Made by a program: the position numbers and the translations under genes. A DNA stretch of 64,000 nt from Terebella lapidaria (taxonomy: Eukaryota > Annelida > Polychaeta > Terebellida > Terebellidae): assembly GCA_949152475.1 (NCBI GenBank), contig OX424560.1, positions 22,011,106 to 22,075,105 on the forward strand, given 5' to 3'. Positions within the stretch are counted from its first letter, which is position 1; every line of letters starts with the position of its first letter. Shown here piece by piece: positions 1 through 64,000 of this stretch. Below the pieces are notes generated by a model. That model was not told where the DNA came from. It saw only the letters and a program-made list of their open reading frames with translations, and searched no databases.

Positions 1-1440
1 TATGTCAACAATAAATTCCTAAGCTGTAAAGTCGATAATAAGTGAGATATTAGCCATTCTGTGATCGGTGATGTGACCTAGAAAATGAGGTCAAAGTTCA
101 AGTTCATGAAAAGATTCAGTACATATCATATCTCTATATTCGCAATTGATTCCTAAGCGGTAAAGATGATAATAAGCGACATATTAGCCATTTTGTTCTC
201 TGACCTTGAAAATTGATTCAAAGGTCAAATTCTAGATCACCAAAATATTCAGCATACATCATTTCCTATATGTTCACTATGGACCCCTAAGCTGTGAATT
301 TGATAATAAGAGAGACATAAACCATTTTGTATTCTGACCTTGAAAATAAAATGACTGGCCTTGAAATTTAGGTCAAAGGTCAAATTCAAGGTCATGAGAA
401 TATTCAGAATATATCATTTTCTATATGTTCACAATTGATTCCTAAGCTGTAAAGTTGATAATAAGCAAGATATTAGCCATTTTGTCCTGTTGACCTTGAA
501 AATGAGGTCAAAAGTCAAATTCAAGGTCACTAGAATATTCAGCATATATCATTTCCTATATGTTCACAATTGATTCATAAGGCGTAAAGTCACTAATAAG
601 TAAGATATTGGCCATTTTGTCCAGTGACCTTGAAAATGAGGTCAAAGGTCAAATTCAAGGTCACTAGAATATTCAGCATATATCATTTCCTATATGTTCA
701 CAATTGATTCATAAGGCGTAAAGTCATTAATAAGTAAGATATTGGCCATTTTGTCCTGTGACCTTGAAAATGAGGTCAAAGGTCAAATTCAAGGTCACAA
801 AAATATTCAGCATATATCATTTCCTATATGTTCACAATTGATTCCTAAGCTGTAAAGTCGATAATAAGCGAGATATTAGCAATTTTGTCCTGTGACCTTG
901 AAAATGAGGTCAAAGGTCAAATTCAAGGTCATGACAATATTCAGCATATATCATTTCCTATATGTCCACAATTGATTCCTAGTCTCTAATCTCAATATTA
1001 AATGAGATATTAGGCTTAATGTGTCCCATTATAAAGCATAGGAGAATTCAACATAGGAAAGTCCCATTTGGGCCGAGTTTGGGCCCAAAATGGCCCACTT
1101 CGAGCGATTCAAGGGCAACGAAATTTATACATGTCACAGAGGTACATATGAGGAGTGTTATGCATGAATAAGAAAAAAAGTTACTGAACAGATTTTGAGA
1201 AAACGACAGCCAAAGTCCAAAATTGGCCATTTTTCGACGAAAACGGCCGCCATTTTGAAATAATTGCGAAAATTAAAAAACTAAAAAATACCTCCCTCTC
1301 GAAATATTTTTAGGCATTTTTGTGCAAAATTTCAGAAAGATTTGATCGTATACTTTAAAGATAAAAATGTAGACGGACGACGACGGACGACGGACGCAAC
1401 GCCACGGCAATAGGTTATCGGACCAAAGGTCCGGTAACCT
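1..1440 (+). repeat. AGGTCA-satellite element, copy 1 (left end outside window)
   Basis: About seven monomers of a ~134-bp tandem repeat; the exact spacing 566 to 700 is 134 bp. They are followed from about 1020 by the non-satellite end module. The module is rich in 'ggccgccattttga' and 'gacggacgacgg' and ends in the near-palindrome GGTTATCGGACC-aaa-GGTCCGGTAACC at 1413-1440. Each good monomer contains TGACCTTGA, AGGTCAAAGGTCA and TCAAGGTCA; exact DR1 sites lie at 370, 639, 773 and 907. Short open frames inside it are chance. Confidence 0.85.
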
Positions 1441-2572
1441 AAAAATTTGTTCGACGCTGCATGAATAATCTGAAAATCTCATGCAAGCATAATTCAACAA
1501 AAGTTGCATTTGTATACATCACAGATCGTTTGAAATGATTGAATTATAAAGTCTGCTTAATTTTGTCTCACCTATGTCGAGCCTATATTTGAATTCCAGG
1601 CAATCATATAGTAGGGGTTTCACAACAGAAATGTCTCCATTGAGCGAATGTGTCCGTTGCTTTTGACAAAATTAATAACCAAGTGGCAAAATTGAATCTC
1701 GTTTAAATAATGCATCTGAAGCGAGTAATGACTTCGCCGAGTTCTCAATTGAAGCATGAATGAATAGCAAAGTGTGGGAATAAATTTACAGGATGAAGGT
1801 GTTTCATTTCCGATGGAGTTCGTGTCGATTGTTGAATGCGCTTTTTATCTCAGATTACACAGATATGTTAATCATTATTCTGCAAATGACTTCCAAGATT
1901 GGCAACATTGGACTTTGATAATGAAAACTGAACACTTCCATACGTGTCGTAATGCCATGTCCAAAGTCAGGCCAAATGGGAAATGTTTTAAAAAAGTAAT
2001 CCACATTTTAGCATAATCTTCAAGTAATGCAAAAAATCCCAATAATAAACACAGAGAATAAATTACATTCCCGCGCCAAAGATAATATTGTCATCATTCA
2101 ATTTCCTGGACATGTTGTAAGACCTGCTTCCAAACACTTGGTACTTCCCAAATTCCTCACTGTGTTTGCACAAATAAGTCAACTGAGTCTATGGACGCTT
2201 CCTTTGGATGAGATTGACAAACGAAATGAGGCTAAGCACCCACGCTATGTTCAGCCCATCGTGCAATGCAAACAGTCTAATTCGATGTAGAATATTTCTC
2301 CATATTGTCATTGCGTAGCAATGGTGCTCTGGAGGACGTGGTGACACATGGCTGAGATGATCCAGATAGATTAGGAATACGAGAATAGTGCAAAAATACA
2401 GCGTGACATTTCGCACTGTTCTCGCAAGGGACGCTTCCCCACGACAAGAAAACCACAAAATCCCGCATTCATTCCATAACAATATCCTGTTCTCAAATGA
2501 GTGGAATTAGTCCACGGTAAATTCTGCAAATTATTTTGAAAGTTTTCTTATTCCACATCCAATTCAACTATC
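1441..2572. other. No recognised feature
   Basis: AT-rich sequence with several short open frames on both strands. None has family motifs, convincing splice context or coding-like composition. Confidence 0.5.
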
Positions 2573-3420
2573 AGGTGAGTTAGGGCGTACCCCCTTATCT
2601 GTATTGTATAAATTTAAATGTGTTAAATTTTGGAATAAATTAGTGATGGACTTGCAAAATGTAAAAATTAGAAATGCATTGTATAAGCTGCTTGGAAATT
2701 TTGATGAAATGGGATGCCACAACTGGGTAACAGACATTAAGCACCCACTGTATTCACTTGGGTTTGGTCACGTTTGACCCCAACAGGGGGTAGGCAATCC
2801 AGATTCTTTTCTGTTAATTTTCAAACAGCGTTTAACCGATACATCCAAGCAAAACTGGCACGATGAAGTAAGTTTAAACTCAAAACTTGAACTGTATAGA
2901 ACTTTCAAGAGTGATATTGTGTTTGAACATTATCTCCAAGCAGCTCTATGTAAGAAACATTGTATAGCCTTGACTCTATTTCGATGTAGTAACCATGATC
3001 ATCGAATAGAAACAGGTAGACAACAAAATGTAGACAAACAGCTCAGAATATGTTTTTATTGTAAGTCAAGAATATTGAAGATGAAGTACAGTCATTCAGG
3101 CAGTTACGAGATTCAGGCAGTATCGAGAAATGTAAAGATTGGTACGGTGTTAAAAATAAGAATATCTATTGTATCCCAATGGTACTGATATTACGTTGAA
3201 ACCATATCATATGCGCTTTTATGGTGGAGAAAGAACACCATTACCGTATTTTCCTTACATGAGATTCAAGGATGAGCATATAGCAGTCGCCTTATATTTG
3301 TACCACACAAACTGTCGTAAATCGCTCATGCTGCGAAAGGCAGCTGAGAACATCCTAAAGCAATTGGATTTTTTTTTATATATTTATGTTTTATATGTAT
3401 GGGGTATGTGTCGGGATTAA
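2573..3420 (+). mobile_element. Decayed LINE ORF2 C-terminal fragment
   Basis: Broken frames read as the region behind the reverse transcriptase in many invertebrate LINEs. Examples are KFWNKLVMDLQNVKIRNALY, then NWVTDIKHPLYSLGFGH, then PDSFLLIFKQRLTDTSKQNW. Next come a GRQQN block and a Cys-x2-Cys near 3050. A tail resembling 'ia.yLYHtNCRKSL' is at about 3280-3330. Several in-frame stops and frame changes are visible, so this is dead sequence. The clade is not determined, and no reverse transcriptase core was found upstream. The call is from pattern memory of LINE tails. Confidence 0.45.
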
Positions 3421-3892
3421 AATGGGAGAGTTTGAGAAATCTACAGTATTTTATCAGTTAATGCTGAGTAAGAAACCTTTTGCTGAAATTCAGTCAGTTA
3501 CGAGAAACGTCATTCTGGGATGGTATCGTCGTACGCATATTATAGTTCGATGTGGATTTGTCAGCATAGCTCTATATAAAAAATATATGATGAAATAAAA
3601 ATTAAATTCACGAATGTCGCAAGTGACACGTATAATTCTGTTATATGTCAAAATATAAATTTGTGGCATTTATTTCATGTATAGCGAATTAATGATAATG
3701 ATAATTTATTGGAACATTCTACAATTATACTATCACAAAGCTTGCATATGGCTTGAAAAGGTTATCATTAGGATGCTACGGAGTACAAAATGGAAACATC
3801 CATAGACAATACACATATCAGTTTAGTAAACATTACCTAAATGTATAATAATGAGACGGGGTAGGTGGGGGTGCGATAGAGGGGGAGGGGGA

Positions 3893-3966
3893 AACAGAGA
3901 GAGAGAGAGAGGGAGAGAGAGAGAGAGAGAGAGAGAGGTCGACAGAGAGAGAGAGAGAGAGAGAGA
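3893..3966 (+). repeat. (GA)n microsatellite
   Basis: Near-pure GA/GAGA run with short interruptions (ggg, gtcgac). It creates spurious Arg-Glu and Ser-Leu frames on both strands. Confidence 0.95.
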
Positions 3967-5364
3967 TCAAAAAAATGTTTGGCAGAAAATTGGCGGGAAA
4001 TGTACATGGATTCAATATCCAGAAAATCAAAATCACGCAATTTGACGTTTTAAATCTCGTTTTTGGTACGCTCATAACAATAGGAGAGTAAAATGCTAGC
4101 TACAGTCATATTAGATATCTATGGCTACAGTGTTGTATCAACGTCACTCACAGCTGCTCACCCAATGATCCAAACGAAATTACATTAGAATGCTACATGT
4201 ACAGTATATATTTTGGACTTTATAAGCACGAGTTATTGGGTTAATATCCAAACTATGTATATTTGTTTTTATAGGAACACGAAAAACGTGTCAAAACGAT
4301 TGTTAAATAATATTCATCAATACATGTAATTAACATCGAATAAATTATGCATTGTATTGTCGTTAACTGTGTTTCCAGTTCATGCTTGTGACACGTCGAT
4401 TTCGTTCGTCCATTCACATGTTTACTGAGACGGTGACGGCTGTTAATTTTTAAATAAACAGTTAACTCATGTACTGTTTATAGGCCTATGTTAACACATG
4501 CAAGCCTTTCTTGGCCTGTCGGCAACATTGAATTACGGCGGGTCGATAACCTTTCCGAAACACGGACCCGCGGCCATGGGTATCACGTACACGGCATTTA
4601 CGTTTTCGAGTTTCTCGCCTTTTGCCCGTGATGTTGTTAATCGGTGTGATATTTTTTGCATAAATCTTTACAAATTACATAAAGTAATGATTCAATATTA
4701 CATAAAGCATTCCGATAGTTGTCATAATCTCTGTGTATACCAATGCGATGGTCCCTTGTCGCTCAAACTGTTCACAACATAACATTTCTCGATACTGCCG
4801 GAATTCTATCTAAACTACCCAAATTTCATTCATTAGATTATGGCCTACAGCTAAAAATACAATGGAAATATATTCACACGATTTTCAGTTGTTAAATGGG
4901 TACAATATTTGCTATCCATCGCAGCAAAAATATCATAACATTCGACGATCATTATAAAGATATATGCACTTTTCCAAAATGTTTCTCGTAACTGCCTGAA
5001 CGACTGTACACCTGCTAATTGTATGCCAACTGTATACCGGCATTCGAAATAAGTCTTTAGATAAATTCATCTCTTGTAACCACTCTAATCAAGAAAATTT
5101 TGTCTACATTCATTTTTACAGCATATAAATATAATGCTTTCAACATACGAAATATGTTTCAGAAAGACTCAGCATAGTATGTACACTGAACATGCACTGA
5201 AATAAGTCTCCATGTATTTTTGCATCTATTGTAAACGAATTCTATGAGCATATGGCCTTTGGCCTTTATGAATAAAGGCCATACATATTTTTAAAAATGC
5301 AAAGCTAATTGGATACTGTTTTTGTTAGTCTAATGTTTTTTTTAAAACTTTTCTTCACCCTCGA
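3967..5364. other. No recognised feature
   Basis: AT-rich sequence. The 94-residue open frame at 4498-4782 has no family resemblance or gene context and is not called. Confidence 0.5.
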
Positions 5365-6455
5365 TTCCTTACATTTATTTGTTGAATCAATTTTGTCATA
5401 TGTTAGCTCGATGCAACAAACTCTTTACTCAGTTTACCAAATAAACTAAGCAAATCATTTATTTTATTGGATTTGTAACTGACTTTTCTGCGCGATTGTG
5501 ATATTGGTACTAGCAGGTGGCTCTGCCCTAGCGAGTTTTATCCACACCAACGCCGCACTGGCCACTCCGTTTTTCACTATTGAAGCATGTGTTATGTTTG
5601 TGTGGGATATTGTTTTCTTTGAGCATAATTCTTTTTCAACGGCGTAAGAGGTGATGTCTGACTAAAATATTGTACTTTGATAAATTGAACATAAAAACCA
5701 CAGGACAAATATGTCTAGCAATCGTATTGACTAAATTCTGTTTCGATTCATGGTTTAGTTTTACTGAGCTCTATCGACCTGTGTATCCGTCACTGTCATA
5801 GAATCTAGATGTACTCGCTGGGTTCGGTGGAATAGAAATGATACATCCATAGACCATAACATCTCAGTGATACGCAGACACTCACAGGTCGGTTCATTAA
5901 GCAGTCTGAGCAAATCGGACGAATGGCTCATTGTATTGAGCGAACTCAGCAACGGTTTTTTCCCTCATCTTGCCCTCCCAGCGGCTGCGTTTTTGTGTAA
6001 AGGCTTTTAAACGGTGTGAGTTATTTGTGTACACCCCGAAGTGTTGATATGTTTGCTAGTTTGAATTCATCAATTTCTTGTTCACAATAAGCATGTTAAG
6101 GTCAAACTCCATGATGAGAGGTGTGGAATTCTATTTCGTCACGATGTTGCAAAGAGGTATATTTTAGTATCACTGCGTTATGATTTTCGTGTATCAAAAA
6201 TGAACATTCATAGCGTGCACCGCAAATTTTATTCGCACAGAGGCAATGTCCGAAATTGGTCGCAAAGCAGTGGACAGTGTTTACACTTCTGACACTAGAT
6301 TTTGGATTATTATTTATACAATGGCGTTGAACAAACCCAGTCCATGCATGCATAGCATGTGTCAATACTGAGCTGGTGAATCAAGTTGTCTTTATGAACT
6401 TTAATACATTTTGACGACAATACGAATATCAATACACAACACAAGAATATTAAAA
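5365..6455 (+). repeat. Segmental duplication, copy A (uninterrupted)
   Basis: Matches 21.54-21.71 kb joined to 23.04-23.96 kb along its length, including 'aactaagcaaatcatttatt', 'gatattggtactagcaggtg' and 'cactattgaagcatgtgtt'. The 21-24 kb copy is split by a 1.33-kb satellite element at the run of T at 5569-5573, so this copy is the unoccupied state. No coding function is apparent. Confidence 0.8.
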
Positions 6456-7460
6456 TTAGCCCAAGGGCTAAGAAAGGTTACTGGACAATATGTGATTTAT
6501 CTTTCAGATATCAGCCCCGTGACCTTGAAAATAAGGTCACTGGTCAAATTCAAGGTCATCAGAATATGCGGCATATATATGATTTCCTGCATGTCCACAA
6601 CTGATACTCAAGTTGTAAAGTCCATAAGAAACGATATATCGGCCATATTGTCCTGTGACGGTGAAAATGAGGTCGAAGGTCAAATTCAAGATCACGAGCA
6701 TATTCAGCATCTATGATTTCCTATATGTTCAAAATTGATTCCTAAGCTGTAAAGGTGATAGTAAGCGAGATATTAGTCATTTAGTTCTCTGACATTGGAA
6801 AATGAGGTCAAAAGTCAAATTCAAGAGCACAAGAATATTAAGGATATATTATTTCCTATATGTCCATGATTGATCCCTAAGCTGTAAGGTCGATAATAAG
6901 CGAGATAATAGCCATTTTGTGCTCTGATCTTGAAAATAAGGTCAAAGGTCAAGGTAATGAAAATATTCAGCATATAACATTTCCTCAATTGATTCCTAAG
7001 CTGTAAAATCTATAATAAGCCAGATTTCAGCCATTTATGCTCTGACCTTGAAAATTGGGTCAAAGGTCAAATTCAAGGGCATAATATTACTCAGAACATA
7101 TCATTTCCTATGTGTCCACAATTGATTGCAAGTCGCTAATCTCAATTTAAGTGAGATATCAGGCATAATGTGTCCCATTATAAAGCAGAGGAGAATTTAA
7201 CATAGGAAATTCCCCTTTGGGAACCCGGCGAGAAAATAAAAATGGCCGCCACACACAGACCGACGATTCAAGAGCAACAAAGTTTATATACATCACAAAG
7301 GTGTATGAGGGAAATAAAATCTCAAACATTGTCTGAACAATCTTCGAGAAGATGGCCGCCAAAGTCAGAAATTGGCCGGGTTTTTTTTGCCTTCTTTCAA
7401 GGTCATTGAAGGTCAAATTCAAGGTCACCACTGAAACATAGGGCCAAGGGCCCTGTAGCT
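6456..7460 (+). repeat. AGGTCA-satellite element, copy 2
   Basis: Begins TTAGCCCAAGGGCTAAGAAA, continues AGGTTACTGGACAATATG, then runs through about five diverged monomers. It ends in a variant end module ('gggccaagggccctgtagct') lacking the gacggacg block. It abuts segmental duplication copy A exactly as copy 4 abuts copy B. Confidence 0.8.
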
Positions 7461-7639
7461 CACAGGAATTATAAGGCAACCAGAACATTTCATCAAATGG
7501 ATTTTGATAGTTACTAGTATAATGTGGTCCTATATCATCATGACTTTGTAATAAAACACTAAGCTTCACCTCTAGCAGAGTTTTGTCGCTATGGAACAAT
7601 TCCCACATTTGTTGTTGAATCAAACTTGACATTCAAAAA

Positions 7640-9290
7640 ACAGAAAGCTCTCAGGCGCTTTACATTAAAATAAAGATACAGAAATGTATACATACAGTTG
7701 AAATCAACAAGTGATGAAAGTAAAAGTACATGAGACATGAACATACATTGGTTACACATTGTGAGCAAGTTTAAGAAGGTGAATCTTTAGACGTTTTTTT
7801 AAAATAGCTACAGTTTGAACAGCTTTGATATCCTCTGGTAAGACGTTCTATAATGCTGAGGTCGACTTTCTGAGGCAGCGGTCACCAAAAGTAGCAGTCC
7901 TAGTTTTGAGGACAGGCAGGAGTGACTTGGAAGCAGATCGTAGAGACCGGACAGGTGTATGCTGTTGGATGAGGTCAGTCAAATACTCAGGTGCCAGTCC
8001 GTTCAGCGACTTGTATGTGTATACAAGTATCTTGTAAGTGGCCCGGTAACAAACTGGGAGCCAATGGAGTTCGCACAGGATGGGAGATATATGTTCCCAT
8101 TTGCGGGTCCTTGTTATTAGACGAGCGGCACAGTACTGCACCCGTTGGAGACGCTGCAACACAGTGTTCGGGAGTCCATATAGCAAGGCATTTCCATAAT
8201 CCAGTCGCGACACGACAAGTGCTCGAACAAGTGTCTTGCATGTGTCGGTTGTAATTAAATGCCTAATGTTGCCAGTGTTTCGAATTTGTAGAAGCAGGAC
8301 TTCGACACGGAACTTATGTGCTTTTCCATGGTCAAGCCGCTGTCCATGATGACACCCAAGGTTCCTGACTGATTGTACTGCCTTGACATGATGGTCGCCG
8401 ATTTTTAGGCACACATTGTCCACCTTCTTGGCTTTCAGCTTTGATGCGAAGACAATCAGTTCAGATTTTTCCTGGTTTAATTTCAACATGTTGTGGCTCA
8501 TCCATGCTCCAACTTCCTGCACATGCTTCCATCCTGGATGCAACATTGTCCCAGCTATCGTTCAGGTTGATGGTTAGGTATATTTGCGTATCATCTGCGT
8601 AGCAGTGGTACAGCATTCCGTGACGCTTGATTATGTTGCCAACCGGCTTGGTGTACAAACAGTACACTTTAGGTCCCAATACAGACCCCTGTGGGACGCC
8701 ACACTCCAGCAACACATCATGCGACTCCTCGGTGCCAGCCCGTACGCGTTGGAATCTGTCACTAAGGTAGGAGCGCACCCACCTCAGAGCACCAGAAGTC
8801 ACCCCAAAAGAATGTTGGAGTCGCTGCAGCAGGATGCTGTGGTCGATCACATCGAAAGCTGCAGATAAGTCCAGCATAATAAGGACGGCGACATGCTTGC
8901 TGTCAAGGGCTTCTACGATGTCATTATGAATTTTCAGTAGAGCAGTTTCGGTAGAGTGGCCCCGCCTGTACGCCGACTGGAGTCCATCGTGTAATGAATA
9001 GCTGCTGATGTGGTCATCGAGACGTTTAGCAACGACGTGTTCCAAGATCTTCGACACAAAGGGTAGGTTTGATATTGGTCAAGAATGTTTGAGTTGCTCC
9101 TTATCCAATCCTGGCTTCTTAAGTACTGGCGTCACCACTGCACGTTTGAAGTCAACTGGAACTGTGTAGTCCGCAAGAGATTTATTGACTATGGCTGTGA
9201 TGATGGGTAGCAGGGGATCAATGCAGTCCTTCAGAAGCCATGTTGGCAGTGGATCAGAACCACACGACTTGTTTGGCGCTTTAATATAAC
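7640..9290 (-). mobile_element. 5'-truncated LINE, CR1/L2-like reverse transcriptase fragment
   Basis: Minus-strand reading gives the order typical of CR1/L2-group ORF2: SDPLPTWLLKDCIDPLLP, PVLKKPGLDKEQL, SKILEHVVAKRL, RRGHSTETALLKIHNDI, LDLSAAFDVIDHSILL, GVPQGSVLGP, the YADD catalytic box, then the distal RLDYGNALLYGLPN, RLQRVQYCAARLITRT and LHWLPVCYRATYKIL blocks. The part before the 'SDPLPTWLL' block (endonuclease, ORF1) is absent, as usual for 5' truncation. The copy is dead. An in-frame stop replaces the Arg of 'NYRPISNL' near 9080, a frame change falls near 8530, another lies in the 'NLGV' region near 8350, and a stop near 7850 replaces the Trp of 'WN.LP'. The 3' flank is AT-rich with no clear tandem tail. 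Confidence 0.9.
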
Positions 9291-11210
9291 GCTTTAATAA
9301 GCGTTTTGCGCTTTAATATAATATAACATACAATGAATCCCCATGTATACCCAAACTACATTCCCAGCTTTCAAGAGTTGCCTGCAGAGAAGTGCAGACC
9401 TATACAATAAATACATTTTGTGAAGGTTACCAAAATAGGCACCATACTACCATGCAACATTCACAGTCTACATAATATGTTCTTTCCCATCATAAATGAA
9501 TGGCGATTCTTCAAAGAAAAAAATTCACACAAAAAAAACCATAAAAATTCTGGAATGAGTAGTTTACAAGGATTACAATACAGTATCACTATCATTAAAA
9601 TACAAAGTTTCAAAGAAGAATGAAGAATTTGCTGATGCATGCTTACTACCACTCTACTTTCCAGCACCCCCACTTTTCTTACCACCAATGTCTCACGAGG
9701 GATTTTTACCAAAATCTATTAGAACTATTAGTACAACGATGATCAGTGTGTTGTGTACTTATGTACTTTGCCAATGTATCCATCGATGCCAATGAAAAGT
9801 TCATGTATGAAAGTTTACTTCTCCTTCCCTGTTTTAAAGTTGAACAAGTAAACGTCAGGGATCCAGAGTAGCAAAAGTGGTCGCCGCATGAAACAAATGC
9901 GTTGGCTAAAATTCTTGCTGTGAGATCGTCGGTCAAATAAACTATAATAAAATTGGATGATGTTTGTGCTAGAATATCTGTTCGTGCGCTGAGCGGCAGG
10001 TGGAAAAAGATGCACTGTGCTGAGCGGCACCGGAAGTTAAAGTAACTTTGTATTTGATATAGGCCGCCGCTGATGCGGCGACCAATCAGCCAGATCTAGC
10101 ATTCTTGTTCGTCATGCAAACTTGAAGTACATCTTGAGATCGTCAGGAATAAATACGGAATAGGCACAATTCGATGACAGATAATCAGAAAATCGCCATT
10201 AACTGTGCCTGAAAACATCGGATAGAGAATGATCGGCCTGCATTCATTACCGGTTGCCACAGTATCTAGACTAATACCAATGATATCACAAGACTGTGTG
10301 TAGAACTTGCACGCAACGCGGGCCGCTCTGAGGAAAAATGGATGTGAAATTGATTGGCCTGAGTTTGAATCTTGATTTTGTCAACTCAATTTAGGCACAC
10401 AATACGTATGTTCAGACCAAAATTTGCATGAATTCTCATTCTATAGACAAAATAAAGCTATTTGCAGACTGAATAAATTTTGTCATTTCTAAAAGTGGGT
10501 ATATATTGTTGTTTCAATCCATGCAACTGTGTTAATGTATTTACCACATTTAGATTGATGTGTTGATTGTTTACAATTGATAATATGGGTTAATGTCTAT
10601 TACCCCGGTACTATATATTATTTCACGGCAAAGTCTATAAATGCAAATCACAACTTGTTTTTGTTATTTTTCATTTAGAAAGTTAACCTTTATCGGTACA
10701 TGGAAGTGACGATCGTTAATCCGCTACTGTATTGTCATAACGTACTCGTGATCAACACTCCACTTGGGCCGTCGTGAATCCTGTGAATACAAATGAACTA
10801 ATCGTACTCAATTAGAGGAGTGACTGTTTGCAAATCGAACATGATCATTTACCGTCAAGCAGCACGCATGTATAAATTTAGGCCTACTGGTAGGGCAGCA
10901 TTCGAAACATGTCCGTTTAGTGATTGGGCATGCGTGCATTGCAGTAGCTGTCATTGTATGTTCGCGTGAATTCTTTGCTAAATATGTCTTTTTCGCCGTT
11001 GATTCATTTTCACGTTTTATCGCCCAGTCATGCTCAATGGCTGATGTCCCATATTAGGAAATACTCGGAAACACTCGGGTGTTTCTACTACTTCGGACGG
11101 CAGAAGCCCCTTCCTCCATCCAATCAATGAACAGTGCTATTTATAGATCTTTGCCCTGTTACCGGTGCCTTCGCTGTATATCCTGCAATTACCGAGATAT
11201 TTATCACTTG
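9291..11210. other. No recognised feature
   Basis: Unique-looking AT-rich sequence. Short open frames lack splice or motif support. Confidence 0.5.
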
Positions 11211-11214
11211 ATAA

Positions 11215-11690
11215 ACATACTACAGTGGATTTACAGTAAACATCAACAACGATTACACCAAAATCCAGGTATTTCATGCTGTCAAAAATTGTACGATTGG
11301 ATAAAATCGCGTTTCTTGGTCGATATGCGAAGATAAACAATCCCCATTTGCGATCGCATTGTCCCGTCTGCGCATGCGTTAGATACGTCACGATTTAGGC
11401 TAAATCGTCGTTGGTCGGAAAGTTTGACGGAAATAAAAAAAACCAACATCGGAAATTTTCCGGTCGTACTTCCCTTAAACACTGCAAAACAAATATATTC
11501 ATGCTTTGACATAAGGACTACAGTGGAATTTGAAACGTAATAACAAATGATTCACACAAAACACAGGTATCTGCTCCTGTCAGAACTGTTATGACCCGAT
11601 AAATCGTGTTTCTTGGTGGAAGTTCGAAGGTAAACAAACATTCGCCATTTGCAATTGAAATGTCCCCTCTGCGAATGCGCTTACCTTCCA
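11215..11690 (+). repeat. Diverged tandem duplication, ~295-bp period
   Basis: The block at 11215-11400 (tacagtggatttacagtaaa ... atttgcgatcgcattgtccc) is repeated with substitutions at 11515-11690 (tacagtggaatttgaaacgt ... atttgcaattgaaatgtccc). No coding content was recognised. Confidence 0.65.
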
Positions 11691-12154
11691 CCCACAACCC
11701 GTATGTATAAACAAGAGCATATGTATAGTAAAATTATTGTTTAATCGTTAAATTTCTCCAGAAAACTTTTGGAATTTTCACCTAAGCATACTTAACTTCG
11801 GAGAGCACCCAATTAGCGAACAGTATGCCAAGTTTGGGTACAATAGCAATAGCACTTTCGGCGGAGAAGATTCTGAAAGATTTGGGTCAGGAAAACATGG
11901 GAGAGACACGACAGACACCGTGTCAATCAGTCCCAATAGCTCCACGGCTTTCAGCCGGTGAGCTAAAAACTGCGTCACCGCTGTAAACTGCGCACCGGTA
12001 TATCGTAGCACCCCCACCGCAGAACAGATCAGTTATGGTGTGAACAACCTCAACGTTAACGTACACCACAGTACCCCCACCGGTGGCCAGCGCAGTCTGA
12101 CAAACTAGCAATTACGTTTGCTGTTAAAATATCGTGAACTATATGGATCGGGTG

Positions 12155-12335
12155 TGGTATACTCGGATTTTTCTAACTCGTTTACACTGTTTTTCGCTAA
12201 TATTTTTGTGATGCTAAACGCTATCGTTATATAATTTGGCATACTTCACCTGGAAGTCAAACGACAATTTTCTACCAAATTTCAGACAGCTAACGTGAAA
12301 ATTGAAAAAGTTGGCAATCTACCTCTTTCCGACGA
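12155..12335 (+). repeat. Partial copy of the MITE at 36696-37287
   Basis: The segment at 12161-12200 reads actcggatttttctaactcg then tttacactgtttttcgc, matching the 36.7-kb inverted repeat. Internal sequence (aatttggcatacttcacctg, then aagtcaaacgacaattttct) matches the complement of 37.09-37.22 kb. The other end was not located. Confidence 0.6.
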
Positions 12336-12828
12336 GTTATTATTTAGCACTATACACTTTCTTTCCGGTCATATTTTGGGCACATTGCAATCACAATTGT
12401 TGCAGTTGGAACATATGTTAGATTGAATGGCACCACTGCTGAAACTATGACATAAACGTACATGTGCTATTTGATCTTCTGGATATCGGGATACTTCGCC
12501 CGAAATAATGTAATGATAATAATAAATACCAACATCATTTTATAGATATATATATATAACAGGACTAACAGATGCAACGTTTCCTAATACTATCATTACT
12601 AGTAGGCTTTGTTCTTTTGCACTTTCGTTGTAGTGTACTGGATAATATTTTTGGCATCGCTGAACACATTTTGGTAAAAAAAGATTTTAAAAAAAGCACT
12701 ATGATCGTATGGACGGAGAAGTGCATCATACCCATCAGTACCCAACATCATACCCCCCAGTACTGTTCTTAGTCCAAATAAATTCAATAGAACAAAACAC
12801 ATAGTGAAAGTGTGCGTCGGAACCGTGT

Positions 12829-15035
12829 TTAGATATGTACATCCACTGAGAACAACCACATTTTCAGGTGGAAGATCAGCACCATTGTCAGATGTTGGCT
12901 AAGTTGGTCAGCAGTGGAGATGGCATCTTCGGTAGTCATGGTAACTGAAGGCAGTGTCGGTGGTGGCTCAGATACTGTATGAAAAATTACTATATTAATT
13001 TCTTAACGTGAGGAGTACATCAATTAATCTTTCATAGGACAATTATCACGTAAAAATACCTGTGTATGAGATCAGGAATCCATCAAGGGGCTGTGTTTGT
13101 TTATATTCGATCATAAACCCGTAAGTTGAGTTCAAGAAGAAGACCTCCAAATCGTAAAGGTCACTTCCAGTCCAGCTATGGGTGTGATCGGGAGAACCAT
13201 CCTCTGATAGGCCAGTTATGGTTACGTGGTCTCCCACTTCGTCTTCTAATTGGACACGCTGTATCCAAAACTCAATCAATGAGCGCTCAGGTATGTAGAA
13301 TTTGTGACTGCAATCCTTGTCTTCATACACATCGTAGGGGAATCCAGGACTGTGAATGTACCCAGTCTCTGGTACACTTGAAACATTTCTTGTGACGTCA
13401 CAGATGTCGTACACTATGTCACCTTTCAGGTGGAGGAAAGTAAAACCACAAAAATATGAACAGGGATACATATCAAAACTTAGCCTAAGAAAGTATCTTT
13501 TGATAGCATGAGACATAATTTAGTTCCTTCTCGTTGTTCATATGCCATGACATTGTTTACATACCAAGTATATACTAACCTGGAATGCACTCCTTATTGA
13601 AGGTTGCCAGATAGTCGTATCGTCCTTCGAAAACAAAAACACATTTCTCCCCCATTATTTGAGTGAAGGTGTCCGGACCAACTTCAATTTCACATGCGGA
13701 CTCAGTCCAGAGACACTGCTGAAGCTGGGAGCGAAATTTTCTGTCCCAGGTCACTGAGAAGGCATCTAGACAGTCCTCGTTCGTGTAGTTACACTCCATA
13801 CTGACAGCCAAATCGTCCCGCGATCTGCCCAGACACACTGTACCCACCACCACTTCGGCCTCGCCACAACTTAGCCTGAAGGGTTCATCCGAGCACGAGA
13901 TTTGGTCGGGAGTCGACCAAGTCGGGTCTTGGTAAAAGAGTAATAAGATATGCACATTATTAGCATGCACATAAATGAAGCATACATCATATATGATACA
14001 TGGATTACTCCATAATGCGAATGGATGAGAGTTGTGAATTTAGTATCAACCAATGTAGCTTTCAAGACTGAAAAATCCCAATGAAGGCCAAAACTATGCC
14101 TATATAGCAGAAATACATGTATTTCTGCTATATAGTCAATCAAATCAAGTATACAGGTAATACTACTTCGAGTGTTATACATACAGATATCTAGTTTTAT
14201 ATGATTTTACACATACAGAGCAGAACACAGATATTTGACTTCCTATAATTAACTGTATATATTATACGGTTGGAGATAACGGCAGTATACTGCTTCTCAT
14301 TAACGGATGAGTTTACAAATCAATCTTGACAGCAGGACATACTCCATATCTGTGATTGATTCGTTCACAAGTCGTACTAAGCTTTTATGGCTTTGACCAT
14401 AATTATGTCATTAACGTATCGTTTAGTAAAGTCACTTCAAGCTTTAAGGTTTGTAATGATGAGATATACATGTATAATAATTCATAATTCACATTGGATG
14501 CACATGTGAAGTGACCGACACAAGCGGATTATGGCAATGTATGAGTATCGTTTGATATTCACATGCATTACCCATTTTAATGGCGTTCTATATATTTTGT
14601 TGCATACCTCAATCCAAATATATCATTTTCCGGAAGCTAAAGTTTATTTGTCATATGCCGTTCTTAACTGGAATTCATAAGCAATGTGAACCATATATAT
14701 CTGACATGCATGTTCGGATATCGTGGGGGCGGGGGGGGGGGGGGGGTTGATCTTACAATGTATGAACATCATTCCATATGACAAACCAGGTTGCACACTT
14801 CTTGCAAACTGATATATCAAATATACTCGGGGGGAACTATTGATCATAACTGATATGAAAGACATCACATATTGTACATGATCAAGACACCGTAGCACGT
14901 AAACCCTATACCTTTACAGTCTGTTGAATACTTCACCATCTCTGCCGCTAGAAGGCCTATTCGTGACGTCACTGCTACCAACAGCAGCCGTAAAGTCGGA
15001 GACAGGTAACCATTTATCACTAAAATCATCCTCAT
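12829..15035 (-). CDS. Secreted galactose-lectin (SUEL)-like + CUB domain protein, four exons
   Basis: Proposed exons on the minus strand: 15035-14912, 13927-13580, 13422-13060, 12974-12829. All introns are phase 1 with GT-AG ends, as is usual for shuffled extracellular modules, and the total of 981 nt gives 326 residues. Residues 1-41 (start MRMILVINGYLS) contain a hydrophobic stretch that may be a signal peptide; this first exon is the weakest part. Residues ~42-157 hold a Cys-rich module ending CVFVFEGRYDYLATFNKEC that fits the SUEL-type lectin pattern. Residues ~158-278 form a CUB domain with VTRNVSSVPETGYIHSPGFP, YDVYEDKDCSHKFYIP, then FFLNSTYGFMIEYK. A short Pro/Thr/Ser-rich tail ends at TAA. 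The likely role is extracellular glycan or protein binding. Further upstream exons cannot be excluded. Confidence 0.65.
14101..14134. repeat. Perfect 34-bp palindrome in the intron of the lectin-CUB gene
   Basis: The arm tatatagcagaaataca is followed at once by its exact reverse complement (17 + 17, no spacer). It lies in the first intron of the gene model. Confidence 0.95.
14725..14747 (+). repeat. Poly-G tract
   Basis: 'gtgggggcggg' followed by an uninterrupted G run. A G-quadruplex is possible and so is assembly error in run length. Confidence 0.8.
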
Positions 15036-18000
15036 TCTCTCATAATCTTCTCAGAAACAGCAATTTTTCTACCACTGCTACATAGGCACTCCTTGTAGAT
15101 GCTTGCTGTGGTATATAGCTACGTTGTCAATACCGAATTGCGCACACGAGTATGCACTCAATTATCATTTAAGTCACTTTCAGGTCTCTCAGGCAGGGAT
15201 ATTAAACCACCGAGTTATCTGCCGGTACATGAGGTCGTGAAGTTCAATTGGTTGTATGGTACATTGCATGTGTTGAATTCAGTCAAGTGCGGATATATAC
15301 ATATCTATGATGGCCACGCCCAATATTCAGGACTGATAGTCACCAAGTTGGTACTAATCCACTACCATAGATAAAGCAGTCTCAATTATGATCTGTGTTT
15401 GAAGCAATTTACAAAATGAACACATGATGTAATGAAGCTCTCGGCTTTGGAGAAAATATGCCCGAATACCGATTCTAGAATGTGCAATTCTTTCGATGCA
15501 AGTCAAGTTAAAATGTTCAAGTTGAGAAGTGTCAGCATTGCGTGTAGTATGGGCCAGTCTCATAAACATGATATGCTTTGTCTCGTGATGTAACAGGCCT
15601 ATTTGGTGGAGTTTGTTTGGGATTTCTAATTTATTTTCAAAACGACTACAATTTACATATTGCCTGTCCTTGAATAACCAGCTATTGAAATGTATGTTGG
15701 GTCGGGCTATTTTTCTGTTCCAACTTCTTTCATTTGTTTTCTATCTTCATCATTAAAATCATGTGGTTCTGGTGGTTCCGAGGTATTATGTTGGTAGATA
15801 TTGGTGAAGGTATTCGCTATATGTTACTGGAGATTTGAAGGACAAAAAGGTAAATTGCCAAATTTTTTTTTCTGATCATTTCATTATTCTTACTTCTATT
15901 TTCGAAACTTATTACTTTCTGAGGTTTTCTAAAGCATTTGTCATTATCACAATACCAAGAAAATCATCAAATTGGTAGTACATAGGATAATGTTTCACGC
16001 TCTTTGCAGTTTGATATATCGAGGGTAAACAATGAAACGAAAAGTTTCATATACATGGCAAATCAAGCAGCATGCAAAATGCCACTTCTTCGTGATGACC
16101 AGTGACCTCAGTACTACGTACAGGGTCCATGAATAATGGACCGAGAAAAGGTTTGTGAAATAAGGCATTATACTACACAATTATCATCGAGTAGAATGCA
16201 TGTATTCTCCGCATGTCGACATACAGCCGGTACTTACCGTTTGTTTTGTGACTACACTAATCAGTGCACATAGTCAGTGTACTAATCAGTATACTTTCTT
16301 TGCAAATTACACTATAGTCCTGCATTTTGCTAGTCCTGCATTTTAGGGTTGCAAAATCAGTTGAAAATGATTTCTTCAAAAAACATAACCAGGTTCAGTC
16401 AGGTCGAGGTCTCGGTTGCCAATTCCCTTCGACATTATAATTTAGGTCAAAGTAGATAATTAACCTAAACTATGATGTCAAAGGAATACGACCAAATGGA
16501 TAAAGGTAACGGTTCACATCCACATTACGAGTGAATGACCAGTTCGTACACCCTAGTTTTGAATATGTCACATATACATGTAGCCCATACTTATATAAAC
16601 TTGAACCACACTAAAAAGTGGCACGGAGTGTTCAGATTCACGGAGCGTCGTCAATCTGTCCGGATTAAGTGTGAATTCGCTTGATAATTTGGAAATGAAT
16701 TTGGTTTTATATCCCATCATCCTAAGTATCTAGGGCCTAAACGTGTGTTGGAAAGACTGCTTTAGAAGCACTTGTAGTGAGATGTAGGCAAATATGACCA
16801 TCAACTTTCTGGTCCCAATCAAACTTTTTGTTATCAGTATCTGACCGTACCTGTTATAGGCTCACACATAATTTTTGAAGTGTTAGATGTACCTAAATAA
16901 TATTATGATAGATGCAACTAACATCAAATGCTCACATCAGCCGTGTATGACCATACGGTCGACTTGGAAAATCAGAACCTACAATAATAGCCATATCACC
17001 CAGCTTCAGTAGAATAACACAACAAAGAGACTAGAACAGTGAGTGCACTCTGAAGATGCACCTGTTTTTGCTTGTTGGCCTGAATTGTGAAATGTACATA
17101 AGTATTACATAACTGGTATAATATGATGTTGCCTAATATATTTATCAATCGTATTCACGCACCGAATGTTATCTCGTGACATGCACACATATACGGTACG
17201 ACCTTCCTTCTCCCACACACATGAACATAATGACGTCATCATGTAAAAGGTCCTGATGCATGCTGACCTGATATTGTATATGTAGATGAAAGTAGGGTAT
17301 GTTTCCACATAAAAATATTTCCCTGAACATGATATCATACCTGAATCATCCTTCAGTTGGATATGGTAACCTTCACCTAGGGTATGTATGTTGTATAAAA
17401 AAAATGCTGTCATGAAACCTACATTTTAATGGAACATACAAAATATGAAACAACTTATCAACCGCCCATTTAATACATGGAATTTCTCGCAATTCACATG
17501 TTGCTGAATTGTCTACTGTGAAGAACAAAAATCTCTGAAGTGAAATTAACTAAACACCGACAGATAAAATAGAGACTTTTTGTGGCTTGCGTTGTTGCAA
17601 GAACATAGACATTATCTTTCCTTGGGAAAAGATAGATCAAGATGAAAAATGTGTAAAGAATGTTTCACATTGATATTTCATATATAAATATTTTCATGAA
17701 TACACATGCCATCGAATGATACCTGTGATGGGACTTCATACAAATTACACCAGACGCCAATACCATCTAGTTAATACCTGGCCCAGCGCTGTGGCTATCA
17801 GTGACTACACATAATTGGTTATCAGCGATTAAATATCGTATTGTGGTCGAAGTTCATCGCGTTATCAGTTCATTTGGGTGAACTTTGTGATCCTCACCTA
17901 TCAGCGTGCATTATTCTGGCTACTGTCTGGGCTTGTCCCTGGCTTTACTGTCGGTGACCTGGCGTGTTCACATGCGCTCAAAATCATGTCCTTGTAAAAC

Positions 18001-18155
18001 GTGGGTGTTTGAAATCTAAACGGATGATCTTCCGGATTTGAAAATGCTTGTTCTGCAGTAACCACTATGACAGTGGTTGCGGATTTGTGTTGATGCGAGT
18101 ATACGAGTATCATATATGTGTGGCACTCGAAGGATCAGCGACTTGAAGCTGCAAG
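15036..18155. other. No recognised feature
   Basis: About 3 kb between two divergently transcribed genes. Short frames such as 17105-17413 minus show no motifs. Promoters for both flanking genes presumably lie here, but no element could be assigned. Confidence 0.5.
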
Positions 18156-20200
18156 ATGTCGTCATCAGCTGTGTCGGATGGGCCTTTACCAGAACAGTCT
18201 GAGCCGATGGTTGCCGGTCAGACTGGGAGCTTACGCAGGAGTCCGGGAGATGGACATGGTGGTCTCCTGAGAGGCCAGGCTCCAGGTTCCAGGACGGGAA
18301 GTCTCCAGCGCGGTAGTCAACAGGGCAGTTTACTGCGCGGACAGAACAGCGATGGCAATCGTAGGAGCATCCAGCGTGGTGCAGTGGTCACTTTCTTGAC
18401 TGTAGGACGCCACTGCGAACGCGACACTCGTTTCTTTGCGGGACTTTTTCTGGTATTGTTCCTCTTCCAGACAGTGCATGCCTCGTACTTGTCCTACTTC
18501 AACGGACGGTCGCATAAAGCCCTCTCTATGGATAACAACAGCGGGGGACTGAAAGCCTCTCAGGTGCTGTTCCCACTGTTACAGACTCTGTGCTCATTCC
18601 CTGCCATGCTCTGGCTGGGGGCGAGTGCCTGGGACTTCTGCACGGAAGGAACGATGGACAAAATGCGCACTAAGCAGGGTTTCATCACTTATCAAGTTTC
18701 TGTGTGAGTTTCTAGCTTGGCCCTTGTCATCAATTTAAGTCCAACAAGATAATGTCAGCTATTGGAGAAATTTAATAAAAAAAAAGTATTATGTAGATCT
18801 GGGTCATTAACTGATTTGCTATTTTATTGCCGTCTATTATTCTCAGTTAGCCTAAGTTGAATCTTTGGTAAAAAAAGTAACATTTACATATTATGGTACA
18901 GTGTACTGAGCACGTGTCTCTATGTGGGCTACATCGTGTTCCTGATGGTATCTAACATCCGAGGTTACATCGCCACAATTGGAAGTGAGGCTGCCTGCTA
19001 CTGCATTGACGTCACAGATCCAGACTTAGGAATTCCCCGGGATACCTTCCACTGTGGGTAATCCACGACGACTAGAGAATAAGTAAAATTCAAACAATGA
19101 TCTGGCTCTTGTACCGTGTATCTAATCCCGATTCTCTGATCACCAGGTGAGTGCCTGGTCCCAGAAGAGCCGCCCTGGCACTTGGCCACCATCAACCTCT
19201 CACTGGTGGATGGTGGCGCCCTACAGCGTCTGGGAAGTAACTACAGTGGACCAATCAGCACACAGCTGTACAACACGTCATTGCACCAACACGAGGATTC
19301 GCAGGCCTTTTACCCAGATTTCAAAAACGTCAGTACCGTCAGTTACTGGCTTGAGCTTGTGTTGTGCAATGTCATTATGCTTGTAGCATGACCATCGTGC
19401 ATGTAGTTGATGGTGCATAATAACAATTGGATCTAGACTGTAGACATGGATGCTAATCATACCAATTTTCCGATGCCGTAATTGCATGAATATATGGCGA
19501 CACTATAACCACCACCCCAATCAAATGATTTGCTTCATATAACTGATGGGCGAAGAGGTGTCTTTAAAATCTTCTTTTGTTTCTTTAGATGGTGAACCTA
19601 CTGGAGTTGAGTTTGTTGACTGTGCCGGTGCGGACGCTAAGCTGGGGATGGACGAGTGAATATGCATGGAGAGATATGTCCAAGCTGCCTGGCTCTGTGA
19701 CCTCGGCCGCCCTGCAGACCAACCTCGCTGGACTGCTGAGCCACGCTGTCTACAGCCTCGGGGACGCACTAGATGCGCTCAGTCTGCTCTCCTACATCGT
19801 GCAAGACGGCCGCGACCTCACTATCCATCGCAGCACGACCACCTGGGTCCTCACCAGCGTGGCCATAACAACCTTCCTGGTGCACTTGATCCTGCCTCTT
19901 GCTTATGTGCAGTTCTACCCCAACTATGACAACGTGCCCTTTCCACATGCTGCCTCTAGCAAACTAGTCAAGTTCCTATCCTCACCACGATGTATGACGG
20001 TAATCGTCAGCCTTGTATCAGCCATCACAAACGTGCTGTTGTTGATTCTCAGGGCGGTGGTCTACAGGAATCACGGTGGCAGGTTCGCGATGGATCTATC
20101 AAATGCATTTTTGCTATTTATATTCAAGGAGTTCTACATAGCAGTCCAGAAGGGCTGCGAGTTCTGCATCCAGCTGTGGGAGATCAGGCGAGGGATCTAA
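18156..20200 (+). CDS. Polytopic membrane protein, possibly TMEM121/CECR6-like, four exons
   Basis: Exons 18156-18703, 18902-19053, 19147-19382 and 19589-20200 join in phase with GT-AG introns and total 1548 nt (515 residues). The exon 2 donor (ACT|GTGGGT) is the least certain. Residues 1-85 are a cytosolic-looking Gly/Ser/Arg repeat region with LLRGQ, SLQRGS and SLLRGQ units. About six hydrophobic segments follow: ~93-114, ~136-158, ~183-205, ~301-325, ~398-420 and ~447-470. The 205-300 loop has Cys residues and Asn-X-Ser/Thr sites (NLS, NYS, NTS, NVS), so it is probably extracellular. The SLGDALDALSLLSYI segment, the last helix and the following NAFLLFIFKEFYIAVQKGCE stretch recall TMEM121/CECR6 layout. 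That family call is from pattern memory and weak; the CDS itself is strong. Function unknown. Confidence 0.8.
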
Positions 20201-20399
20201 TTCGTAGTGGCTCCCTCTGGGGATACACTCAGAACATGAGTAACAAGTGGAGATACAACAGCACCACATAACGAGTATAGTTAAAGACATGTATAAATAT
20301 TGCTGACTAATTAATGTCAAGGCAGCGCTCACTTCATGTTAAATGAAACCTCCATTAATTGTGACGCATTGATAATGCATTTACAAAGTTGGTTTGCAA

Positions 20400-20615
20400 G
20401 AATTATTACCCCAAGACAAGGGTGCCTAGGCATGGGAGTCCCAGGACGTCGATACCTAGCAATAGAAGTCCGACCCGGATGACCATTCCTAATCTACATT
20501 CCCAGGACCCTAAATCCTTCGAATCAGTGTTCCTAGGATAAAAAGTCCACTGGATTACCATTTCTAAGAATGGTAGTCCTGCAGACTTGTATTAATGGGA
20601 CTACCATTCCGTTTA
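20400..20615 (+). repeat. Degenerate ~60-bp repeat with hairpin
   Basis: Recurring words 'cctag', 'agtcc', 'ggatgaccattcctaa' and 'ggattaccatttctaag' suggest an old tandem repeat. At 20571-20613 GAATGGTAGTCC pairs with GGACTACCATTC across a short loop. Confidence 0.5.
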
Positions 20616-20619
20616 CACC

Positions 20620-21215
20620 AGCGTTCCACACGAAATGGCAAAAAAAATCACTCAATACGAATAATGACTTGATTTGGGACGACCCGTCAAAAAATCAAAA
20701 TGACCGCCAAGCGCAGATCAGCAATTCAAGGGTAATGAAACTTATCACACGTCAGAGGTGTATGAGGGAAATCTTTTGAAACAAAAATCTCAGAAGTGGT
20801 CCGGCTGTTTTTGAGAAAAAGACGTCAAATTCCAAAATTGGTCATTTTTCATTAAAATGGCTGCCGATTTGAAAAAAATTGTGAAAATAAAAAAATTATG
20901 AAAAAATACCTCCCTTTTGAAGTATTTTCATGTATTTTTTTTTTTTGGTTGGAAATCACTCAAAACGAATAATGACTTGATTTGGGACAAAAAAATTTTT
21001 TTTTCGTGTACCCGTCAAAAAATCAAAATGGCCGCCAGGCGCAGATCGGCGATTCAAATGCAATGAGGGAAATCTTCTGAAACAAAAATCTCAAAAGTGG
21101 TCAGAAAGTGGTCAAAGTAAAATATTGGCCATTTTTCGTCAAAAATGGCGGCCATTTTGAAAAAAAAATTGCCACTGCAATAGGTTATCGGACCAAAGGT
21201 CTGGTAACCAAATAA
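20620..21215 (+). repeat. Two tandem end modules of the AGGTCA-satellite element
   Basis: Two copies of the non-satellite end module, each beginning near 'aatcactcaatacgaataat' or 'aatcactcaaaacgaataat'. They contain 'cccgtcaaaaaatcaaaatg', and the second ends 'ggttatcggaccaaaggtct'. No satellite monomers are attached. Confidence 0.75.
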
Positions 21216-21480
21216 ACCTCACTCGAAGTGCGGTATATCTTATATTCGTCATAACAAAAATCCCTCTGTGTATTTTTTTTTTGGCCAATTGATTATGTCA
21301 ATGTACGAGAAGATGTGAAGCAGGAACACGCCTGCACTTTCTACGATGGCTTATTTTAAGCAGTAACTTGACATCTCAGATACATTCATATGAACATTAT
21401 TATGTTTGAAAAAAGAAGCATCGTGACTTCTTCATGATTCATTCTAGACCGGAAGCAACCACACAGCAACAAGCTAACCG
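21216..21480 (-). repeat. Remnant of an IFI27-like gene 3' flank
   Basis: 'ctcactcgaagtgcggtata', 'aaaaatccctctgtgta', 'tgtcaatgtacgagaagatg' and 'gacatctcagatacattcat' also occur beside the IFI27-like genes at 25.83-25.94 kb and 57.87-58.14 kb. No coding exon remains here. Confidence 0.6.
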
Positions 21481-21489
21481 AACATCTCT

Positions 21490-23957
21490 ATAGCTCACCT
21501 ATACTTGAGCTATAATTGTTAGCTCAATTCGAGCTAATTGTTAGCTCAATTCGACAAACTGTTGACTCAGTTTACCTAATAAACTAAGCAAATCATTTAT
21601 TTTATTGGAATTGTAACTGACTTTTCTACGCGATTCTGATATTGGTACTAGCAGGTGGCTCAGCCCTAGCGAGTTTCATCCATACTAACGCCTCACCTGG
21701 CGACTTCGCTTTTAGATAACGGGACCTTTGGTCCGATAACCTATTGTTGTGGCGTTGCGTCCGGCGTCCATCATCCGTCGTCCGTTCACATTTTGATCTT
21801 TAAAGTTTACGGTCGAATCTTTCTGAAATTTTACAAAAAAATACCTTTAAAAATTTCCAGGAAAGGGCTTTTTTGTTTTTTCGAATTTCGCACTTTTTTT
21901 CAAAATGGCGGCCCATTTCGACGAAAAATGCCTGATTTTGGAATTTGGCGGCCATTTTCTCAAAATCTGTTGAGTAACTTTTTTTTCTCTTTCATACATA
22001 ACACTCCTCATATGTACTCCTGTGATGTGTATAAGTTTCGTTGTGCTTGAATTGCTCGAAGTGGGCCATTTTGGCCCAAACTTGGCCCAAATAGAACTTT
22101 CCCGTGTTAAATTCTCCTATGCTTTATAATGGCACACATTATTGCTAATATCTCACTTAATAGTGGGATTAGAGACTAGGAATCAATTGTGGACATATAG
22201 GAAATGATATATGCTGAATAGTGTTGTGACCTTGAATTTGACCTCTGACCTCATTTTCAAGGTCAGAGCATAAAATGGCTAATATCTCGCTTATTATCAA
22301 CTTTACAGCTTAGGAATCAATTGTGAATATATAGTAAACGATTATGCTGAATATTGTCATGACCTTGAATTTGACCTTTGACCTCATTTTCAAGGTCAAA
22401 GCTCAACATGGCTAATAGCTCGCTTATTATCATCTTTACAGCGCAATAATCAATTATGAACATATAGTAAACGATATATGCTGAATAGTGTGTCATGACC
22501 TTGAATTTGACCTTTGACCTCATTTACAAAGTCAAAGCACGAAATGGTTAATATCTCGCTTATCGACCTTACATCTGTGCAATCAATAGAGCACAATGAT
22601 ATATGCTTAATATTGTCTTGACCTTGAATTTGACCTTTGACCTCATTTTCAAGGCCAGAGCACAAAATGGCTGATATATCAACTATTATCGACTTTGCAA
22701 CTTGCAAATCAATAGTGAACATATGGCAAGGTCAGAGGTCAAAACGGCTAATATCTCACTTATTATCGACTTTGACATATAGGAGGAAGTGATATAATCT
22801 GAATAATCTCATGACCTTGAATTTGACCTTTGATCTCATTTCCAAGGTCAGAGCACAAAATGGTTAGTATCTTGCTCATGGTCGATTTTGCAGCTCAATT
22901 GTGGACATGAAATGATATATGCTGAATATTCTTGTGACCTTGAATTTGACGTTTGACCTTGTTTTCGAGATCACGGGACAAAATGGCTAATATCTAAGAT
23001 GTAAAACATTGTCTGATTACCTTCTTAGCCCTTGGGCTAATTTTCACTATTGAAGCATGTGTTTTGTTTGTGTGGTATATTGTTTTCATTGAGCATATTT
23101 CCCTTTTAACGGCTGAGAGGTGATGTCAAATTAAAAATTGTACTTTGATAAAGTAAACATAATACACATGACAAATATGTCTAGCATTCGTATTGACTAA
23201 ATTCTGTTTCGATTCATGGTTTAGTTTGACCTATGTATCCGTCACTGTCATAGAATCTAGATGTACTCGCTGGGTTCGATGGAATAGATATGATACATCC
23301 ATAGACCATAACATGTCAGTGATACACAAACAGCTGCAGGGTAGTGTGAACAAATCGGACGAATGGCTCATTGTATTGAGCGAACTCAGCAACGGTTTAC
23401 TTTTTGCCCTCATCTTGCCCTTCTAGCAGCTCCGTTTTAGTGTGAAGGCTATGAAGAGGGTGAGTTATTTGTGTACGTCTCAAGGTGTTGATATGTTTGC
23501 TAATAGGAATTCATCAATGTCTTGAACACAATAAACACTTTAGTATCACTACGTGGTCCGTATTTTATAATGTCTGTGTATTTGTCATATCGATGTATAC
23601 CGAGTGAGAGTTTAATAAACAATACGTTATGATTTTCGTCCTAGTGTATCAGAAGTGAACATTCATAGCGTGCACCGCAAATTTTATTCGCACACATACA
23701 TGACTGAAGCAATGTCCGAAATTGGTCGCAAAGCAGTGGACAGTGTTCACACTTCTGACACTAGAGTTTAGATTATTATTTATACATTGGCGACCTTGCA
23801 ATGGATTGAACAAAGCCCAGTCCATACATGCATAGCAATAGGGCACGTGTCAATACTGAGCTGGTGAATCAAGTTGTCTTTATGAACTTTAATACATTAT
23901 TTTGTGAACAATTTGGCGACAATACGAATATCAATACACAACACAAGAATGTTGAAA
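21490..23957 (+). repeat. Segmental duplication, copy B, split by a satellite element
   Basis: 21540-21713 plus 23041-23957 together match copy A at 5.4-6.46 kb. The interruption is satellite element copy 3 (21714-23040). The match continues into the forward satellite element beginning at 23958, just as copy A continues into the element at 6456. Confidence 0.8.
21714..23040 (-). repeat. AGGTCA-satellite element, copy 3, with a defined insertion site
   Basis: Reverse orientation. It runs from TTAGATAACGGGACCTTTGG through the gacggacg end module and about five monomers, with exact TGACCTTTGACCT at 22372, 22508 and 22631, to 'cttagcccttgggctaa'. Its termini read TTAG...CTAA, and the flanks are runs of T. 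Comparison with 5569-5573 gives a target of TTTTT and a duplication of at most a few T. Confidence 0.85.
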
Positions 23958-24930
23958 TTAGCCCAAGGGCTAGGAAAGGTTACCGGGCAATATGTGATTT
24001 ATATTTTAGATATATTAGCCATTATGTCCCGTGACCTTGAAAATAAGGTCGTTAGTGAAATTCAAGGTCATCAGAATATGCGGCGTTTATATCATTTCCT
24101 GTATGCCCACAACTGATTCTCAAGTTGTAAAGTCCATTATAAACAATATATTAGCCATTTTGTCCTGTGACAGTGAAAATGAGGTCGAAGGTCAAATTCA
24201 ATATCACGAGAATATTCAGTATATATTATTTTCTGTATGTTTACAATGATTCCTAATCTGTAAAGGTGATATTAGGCGAGATATTAGTCATTTAGTTCTC
24301 TGACCTTGGAAAAGGGGTTTAAAAGTCAAATTCAAGAGCAGGAGAATATTCAGCATATGTGATTTCCTATATGTCCATGATTGATCCCTAAGCTGTAGTT
24401 CAAGTCGATATTAAGCGATATATTAGCCATTTTGTGCTCTAACCTTGAAAATAAAGTCAATGTCAAAGTCATGAAAATATTCAGAATAACATTTCCTATA
24501 TGTCATCAATTGATTCATAAGCTGTAAAATTGATAATAAGGGATATATCAGCCATTTGTGCTCTGACTTTGAAAATTAGGTCAAAGTTCAAATTCAAGGG
24601 CATGACAATACTCAGTATTTATCATTTCCTATGTGTCCACAATTGATACCCAGTCTCTAATCTCAATACTGAGTGAGATATCAGGCAAAATGTGTCCCAC
24701 TGTGAATCATAGTAGAATTTTACATAGGAAAATCACACTTGGGACCCCGTTGAGAAAATGAAATGGCCGCCGCGGCTATTCAAGAGCAACGAAACTTATA
24801 CACATCACAGAGGTATATGAAAGGAATCTATTGAGAAAAAAACTGGTCGCCAAAGTCAGAAATTGGCCGTTTTTTACCTTTTTTCAAGGTCATTGAAGGT
24901 CAATTCAAGGTCACCACTGAAAAACAGTAT
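23958..24930 (+). repeat. AGGTCA-satellite element, copy 4
   Basis: Starts TTAGCCCAAGGGCTAGGAAA, then AGGTTACCGGGCAATATG. It contains about five diverged monomers and ends in the same variant module as copy 2 ('ggtcaccactgaaaaacag'). Confidence 0.8.
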
Positions 24931-25064
24931 CTCACTGTAAACTGCGACATGCGAGTTAACTTCACAAACTGCGACTTGCGTGAAACAAAATGCAACTTGA
25001 ATATCCTACACATTTCTTTTCGTATTAAGCCATGGTTTAGTACGGAATAAGTCATAGTTTATAG

Positions 25065-25830
25065 TTTGCCGGTCTTTTTTTTTTGGCTAGAAATCACTCA
25101 ATACGAATATTGCCTAGATTTGGGACAAAGAAAAATGTTTTCTCGTCGACCCGTCAAAAAAACCAAAATGAATGCCATGCACAGATCGGCGATTCAAGGG
25201 CAATGAAACTTGTACACGTCACATGAGGTCACATAGGTATATGAGGGGAATCTTTTAAAACAAAAATCTCAAAAGTGGTCAAACTGTTTTTGAGGAAAAG
25301 GCCGTCAAAGTCCAAAATTGGTAATTTTTCGTCAAAAATGGCCGCCATTGTGGGAAAAAAAATTTATAAAAAAAATACTTCCCTCTTGAAATATTTTTAG
25401 GTATTTTTTTTTTCTACTGGAAATCACTCAAAACAAACAATGACTTGACTTGGGAGGAAATTTTTTTTTGTGGACCCGTCAAATAATCAAAATGGCCGCC
25501 AAGAGCAGATTGGCGATTCAAGGGCAATGAGGGGAATCTTTCGAAACAAAACTTTCAAAAGTGGTCAGACTGTTTCTGCAAAAAAGGCCTTCAAAGTCCA
25601 GTATCGGCCATTTGTCGTCAAAAATGGCTGCCATTTTGAAAAAAAATTGTGAAAAAAATAAAAAAAATACTCCCTTCTTGAAGTATTTTTTTAGGTATTT
25701 TCGTGTAAAATTGCGTGAAGATTTGACCGTAAACTTTAAAGATAAAAATGTAGACAGAAGATGACGACGACGAAGACGGACGCAATGCCACGGCAATAGG
25801 TTATCGGACCAAAGGTACGTAACCTGATAA
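25065..25830 (+). repeat. Two further end modules of the satellite element
   Basis: Two tandem modules containing 'cccgtcaaaaaaaccaaaat' or 'cccgtcaaataatcaaaatg' and long 'gccgccattttg' stretches. The second ends 'gacgacgaagacggacgc ... ggttatcggaccaaaggtac'. This is the same arrangement as 20.6-21.2 kb. Confidence 0.75.
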
Positions 25831-25937
25831 ACCCCACTCGAAGTGCAGGATACCTTATATTCGTCAGAACAAAAATCCCTCTGTGTAATTTTTTGCCAAA
25901 TTGATTAATAATGTCAATGTACGAGAAGATGTAGAAG

Positions 25938-26384
25938 TTATTCTTTGAAACACTCTCTGCACCATTCTCCCACATCCTTACAGTTCAGAGGCACATATTT
26001 CAGGCCCTTGCCGAAATAACCCCCGGTGAGAAAACTGACTACATTCCCTATCGCCCCCATACCCGCTGCTCCAATATGGACTGCATATAGGCAATCCACC
26101 AGGACGTGCCGAAGTAAGCCATCAACTTGGACGCCAAAGTTCCTGCACCAATACCACCTGCTCCAAATCCGGCTGCAGCAACACCAGCAGGCACTGCAAC
26201 CATTACAGCTGTGCCCCCGGCGATCTCAACCTTTTGCATGAAAACATTTCTTCCAAAACAAACAATACAACAGAAATATAACATTGGGCTGAATATTGAG
26301 AAATGAGAATATTGAATAATATCACTCACACCTACCTGTACTGCCAAATCTTGCACAGAATGCATTTGCCAGGGAATGCGCCGT
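25938..26384 (-). pseudogene. IFI6/27 (ISG12)-like gene copy A, broken
   Basis: The small exon 26384-26336 reads FPGKCILCKIWQY in one frame and ends at a GT donor. The next exon, starting about 26243, carries EIAGGTAVMVAVPAGVAAAG, FGAGGIGAGTLASKLMAYFG, the Gly/Ala-rich hydrophobic pattern of the Ifi-6-16 family. Compared with the intact copy at 58.2 kb, one base is missing at the exon start (gttgagatc against gtgtgagatc). Two bases are added near 26075, after which LNCKDVGEWCRECF continues in another frame to a stop at 25938. Both shifts break the reading, so I call a pseudogene. In vertebrates the family is interferon-induced and acts at mitochondria or ER membranes; nothing here shows that for this gene. 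Confidence 0.6.
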
Positions 26385-28145
26385 CTGTCAGGTATATGAC
26401 ACATGTACTTACCATATTACTCAGTGCTATACTTGTCATATTGTTGGAAAGTATTACTCAATGCCATACTTGTCTCATGGTTGAAAATTCACAGCATAGA
26501 TGTAAACGAGAGAGCTAGCCCACTGGCGACTTCCGGAAAATATGCTTGTGTTTGCTTGGCACCACCAACGGTCGTCACTACCTATTTTATGCTCGTTTTC
26601 TTCACCTATCTATGATACTTTGGAATATATATTCCTCATGATAATGTGTTCTGCCTTGTAAGGCAATGAGTTATGCTGCTTCCAAACTTTTTCTGAATAA
26701 CTTTTCTCCAAATGATTTTGGGATCTAGATGAGCATGACCGGTGGTATTGTGTGCGTGAATTACCGGTAGATACTGTATATTAGCCTAGATAAGATCAGC
26801 CTCAATGCTAGGAAGTTTACCGGAGGAATTGAAATTGTTATGGAGAACGTTTCACAGTTCATTAAAAGGCAAGACTTCTCCAAGCGGTAACTTTATTTCA
26901 GGTCTCAAAGGGTTTGCATGGGGAGTCCTATGCATACATTAAAAAAATGAATATTTTTTTATGAAAAGGTTGTCACATTTCGAAATTGAGCAAACTGCGC
27001 TCAACATGGTTATTATTTCGTAAAAGACTCCCCAAAAAGTTGAAGACTAACGAGGGATCCCCAAATCATTACATATACATTATTTGTACATAATTATGTA
27101 CATATTATTCAGTGCTGAGTTGGTGTCACTGTTGGCTAGCTCTCATTCCTATCTATGATGTCACCCGGTTTACCGGTTCTTTGTTAGCAAAGTAAATCAG
27201 ATCGTGCATGTGTGTATATTTCGCGAAGACTGGATGCGCAGATGAATGCCAGACCAGGACTGACCACAGCTAAAGCAAACATAAGGATTAAATGTGTCTC
27301 GACGATTTTAGAGTCATAGGGCAGAGAGGTTTCGTTCGATGTACACGTAAAACAACATTTTATGGCGGAATTTTGTGCTAACATTGCTACGTGGTAGTTT
27401 TTGCTGATTGTGTTCGAATTCACGTGTATCTCAGACAAATATAATTTGTTGTGCATTTTTTACCATTCTTTGAATATAATAGAAGTGCTGCGAAGTACTG
27501 TATTGACAATATTTCCAAAAATGGGCGAAAAAGTTTCATGCAAAAAAAAATGATCCCAATGCAAATCGTGTTTGAGGGTGCGTTTCTGAGCATACATGAA
27601 TAGATAACAAACGTTATTTTTGTGAAGTTACAATTATAAATATGAACGTATATGGTTCTTTATAACACAGAGAACAAATATACCCGTTGCTTTATTCAAA
27701 AGAATAATCGCTTTCTTTCCCGCATTCATACATTTATCGGGCTAATAACAGTAAGAATGTGTCCATAACTGTACAGTAAGGATCCGGTCAATTTTCGATA
27801 ATTTACATTTATTTTATTTTCAATGAAACAAATAGAATTTCCTAAGAATTTGTATAAAATCTGGCAGGAAATTAGATTGTATATCCAATATGACGAAATA
27901 ACGCAAAACAACGCGATGTTTCAACTGTCGTCTCTGTCGATATTGCCTCGAATGTAGCATACCTTCTAATTTGGTTCGAATCGAAATATTGTGAGTATTA
28001 TTGTGCACATATACTTGGCACTAAAGTGAATGCAAATCTACAACCCAATTGGGATGCTAACATATAACGCGATTTTCACTCTCGATTATACGTTAAAACT
28101 TATTTTGTATGGTGATAGCTGCTAAAAATACGCTCCAATTTCTTT
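26385..28145. other. Flank of IFI27-like copy A; little else
   Basis: 26.50-26.60 kb resembles 60.28-60.36 kb, the flank of copy C. On the minus strand 27220-27290 (MFALAVVSPGLAFICASS) aligns with 39.27-39.33 kb and may be a relic of an upstream signal-peptide exon. Nothing else was recognised. Confidence 0.4.
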
Positions 28146-28149
28146 TTAA

Positions 28150-28166
28150 GGTGGTATTAGTGAGTA
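28150..28166 (+). repeat. Left terminal inverted repeat of the TTAA transposon
   Basis: GGTGGTATTAGTGAGTA, preceded directly by TTAA. It is an exact inverse match to 34217-34233. Confidence 0.95.
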
Positions 28167-28425
28167 AAATAAAATTTCAAGACATCGCAAATAATTGTGT
28201 TTTCAGAAAGTTCTGTTTATATGTAGTCTTTTAAAGAAATAAAAATAATATGTACCGGGGCTTCCCTTCCAGATAATCTACGAACAAAAATGTGTGTAGA
28301 ATTTCAGTTGTCAGAAAAATACCATTGCTTTCAATGGCTGATCGAATATGTGTCAAATTAATTTTTGCACTTCTGTCATAGCAAAATTATTTTGAAAATA
28401 TTCAAATTTTGTATTTTTTTTGTAG

Positions 28426-28960
28426 AAAGAAGCACTATTGATCTGATTATGAAGACAAAGTAGGAGTCAAAGGGGGAAAATTCAGATGTTTGATGCCAAT
28501 TTATATCTGATGATCAGGTGTTTTCACCTTAGTTTTCTGTTGGTTTTGATTGTTCGTCACATACATCGTATCCAGTTTTATTTTTCTGTCACTGCTAGTT
28601 TTCTCAAGAAATGTACAGAATTGGTATATTTTGTACACAAAGACATAAGGAATCGGATTAGCAAGAAAAATGTAGGGGTCACGGGGGAAAATTGTGGTGT
28701 TTGGAGCCAATATATATATGGTAATCATTTGTTTCCCCCATCTTTCTGTCTATTTAAATCGCTGGTCAGAGGCATCTTACCCGTTTATTATCTTCTATCA
28801 ATGCTAACTTTTTCAAGGAATGTACAGAATTGGTATATTTTGTATACAAAAACACATAAGGATGCTGATTTTCAAGGAAAAAGTATGGGTCACGGGGAAA
28901 AATTGTGGTGTTTGGAGCTAATACCCAGTATATATCTGTTAATCAGTTGTTTTCATGCAT
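28426..28960 (+). repeat. 209-bp tandem repeat in the transposon left arm, ~2.5 copies
   Basis: 'gtacagaattggtatatttt' recurs at 28613 and 28822. 'gtcacgggggaaaattgtgg' and 'gtcacggggaaaaattgtgg' recur at about 28679 and 28889, with a diverged partial copy (gtcaaagggggaaaattcag) at 28467. The plus-strand frame spanning it is an artefact of the repeat. Confidence 0.85.
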
Positions 28961-29457
28961 GTCATCAAATTTGTTGTTTTTAATGCAATGGGGCAAACAG
29001 GTTCTCATGATTATTTTAAGGTTATATCAATAGTGAAGATCATATTTAATAATTTTGAATTAATGTTCACCCGTTCAATAGAGGTTGTTATAGCAACCAA
29101 TACTGATACTGTGAGATTTACAACCATAAATACAAAATCACATCGTGATATTTGCCCAGAATGGTATCTTCCTTATCAGGACATCATTGGTAATAATTGT
29201 ATGCTTGGTAAAAATTCTAATTGCCATTGTACCCCCAAATCAATCAATAAAAAAGTTAGCAACCATGCTGCTATGGCTGGTGATGATGTTGTCAAGGCAC
29301 CAAAATTATAGATGTGCTTAGCACTACAAATAGTTTTGTACTAGCTAAATAGAATCCTCTAGTGCCCATAGCAACATGCTGAACATTTGCACAAATTCAA
29401 TACATAATTCAAAACAATTCAACATGGATGCAATCGAAGATTTATTAGTATTTGACA

Positions 29458-32400
29458 CTAAGGCAGAGAGTTGACAATTTTTTCAATGATATTGGTAGAT
29501 TTTGTGACCCTTACTTTTCCAGACACTTTCTCAGACAATAACTTGTTTATACCACAGTGCTTATCTCTGCTATGAGCAAGTTGTAGGTGCCTAAATGTTA
29601 GACCTGACCCAGCTATTTTCTCTGCAATGCCACGGGAAACAACCCTCTGTTTGATCATATCTTTCAATGTACATAAATTTACATCTTTTTGTCTCTTGTA
29701 ATCAATATAGTCTCGGACATAATCCACAGTGAAAGAATACTTCATCAGGGAGTTTGAATCAAGTACTTTACACAACTTCTTGAGAGCGCGAACATCTTCG
29801 ATGGAATCGTGAGCATCATAAACATGTTCACAAAAATCTGAGCATAAATCAACTTGTTTATATGATTTCCGTTTTGGGTATTCTTTTTTGAAAGTAATCA
29901 AGCTATCACCGAAACCACAACAAACTTCTTGAAAGGCTGAAACAAGAGAGAACTCTCTCAACCTATTGAACAAAATTATGCTGTCGAAAATCTTGGCATT
30001 ATGCCCAACTAAAATACAGTTCTTAAAAGGTGTCAAAAAATCAATGAAGTCAGTCAGGGCCTTGAAAGGCATAACAGCTGATACAGGCTTTTGCTTATGC
30101 AGTAAGACGTCATTTTCATATGTTAAGAGAGTTGCAGCAGATGCATCTTTGGTGATGTTCTTGCGAGGAATGACATATTTGTTGAACTCTTTGTCTCCAT
30201 TTTCTGTGATGGCGGATATCTGAACGATGTCTGCATTTCTGTCTGAAAATATTAAAATGGATTATTCAGTGACATTCCTCAACTGCGCATGTGAATGAAA
30301 ATACCAATTACTGCCACAGGAAAACAATATGATTTTAAAATCTCGAAATACAACAATATGTAATTTGATAGATTTTTCAATCAGTGAGCACACAAATCCG
30401 TGCAAACCCTTGAAGCTTATACTGAAGAAAATAACTGAATACTTATCATAATATGCACTGTCCTCACTGAGATATATTTATGGAGATACATTATATGCAC
30501 AAAATAGCTGTACACTTATCTTTCAGGAACATATATTCATGACATTAATTACCTAATCCGGTGGTTTCCAGGTCGAAGAAAATTTTCATTGCGTGCTCCT
30601 CAACTGGAGAAGGTGTGGGTGCTAATACAGGAGCCGGTATTTCAGTTTCATCCACTGACACCAAGTCCCCAATGCCTATGAACAAAAATGTCGGTTGTAA
30701 ATTCATCAAAAAGATAATAAATATACATTATTGTTGAAATAAATCAAATCACTTGACAAATTATCATGATGTTAATATTGTCATCTGAACACATTTTTGC
30801 CTGGTTTTTCTTCATACCTGGTTGATATGTCGTCCCTTCTCGCAATTCAGAAGATGAGTTCTTTGATGTGCTTTGCTCCTTGAGACTTGCTCTCCTTCGT
30901 TTGTAGGCGACCGAATTTTGCAGGGTCCTCTTCTTTGCCCTCATTTTGTCTAGCCGGTGTGCAGCTGAACCAGTGAAGCACCCAGGTGACAACCCAAGTT
31001 TTTTGTTCAACTAGAAAAAAATGATGAGCAGATTTGACTAAATGCAGAATATATACACATATGGCATACATTTTTCTCATAAATCATGTGGCATACTGGA
31101 AAAAATTATTACATGTAATCTCTGGTGGCACGATTAAAACAGCAACAACAACCAACAATGAACAATACAAATACATTTTGAATTACACTGAAATTATCAC
31201 TTATCACGTTACAATGTTGAATGAATTGATACCATGGACACTGAATAGCACACGAATACAACACCAGTATAGTTCTGATATTGGTGAATAGGAATGATAA
31301 GATTATCTACTAGTGCATCAATATTCCAAAAAGAATGAAATCAAACAGGAACGACGAATAAAAATAAGTTTTATATTATGATTGAATGACCTTCATCCAA
31401 TAAGAAGAGCCTTGATTTTTTTCTGACACTGCTGAACCAATTCTGTACTTCAGTGAATGAGAGCCACCATAGTGATGGGATTTGGGAGCTTTTTTCGAAA
31501 TAGAACTATTCAAGGACTCATTTGCTTGTGAGGATCCCAGATTAGCCAGTTGTTCTGATTGATCTGAATATCGCCTAAATAGCGATATTAGATCAGTTTT
31601 CAAGGACTCTCCAGACAAAGGTTTATGTCCTGGCAAACCTTTGTGTTTGTAGTCCAAGGGATTTTGGAGCTTGCAAGCACCGCACCAAGACTCTTCACAA
31701 CCCGAGTGATCATGGAATGCATGCGTGACAATGCTAGACAAGCGGGACTGCAAACCTTCAGGGTCATTCTTCTTTTGATTTATCGCCAAAGAAAACATGC
31801 GTTTGAAGTACTTTATAACATTGTAAGTTATAGACTTGTGCTTCTTTTGCAAGTTATAAAGTTCATTCACAAGGGTTTTTGCTTTGTGGTTTCGGTCTGA
31901 AATCTTGTTGATATTCACATCAACGGTTCGCCTAACTTTAGAAATTGTTGTTGCATCATCATCCATGACCAAGTTTGTGACAGTGTAGCCATCTTTGATC
32001 AGGTCATTCAGTAAACTACATGCCATATCAGGTTCCATAGCTTTTGAACTGCCTGACCAATTTCGAGAACAATCATGAATTTTAGGAGGGTTCCCAGATG
32101 ATCTAGATTTTTCACAGGTCTTGCAGGATTTGCTTCTAAAGGTATATTTTAGAACTTTTCCAGAGTGTTTTCCGATGAGAGCTCCATGCCCTGAGAGAAA
32201 TTCGAAATAGTATTAATGGTTTTAAATTTTCAAATGGTTTTAAAAATGAAACAAACTAAACGTCTAGGCCTAAAGATGCCTTGGAGGCATTTTGGAGTTC
32301 AGACTAATTCGTAATATTTATAACATGTTTGCCACGGTCTCTACGACCCACCGTTTCCGAGATGTCGCCGAAAAAATGCCGATTCGGCTAAGAAATATGA

Positions 32401-34071
32401 GGTCAAGGTAAAGGTCATCCTCAATACCTCTTAGACATGTTTGTCTCGGGCGACGAGTGGACCGTTTCCGAGCTATACAAGAGGCCTCAAAGATAACCTC
32501 TGGGTGATAGGTCGCTTGACCATATGTCCCCAAAATCGATACAGTTATTCCCTGGTCATATAATAACCTGCATAGTTTTGCATCCATTGCCTGAATAGTT
32601 TTGGAGTTATTGCGCGGAAACGAAGTCCAAAAAATGACCTCGATTTCAACCTCAAGGACCACAGATGCGGCTCAAAACTATACAGCACATCTACATAATA
32701 TGTCTGAACAGTGGTGAAAATTTCAAGTCGATCCGTCAAGGCGTTCTCGAGTTATCACGCGGAAACGAAAACGACGGAAGAAAAAAAAAAGATTCTGACA
32801 AAACCATAAAGGCACTTCTGCAAAAATGCCTTACAACAGAAAGGCAAAACACCATGATAATAGCTTATCGGGCCACAGTGATAAATTTATCGACCCACAC
32901 GACAATAGTCTAGTGTCAGCCTGTAAGGCTTTACCAAAGAAAATTTTGACAAATTTATGATGGTACAGATTAAATGTAATGGCAATGTATGCAATGGCAA
33001 ATAAAATTATGAAATTTTCACCTGTCAAGCTGTTATAAGCACGTCCGGTACTCCTCCTCTGCCAACCTGCATCATAGGATACAGTAAGGCCGCTTCCTTG
33101 ACAACTGTGAAGAAATCAAATTTTGTTATTTTTTTGTCATTCATTTGCCATTCATTCAGTTACTTGGTAATCATTTTCATGACATTCATCAAGGTGAAAC
33201 TTCATTCACCTAGTCTGCACGAGTCTGTGTTCTTCTTCACAAGCACTCCTACAAGATTCCTCCGCAACCTGTTCCAGTCCAGTCCCTACTTCCTTTTCTC
33301 TGCTGCACATTGTGGTGGCGCTTACGCTTGGCAAGTTCACAATTGCCAAAAATTTGTTCACCTGTCTTTCGCCAATTCCGATGTCAATCATCGCTGAAGA
33401 AGAGAACAGAAGTTAGTAATAACTGTTTTTATTACAATCAATCAATGTTTGTATATTAGCGTACTACATATTATATTCAGTACTCTCAATACTGTAAGTA
33501 GATCTAATACACATCAGGAATAAAACTGGGTGAACTGACCTGCTGCCAATTTCGTATTTATATCCCAAACTTTGGGTCCTTTGCCTGTCGTAGCAGTAGA
33601 GTGGCGTGTTCCAGTGGGAACTTGGTTCTCCTCCATACAGCTTGGGTTATCACATCGTATTTTGAGAATACTTCCCAGGCCATAGATTGACTCACCCTCA
33701 CAAGCAGAAAGTCGGAGTGGCATGTGGCATGGAGAACAGTTGTCCAGCCGCTTGGCCAGAAGGTCAAGTTCTACAATTCGACGTCCAGACTGCCATGATA
33801 AATCTATTAGTTCATTTGAATCCAAGTCCAGTTCCTGAGAGACTTCGGACCTGAGAGAAGGCCCTGTGACTGTACAAGTGTATGAATGATCGGGTAGGCC
33901 TACGGTGGGTGCTGCTGGGTCGGATTCGATGAGGGTGGTGCCACTGGTGGCACTGTTACTGGTGGTGTTGACATTGTTATCATTTCTGCACTGCACTGTC
34001 TGCAGACATTTTATCCGCCTTAGAAAAACGGAGCTTTTGCAGAATTTACCTTTGCGTGTTCTTTTTGTCAT
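29458..34071 (-). CDS. DDE transposase fused to DEDDh 3'-5' exonuclease, seven exons, 899 aa
   Basis: Minus-strand exons: 34071-33540, 33393-33210, 33104-33022, 32190-31391, 31010-30818, 30675-30553, 30242-29458. All have GT-AG ends and matching phases, and the total of 2700 nt is open throughout. The N-terminus has GRRIVELDLLAKRL and paired Cys (NCSPC, RCDNPSC), probably zinc-binding. The transposase core has D250 (VSYDAGW), D343-345 (LVMDDDATT) and E491 (SSQANESLN), with a His/Cys insert between. A basic LGLSPG ... LREGTTYQPG linker follows. The C-terminal exonuclease has Exo I D632/E634 (FFDLETTGL), Exo II D725 (LVGHNAKIFD) and Exo III H783/D788 (AHDSIED). The start was chosen as the ATG before a basic MTKRTRKGK. 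AATAAA (29446-29441 on the minus strand) closely follows the stop. Expected role: cut-and-paste transposition; the exonuclease may trim ends or flap DNA, which is inference. Confidence 0.88.
32275..32935 (-). repeat. Repeat of the 46.3-47.1 kb family inside transposase intron 3
   Basis: 'ccgtttccgagatgtcgccg', 'agacatgtttgtctcgggcg' and the end 'aaccataaaggcacttctgc' then 'aaaaatgcctta' match the 46.34-47.12 kb element in inverse orientation. It contains about one tandem unit where the other copy has three. It lies wholly within the intron 33021-32191. Confidence 0.75.
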
Positions 34072-34189
34072 TTCGCTCTTTGATATTGATAAAATGAAAC
34101 AAAACAGAGAAAAACGAAAACCAAACGACCGGCTTGTCAGCGTGAAAAAAGTAAAACACGCAAGAGTATAGCGTTGTAACGCCTTGTTG

Positions 34190-34215
34190 GTTATGCGCGT
34201 TATGATGCGCATAAC
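34190..34215. repeat. Subterminal palindrome of the TTAA transposon
   Basis: GTTATGCGC and GCGCATAAC are separated by 8 bp, directly inside the right inverted repeat and upstream of the gene start. It is a possible transposase or promoter site. No equivalent was seen at the left end. Confidence 0.75.
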
Positions 34216-34216
34216 G

Positions 34217-34233
34217 TACTCACTAATACCACC
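34217..34233 (-). repeat. Right terminal inverted repeat of the TTAA transposon
   Basis: TACTCACTAATACCACC followed directly by TTAA; exact inverse of 28150-28166. Confidence 0.95.
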
Positions 34234-34237
34234 TTAA

Positions 34238-35054
34238 TATATATGCTGACACGAATTGAGGTAAACAGTAAAAGGACCATTAATATCCACATGTATCAAT
34301 GGTTCAGTCTGTGTAGTATATAACGATTTGTACGCGTGTATACTAGTTGATTAATAAGAAACACAGATTATCGGGTCCTCCCTGTATACGATAATATAAA
34401 TGCGTATCTTGAGTGTTGTTCATATTTGCACTGGAAGGACTACTCAATAGTTGTTACATTAAACACAACAATGAAGATCACTTGCAGTGTTTTCCACAAC
34501 CAAAAATAGTACCTTCCAATCAACGGTAAGTATTACTCAGACAAAGAACGCACTTACATTCAAGGTTCAAGTTTGGAAAGATAAGGTGGTATAAATCATA
34601 AGCATGTGGATAACCGAAAAATAGGCTCTCTGTGGTGTCTGACGTCCGATGATTAAAAGTTTTTATCTTTTTCCTTGTATTTCCAGAAAACTATACTGTT
34701 GTAGTTTTTCATCGATAACTCCACAAATACCAATCAGATCTATTTAGAAATTTGTCTGTGATAATGTTTGGTTTTTTCGTGAATTTGTTAATATGGTCAT
34801 TTGCAAATATAGATAGTTGCAAGTCCTCGATATATAACAAGCTTCCTCGTGATTGCGTTGTTTGCAACAATGCTGTAAATCTGTATGTTCGTAAACATGC
34901 TATTCTTGTTCGATACTACAAAACTGAAACTCGTTCCGTGATTTTCACTGCTAATGAAGCACAAACGTTATGTACAAATACGTGCAACTGCAGTCGCGTT
35001 CTTTTCGAGTATGCATGGTGGAAAAAGTTTAGGAAATACACTTTTGTTCATGGA
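34238..35054. other. No recognised feature
   Basis: The frame at 34752-35060 plus (MSVIMFGFFVNLLIWSFANI...) starts hydrophobic and contains several Cys, but no homology or splice support was recognised. Confidence 0.4.
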
Positions 35055-36440
35055 AGGTGATAATATATACAAGAATATTGCACATGTCTCTTAATCACCT
35101 ATAAAACAGTGGGCATATATGATAAACAACCAAATATAATCCAGGTCGGTCAATATGACATTGGATGGTTAATTTGACTTTACTATGTATACAGGTATTT
35201 GTTATAAAAGTAGACTTTATTTTAATAAGTAGTCTATGTTCTTCAAGTTAACATTCATCTCGTATGCATACATGGAGATACAGTACGCATTTCAAAATTC
35301 TCATGAGAGAATCTACTGGACAAAGACGTAAATGGGCTGAATCCACATGCATAATCATACATTCTATCCCTGCACTAAGATCTCCGGGTATAGAGTGGCA
35401 ACCCAAAAATTATCCGCGTCATCACATAGTGAAACGAATGTTGTGCACTATCAAGACAGATTTTTAGAAGCACAAAAATGCTGGCAAACATCGAATTTCA
35501 ACAGATGAAGTATTCCTGCATCCTCATAATAATTATGCGCCACTGACAAGTAAGCACGATTTAATTTATTCCATATTATCACGTGTGGCTGATATCACAT
35601 GAATCTAAAACATCCTAACAACACATATTTGTTTCTATGGAGATGTGTAATTCAGGCTATGACATTTTTTTGCTTCCATCATATGTTTTCGGAAAACAAA
35701 GAAAGATATGATATATACACAAGATTGATACACATGTCCCTTCCAACATTTGTATACCCAAACATACACCACTCAACATACACCATACAAAACTAACGGA
35801 CATAAAAACTAGCCAATTCAGGGTCGTTCGGTATGACGTTGGATGTTTAATAGGGCATTCCCATGCATACAAACATGTGTTATGAACATAGGTTTATTTA
35901 ATCAAATATGCAAGCTATGTTCATGTTAACACCCATTTTGCGTGCATACATGAAAATACAGTATGTCAAAATTCTCGTGAGTGATTCGTTTGAACAAAAA
36001 TGTAAATATGCTGAATCCACATGCATGTGCATTCTATCCCAATATCAGGTTCTCCGGGTATGGGGTGGCCCACACATCATAATCCACCCGTTCACAATGT
36101 ACCGATTTTTGAGTACATGCAAGACAGAGGTTCAGAAGCCAGAACAATGCATAGGGAATTGTGCAAGCGCCAAGTTTGAAAGGTCTAATTATATCTGTAT
36201 CTCGCTCAACATGTAAGATGAACTGACATAATCTACACTATGTTGAGAATAAACCTTAAGCGTCACATGCAAGTTATTACGACTAAATTTATCCCATATT
36301 GAGTCAGGGCCTTGACACGTGTGGCTGATATCACATAATTCTACAACATGTTAACAACAGTTATTTGTTTTATTTGTTACATAGGTGAGTACATCAAGTG
36401 TTCAGGGTCTAGATACCCGTGGCTGATATTACATAAATCG
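35055..36440 (+). repeat. Diverged tandem duplication, ~690-bp period
   Basis: 35.06-35.66 kb and 35.70-36.36 kb align along their length (gctgaatccacatgcat, tctccgggtat, gtggctgatatcacat). A third partial copy of the 'gtggctgatattacat' end lies at 36.42 kb. No coding content is supported. Confidence 0.7.
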
Positions 36441-36695
36441 CAAGAAAATGTTAATAACACTTGTTTCTGTAAATGGCTATTTCTCATAGATGAGTTATAA
36501 GAAGTACACTTATATCTTTTCGTCGAGAGAGGCATTTTCATCTGTTCTGCTAAAATTAAAGTCCTTACATCTTTGTGAAACTTGGGCGGGAAGCCATTTG
36601 TATTCCTGTGAAAACTTACTTGTTCCATAAATGTTTATTCTTTCTCACAAAACTACCACACAGTGATGTAAGTGTATGTCCAAATTCCCTGGACA

Positions 36696-37287
36696 TATAC
36701 TCTGATTTTTCAAAACTCGTTTACACCGTTTTTTGCCTTTAGTTCAGTCAAGTTACTTCGAGCGAACTATTCAACTGAATATTGTATATCTGTGATACAA
36801 ACGGCAATTAATTTACACAAACCTGTCTTCCGGAAAGCTATCTGTTTCTTTCAAAAAAGTTTTATTTAAGTGAGGATTTGCTCGAACCATGGGCGCCGAC
36901 ATAGTTCAAATTAGTCATAATAGGGGGATCGGGTTGTCAGTTGTCGTCAAGGTGCCTGCACGTGCGAGTAATTCCGAATCAGTTTACCTGCGTGGGCGGT
37001 CCCGAATCCTAACCCTCGCCCCTAAGCAAATTATCGGAAAGGAATCTCCCATCACGTGCTGAAGGAAAACAATATTTGTTGACATGCAAACGACAGGATT
37101 TTAGGGAAAATTTATCATTGCAGTAGATTGCTAACTCCCACAGTTCTATGAGCAGAAGTCTGAAAGTTGGCAGAAAAATGCCGTTTGATCTCCATGTGAG
37201 GTGTGCCAAATTACAATACGATACCATTAAACATCGGAAAGATATCGGCAAAAAACGGTGTAAACGAGTTCGAAAAATCAGAGTATA
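36696..37287. mobile_element. MITE, 592 bp with ~41-bp inverted ends
   Basis: The left end 36696-36737 (tatactctgatttttcaaaa, then ctcgtttacaccgttttttg) is the inverse of 37247-37287, with a few differences. There is no coding capacity. A related half copy lies at 12.16 kb. Confidence 0.8.
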
Positions 37288-37867
37288 GTTTCGAACAGAA
37301 AAAGGAAACGTTCGATGTTGATGTGATAATTATTTGTTGCAACAACAATCGTTCATACACCCTTACAGAGTGCAATTTTTTTTCTGGTATTTTCATTGAA
37401 AAAAAAATAGCAATGAAAATACCTCAAGCTGCCCTACTCAGCAGGGACAAGAACGGACCAGAAACGATGAATTAGTTTTCAGTATTTTCACCAATTTTCC
37501 AAAATATTTGTTTGAAATTGGCAGAGAAACTATTTGTTCCAAATCAACAACAAATATTCCTGTGACCTCAAAAAGTTGGTTACAAAACAAACTACGGTTG
37601 ATGAAATGGATAAATCCAGCATGCGAAAGCACTAGAAGATGCTCTTCTTTTGTTTTGTGTGCCACTCAGATATGACTCTGACCTGACCTAGTTTACCAGT
37701 GTTCACACTCGAACATACGCGAATAAGGTGAAATCACATTGCATCATGGGACATTACCTCACAACGAAATCACCGAGAAAGGGACATCTGCTGAACAAAT
37801 CAAGTGCACATATATGTGGTATGTTCTTTTCGTTCGAGCATAAATGTATGACAAAGCCAATGTCACT
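37288..37867. other. No recognised feature
   Basis: 3' flank of IFI27-like copy B. Short frames only. Confidence 0.4.
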
Positions 37868-39330
37868 TTATGTTTCCTTGTACCACTCTCCGACATCCTC
37901 ACGGTCATGGGTATGTTCCATGATGCTGAAGAGAGTTTCACAGATGATTCCAACGTATGTCTCTCTGGCGAACGAGAAGAGCTTCTCGGTGAAGCTACCC
38001 ATGTAAGGGTAAAGCATCGCTGCCAAAGGTCCAGTTGCCGGATTTGCACCAAAACCACCAGCGGCAAATCCAGCTGCAGGTAACGGATTTTTTTTATCTA
38101 CGGCCGCCACGATCTTGCACCTGTCACATGTTATACATTTCCCGTTATGAAGCAATATAGTAAAGGCATGGTGGGCTGAATTATGTCCAGTGTTAATATA
38201 TACACATACACAAACTACAAATCACTTGAGGTAAATCACTTGAGGTGTGTTGAGGTAAAAATCATTTCTACTCACTTGTATTCTTGCCATAACTTGTTAG
38301 CTGTGAATCCTTCATCTATCAAGTATATTTGACACAATGTATACCACGTTATTCCGAGTATAATGGTGCTTTGTCGTCAAATAATGAGTACTAACTCTGT
38401 TTGGTGTAACGTGACATAACTTGATTATGCATTTTTGTCACACTCTTTCTGATTATCAATGTATGTCTTTATCACTGTGGTAAAACTGGATGCACTAACG
38501 ATCGTTAGTGCATCCCGCAATGGCGAACCCTCTCGCGGTTCGTTTGAATTTTCTTCATTTTCCCGATAATTACGATTGTGGTCGATACACACATGCATCT
38601 GCTGATTCTTATGCGCACGAAACAACCGTTCGTTGCAAATACATGGCGATTTATGTTGGTTTGAACATGAAAAACTCGTCTGAAAAAAAGCCGAAAGATT
38701 CCCTAACGATTGTTTTTGTAAAATCGAGGATTCCCTAACGAACATGTGAAGATTCCCTAACGATCTTTTCTTTATTAATTCAAATCTACGTTACTTAAAT
38801 GTTATACGTGAAATAAAGTACCAATTGACATGTATTGATGTGTACAGATGATCTTCTAGTACAGATTTCCTATTTTAATGTGACATTCGCTAATTTATGT
38901 CGCATAAATCAACGAATTCACAATGGTGTATGATATGGACCTATTACAATATACACGTATTAGGCCTATATCGTTAGGGAATCTCACTTTTGTCGTTGGT
39001 GAATCTTATCGCTAATTCTTTTCCTAAACATATCTCAACGAAAAAAACGTGATCTGCTTGAAATAACTACGCATGTCTTTGACCAAAACACTAAGCTACC
39101 TTCAGAGTATCCATTTATCACAAATGGACCTGTCATTTGATAAAATACGGTTGAAAACCAAACTGACCATGTTTACTGTCCGCCATTGCGGGATGCACTG
39201 ACGATCGTTAGTGCATCCAGTATCGTCACATCGTGAAAAACGGAATGTGAAGCCTATGATTATACACCATACCTGACTTCTCGGAACAAGTGCTGGGATG
39301 GATGAGTGCGCAGACCAGAATTGATGAGAG
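37868..39330 (-). CDS. IFI6/27 (ISG12)-like protein, copy B
   Basis: Minus-strand exons 38315-38276 and 38120-37868 join in phase 2 and read DEGFTANKLWQEYK then CKIVAAVDKKNPLPAAGFAA, GGFGANPATGPLAAMLYPYM, ending in DREDVGEWYKET. The Gly/Ala-rich hydrophobic core fits the Ifi-6-16 family. A phase-1 exon at 39330-39273 (LSSILVCALIHPSTCSEKS) would supply a signal-like segment but has no ATG, so the 5' end is unresolved. The intron between it and the next exon contains the MITE 38485-39221. Unlike copies A and C, the small exon lacks the KCxLCK pair. It is probably a small membrane protein. The role is unknown; innate immunity is only the vertebrate analogy. Confidence 0.55.
38485..39221. mobile_element. 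MITE, 737 bp with 41-bp inverted ends and repeated 13-mer
   Basis: 38485-38525 and 39181-39221 are inverse matches with one difference. Each end contains the self-complementary GATGCACTAACGATCGTTAG type core. Inside, GATTCCCTAACGA occurs at 38698, 38729 and 38751, and inverted at 38971. No target duplication was resolved. Confidence 0.85.
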
Positions 39331-39919
39331 CTGAAGGGAAAGGAAGATTCAAAACTTTAATTATGTTTCACCGTATCGAGTTTTCGTAATTATCGTTCCA
39401 GTGGATCATATAGCACACTAGCACTTGCAAAAATAGTTAACACCAGTTTGAATGTAATATGTGTAAAACATAAAAAAAGATTTGGTCACATTTTAGCAAA
39501 GTTATGCTACTCAGTGAGAAGGTATTGTTGTCACGATTTTCAGAACTGATTCATGTATTTAATGTTGTTTTCGTATTGTTACGGTACTTGATTGGGGAAA
39601 AAATCGCACCAAAACTTTTCTGTTATCCATGATCATATAAATATAGGTAAACACTGACGGGATCATTAATATCCACACGTACGACTGCGTAATTATGCCA
39701 CAATGCGTTAATCGAGATTGTGATTGTGTTACCAAATCTAACAACAACGTGAGAGACGCCATGATGTTTGGCTCAAAAGGACTCTCGTTCAGAGATGAGT
39801 GGATACCAGAGGAGCTGATAATTACGGCGGCCTAATGCTGCCATTATTCATGCCTGAGAGTAGTTTTGATAGTTCAGTTTCATAGTTAGTAAACAATTAT
39901 TTTCAGTTATGAAACTAGT

Positions 39920-40998
39920 TTCTAGCAAGGCACAAACCCTTTACACCCGGCACAAACCTTTCTAGCAGGGCACAAACGTTTTTAGCAGTTTGCATACCTT
40001 TCTAGCATGGCGCAAACCTTTTTCGCACAGCACAAACCTTTATAACAGGACATAAACCATTATCACACCGCACAAAACTTTTCAACATAGCGCAAACATT
40101 TATAACAGGACACAACCCTTTTTAACAAGGCACAACCCTTCTTAACACGGCGCAAACCTTTAAGACAGGGCGCAAATCTTTATAACAGAGCATAAACCTC
40201 TTTAACACGGCACAAACATTTATAACAGGACATAACCCTTTTTAACACGGCACAAACCTTTATAGCAGGGCACAAACATTTTTAACATGGCAAAAACCTT
40301 TATAGCAGGGCATAAACCTTCATAACACGGCACAAAACTTTTTAACCTGGCGCAAACCCTTATAACAGGGCACACACTTTTTGAGCATGGCACAAACCTT
40401 CATATCAGGGCGTAAACCTTTATAACAGGGCACAACACTTTTAGAAAGGCACAAGCCTTTATAGCAGGGCACAAACCTTTTTAACACGACACAAACCTTT
40501 ATAGCAGGGCATAAACCTTTATAGCACGGCACAAAACTTCACAGCAGGGCGCAAACCATTATAACAGGGCACAAACCTTTTCAGCACGGCACCAATCTTT
40601 ATATCACAGCACAAACCTTTATAACTGGGCACAAACCTTTTTAACACGGCACAAACCTTTGTAGCAGGGCATAAACCTTTATAGCACGGCACAAAACTTC
40701 ATAGCAGGGCGCAAACCATTATAACAGGGCACAAACCTTTTTAGCACGGCACCAATCTTTATATCACAGCACAAACCTTTATAACTGGGCACAAACCTTT
40801 TTAACACGACACAAACCTTCATAGCAGGGCATAAACCTTTATAGCACGGCACAAAACTTCATAGCAGGGCGCAAACCATTATAACAGGGCACAAACCTTT
40901 TTAGCACGGCACCAATCTTTATATCACAGCACAAACCTTTATAACTGGGCACAAACCTTTTTAACACGGCACAAACCTTTATAACACAGCACAAACCG
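39920..40998 (+). repeat. 20-bp minisatellite with a 160-bp higher-order period
   Basis: Over fifty units like 'ttataacagggcacaaacct'. In the right half the units form a block of eight that repeats exactly every 160 bp ('atagcacggcacaaaacttc' at 40521, 40681 and 40841). The minus-strand CYKGLCP-type frame is an artefact. Confidence 0.95.
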
Positions 40999-41815
40999 CC
41001 AAGGTGTTGACAATTTTCTAGTCAATATACATTTAGGCTTGCAATATTCGTATGCAAGTAGATTTATTTTTTTCAAAGTCCAGGCTCTTCAAATCCAAAT
41101 GTAGTACTACGAAATATCTCACACCCCGATTTCAACAGCACAAAGATGAATAATTTATCAGGTTTCTAACAGACCCTTGAATTGCTCCTCGAAGTTTTCG
41201 TCAAAGAAGATGGACAAAAACGCCGGTTTCAAGTTAAATCCTTGATGGAAAAGAAGTCTGTGGTGTTTCATTACCAAATGTTGCCAGGTCGCCGGCCTCT
41301 TGCGTATACATTACAGACAAAAACTAACATAGCTAGACAGCTCCGATTTCTGGCCATTCATGTCCATTTCATTTAGCATTTCAAGGCAAAGGATGTTTAA
41401 TATCTAATTAAGGCCTGTGTGCAAAAAAAACACAGAATCTGGCACAATAACTGAAATGTCAATGTCAGTTAGGCACATGAATGCATATTGCGATTATTCA
41501 TCACACGATAATAATGCTAAAATTATTTGAGAATATTAACGATAAATATCGTTTTCATTCATAGTTTAATAGATGCACGAATAAAGAATACCAATTATTG
41601 CCATATGTTTCTCATTTAGGATGTTTAGGATTTTGTTATGGTTCATAAGGTTATGGTTTTGTGCACAACATCAATATGCTAAAACACTCACAAGACGATA
41701 TGTTTCTCAATATTTATAATCAAAGTATGTCTGGAAGTCAATGCTCGTCCAATCTAAGCACAATATCACAAAACATCCACAACCTGAATCCAACTGTGCA
41801 AAGGGGCGCATGTCA
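40999..41815. other. No recognised feature
   Basis: A 64-codon open stretch at 41182-41376 (FVKEDGQKRRFQVKSLMEKK) looks mildly coding, but no partner exon or family was recognised. Confidence 0.35.
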
Positions 41816-41819
41816 CGAC

Positions 41820-42080
41820 GTTATCTGTAAAGTGCCGTTAAGTGCTCAGTTCGTAAGTGGGCTGACTTCTCACCAATGCAGTCGGTTTAGGCGCGGGTTC
41901 GATCCCCGGCCTCGGCAGTATGTGAGGTGGTATGTGGTCGCCAAACCGGGCAAGTGGGTTTTCACCAGGTTCTCTGGTTTCCTCCCACACTAATGACCAC
42001 CCTTACGCCAAGATCCGAGCCAACAAGAGATGTTAATATAAGCTGATGCTTGTTCATCAATTGTTGTAAAATAAATAAAG
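41820..42080 (+). mobile_element. tRNA-derived SINE
   Basis: A tRNA-like head has a perfect B box GGTTCGATCC at 41896-41905 in a 'gcgcgggttcgatccccggc' T-arm and a weak A box (gtgggctgacttc). The central part 'ggttctctggtttcctccca' resembles a core shared by several invertebrate SINE families. The 3' part ends in 'gtaaaataaataaag', a short AT tail. The family name is not assigned. Confidence 0.75.
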
Positions 42081-42557
42081 TTTGCTCGAAGTGTAAAGTA
42101 GCATAACTCGATTGGGGCATCGAACTATGACTATGTCTTATATCAAACTATTTGTATTGGTGTACTGATTATTCGCCAGGTGTCTCTCCATGGCATGATA
42201 TTCGCGCGCGCGTGCCCCCTCTGTTCTAATGCACGACGGGTATTGCGTTCAGCACGTGTTGTAGATCATTTATAAGCGTCAAACTAAGTTGATTGGGAAA
42301 ACTTGGGTACAGTTTGCCTGTGTTGGACAGCAGTCATCTGCTGGCCATGATGTTAAGTCAAATTATTATATACCTATGCGAGTTGGCCTATTGTTTAGTA
42401 TAGAAAAATCGATCGTGCGATTAATTCCTGTATCAGAACATATAGGTCAAGTTTAATTGCACGGTGTTTCTTTGGCAACACTGACCCAGATAGTGCCGGA
42501 ACTACTTTTTTCTGACAGACGATGTAAACAAACCTTTGACAAGGCGAATCTGTCAAA

Positions 42558-45500
42558 ATGGAAGACACAGACTTAGATTTTGTTTGCGCTCATCTGGCTG
42601 ATTTTGTTGACGATTTCGATCAACCGGGGACCAGTGGTGAGCAAAACGTTGTTCCTAAACCTAGGGACAAACCTGTCGACTTTGATGATGTTCAAGCCTA
42701 CATAGAGTCAAAGAAGAAGGTGAATACTGTCAGGAACACATCCAGGGATGTTGCCAATATCAGGCGATGGCTTGCTGTGAACAAGTTCGAGCTCAGAGAG
42801 ATAGAGGACATTCCAGTTCCCGAGTTGGACAAATACCTGGCCCAAATGTGGCTTTCTATCCAAAAACTGAAAGGCGGTGAATATGAACCGGGCAGCCTCG
42901 AGCAAATGAGATGCTCACTCGACAGGTATTTGAGGGAGAAAACTGGTGGGAAGGTCACATTGAGGGGGACGGAGTTTCAGCTCTCGAACAGCAGCTTGAC
43001 AGCCAAAAAAACAAGATCTTAAGCTGCAGGGTTTAGGGCGGCTGGCGAATAAGGCGGTAGCGATCACCCAGGAGGAGGAGGACAAATTGTGGAGCGCAAA
43101 AGAGATGGGGACCCATAAGCCAACAGCCTTGCAGTTCACGATTTTCTTTTATTTCTCCAAGTGCCTTGGATTTCGAGGGAGGGAACAACATCGCAAGCCT
43201 CAGTTTGGGGACATCATTCAGGGTGAGACATCAGAAGGAGTCAAATACCTTGAGTACAAAGAACGTGACTCTAAAACTATGGATGGAACAGGGAAGAATG
43301 ACTGGAGACCAACTGTGCCAAAGATCTTCAGTACAGGAACAGACAGGGACCTTGTGGTGATTTTCGAAGAGTATGTCAAGAAAAGACCACCAACTGCTTG
43401 TGAGGAGAACAGTCCCTTCTATTTGACCCCCATACCCACAAAGCGACTCCGTACTGATGACCTTGTATGGTACTATCCAACTCCTATGGGACAGGTAGAT
43501 CTCCTATGGGACATATTATCATATATTTAGTCTGTGATTAAGAAGAAAATCCAGATAAGTCTAGTTATCAAGTTCTCAAAAATTAGATCTGATACTTTGA
43601 TACTCAAAACTATTTATTCATATAATCAATGGAAAACACTGAAACAATGTAAAAGTAATCATATACAGCTAATGTCATTTGTGGATATTGATAAACTGGA
43701 AATTTCATTAAAAAAAATCTTTTCATTCACCTGTGAACAGAACACACTGGGCACCCTCATGAAAACAGCATGTGAGGCAGCCGGCGATGTGGGGAAGAAG
43801 ACGAACCATTCACTTCGCAAAACGACTGTGAAGACCTTGCAGAGAGAAAACATTGCCCCACACAAAATCATCCAAGTTACTGGACACAAAAATGTGGCGT
43901 CTCTTAAGTCCTATGACAATGAACTTGAGGAGGCGGAACAAGTTCAATACTCAAATATCCTGTGTGCTAGGTATTTAACTAAGAGCATATTAATAATGTC
44001 TACATCACAGTATTTCATAACAAGTTCCCATACAGAAAATTAGACACGTCCTATATCAACAAAATTGCAATTATTTATACAGAAGTCTTCTTGACAAGTG
44101 AAACCAAAACTTCTATCATTTTGTCTCAACCAGGGTGATTTACAGGCTATATTGTGGCCCTAGAGAGGGGTGGGGGTGGGGGGGGGAGGGGGCGGTGGGG
44201 AACGTCTTCTGTACCATGTTATTGCATGCTAATTCTGAGTAATTTTTTTTTTTTCTGTATTAGAAAAAAAAATGCATTATTTGGGGCATACACTGTACAC
44301 ATAGATTCTATAACAACTTTGAAATTTGCTGTACTCTAGTTACCAAATGTTACTCTATAATATGAAATTTTATTCTGTACATCTCTATTGCACACAGTGT
44401 TCTACCATTGAACTATCCTCGTCTTTATGGGCAAGGAGTGAGATTTGAACTCACATCTCTGGTGCAATGTGAAAATGCACAAAACATTCATAATTATTTA
44501 TAGCACTGCCTGAACCATTTTGGTTGAGATTTCTGATCATTTTCTTAATCATAACATAGGTTTACCTTAGTACTTGGCATGTTTCATTCAATCAATGCAT
44601 CAATGCACATGCTTATTTTTAATAATTCTTTGTACATTTACATAAAGCTTTTGCTGAATTATCAGGGGAACAAAACAAAAATATGTCCATAATTTTTCTC
44701 TAGGCATGGCAGTTTAGGGGCTTCGTGCCATCATAGAACTATAGAGGGGAATTCTATGGTGCCATTTAGCAGAGCTCACATATATTCCATTCCAGGTCTA
44801 ATTCACAATATCCCATATTGTAATAGACTCTAGTTTAGTAGACTCCATAAATCTATAGAATTGTTTTTTTCTTCAAAATAAATCTATATAGACTAGTTAG
44901 GTTCTATGTATAGATCTAATATTATTTAGAGATGTAGATTCTGGATGTGGATTACGGTCTAGATTTTCTAATATTCAATATTAATATAGATCTACTTATC
45001 TTGATTTAAAAAATTCCATGACCATATCAATGACATTCGATTTTTTATAGATCTACAGTAGATGTGACATACATAGATTGTTTGTAATTTTATAGGGATT
45101 GCGAAGCATATATATCTACACGTAGAATTACACAATTAATTTTCAGATCAGTGCTCGTGGCTAAATCCTCGTCCGCGTCAATCCCTGCGCCTGGCGTGCC
45201 CGCCACAGCCGCAGCTGATACACCACGGGTCGACACACTGGAGAACCAACCTTACCTGACATCTGTTGCACGGTCTTCGACGTCTCAGTCCATGATGAAC
45301 GAGCTCTCCATCCCCACGTCGGCTGCGAGGCCAGTCGTCGCCTCCGAGGAAAGTCCTTACCGCGTGCCTCGTGAGAGTGGTTTGACAGCTCCGTCTTCAA
45401 CACGTGTCGTTCCTTCCCGTGACGGCGACCGTCTCCCGTTTTACAGCTTTGAAGGGGCAACTATGAACAACTGCAGCATCAACGTGGTTCACACGGCAGC

Positions 45501-45564
45501 TCCGACTGTACCAAAACGACGACGTGTCGCGGTTATCCAATCCGACTCATCTCAATCACAGTGA
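42558..45564 (+). CDS. Crypton-type tyrosine recombinase (DUF3504-like), three exons, one frame slip
   Basis: Exons 42558-43494, 43741-43970 and 45147-45564 join in phase (0, then 2) with GT-AG ends, giving ~527 residues if the A7 run at 43004-43010 is read as A6. As given, the frame stops at 43022, directly after this run. The core-binding part is NTVRNTSRDVANIRRWLAV then KLKGGEYEPGSLEQM. The catalytic domain shows R206 (GFRGRE), H335/R338 (TNHSLRKT), H361 (VTGHKNV) and Y370 (SLKSYD), so the full R-HxxR-H-Y set is kept. The third exon is Ser/Pro-rich and ends FEGATMNNCSINVV plus basic PKRRRVAVI, possibly a nuclear signal. The family includes Crypton transposons and host genes derived from them (ZMYM2, QRICH1, KCTD1). 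Whether this is a mobile copy or domesticated cannot be told; the single slip could be a sequencing error. Confidence 0.8.
44160..44200 (+). repeat. G-rich tract in the Crypton intron 2
   Basis: Five or more G runs of 4-9 bases within 40 bp. It could form a G-quadruplex. Confidence 0.8.
44391..44475 (-). ncRNA. tRNA-like halves in permuted order
   Basis: On the minus strand the first part is a T-arm GTGAG-TTCAAAT-CTCAC followed by TCCTTGCCCA. Next comes ACGAGGA-TA-GTTCAATGGTAGAAC, a good acceptor start with D-arm and A box. The two acceptor strands pair at 6 of 7 positions (one G-T), but the 3' half comes first. The repeated word 'agagatgt' on both sides suggests a tandem tRNA-derived repeat with broken outer copies. 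It is not a confident functional tRNA. Confidence 0.4.
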
Positions 45565-45747
45565 AATTTGCATTCAAGTAATCCTTCTGATCGAACTTTT
45601 CAGACTGAATTCATTGTATTCCGTCAGTTGACTTGTCCATTTCTCTCGGCATTTGCCGTTTCGCTACGTTACCACTGTTTCGCCTGGTTCGTTTCTTGTG
45701 TGTAATTGACTTTCGTGATTGTCATGATTAAATCACTGCTTTTTGGC

Positions 45748-45753
45748 AATAAA
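45748..45753 (+). promoter_or_regulatory. Poly(A) signal AATAAA downstream of the Crypton gene
   Basis: AATAAA lies 184 bp after the stop codon of the last exon, consistent with the gene's 3' end. Confidence 0.6.
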
Positions 45754-45764
45754 GCTTAAAATAT

Positions 45765-46150
45765 AATTGCACATGTAGGCAGTGATAATGTTCACATACT
45801 GTGAAATACTCGTATTTCTGTTTTAAAGTATTATGAAATTTCGGAACACATCTGACGCGCAAATCAGTACGAAACAGTTTCCCGACTGTGATTCATTTGA
45901 GGTCAATATGTGGGACACTTCAGACACGCGCACGAGACACGCGTTGTCTTGTCACTATGGAAAACGTCTTGATGTATTACTCCGCCGTTCGTCACAACAA
46001 CAACAGCTCCGTGACTCTACGTCGGACGTAGATCTACTGTTGTTTGTGACACAAAAGTACTGAAACAGACAGGATCAAATGCACATACTTTATAATTTTC
46101 TATTCATTCACGATAGCACAAAGTATTCTTTGTAGGTATATATTAATAAG
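45765..46150. other. No recognised feature
   Basis: A 76-codon open frame at 45833-46063 plus begins 'MKFRNTSDAQISTKQFPD'. No family was recognised and it is not called. Confidence 0.4.
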
Positions 46151-46270
46151 GTAATTGACTGATTAATGCTTTTTGGCACTCGTTCTTGTCTCGCCAGAAC
46201 GCACTCGCAAGCTCGTGCGTTCTTCGGCTCCACAAGAACTCGTGCCAAAAAGCATTAATCAGTCGATTAC
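46151..46270. repeat. 120-bp near-perfect palindrome
   Basis: The left arm gtaattgactgattaatgct, then ttttggcactcgttcttgt, pairs with the right arm ending agcattaatcagtcgattac. Arms of about 60 bp have few mismatches, with the centre near 46210. It is a foldback (hairpin) element. Confidence 0.9.
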
Positions 46271-46335
46271 CTATAAATATTTTATTTTTGGTGATGGGCC
46301 GGTTAAAATTAATCTGTTGAAAATCAGACCGATTA

Positions 46336-47130
46336 TCAAGGCATTTCGGCAAAAATGCCTTTATGGTTTTAGCAGAATTTTTTTCTTTTTCCTTCTTCTT
46401 CTTCTTCCGCCGTTTTGGTTTCCGGACGGTAACTTTAGATTGCCTTGATGAATCCTTGTCAATTTTTCACCACTAGTCAGAAATGATATGTGGAAGAACC
46501 CTATCCTTTTTGAGCCGGCTCTGAGGTCCGTGAGGATAAAATCGAGGTTTTTGGTTTCCGGACGATAACTCGAAAAATATTCAGGCAATAGATGCAGAAC
46601 TGTGCATGGAGGTTCATATACCACCACGGAAAAATCCTATTGATTTTGGGTCAATCCGTCAAATGACCCCTTAGGCAAACATGTCTAAGGGGTATTATAG
46701 ATGATCTTTGACCTTGACCCGAATTTTTTTGCAGAGTAGGCATTTTTCGTTTTCGTCGATATCTCGGAAACGGTGCGTCGTTGAGCGAAACGGACGTTAT
46801 TTTCGGACTCGTCGCCCTAGACAAACATGTCTTAAAGGTATTATGGATGAACTTTGACCTTGACCCGAAATTTTTTTGCCGAGGCATTTTTCGTTTTCGT
46901 CGATATCTCAGAAACGGTGCGTCGTAGAGTGAAACGGACGTTATTTTCGGACTCGTCGCCCTAAACGAACATGTCTGGGGGGTATGATGGATGAACTTTG
47001 ACCTTGACCCGAATTTTTCTTGCCGAGTTGGCATTTTTTGTTTCGTCGATATCTTGGAAACGGTGGGTCGTAGAGCGAAACGGACGTTATTTTCGGACTC
47101 GTCGCCCTAGACAAACATGTCTAAGGGGTT
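46336..47130 (+). repeat. Repeat element with three ~145-bp tandem units
   Basis: 'catgtct' recurs at 46680, 46826, 46970 and 47116. Each unit contains 'tttgaccttgacccgaattt', 'tcgatatctcggaaacggtg' and 'gttattttcggactcgtcgc'. The left end 'aaggcatttcggcaaaaatg' matches the inverse copy inside the TTAA transposon. Confidence 0.85.
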
Positions 47131-47960
47131 TGTTTGTTTACCAACGTCACATCCGTCCAATGTAAATAAATATAACCACGTGGTCTATAGCAATAAAACG
47201 TGCAACAGCTTGCATGAATCATACGGGCCATGTTTCATTTCTTCAAAGAGAACAAACTGGATGCTAAAATTAGAGACCAATTTAAATCATTAAAATAAAA
47301 TTTGGAAGAAAAGTACCAAAAAGTGATTTAGACTACAATATTTCAATAGGCCTCACGGGCTTACATTCCGGGCCTTTTCAGTATTTTATAAGGCCTCAAA
47401 TTTATTTCTTCAGACAAGCTGAATGGTATTAAATGCCATTAACTTGTGAAATTAGAAAGAAAGGTGCCATTTCGGGCTTATATTTTGGGCCTTTCGAACT
47501 ATTCAACGCGCTCTTTCTCCATACACAAGCTTTACAGTCCTAGACGCAAGCTACAAGTGAAAATAGAAAGTTTTTGCTGGATAGATTTCAAGCCATTAAA
47601 GCACCCAAAGGTGCAATTTAGGCCATTTTAGGCCTTGTGGCCTTACATTTCAGGCCTTTCGAATGATTAAAGGTGTGCCAAAAAGTGCAATTTCGGCCGT
47701 TTCGGGCTTTTTGGGCCTACTTTCTGGATTTTTTTAAGTGAGTTGAGGCTTACCATCTTCATACATCTTACAGATGGTAAAAACTTTCATACTCATACAA
47801 ACTTAGAAAAAAAAGTTACTGAACAGATTTTAATAAAATGGCTGCCAAAGTCCAAAATCAGTAATTTTTCGAAAAAATGGCCACCATTTTGACAAATTCA
47901 TAGTTCCGATGATACATAAGCCCCGCCCACTTCCATATTTACTACCCAATCAAAAGACGT
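47131..47960. other. Mostly unrecognised; fragment of satellite end module at 47805-47893
   Basis: 47805-47893 (gttactgaacagattttaat ... gccaccattttga) is a piece of the AGGTCA-satellite end module. The rest has repeated 'gggcctttc' and 'ttacattccgggcctt' words but no feature I can name. Confidence 0.5.
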
Positions 47961-48596
47961 CAAAAAACGCGCCAAAACGTTGTTTTCGGGCACAGCTTGG
48001 TTCGAAAATTGCGTGACTTTACGGTGCAAAGTGGACGGTACAATTTGGATTTGGATCGAGAGCATTTTCGCGTGTATTTCCACGGCCGCGGCGGCCTAAC
48101 ATTGGATAACATTCACGACGAAACTGACATTATTTGCAATTTACATCCACACGCGATTGTATTGGATTTGGGCGCTAATGACTTGGACAGAAAGTCTAAG
48201 CCCGACCCAAAATCTGTGGCACGTAGCATTGGTAATTTCGCCCGGGAATTAAAGCGATTATCTGGAGCTCGTATTGTGTACATTGTACAATCCTATCACA
48301 GACAGAAACCTCGGCGGCGCAATTACGAGGACGTTCTGACAGTTTTCAACGACGAATTGAAGAACTTCTGTCGCGGCTTTCCCAGAGATCTCCAGTTCTG
48401 GCCTCATAAAAACTTGCACAGAGACTGGAAGTTATATTTAACCGACGATGGAGTTCATCTAAACACAGACGGCCTCAGGCGCTACTCGCGGTCAATAAGA
48501 GGCGCTGTTCTCTGTGCCGGGCGTCGGGTATCCACGCACGGCTCGGCTGCGGGTCAAAGTTCATCTGTCAATCCTGACAGCCTTGCAGGCCCGTGA
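47961..48596 (+). CDS. SGNH-type hydrolase-like frame associated with retroelement
   Basis: The open frame reads VVFGHSLVRKLRDF (block I-like), VLDLGANDLD (block III-like GxND), a middle helix region, then TDDGVHLNTDG (block V-like D-x2-H). This is the layout of SGNH/GDSL hydrolases, with His where block I normally has Asp. Similar hydrolase frames are carried by some Ngaro-type retroelements, and the Ngaro-like fossil starts about 0.5 kb downstream on the same strand, so it is probably part of that fossil. No start codon is assigned. Substrate unknown. Confidence 0.6.
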   Translation, partial: QKTRQNVVFGHSLVRKLRDFTVQSGRYNLDLDREHFRVYFHGRGGLTLDNIHDETDIICNLHPHAIVLDLGANDLDRKSKPDPKSVARSIGNFARELKRLSGARIVYIVQSYHRQKPRRRNYEDVLTVFNDELKNFCRGFPRDLQFWPHKNLHRDWKLYLTDDGVHLNTDGLRRYSRSIRGAVLCAGRRVSTHGSAAGQSSSVNPDSLAGP

Positions 48597-49104
48597 TCTA
48601 CTCTGTGCGGCCTATATACAAGTACGGTATTGCATTATGATGGCTAATTTATAAAATATGTATTACATGATGGCCATAATGTCGTACTATGTCACTCATT
48701 TTTAAATTTTATCAATACAAATATATTCGCATGCACATGTTGTGTATGTACTTATAGGTCGGATATTACATGCCCGTTTATACTGTACTAGATATCCCAT
48801 GTAGCTATATGTTAGCATGCCGTCTGTGATGTGTTTCCACACTCACTGTATACATGCTATTCATCCATTATTTCATACTAAGTCGATTTTACACCAGTTG
48901 TGTTTATGACTAGTTATGACTTGCTACTATGGTGTACAGGTGCATGTAGGGTTCCGATCATATAAATATGATATGATATATATATATATATTTATATATA
49001 TCATCTGTGGTTCAGTGTGTTAAACTTCTCCTACCCTACATTTCTGACTATATGGGATACAACCGCTATTATTAATATTCTATTACTCGTTTTAGTAATA
49101 TTTT
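48597..49104. other. AT-rich spacer with (AT)n run
   Basis: A self-complementary AT stretch lies at 48967-49003. No gene was recognised. It lies between the hydrolase frame and the Gag-like frame. Confidence 0.5.
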
Positions 49105-49164
49105 ATGAGAAGTTGTTTTACTTCAACACAGATTAGTTGCGTTCTTTCCTGTTATTTTGACAGG

Positions 49165-50316
49165 ATGCCGAAGGTGAAACCCACGAAGCGTCGAGTGTCT
49201 CCCAGGGCTGGACGACCGAGTAGAAGTCGGGTAGAGTCCCTCAGTATGGATCTACCACATGATGCGACACAGGGTGTTGCCAATGCGGCACAGGGTGTCG
49301 CTAACTCGACTCAGGGTGACTCTACACGGGGGGTCCATAACGCGACACAGGGTGTCGTCAATGTGACCAATGCAACACCCGATGCTGCCCTGATCGCCGC
49401 CATTACGACACAAGTGGTCGAGCAACTCCGAGCTTCAGCCACTACAATAATACCATCTACATCGTCTGCTTCCGCTTCTCGTGTGACACCACCAACGCAG
49501 GTGCCTGACGCGCACTCATCTTCCTCGGAGGACGAATTGTCCATGGATGGTCACCAGGATCTGCCACCGGCCAACGCTGTAGTTGGCGCAATTAATGAAA
49601 TCCTGGAGGGTGAGTCAAAACAGAGTCAATCTACCGAGCCCAGCTTCACCTCCGCCAGTAATCCTCTAGGTTCTGCATGCCCACTTAAAATAAAAAAGGC
49701 TATTTGGGCGGGAGAGTTTGTAGAGCTCAATACCCTCCTCAGGGATCATCCGGACCAGCAAATGTCCTTCACACCAACGCAAAAGAATGGAAAACCATCC
49801 ATTGCTGTGAATTCAGCAGCCTCCTCCTCCAAGCAGCTGGAGGACATACAGGAGTGGACCAACGTTATTCTAGTCCTGGGGGCCATCTACACTGAAAGGT
49901 TTCCAGAGCAAGGTCCAGCTTTTTTCAAGTACATTCGTACCGTACGGGATCTCCACGAAAAGTCACAGGGCGCAGCATGGAAGTATTACGATACTCAGTT
50001 TCGTAAGCTGAAACCAAAAATGGGCTGGTCCTGGGATTATATCAATTGGGAGCTCTACTTTGCAGCGTTGACCTTGCCGGCCTCATCCACTATCGACCGC
50101 CACCATCAACAACGAAAACGTGCCGACAATAGCAGTCAGTCCTTTCGAGTCCCTAGGGGTTTCTGTTTCCTGTTCCACAACAAAAACAGTTGCCTCGACA
50201 AAAACTGTCAATATAAGCACCTCTGCTTCTTGTGCAAGAAATCCAGTCACTCGGCCAGAAAGTGCAATACCCGTCAATCTGGACAGACCTCGGGTGACAA
50301 CTCCAATAAAAACTAA
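49165..50316 (+). CDS. Gag-like protein of the Ngaro-like fossil
   Basis: The frame starts MPKVKPTKRRVSPRAGRP, with a repeated NATQGV-type region, a Ser-rich acidic stretch and a conserved-looking central part (KKAIWAGEFVELNTLLRD). The C-terminus has a Cys/His cluster of zinc-finger type (CFLCKKSSHSARKC). It is the presumed nucleic-acid-binding structural protein of the element. Confidence 0.7.
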   Translation: MPKVKPTKRRVSPRAGRPSRSRVESLSMDLPHDATQGVANAAQGVANSTQGDSTRGVHNATQGVVNVTNATPDAALIAAITTQVVEQLRASATTIIPSTSSASASRVTPPTQVPDAHSSSSEDELSMDGHQDLPPANAVVGAINEILEGESKQSQSTEPSFTSASNPLGSACPLKIKKAIWAGEFVELNTLLRDHPDQQMSFTPTQKNGKPSIAVNSAASSSKQLEDIQEWTNVILVLGAIYTERFPEQGPAFFKYIRTVRDLHEKSQGAAWKYYDTQFRKLKPKMGWSWDYINWELYFAALTLPASSTIDRHHQQRKRADNSSQSFRVPRGFCFLFHNKNSCLDKNCQYKHLCFLCKKSSHSARKCNTRQSGQTSGDNSNKN

Positions 50317-51950
50317 ACAGTTAGCCTTTATTCTTCGAGGCTATGATCGGGATGAAACCACTTTTCTAGTAAATGGTTTCACGCATGGATTCCGAATTCC
50401 TTCAAATCCCACCCAGGGTCCAGTCCAGTCGGAGAATCATCGTTCGTCACAAGTTCACTCTAAAGAAATTGACCAGTACATACAGAAGGAACTTTCATTA
50501 TCCAGAATACAAGGACCTTATTCCTCTCCTCCTTATGAAAAATTGTTTGTTTCACCCATAGGTGTCGTTCCCAAGAAGGAACCGGGAAAATTTAGACTTA
50601 TCCATGACTTAAGTTACCCACGGGATATTTCTGTTAACGACTCTATAGCTAGAGAGGATGCTGCTGTACAATATGAAACTCTGGACCATGTTATAGACTT
50701 GGTTTTGAATGCTGGTTCAGGCTGTTTTATTGCTAAGACTGATGTGGAATCGGCTTTTCGTATAATACCTATCCACCCTTCATGTTATAACCTACTGGGT
50801 TTCAAATGGAACGATTTATTTTATGTGGACAAATGCTTGCCCATGGGCTGTCGTGCATCATGTCAGCTGTTCGAGCGCTTCAGCTCGGCCATACAGTGGT
50901 CACTGATTCATAACTATTCAGTCCGTTCCATGTCACATATATTGGATGACTTTATTTTCATAGCGTCTGATCGACGGACATGCAGATCATACTTGGATAA
51001 ATTCATGGTGGTTGCTAACATGATTGGCCTGCCCATCAAGGAGGAAAAAAAAAGTTCTCCCTACCACTGTGGCTATAGTCCATGGCATTGAAGTTGATAC
51101 AATACGAATGGAAGCCAGGCTCCCTACTGACAAACTGGTTAAAATCAGGGAGCTTCTTCGTCTCCTTCGCAAGTCTAAGAAAACTACCCTTCGACAATTA
51201 CAATCTGTTATTGGCCTTCTCAATTTTGCCTGTCGTGTTATTACGCCAGGTCGGGCCTTCTTGAGGAGACTAATTGCACTTACAAAAGGAGTGACCCAGC
51301 CCAATCACCACATACGACTTAACTATGAAGCGCGCGCTGATCTGGAGGCTTGGTTTGTGTTTCTATCAGAGCACAATGGTAAAACCCTCCTTCTCCAGAG
51401 GCGTTGGCAGAATTCTTCAAAACTGTCTTTCTACACAGATTCTGCTGGATCTCTGGGCTTTTCGGCAGTGTTTGGATCCAACTGGTTCAACGGCAGGTGG
51501 CCGGAAGAATGGAAAACGCTATCGATTGCCTTCTTGGAACTGTTTCCCATTGTTACAGCCTTAGAACTATGGGCTTATGACCTCAATAACAAGTGTATAA
51601 TTTTCTACACTGATAACAGCTCTATCGTGGACGTTATTGCAAAGCAATCTTCTAAAGACTCCGACATTATGTACTTAGTCCGTAGGCTGGTCATCACTTG
51701 TTTGAAGCATAATATTATGTTCTCTGCGACACATATCCCAGGCAAAACTAACGTTATTTGTGATCTACTTTCTCGATTGCAGGTCCAACGTGCCAAAGAG
51801 CTAGCTCCGTGGCTGAACAACCAGCCCGTGGTCCTGCCATCACATCTACTACCTCAAAATATTCAATTACGCAGCTCCTCGTTGCGTCGCTTGCCCCAAG
51901 TTCTCGGAAATCCTACGCCAGAGCCATCAAATCCGTCTACACGTACTTGA
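50317..51950 (+). pseudogene. Reverse transcriptase / RNase H region of the Ngaro-like fossil
   Basis: The reverse transcriptase shows KFRLIHDLSYP, KTDVESAFRIIPIHP, LPMGCRASC and a divergent catalytic box ILDDFIF. The RNase H shows FYTDSAGSLGF, AFLELFPIVTALELW and YTDNSSIVDVI. These are the DIRS/Ngaro type. It is treated as a fossil; no repaired reading is offered. Confidence 0.85.
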
Positions 51951-52765
51951 AGTCGATTTCATCATTTCCACTGTTCCCGACTTCTTCACTCCAGATGATG
52001 GAGTACATATCCCATGCGGTATCATCTGGACTAGCTTCATCTACAGTGACTTCCCAGCTGTCAGCGGTTTCATTTCTGCATAAACTATCCAATCAACCGG
52101 ACCCAACTCAATCATTCATCATCAAGAAGTTGTTAATTGGGGCACAACACCTACATCCCTCAAAGGATGTGCGCATGCCATTGCAATTGGATTCTCTGCA
52201 TGGTCTGGTTCGGTCTTTGCCGCACACGACATCATCGACTCAGCATGCAGTTCTCCTGAAGGCTATGTATCTATTGGCCTATGCAGCCTTCCTCCAAGTC
52301 GGTGAATTTACCGTTTCTCCAGGTCAGAGCCATACAATTCAGTTATCGGACATAAAATTCAGGGCCAAATCCAATCGCTGTGTCGCGGTCCATGTCACCA
52401 TTCGCACTTTCAAACATAGTACTCCAGCACGCCCGATCACCCTCCGGATCACAGCCCAGGAGTCGGAGATGTGTCCAGTACAATCACTTCGTACTTACCT
52501 CAGGAATCGAGGCAAAACCCAAGGGCCCCTATTTCTATTCCCAGACGGCTCCCCTGTACGAAGAAGCTACTTCATGTCTCAGTTTCGGTCATCACTCGCC
52601 TGGGTTGGACTTGATCCTCGGGTATACAAAGGTCATTCGTTTCGAATTGGCGCTGCCACAACGGCAGCTCTCCGTGGTGCTTCAGAATCTCAGATCGAAG
52701 CCATGGGCAGATGGAGATCGAAGGCGTACAAACGTTATATCCGAATACCGATGATCAATGCATGA
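51809..52765 (+). CDS. Tyrosine recombinase of the Ngaro-like fossil
   Basis: 318 codons, open. The N-terminal core-binding part is SRKSYARAIKSVYTYLKS. The catalytic part has FLQVGEF, GHSFRIGAATTAA and MGRWRSKAYKRYIRIP, matching the recombinases of DIRS/Ngaro elements, which integrate circular DNA without an integrase of retroviral type. Confidence 0.85.
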   Translation: MAEQPARGPAITSTTSKYSITQLLVASLAPSSRKSYARAIKSVYTYLKSISSFPLFPTSSLQMMEYISHAVSSGLASSTVTSQLSAVSFLHKLSNQPDPTQSFIIKKLLIGAQHLHPSKDVRMPLQLDSLHGLVRSLPHTTSSTQHAVLLKAMYLLAYAAFLQVGEFTVSPGQSHTIQLSDIKFRAKSNRCVAVHVTIRTFKHSTPARPITLRITAQESEMCPVQSLRTYLRNRGKTQGPLFLFPDGSPVRRSYFMSQFRSSLAWVGLDPRVYKGHSFRIGAATTAALRGASESQIEAMGRWRSKAYKRYIRIPMINA

Positions 52766-52843
52766 AATCTGGTCTTTCCCAACAGGGTTGGATAAATCTT
52801 CTGGTATGGTCAGTGGTTTCAGGTGGGAGGGTCTGTCGACGGT

Positions 52844-53100
52844 GGCCTTTCCCCCCACCTTTGTACTAGTTAGTAGTCATGTATATATCTTGTATTACTT
52901 GTCTCCAGTATTGTTATGGTTGAGATAACCATTATCATGTTATACATATTTTATCATATTCCAGATTTATCATAGCCGTTCTTATTCATGTCATTGATAT
53001 CTGTGTTTCGTCAATTTAATAAATTGACCTTTATCATCATATTATCTTCTGTTTCTGTATTCAGCTGTCATCAATGTTAGAAACATTACTGCTCACATAA
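52844..53100 (+). repeat. Element 3' direct repeat, first copy
   Basis: 257 bp starting 'ggcctttccccccaccttt' and ending 'gaaacattactgctcacata'. It matches 53505-53761 with one visible difference. Confidence 0.95.
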
Positions 53101-53504
53101 AGGAAACTTATTGCCCAACTATAAGTAATTTTATGGGAGAGTAATTTTCCCGCTGTGCACATTATTTCGATGTGGTGTGTATGTACCTCCTGTATCATTA
53201 TATCAATAACGATTCGCGACGGTTCAATGCGGTGTGTGTATCCAGCCTCGTTTTGATTTCCTTTGTTCTTCAATCAGTGTTCCGCCATTAAGTTGTGTCT
53301 GTCGTCATTGTTTACCGGTTCAATATCGTCGATAACTTGTCATATGTAACATTTTCCCACCTACCAGCCCCCATTCACCACCGTTTGTAATTACCATGTG
53401 TATTATTAGGTTTCCTATTATTAATCCATTCATATATTTTGTATCACATGTTTTCAGTATTCTCGCGTACCTTTGTACTAGTTAGTAGTCATGTATATAT
53501 CTTG

Positions 53505-53761
53505 GGCCTTTCCCCCCACCTTTGTACTAGTTAGTAGTCATGTATATATCTTGTATTACTTGTCTCCAGTATTGTTATGGTTGAGATAACCATTATCATG
53601 TTATACATATTTTATCATATTCCAGATTTATCATATCCGTTCTTATTCATGTCATTGATATCTGTGTTTCGTCAATTTAATAAATTGACCTTTATCATCA
53701 TATTATCTTCTGTTTCTGTATTCAGCTGTCATCAATGTTAGAAACATTACTGCTCACATAA
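53505..53761 (+). repeat. Element 3' direct repeat, second copy
   Basis: Offset 661 bp from the first copy. A 34-bp partial copy ('ctttgtactagttagtagtc...') lies directly before it at about 53471-53504. Confidence 0.95.
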
Positions 53762-53944
53762 ATTCTCCATCCCCTTATGAGTATAGACATGTGAAATATG
53801 GTGCATTATTTTACAAAACGATTGTGTAAACAGAAGCAAGCAAAAGTTACATTATTCCCGACTTGCTCAAGCAAAAGCACATGGTATGTTTGTGGGACTT
53901 TTCCTGCGGTTGCCAAGGGGGCGTGGCCTGTTGGGATGTCGTCG

Positions 53945-54274
53945 GAACTATGAATTAGGTCAAGGGCCAAGTTCAAGGTCACGACAATATTAGGCATCAG
54001 TGTCAGGCATCAGTAAGAGAAAAAGTTACTGAACAGATTTTGAGAGAAGGGCCGCCAAAGTCCAAAATCAGGCATTTTTTTTGAAAAAAAATGCGGAAAT
54101 CAGAAAACTAAAAGAAACCTTTCCTGGAAATATTTTTAGGTATTTTTGTGTGAAATTTCAGAAAGATTTGACCATATACTTTAAAGATAAGAATGTGAAC
54201 GGACGGACGGACGGACAAACGACGGACGCAACGCCATATCAATAGGTTATCGGACCATTGGTCCGGTAACCTAA
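53945..54274 (+). repeat. AGGTCA-satellite element, fragment (copy 6)
   Basis: One partial monomer, then the end module with 'ggacggacggacggacaaac' and 'ggttatcggaccattggtcc', ending GGTAACCTAA. Confidence 0.75.
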
Positions 54275-55780
54275 TAAATTCCGCGAAATTATAGGCGTGC
54301 TGGTAGTAACGGGACAATTGACCTGAATCGATTTAGATTCGAGTTCAGTCACTTTACACTAACGGCACTTTACAGAAACCGTCGTGACAGGCGCATTCAT
54401 TGATTCATTGTCAAAATGCCAATACACTACTCACCAAAAATTTAGGTTCAACATGTGTGCGACACCAGGACTCAGAAATGGTCAGCGCAAAGGACAGATC
54501 TGGACCAAATCTAAAAAATATCTCACACCTCGGTCGGATGGTGCGACAGAGGCCTCCAGACACCCTGGCAATTCTTGAAACAAGTCTGCATGAAAACTGG
54601 GCAAGAACTAACCAAGACATTTTTCTGGATCTTGTCAGGACCTTGCTGTGCGAAGTTCAGGCCGTGTGAGATGCTCAAAGACGAAGTACACACATGTGTT
54701 ACAATAACATCACTCATTTTCTTCTGAAGATGTTATGGGACTTGTTTCTAGGCACTTGGTTAGTTCACAGTTTCCTGATTGTGTCAATTGAGTCCACTGG
54801 GGCTCTCTTTGGATAAGAGTGAATGTCGATATCAATGTCGCTACCATCGTGTCAAGCCAGTATTCTAACTCGATGAAGAATATTCTACCATTTTGTTAAT
54901 AGATAGCAGCAGTACGCCGTGAAACATAGCCGAGATGACCACAAGACGGCCAAGCACTACAAGAACACCACAGATATTCCGCATTCATTCTAAGACACAA
55001 TTCCGTGGTCAATTGTTTAGCAAATTTGATACTGTTGTCGTTTTTGTTTGTATTGTAATTTTTTTAGAAGGACGACCATTGTTTTAGGTTCCGATACCTT
55101 ATATTTATTTGTTGTATCATATTCATGGAATATTCATACATGATATTGAGAAGGACTGAAGTTTCGGTCAACTTTCTAAATGTTTGTTGTTCTATTGTAA
55201 TTCAGTTAATTAACCAGCTGACCCGAATCAGTGATAGTTCGCGTAATTCCTGGAACCGTTAACACAGGTTGAAACAGTTTGAGTCAATGATTCAATAATT
55301 GCAGTGAATTCATTATGTGAACTATTTATTAAATGGAACGAACAATTCAATGACTTGAACAAACATTTGAAGAGATTCAGTACATAGTTCCATGATTGCT
55401 AGATCAGTTCGACAAACTGTTCACTATAACTAATATGCAAACAATCGTTTATTGTATTTAGCGCACGCTTTTTGAACCATGTGAACAGTAAAACAAATCA
55501 AAGGGAATATTTTATGAATTTATCAAATGGATACATGATTTTATAATGTTCTCTTGCAATGCCCTTGTAGCGCCTCCATACGGTTGTGTTTTGGTGTATG
55601 CTTAGAGTGTGAGGTATTTGCATTTTTCTAAAACTGTTAATGAGGATGCCAGTATGAAATGAACACGATGTTAAAGTAACGAACAAAAAGCAAATCACAC
55701 GGTCAAATTCCATGATAACGGACTTCGATTTTGTGGTGATGTCGCGAGTGAACATTTCTGGGAGTAATACGTTATGATTT
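54275..55780. other. No recognised feature
   Basis: Short frames only. Parts of 54.8-55.1 kb faintly resemble 2.2-2.5 kb (atggacgcttcctttggatg against ggggctctctttggataaga). Confidence 0.4.
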
Positions 55781-57478
55781 TTAGGTTACCGGACCTATGG
55801 TCCGATAACCTATTGGCATGGCGTTGCGTCCGTCAGCGTCGACGGCGTCGGCCGTCCACACTTTTATCTTCAAAGTTTACGATCGGATCGTTCTGAAATT
55901 TTGCACAAAAATACCTAAAAATATTTCAAGAGGGGGTTATTTTTCTGTTTTTCGATTTTCGCAATTTTTTTTAAAAATGGCGGCCATTTTCGCCGAAAAA
56001 CGGCCAATTTCTGACTTTGGGGGCCATTTTCTCAAAAACTGTTCAGACAGTTTTGAGATTTTTATTTCAAAAGATTGCTCCCACATACCTCTGAGACGTG
56101 TATAAGTTTCGTTGCCCCTGAATCGCCGGTCTGCGTGTAGCGGCCATTTTCATTTTCTGGACGGGTCCCAAATAGGACTTTCTCATGTTAAATTCTCCTA
56201 TGCTTTATAATGGGACACATTATGCCTAATATCTCACTTAATATTGAGATTAGAGACTAGGAATCAATTGTGCACACATAGGAAATGATATATGCTGATA
56301 ATTGTCATGACCTTGAATTTGACCTTTGACCTCATTTTCAAGGTCACAGCACAAAATGGCTAATATCGCACTTATTATCGACTTTACAGCTTAGGAATCA
56401 ATTGTGGACATATAGGAAATGATATATGATGATTATCGTCATGACCTTGGATTTGACCTTTGACCTAATTTTCAAGGTCAGAGCACAAAATGGGTAATAT
56501 CACGCTCATTATCGACCTCACAGCTTAGGAATCAGTTGTGCACATGTAGGAAATGATACAGTCTGAATATTTTGATGACCTTGAATTTGACATTTGACCT
56601 CGTTTTCACAGTCAAAGTACAAAATGGCTAATATCTCACTTAATATCAACTTTACAGCTTAGGAATCAATTGTGGACATGTAGGAAGTGATATATGCTGA
56701 ATATTTTCGTGACCTTGAATTTGACCTTTGACCTCATTTTCAAGGTCAGAGCACAAAATGGCTAATATCTTGCTTATCATCGACTTTACAGCTCAGAAAT
56801 TAATTGTGAACCTATAGGAAATAATATATGCTGCACATTGTTGTGACCTTGAATTTGACCTTTCATCTTATTTTCAAGGTCAGAGCACAAAATGGCTAAT
56901 ATTTTGTTTTTATCAACTTAACTGCTTGGGAATCAATTGTGAACATCAATGAATTAATATATGGTGAATATTGTTATGTCCTTGAATTTGACCTCTTTGA
57001 CATTTTTCCTTATGATCGGCCAGTTCAGAAATGTTTCTAGGTCAGGCCTAGTGGTATAAACAAAATGTTCGTACGCGCCATGTTCAAGTGTGAGTGACGC
57101 GGTGAACTCGAAGTAAACAAAGTATTTAGTATTGTACAAGCGAAATTGAGTAATGTGTTGGTGACAGTGACTCGACAATGGTAGCGGGACAGCATGGATT
57201 GGCTATGTTTATACCACTTGACCCTGACCCAATTCCACTTACCTAACCTGAAAACATTTCCGAACTCACGTATGGGAGCTGTGTGGAGTAAACTCGTAAA
57301 CACTTCAAGATAGACCTTAAATACTGGCAGTATCAAATGGGAAATCATATTGCAGTGTCAATGGTAATCTTACATTTCACCTTCAATGACCATGAAAGAT
57401 CAATATGACAATTTGAATGAAAAATGTCATCGTTTCAAACTGAACATTTCTCCGGTAACCTCTCAGCCCTTGGGCTAA
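55781..57478 (-). repeat. AGGTCA-satellite element, copy 7, with a nested MITE
   Basis: Starts TTAGGTTACCGGACCTATGG, with the end module to about 56200, then five to six monomers with exact TGACCTTTGACCT at 56320, 56455 and 56722. After an interruption it closes with 'ccggtaacctctcagccctt' and 'gggctaa' at 57478. Confidence 0.85.
57021..57272. mobile_element. Small MITE nested in satellite element copy 7
   Basis: 'gttcagaaatgtttctaggt' and 'gtggtataaaca' at the left are matched in inverse by 'tgtttataccac' and 'acctgaaaacatttccgaac' at the right. There is no coding capacity. Confidence 0.65.
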
Positions 57479-58156
57479 TTTTTGTCAGGAATGGGAATAT
57501 GACATCCATTGCATGCGCCCGACATTATGTTCACACACATGCTGTACTTACATGTCAAGGAAATGTGCGAAATTGGTTGCAAAGGGGAGGTGCAATTTTT
57601 ACATGCTTACAATGTTCCTGGTCACTCCTGAGTCGAGTCACTTGAGAAAAAAATATTACATCAAAGTACCTTCTCTGGTATATCCAGTCATGCCTGAACT
57701 CGATTTTGGTCTGAACCTTCATGGTACATTCGACCTTACCACCGTGCCAAACAAAAAACCAATTCATCATGCATAGCTAATCATATTGGTATGAACTTAT
57801 ATACATATTGTGCAGTTATGCGATAAGGTGAATATCAATTTACAATGCGCGGGATTTCATTAGTCCTACTCCTACAAGTGGAATATACCTTATACTTGTC
57901 AGAAAAATTATTTGACTCCTTGTATATTTCTTTGGCCAATTCATTGATAGCGTCAATGTTTTTCATGATGTGAACCAAACACATACCCGCACTGTTTACA
58001 ATGGATTATTGCTCTCATATGTGTTATGTAATTTTGCTTTTACTATGTATGGCCACTATCAAAAGCAGCAATTACAAACTGAAATTTAGGAACCGTTTAT
58101 TAGTATATATGGTTGACATCTCAGATACATTTAAATCAATATCACAATGTTAAAGG

Positions 58157-60180
58157 TCATGTGATCAAGTTGTTGGAGTTCTTGAAACACTCCCTACACC
58201 AATCTCCCACGTCCTTACAATTTACATGCACATTTTCCGTGGCCCCAACAAAAAAACTGAATATGTGCTCTGCAACGCCCATACCAGCTGCTGCAATGGC
58301 CTGTATGAGTATTATCCACCAGGTGCCGAAGTAAGCCATCAATTGTGCTGCCAAAGCTCCTGCACCAAGAAAGCCTGCTCCGAATCCAGCTCCAGCAAAA
58401 CCAGCAGGGACCGCGATCACGGCGATAGTGCCCCCTGCGATCTCACACCTTTTGAATGAAAACACTTATTCTACAGGAAAAATTTAGCCCAAGGGCTAGG
58501 AAAGGTTACCGGACAATATATATTTTAGATATTAGCCTTTTGTCCCGCGACATTGGTAATAAGATCATTGGTCAATTCAAGGTCACGAGAATAGTCAGCA
58601 GATATCATTTCCTACATGTTCACTATAAACCCCTGAGCTGTAAAGTCGATATTAAGTAAGATATTTGCCATTTTGTGCTTCGACCTTGAGAATGAGGTCC
58701 AAGGCCAAATTCGAGGCCATCAAAATATTTCAGTGTATACCATTTCCTTCATGTCCACAATTGGTTTCAAAGCTATAAATCAATACAGCAGCAAGATATT
58801 AGCCATTTGGTTCTTTGACCTTGAAAATGAGGTCAAAGGCGAAATTCAAGGTCACGGCAATATTCAGCATATATCATGTTCTGTATGTTCACAATTGATT
58901 CCTAAGCTGTAAAGTCGATCATTAGCGAGATATTAGTCATTTTGTCCTGTGACCTTGAACTTTAGGTCAAATTCGAGGTCACGAGAAAAATATGTATATA
59001 TCTTTTCCTATATGTTCATAATTGATTCCTAAGCTGTAAAGTCAATAATAAGAGATATTAGCCATTTCAGCCATAAAAAGAGATATTAGCCATTTCAGCG
59101 ATAAAAAGAGATATTAGCCATTTTGTCTTGCGACCTTCAAAATGATATGAGGCCAAAGGTCAAATTCAGTTCATGACAATATTCAGTAAATATAATTTCC
59201 TATATCTCCCCAATTGATTCCTGAGCTGCAAAGTCGATAATAAACGAGATATTAGCCATTTTGTCCTGTGACATTGAAAATTAGGTCAAAGGTCACATTC
59301 ATGTTCATGAAATTCAGAATTTATCATCTCCTATATGTTCACAATTGATTCCCAAGCTATAAAGTCGATAATAAGCGAGATATTAGCCATTTTGTCATGT
59401 GACTTTGAAAATTAGGTCAAAGGTCAAATTCATGTTTATGAAAATATTCAGAATTTATCATCTCCTATATGTTCACAATTGATTCCCAAGCTGTAAAGTC
59501 GATAATAAGCGAGATATTAGCCATTTTGTCATGTGACCTTGAAAATTAGGTCAAAAGTCAAATTAAAGGTAATGAGAATATTCAGCATATATCATTTCCT
59601 ATATGTCCACAATTGATTCCTAATCTCTAATCTCAATATTAAGTGAGATGTGCCCAAAAAAATGTGCCCCATTACAAAGCATAGGATGATTTAGCATAGG
59701 AAAGACCCATTTGGGCCGAGTTTAGACCCAAAATGGCCCACTTCCGAGTGATTCAAGGGTAACGTCACAGGGGTACATGAGGAGCGTTATGCATCAATAG
59801 GAAAAAAGTTACTGAACAGGTTTTGAAAAAAACGACCGTCAAAGTCCAAAATTGGTCGTTTTTTCGTCAAAACTGGCCGCCATTCTGGAAAATTCTGGAA
59901 ATCAAAAAACTAGAAAATACCTCCCTCTCCTATCATTTTTAGGCATTTTTGTGCAAAATTTCAGAAAGATTCGATTGTAAACTTTAAAGATAAAAATGTA
60001 GACGGACGATGGACGACGGACGCAATGCCACGGCAGTAGGTTATCGGACCAAAGTTCGGTAACCTAAAAACGGAAATATAATTATTGGCCGAGTATCGAA
60101 AACTGACTGCACAATAGTCACTCTCACTTACTTGTACTGCCAAATCTTGCAGAGGACACATTTGCCTGGGAATGCATCGT
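58157..60180 (-). CDS. IFI6/27 (ISG12)-like protein, copy C
   Basis: Minus-strand exons 60180-60132 and 58448-58157 join in phase 2: DAFPGKCVLCKIWQY then KCEIAGGTIAVIAVPAGFAG, AGFGAGFLGAGALAAQLMAY, FGTWWIILIQAIAAAGMGVA, and the tail VNCKDVGDWCRECF. The open frame is 97 codons past the junction. The upstream exon or exons (start codon, any signal) were not found. The Gly/Ala-rich hydrophobic segments fit the Ifi-6-16 family. The flanking Cys pairs (KCVLCK, WCREC) could form disulphides or bind metal. The intron hosts satellite element copy 8. It is the best preserved of the three copies; the function in this organism is unknown. Confidence 0.6.
58484..60067 (+). repeat. AGGTCA-satellite element, copy 8 (longest intact)
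   Basis: Starts TTAGCCCAAGGGCTAGGAAA, then AGGTTACCGGACAATATA. It contains about eight monomers (134-bp spacing, for example 59341 to 59474) and the end module with 'gacggacgatggacgacgga', and ends GGTAACCTAA. It sits inside the intron of IFI27-like copy C in opposite orientation to the gene. Confidence 0.85.
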
Positions 60181-60787
60181 CTGTCAAGAATACATGTATT
60201 TACCTTATTACCCATTTGTGTTGATGTCTCATTGTAGTAGATTTGTTTGTAAGTGCCGCCTGTGAATATTTCAGCATGAGAGGGCTAGGCAACTGGGGAC
60301 TAGTAGAGAATATGCATCTGTTTCCGTAGCGCCACCATCGGTCATCGTGGCATAATTCAAAATGAATAATGCGCAAATATATACATTATATTGAGATAAA
60401 ACTAAAACTCAATCCACAAAGGCTGAATACAAGATACACACACAACTGTATATGAAGAATACCGTTCACAGGCCGGTATCAGGCCGTAGCTCTTTAAAAT
60501 CTGGGTCGTTGTGCAAGAATAAGCCGGCAGTTGATTTCACTGTTTATTTGGATGATAATATACAATATTATTCACTCGGTGGTATTCCCACTGTAAGGAC
60601 ACTCCTGATTGGGCGTTTTGTACCACGTGACAATCCTACATACTCAATGTTGGACGGCGAAAGTCTATATTGGACGGCAAAAATGTATATTGGACGGGCG
60701 GGTGCTTATCAGTAAAACAGAGCGTGTGTTACATGTGGGTTTTCCCCACTCTGGGTTTCTCCTACATTCATTGGTAAATAATATAGC
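60181..60787. other. No recognised gene
   Basis: 60.28-60.36 kb matches the flank of IFI27-like copy A. Words 'tatattggacggc' recur three times at 60640-60700, next to the palindrome that follows. Confidence 0.45.
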
Positions 60788-60926
60788 AAATGTTGGATGT
60801 TGAGAGTCGACCAATATACAGTTTACGGGATTTAGAAATGTCATATTGACCTCGGCTGCGCCTCGGCCAATATGACATTTCTTCATCCCGTAAACTGTAT
60901 ATTGGACTCCTCAACATCCAATATTT
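60788..60926. repeat. 139-bp near-perfect palindrome
   Basis: The left arm aaatgttggatgttgagagt, then accaatatacagtttacggg, pairs with the right arm ending actcctcaacatccaatatt. The centre is near 60857 in 'ggctgcgcc'. It is a foldback element. Confidence 0.9.
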
Positions 60927-61275
60927 GTATAATGTTGCACATATATCTCAGGCCGTCAAACACACTGAAGTCCAGTGGAACAAATATCCCCGTCGTATAT
61001 AGGTATCCTAAATTATAGTCTCTTGTATATCAATATTACAGTTTATACGTATATCCTCTCTTATACGATCACAGCCAGTTTCTCAATCTATAAAACACGT
61101 CTTTACACTTAAATAACTCTTATTCGTCTGCGCGGGGCCGAGGACCATGAGGGTGGATTTTCCCGCCTAGAGTATAAGGGGTCGTGATTGGCTATGTAAT
61201 GTGCTGATCTCATCTGAAATGTGGGTTTTCCCTGTGTGTGTTCTGTCACATCTGTTCACATGATCTGAGAGCAGC

Positions 61276-63364
61276 AGGCCCGTAGCCAGGATTTCTGCAG
61301 GGGGGGGGGGTTACCAGAAAAATAAGAAGGCTTAATATTGCATGTGAAAAGGCGAAGCGAGCGTTCGTCATCGCGCTCTGGGGGTTCGGGGGGGGGGGGG
61401 GGGCGGCGTAAGCCCCCCGAGAAAATTTTTTGAATTTGTTTGCTAACAGAACACTTCTGAGGTATACTTCAGAGTTAATTTTCTTCTCCATAATACATGT
61501 TTATCAACATGTGTATGTCAAATATTTCGAATCAGATACACATATTTGAAAAATTTGCCCAATGGCTATGAAAGGTTACCGGACAATATATATTTCAGAT
61601 ACTAGCCTTTTGTCCCATGACCTCAAAAGTAAGGTTTTTGGTCAATTCAAGGTCACGAGAATATCCAGCAAATATCTTTTATCATGTTTATAGTATGTCC
61701 ACAACTAATTCCTAAGCTGTAAGATCGATAATAAGCGAGATATTAGCCATTTTGTGCTCTCGACCTTGGAAGTGAGTCAGAGGTCAAATTCAAGGTCACG
61801 ATAATATTCAGCATATATCATTTCCTATATGTCCACAATTGATCCCTAAGGTGTAAAATCAATGATAAGTCAGATATTAGCCATTTTGTTCTCTGACCTT
61901 GAAAATGAGGTCAAAGGTCAAATTCAGGTCACCAAAATATTCAGCATATATCATTTTCTATAAGTTCACAATTGATTCCTAAGCTGTAAAGTCGATAATA
62001 AGCGAGATAATAGTCATTTTGTCATATGACCTTGAAATTTAGGTCAAAGGTCAAATTCAAGGTCAAGAGAATAATCTGTATGTATAGTTTCCTATATGTT
62101 CACAATTGATTCCTAAGCTGTAAAATAGATAAGAAGCGAGATATTAGTCATTTTGTGCTCTGACCTTGAAAATTAGTTCCAAGGTCAAATTCAAGGTCAC
62201 GACAATATTCAGAATATATCATTTCCTATATGTTCACAGTGGATTCCTAAGATGTAAAGTCGATAATAAGCGACATATTAGCCATTTTGTCCTGTGACCT
62301 TGAAAATGAGGTCAATAGACGTGGAATCAATACCCAGTATTAAGTATTCCGAGCAAACAAAACAGGGTCCGTTATCCAATCTCATAGTCCGGGGACAGAA
62401 AGTCATATCAGGCACACGAAGTGAGAGAAAACAAAAATGACAGGGAAACTCATGAACCCCCGTAAATGGCCATTAGGAGGTGAAATCAGGTGTTCCGGAA
62501 AGAGTGAGCATTTCCTGCCCCACTAGTGGCACCCGTCATGAATTCCCAAAATTAACATGAAAATAGATCTAGTTGCATGGCAGACATGGATTTGCAGTAT
62601 TTATCAACCAGATCATGATGACGTCCATATAATTTCTTAAACGCAGCTATAAGTCTTGGTAAAACATATCCTTGTTCAAGGTCATGATAATATTCGGCAT
62701 ATATCATTTCCTATATGTCCACAATTAATTCCTAATCTCTAATTTTAATATTAAGTGAGATATTTGGAAAATGAGCCCCATTATAAAGCATAGGAGAATT
62801 TAACATGAGAAAGTCCCATTTGGGACCAGTCAACAAAATGAAAATGGGGCAACCAAACTTATACACATCACAGAGGTATATAAAGACAATCTTTTGAGAC
62901 AATAAATCTGAACTGTCTGAACAGTTTTTGAGAAAATGGCCGCCAAAGTCAGAAATCAGCTGTTTTTCGTCGAAAATGGCCGCCATTTTGAAAAAAATGC
63001 GAAAAGCAAAAAACAAAAAAATACCTCCTTTTCAAAATATTTTTAGGCATTTTTGTGCAAAATTTCAGAAAGATTCACCTGTAAACTTAACTTAAGATAA
63101 AAATGTGGACGGACGACTCTGACGCCGACGCAGACGACGGACACAACGCTATGCCAATAGGTTATCGGACCATAGGTACGGTAACCTAACAGACCGCTTG
63201 TCACACAATCACACTTGTAATGCTAAACATGGTCCATTTATTCTCATCTCTTATTCATACATCACATTATGATATTACAATATTGACATCAGTTTTCAGG
63301 GGGTTACTTTTCAGGGGGGGGGGGTATTCGTAACCCCCGTAACCCCCCCTGCCTACGGGCCTGA
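61276..63364. mobile_element. G-tract MITE split by satellite element copy 9
   Basis: 'caggcccgtagccagg' plus a G run and 'gttac' at the left is mirrored by 'gtaacccccc', 'cctgcctacgggcctg' at the right. Outside both ends stands AGCAG, a possible 5-bp target duplication. Removing the nested 61554-63189 element leaves about 450 bp. Confidence 0.7.
61554..63189 (+). repeat. AGGTCA-satellite element, copy 9, with ~350-bp insert
   Basis: Starts TTTGCCCAATGGCTATGAAA, then AGGTTACCGGACAATATA, with five to six monomers. Sequence at about 62325-62675 is unlike the element and has no recognised identity. The remaining monomer and end module finish 'ggttatcggaccataggtac', ending CTAA at 63189. Confidence 0.8.
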
Positions 63365-64000
63365 GCAGTGCATGTAATTTTCCATGTGTTAAAGGATAGG
63401 TCTGTATGTGTCAGTGCCGGCAGTGCTGGGTCGCGTGAGCTGTATCGATCGAAGCCGTGTGGTTGTACGTGATTTTATATGTTTTGTCCGTGTATTGATC
63501 GTGTATGGATCGTATAGTGGCCATGTACTGAATGTTAAGTCATGAAGAGAGTGTGTGTTGTCATGGTAATGTGGTGCGCGGGAGGGACGGGCCGTTACAG
63601 TAGCTAAATATTCTACATGTATAAAGCAAAAATTCACATTTTGTCGGTACATGTCCATTTTTCAATTCTCAACGTTTTTTCGGCATATCACCATGTTACA
63701 TGACCGCTCGCGCACGCAAGAAAGAGTCATGAGTAGATTTATGATGCCATGAAAACGCGCGTCCTGCCCTCGGCAACCATCGGTTCATTCGGAACGACAG
63801 GAATCACCGAGTACGGCAGATATTCATGAGATCAAGGGGTGCGAGCGGACTTTGAAACGGTCCATCCTATGGGGCTCGTTGGGGTGCAACAGTTGTGCAT
63901 GTTTTACTGTTTTTCTTTTTTTCCATTACAGTTAATTGTATGTGTGATTTTGGGAACTCCGTGAGCGTGACCAAAGATATCTAGTGGATAATTCCTTTCC
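63365..64000. other. No recognised feature
   Basis: Higher GC than its neighbours, with CG-containing words. No supported open frame; it may be upstream of a gene beyond the window. Confidence 0.35.

Follow-up and report, generated by a model that had tools for sequence, protein, structure and literature searches.

A KolobokD transposon of Terebella lapidaria is predicted to encode a DDE transposase joined to a PML-like exonuclease-SAM pair

KolobokD transposons were described by Kojima and Bao in 2022 as Kolobok elements that encode a DEDDh exonuclease together with a DDE transposase, with TTAA target sites, a DxxH motif and a CCHC finger (PMC9587614). According to that account, 5'-RR ... 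YY-3' termini are part of the Kolobok definition, KolobokD is known from molluscs, arthropods and cnidarians, and the exonuclease is set beside Exu, TREX and ERI1; PML is not mentioned in the main text of the paper. KolobokE has the same transposase family with a nuclease downstream (PMC9587614), and differs in that the nuclease is of the Lambda type (Pfam YqaJ here) in place of DEDDh; proteins with the KolobokE layout also occur in the T. lapidaria genome. Dada transposons of Laccaria and Ectocarpus likewise combine a DDE transposase with a DnaQ-type exonuclease for which 3'-end processing was proposed; however, this exonuclease is reported to be of the DEDDy type and to sit within the transposase, after the second D and before DxxH (PMC3706591). 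In the Cas1-Cas2/DEDDh trimmer-integrase, as reported, a joined DEDDh exonuclease trims 3' ends before integration (PMC10284694); the integrase is unrelated, and the comparison concerns how the system works rather than membership. Finally, the pairing of an exonuclease with a SAM-like domain (EXO-SAM) is found in the C-terminus of PML isoform I (PXL) and in Plex9, and was stated in a preprint to be otherwise known solely from the pseudo-nuclease Exuperantia (Exu).

The window analysed here, 64,000 nucleotides of contig OX424560.1, contains a gene of seven exons on the minus strand (34071..29458). All introns are GT..AG, the exons (532+184+83+800+193+123+785) add up to 2700 nt encoding 899 residues, and the sole stop is the last codon. 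A preliminary description made from the letters alone had read these exons and their phases correctly to the base; the splice sites are predicted from phase, consensus and homology. The extent given there, 29458..34071, holds for the coding exons, but the real unit is larger, i.e. a transposon of 6,084 bp bounded by perfect terminal repeats and target-site duplications. The features are:

28146..28149, no strand: TTAA target-site duplication, left
28150..34233, minus: whole transposon, 6,084 bp, autonomous KolobokD, with perfect 17-bp terminal repeats and TTAA duplications
28150..28166, plus: terminal inverted repeat GGTGGTATTAGTGAGTA, 17 bp, 3' end relative to the gene
33540..34071, minus: exon 1, start codon at 34071
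33210..33393, minus: exon 2, transposase
33022..33104, minus: exon 3, transposase, first catalytic D250
31391..32190, minus: exon 4, transposase, with CCHC finger C289 C292 H305 C307, D345, DxxH ending at H368, and E491
30818..31010, minus: exon 5, basic linker with conserved REGxTY motif
30553..30675, minus: exon 6, EIPxP linker plus the DxE motif of the exonuclease (D632, E634), ending in phase 1 after DLETTGL
29458..30242, minus: exon 7, remainder of the DEDDh exonuclease (D725, H783, D788), SAM-like domain and stop
29470..29679, minus: PML_C (SAM-like) domain, residues 827-896 (PF25244, E 7.4e-21), coordinates from the gene model
34217..34233, minus: terminal inverted repeat, promoter-side end
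34234..34237, no strand: TTAA target-site duplication, right

The Pfam search proposed in the preliminary description returned both expected enzymes, i.e. the Mutator-like transposase PF20700 (residues 96-436, E 5.5e-90) and RNase_T (residues 629-795, E 1.8e-9), as well as PML_C, which had gone unnoticed. All catalytic residues named earlier are present in the window protein. In an alignment of 11 proteins including that of the window, the conserved residue among D343-D345 is D345, which, like the CCHC finger, is kept in 10 of 11 rows and is lacking in the axolotl row, while the five exonuclease residues (D632, E634, D725, H783, D788) are kept in all 11. The exonuclease had been placed as starting in the small exon 30675-30553; the DxE motif does lie there, but the core is split between exons 6 and 7.

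All five features tested identify the element as KolobokD with near certainty. The target-site duplications are TTAA, the termini are GG...CC and thus fit 5'-RR ... YY-3', the DDE triad has C/DxxH between the second D and E (D250, D345, H368, E491), the CCHC finger lies downstream of the first D, and a DEDDh exonuclease is encoded with the transposase. Cys and His residues also occur in this protein between DxxH and E, where the Kolobok superfamily has its first zinc finger. The same domain order was found elsewhere: in 15 database proteins among the matches listed, PF20700 is combined with the exonuclease, PML_C or both. The fused relatives P0003 and P0004 are colinear with gaps by BLASTP (40.5% identity over 775 columns and 39.4% over 757, respectively), and the axolotl and hemichordate copies lie beyond the taxa that the KolobokD paper names for the group (PMC9587614). 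Another KolobokD of T. lapidaria (L014) has the transposase interior through the exonuclease and tail in one open, unspliced frame; its own ends were looked for and not found. The fusion is not new, as KolobokD has been in print since 2022 (PMC9587614); likewise, the "new twist on cut-and-paste chemistry" seen in it by the preliminary description was anticipated by that report and by the 2013 description of the Dada DEDDy enzyme (PMC3706591).

The exonuclease and its PML_C tail together are the EXO-SAM module of vertebrate PML, and the pair is homologous to that of PML/Plex9. The exonuclease matched 9l8b with E 3.1e-34, and gar PML is colinear. Moreover, a SAM-only model built from 22 transposase- or linker-bearing sequences matched all 8 vertebrate rows with scores of 24-34 bits; the best of 400 shuffled tails reached 6.2. 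By contrast with PML, the window protein has neither RING nor B-boxes in the Pfam search, and it lies outside the branch that holds 21 vertebrate rows (100/98, rough values). The best profile fit was to Plex9 (E 1.1e-60), ahead of Exu (1.4e-15) and TREX1 (1.5e-7); these are profile scores rather than a tree. The Exuperantia SAM part fell outside the structural alignment and its sequence match was weak (0.1 bits). Human PXL is reported to have lost the active site (PMC12934764), whereas the window protein keeps it. A literature search joining Kolobok with promyelocytic leukemia returned nothing, Mathavarajah 2023 (Plex9) being outside that search, and we did not find a PML_C tail on the KolobokD exonuclease in print. 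Since the exonuclease-tail pair is related to the PML C-terminal module, a shared origin, and with it the origin of PML exon 9, becomes testable.

In the T. lapidaria genome, exonuclease exons also follow exons of the FANCM helicase, and two further loci contain them as well. The phase-1 intron is apparently identical at these loci and the splice signals match in codon and phase in four loci, which supports a mobile exon unit. Upstream of the EXO-SAM exon at about C7:40,783,700-40,784,900, three FANCM exons share its strand (PDB 9el5; E 5.9e-24, 4.8e-23 and 6.3e-17); a downstream exon resembling the FANCM nuclease domain by eye matched nothing in the search. We do not claim a proven fusion for FANCM-EXO-SAM, in which the EXO-SAM exon has its own stop, for the DUSP side, in which the last DUSP exon carries its own stop, or for a 1168-aa frame. 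At these loci, shuffles scored as high as the KolobokD linker trace in 0 (L016), 5 (L015) and 53 (L017) of 500 cases. The EXO-SAM profile fitted four (L009-L012) of eight RNase_T places, a list that is no census because the window copy itself is absent from it.

One reading of these observations, which we hold tentatively as plausible, is that the EXO-SAM module of PML exon 9/Plex9 descends from a domesticated KolobokD as a travelling terminal exon that other host genes, including a FANCM gene of this genome, took as well. A somewhat more doubtful reading is the reverse, in which a Kolobok element captured an ancient exonuclease-SAM gene of animal hosts, represented today by PML/Plex9 and the FANCM/DUSP neighbours. 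The linker bears on both. Among nine vertebrate PML/Plex9 rows (axolotl apart), the shuffle test did not find a convincing KolobokD linker before the module, in line with a host-gene origin: of 200 shuffles, those scoring at least as high as the real sequence numbered 8 for Salmo P0070 (the best), 14 for Polyodon P0015, 18 for Amia P0031, 72 for shark, 163 for gar PML and 186 for full-length Polyodon PML; the ray row was unscored. A linker similarity seen by eye in Polyodon is not evidence, because the shuffle counts fail to set it apart. Axolotl gave 93 of 200. Against a host-gene origin, traces of the linker precede the module in the solo copies of Saccoglossus and Actinia (0 of 200 shuffles each); of six invertebrate solo rows, these two and Pinctada (1) show it, and Armadillidium (66), Nucella (70) and Littorina (96) do not. 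Moreover, PML is not known outside jawed vertebrates, yet the module is present in molluscs, hemichordates, a cnidarian and a crustacean.

Trees were built from rows hand-chosen among the collected proteins (165 plus the window protein in the vertebrate-clade tree and later ones); the long row P0010 was dropped from the 60-row, phage-outgroup and path-distance trees. With a bacterial outgroup and 60 rows, all 38 other rows formed one clade (98/98) and the outgroup joined the vertebrate side, which favours the host gene as source; so do the T. lapidaria copies on the FANCM and DUSP sides, whose shortest tree paths, over unsupported forks, lead to vertebrate Plex9. However, that outgroup sits on a very long branch (2.81). 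A previous tree of 55 rows with the same outgroup had an open backbone and placed the vertebrates in a single clade (100/98). In the 60-row set, constraining the vertebrates together yielded a slightly better tree than the unconstrained search had reached. Axolotl within the vertebrate clade gave a test p of 0.355, and its exonuclease is 46-48% identical to fish P0013 and P0108. In a viral collection, a single-sequence query found no relative, and an alignment query found five phage DnaQ-type loci (21-24%). When four different rows of these phage loci were added, the outgroup was not one clade and neither rooting was rejected (p 0.443).

The predicted order of the protein is DDE transposase, basic linker, DEDDh 3'-5' exonuclease and PML-like SAM tail. 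The transposase would cut and rejoin the element at TTAA, the exonuclease would trim the 3' ends thus exposed, at excision or insertion, and the tail may help to hold nucleic acid. A similar role was already proposed for the KolobokD exonuclease (PMC9587614). Taken as a whole, an intact autonomous KolobokD with one protein whose exonuclease trims 3' ends is the probable reading; for the trimming step itself our confidence is tentative. Against the trimming role, an exonuclease of this polarity would, unless gated, degrade the very 3' ends on which strand transfer depends. A structure model of the P0003 fusion, not of the window protein, was moderate (pLDDT 77, pTM 0.44) and uninformative on how the active sites are placed relative to each other.

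Alternatively, but unlikely in our view, the exonuclease acts outside transposition in a TREX1-like clearing of extrachromosomal or cytosolic DNA, such as donor ends and failed intermediates, and thereby shields the element from host sensing or competitors. Fold and residues are of the TREX/Plex9 kind, PML-I is said to suppress LINE-1 (PMC10152602), and Kojima and Bao suggest degradation of DNA intermediates during transposition (PMC9587614); the conserved linker and covalent fusion, by contrast, point to the transposase's own DNA as the site of action.

Elements that share these ends are spread through the T. lapidaria genome. TTAA followed by the terminus has 213 matches with at most two mismatches vs four for the reversed pattern, 15 of 17 two-ended copies have TTAA on both flanks, and 1.4-kb deletion derivatives are present. 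A search of L014-L017 and L020-L023 for the window terminal repeat gave nothing better than places with 5-6 mismatches. The finding of a single full-length copy, with 40 of 5,226 candidates scored, would fit a domesticated gene that has lost mobility; nevertheless, with 17-bp ends identical, TTAA intact on both sides, an intact frame and many shorter relatives sharing the ends, this is highly improbable. That the exonuclease exons are a separate gene adjoining a transposase gene is already contradicted, and barely credible, given that all exon junctions are in phase, L014 has the fusion in a single frame, 15 fused proteins are among the database matches listed and one terminal-repeat pair encloses both parts.

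In total, the window fusion is an intact and useful representative of a lineage already described, and its wider value lies in the link to PML. Several animal groups have transposons bearing the EXO-SAM pair, and by analogy KolobokD may be a eukaryotic parallel to the CRISPR trimmer-integrase. With its complete active-site set, the KolobokD exonuclease is an apparently active relative of the PML tail to assay. PML is a vertebrate antiviral protein; if its module does descend from KolobokD, a mobile element would have been the source of the nuclease tail in an antiviral, anti-retroelement protein.

The preliminary description gave a gene model in which seven minus-strand exons with GT-AG introns join into 2,700 nt and encode 899 residues. 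This model proved exact, and all 10 residues named in it are present in the product. A Pfam search of the 899-residue model recovered both the transposase and the exonuclease, as well as a third domain, PML_C, that had been missed.

Domains of the 899-aa product (Pfam)
Residues 96-436: PF20700 Mutator-like transposase, E 5.5e-90
Residues 629-795: RNase_T exonuclease, E 1.8e-9
Residues 827-896: PML_C, E 7.4e-21

In an alignment of 11 transposase-bearing proteins, including that of the window, the triad D250, D345 and E491 is conserved in 9, 10 and 9 proteins, respectively; the axolotl row lacks all three residues, P0165 starts downstream of the first D, and P0155 is gapped at the E. The five exonuclease residues are conserved in 11 of 11.

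The claim that transposase and exonuclease form a single protein is borne out by exon phase, by a second KolobokD element in the genome (G000), by homologues in other genomes and by a conserved linker. In the second element, L014 (G000:C6:1754500-1764000), a single 723-aa open frame with no introns covers PF20700 from position 135 of its profile onward, as well as the linker, RNase_T and PML_C. Among the matches listed, at least 15 database proteins (8 of 12, 6 of 41, and 1 of the 120 listed of 190) combine PF20700 with the exonuclease and/or PML_C; they come from oysters, mussels, abalone, scallop and axolotl, among others. Some are contiguous frames on contigs that barely exceed the frame, e.g. 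P0164 with 854 aa on 3,011 bases. The basic linker motif REGxTY...EIPxP is conserved, with EGxTY in 14 of 16 fused proteins including the window's; in this alignment, fused proteins were picked by their transposase domain and solo proteins, i.e. those without a transposase, partly by the motif.

A search for inverted repeats yielded a single perfect 21-base pair (28146-28166 / 34217-34237), consisting of TTAA and a 17-base terminal repeat beginning GG; this pattern had no further match in the window at ≤3 mismatches, and 100 shuffles gave no match. Thus, the transposon spans 28150-34233 (6,084 bp). Copies were searched for in the 761.6 Mb genome. Among the best 40 places scored, of 5,226 candidates, the window element is the only full-length copy; two others match it only internally, and the remaining 37 are shorter relatives that carry its left end (from base 1 in 36 of them and from base 4 in one), with identities of 76-79%. 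Both ends are present in 17 of 20 loci examined, i.e. the window copy and 16 copies of 1,400-1,444 bp; of the remaining three, two have just the left end and the third is the internal repeat. TTAA flanks 15 of the 17 two-ended copies on both sides and two on neither side, one of these missing it by one base each. TTAA plus the terminal repeat, at ≤2 mismatches, occurs 213 times in the genome, and its reversed control four times. We conclude that the window element belongs to a family that has spread and is itself an autonomous copy; the fusion is confirmed as real and intact.

The window also holds a reverse transcriptase fragment (8464-9078, minus; RVT_1, E 7.4e-24), a DUF3504 domain (43000-43527, plus; E 5.2e-25), which we take to be related to Crypton-type tyrosine recombinases, and a series of long overlapping frames (49099-52762, plus), at the end of which lies a weak, sub-threshold hit to a tyrosine recombinase (Phage_integrase, E 4.6e-4). 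Dense ~134-bp repeats at 56200-57000 and 58600-62800, in opposite orientations, form a large inverted structure. Elsewhere in the genome, the 114 PF20700 matches include Kolobok-type frames of 716 aa that are nearly identical to one another and arrayed in tandem (C310, C319, C5:45.12 Mb, C11:4.98 Mb, C2:11.08 Mb); the spacing is mostly ~4.25 kb, with 3.8 kb on C2, and the arrangement recalls KolobokP multimers.

According to PMC9587614, Kolobok elements are marked by a TTAA duplication, DxxH and termini of the form 5'-RR and YY-3'; KolobokD and a few other lineages also have a CCHC finger downstream of the first D, and KolobokD, known from molluscs, arthropods and cnidarians, carries a DEDDh exonuclease. 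The window element has all five: TTAA, RR/YY ends, DxxH, the CCHC finger and the DEDDh exonuclease. The pairing had been described as a potential new twist on cut-and-paste chemistry; however, the authors of KolobokD already put forward a role for the exonuclease in breaking down DNA intermediates from the 3' end (PMC9587614), and a similar idea was described in 2013 for Dada elements, in which the exonuclease is DEDDy rather than DEDDh (PMC3706591). Thus, the window fusion belongs to a known kind. A link of the tail to PML was not found in print, in a literature scope that leaves out the main Plex9 paper.

The transposase would make 3' ends and the exonuclease would remove them, and the simplest interpretation is that the ends of the element are trimmed in a controlled way. 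A working precedent is the Cas1-Cas2/DEDDh trimmer-integrase, in which the integrase is described as gating the exonuclease (PMC10284694). The SAM tail may contribute by holding nucleic acid; for the tail of PML-I, binding to G-rich RNA and DNA has been described, and a residue of its SAM part is involved (PMC12934764). A fair rival to controlled trimming is that the exonuclease clears cytosolic DNA, as TREX1 does. In the four other long Kolobok-type proteins of the genome that were scanned (4 of 10 loci fetched), a YqaJ domain occupies the exonuclease's place, in agreement with the layout of KolobokE. Thus, an exonuclease seems to have been acquired in that place at least twice.

The exonuclease with its SAM-like PML_C tail (EXO-SAM) also occurs in vertebrate PML/Plex9. 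In a tree of 60 rows selected by us, the 21 vertebrate PML/Plex9 rows form one side of a branch (100/98, values the program flags as rough); the other side holds, in no resolved order, copies from molluscs, hemichordates, a cnidarian, a crustacean, axolotl and others, some borne by transposons and some solo. The branch recurs in an earlier 55-row tree (100/98) and a later 63-row tree (97/93). When a bacterial outgroup was added, it joined the vertebrate side and the 38 other rows formed one clade (98/98); in the 55-row tree, the backbone stayed open with this outgroup. Adding phage sequences lowered the support of the vertebrate branch to 53/91, and a single clade of the others was not rejected (p 0.443). 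Moreover, no convincing linker trace was found in the vertebrate PML/Plex9 proteins. Because the outgroup roots disagree and the vertebrate proteins lack a convincing linker, we claim from these sequences shared ancestry of the two EXO-SAM groups, not its direction. The wide spread of the transposon form speaks for descent from transposon to host. So does P0162, a 947-aa predicted protein of Ambystoma mexicanum in which the transposase half is decayed and partly doubled and the exonuclease-SAM part is intact: it may be a KolobokD relic or a domesticated gene in a vertebrate, and suggests that KolobokD-like elements have lived in a vertebrate.

Three further EXO loci are present in the genome, with no transposase match in the ~7 kb scanned upstream and none of the 114 PF20700 matches nearby.

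EXO loci L015-L017
L015, G000:C7:40776500-40786300: EXO-SAM exons that lie within a FANCM-like helicase gene or shortly downstream of it, on the same strand
L016, G000:C11:13698000-13707900: pair of EXO exons immediately following dual-specificity phosphatase exons in tandem
L017, G000:C7:7683500-7693300, minus: 1,168-aa open frame that reads on, in frame, to the DLETTGF exon of an EXO-SAM pair

In each of these loci, as in the window, the intron position given by consensus splice signals is the same (phase 1, after the first base of the codon following DLETTGL/F), which means that the exon pair would have moved by DNA-level transfer, in either direction. The SAM tail is present in L015 and L017 and was not detected in L016, where the upstream exons match PF00782 (E 3.7e-16) and an EIPP linker trace is present; the L017 frame contains several repeats around FEDEDFED. 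In Crassostrea virginica LOC111118926 (P0006/P0007), a single predicted protein joins PF13771, presumably a PHD-like finger, to an EXO-SAM end preceded by the KolobokD linker; this could still be a gene-prediction merger. Finally, three exons upstream of L015 match FANCM best (PDB 9el5; E 5.9e-24, 4.8e-23 and 6.3e-17), and this locus could encode a FANCM isoform that ends in a nuclease.
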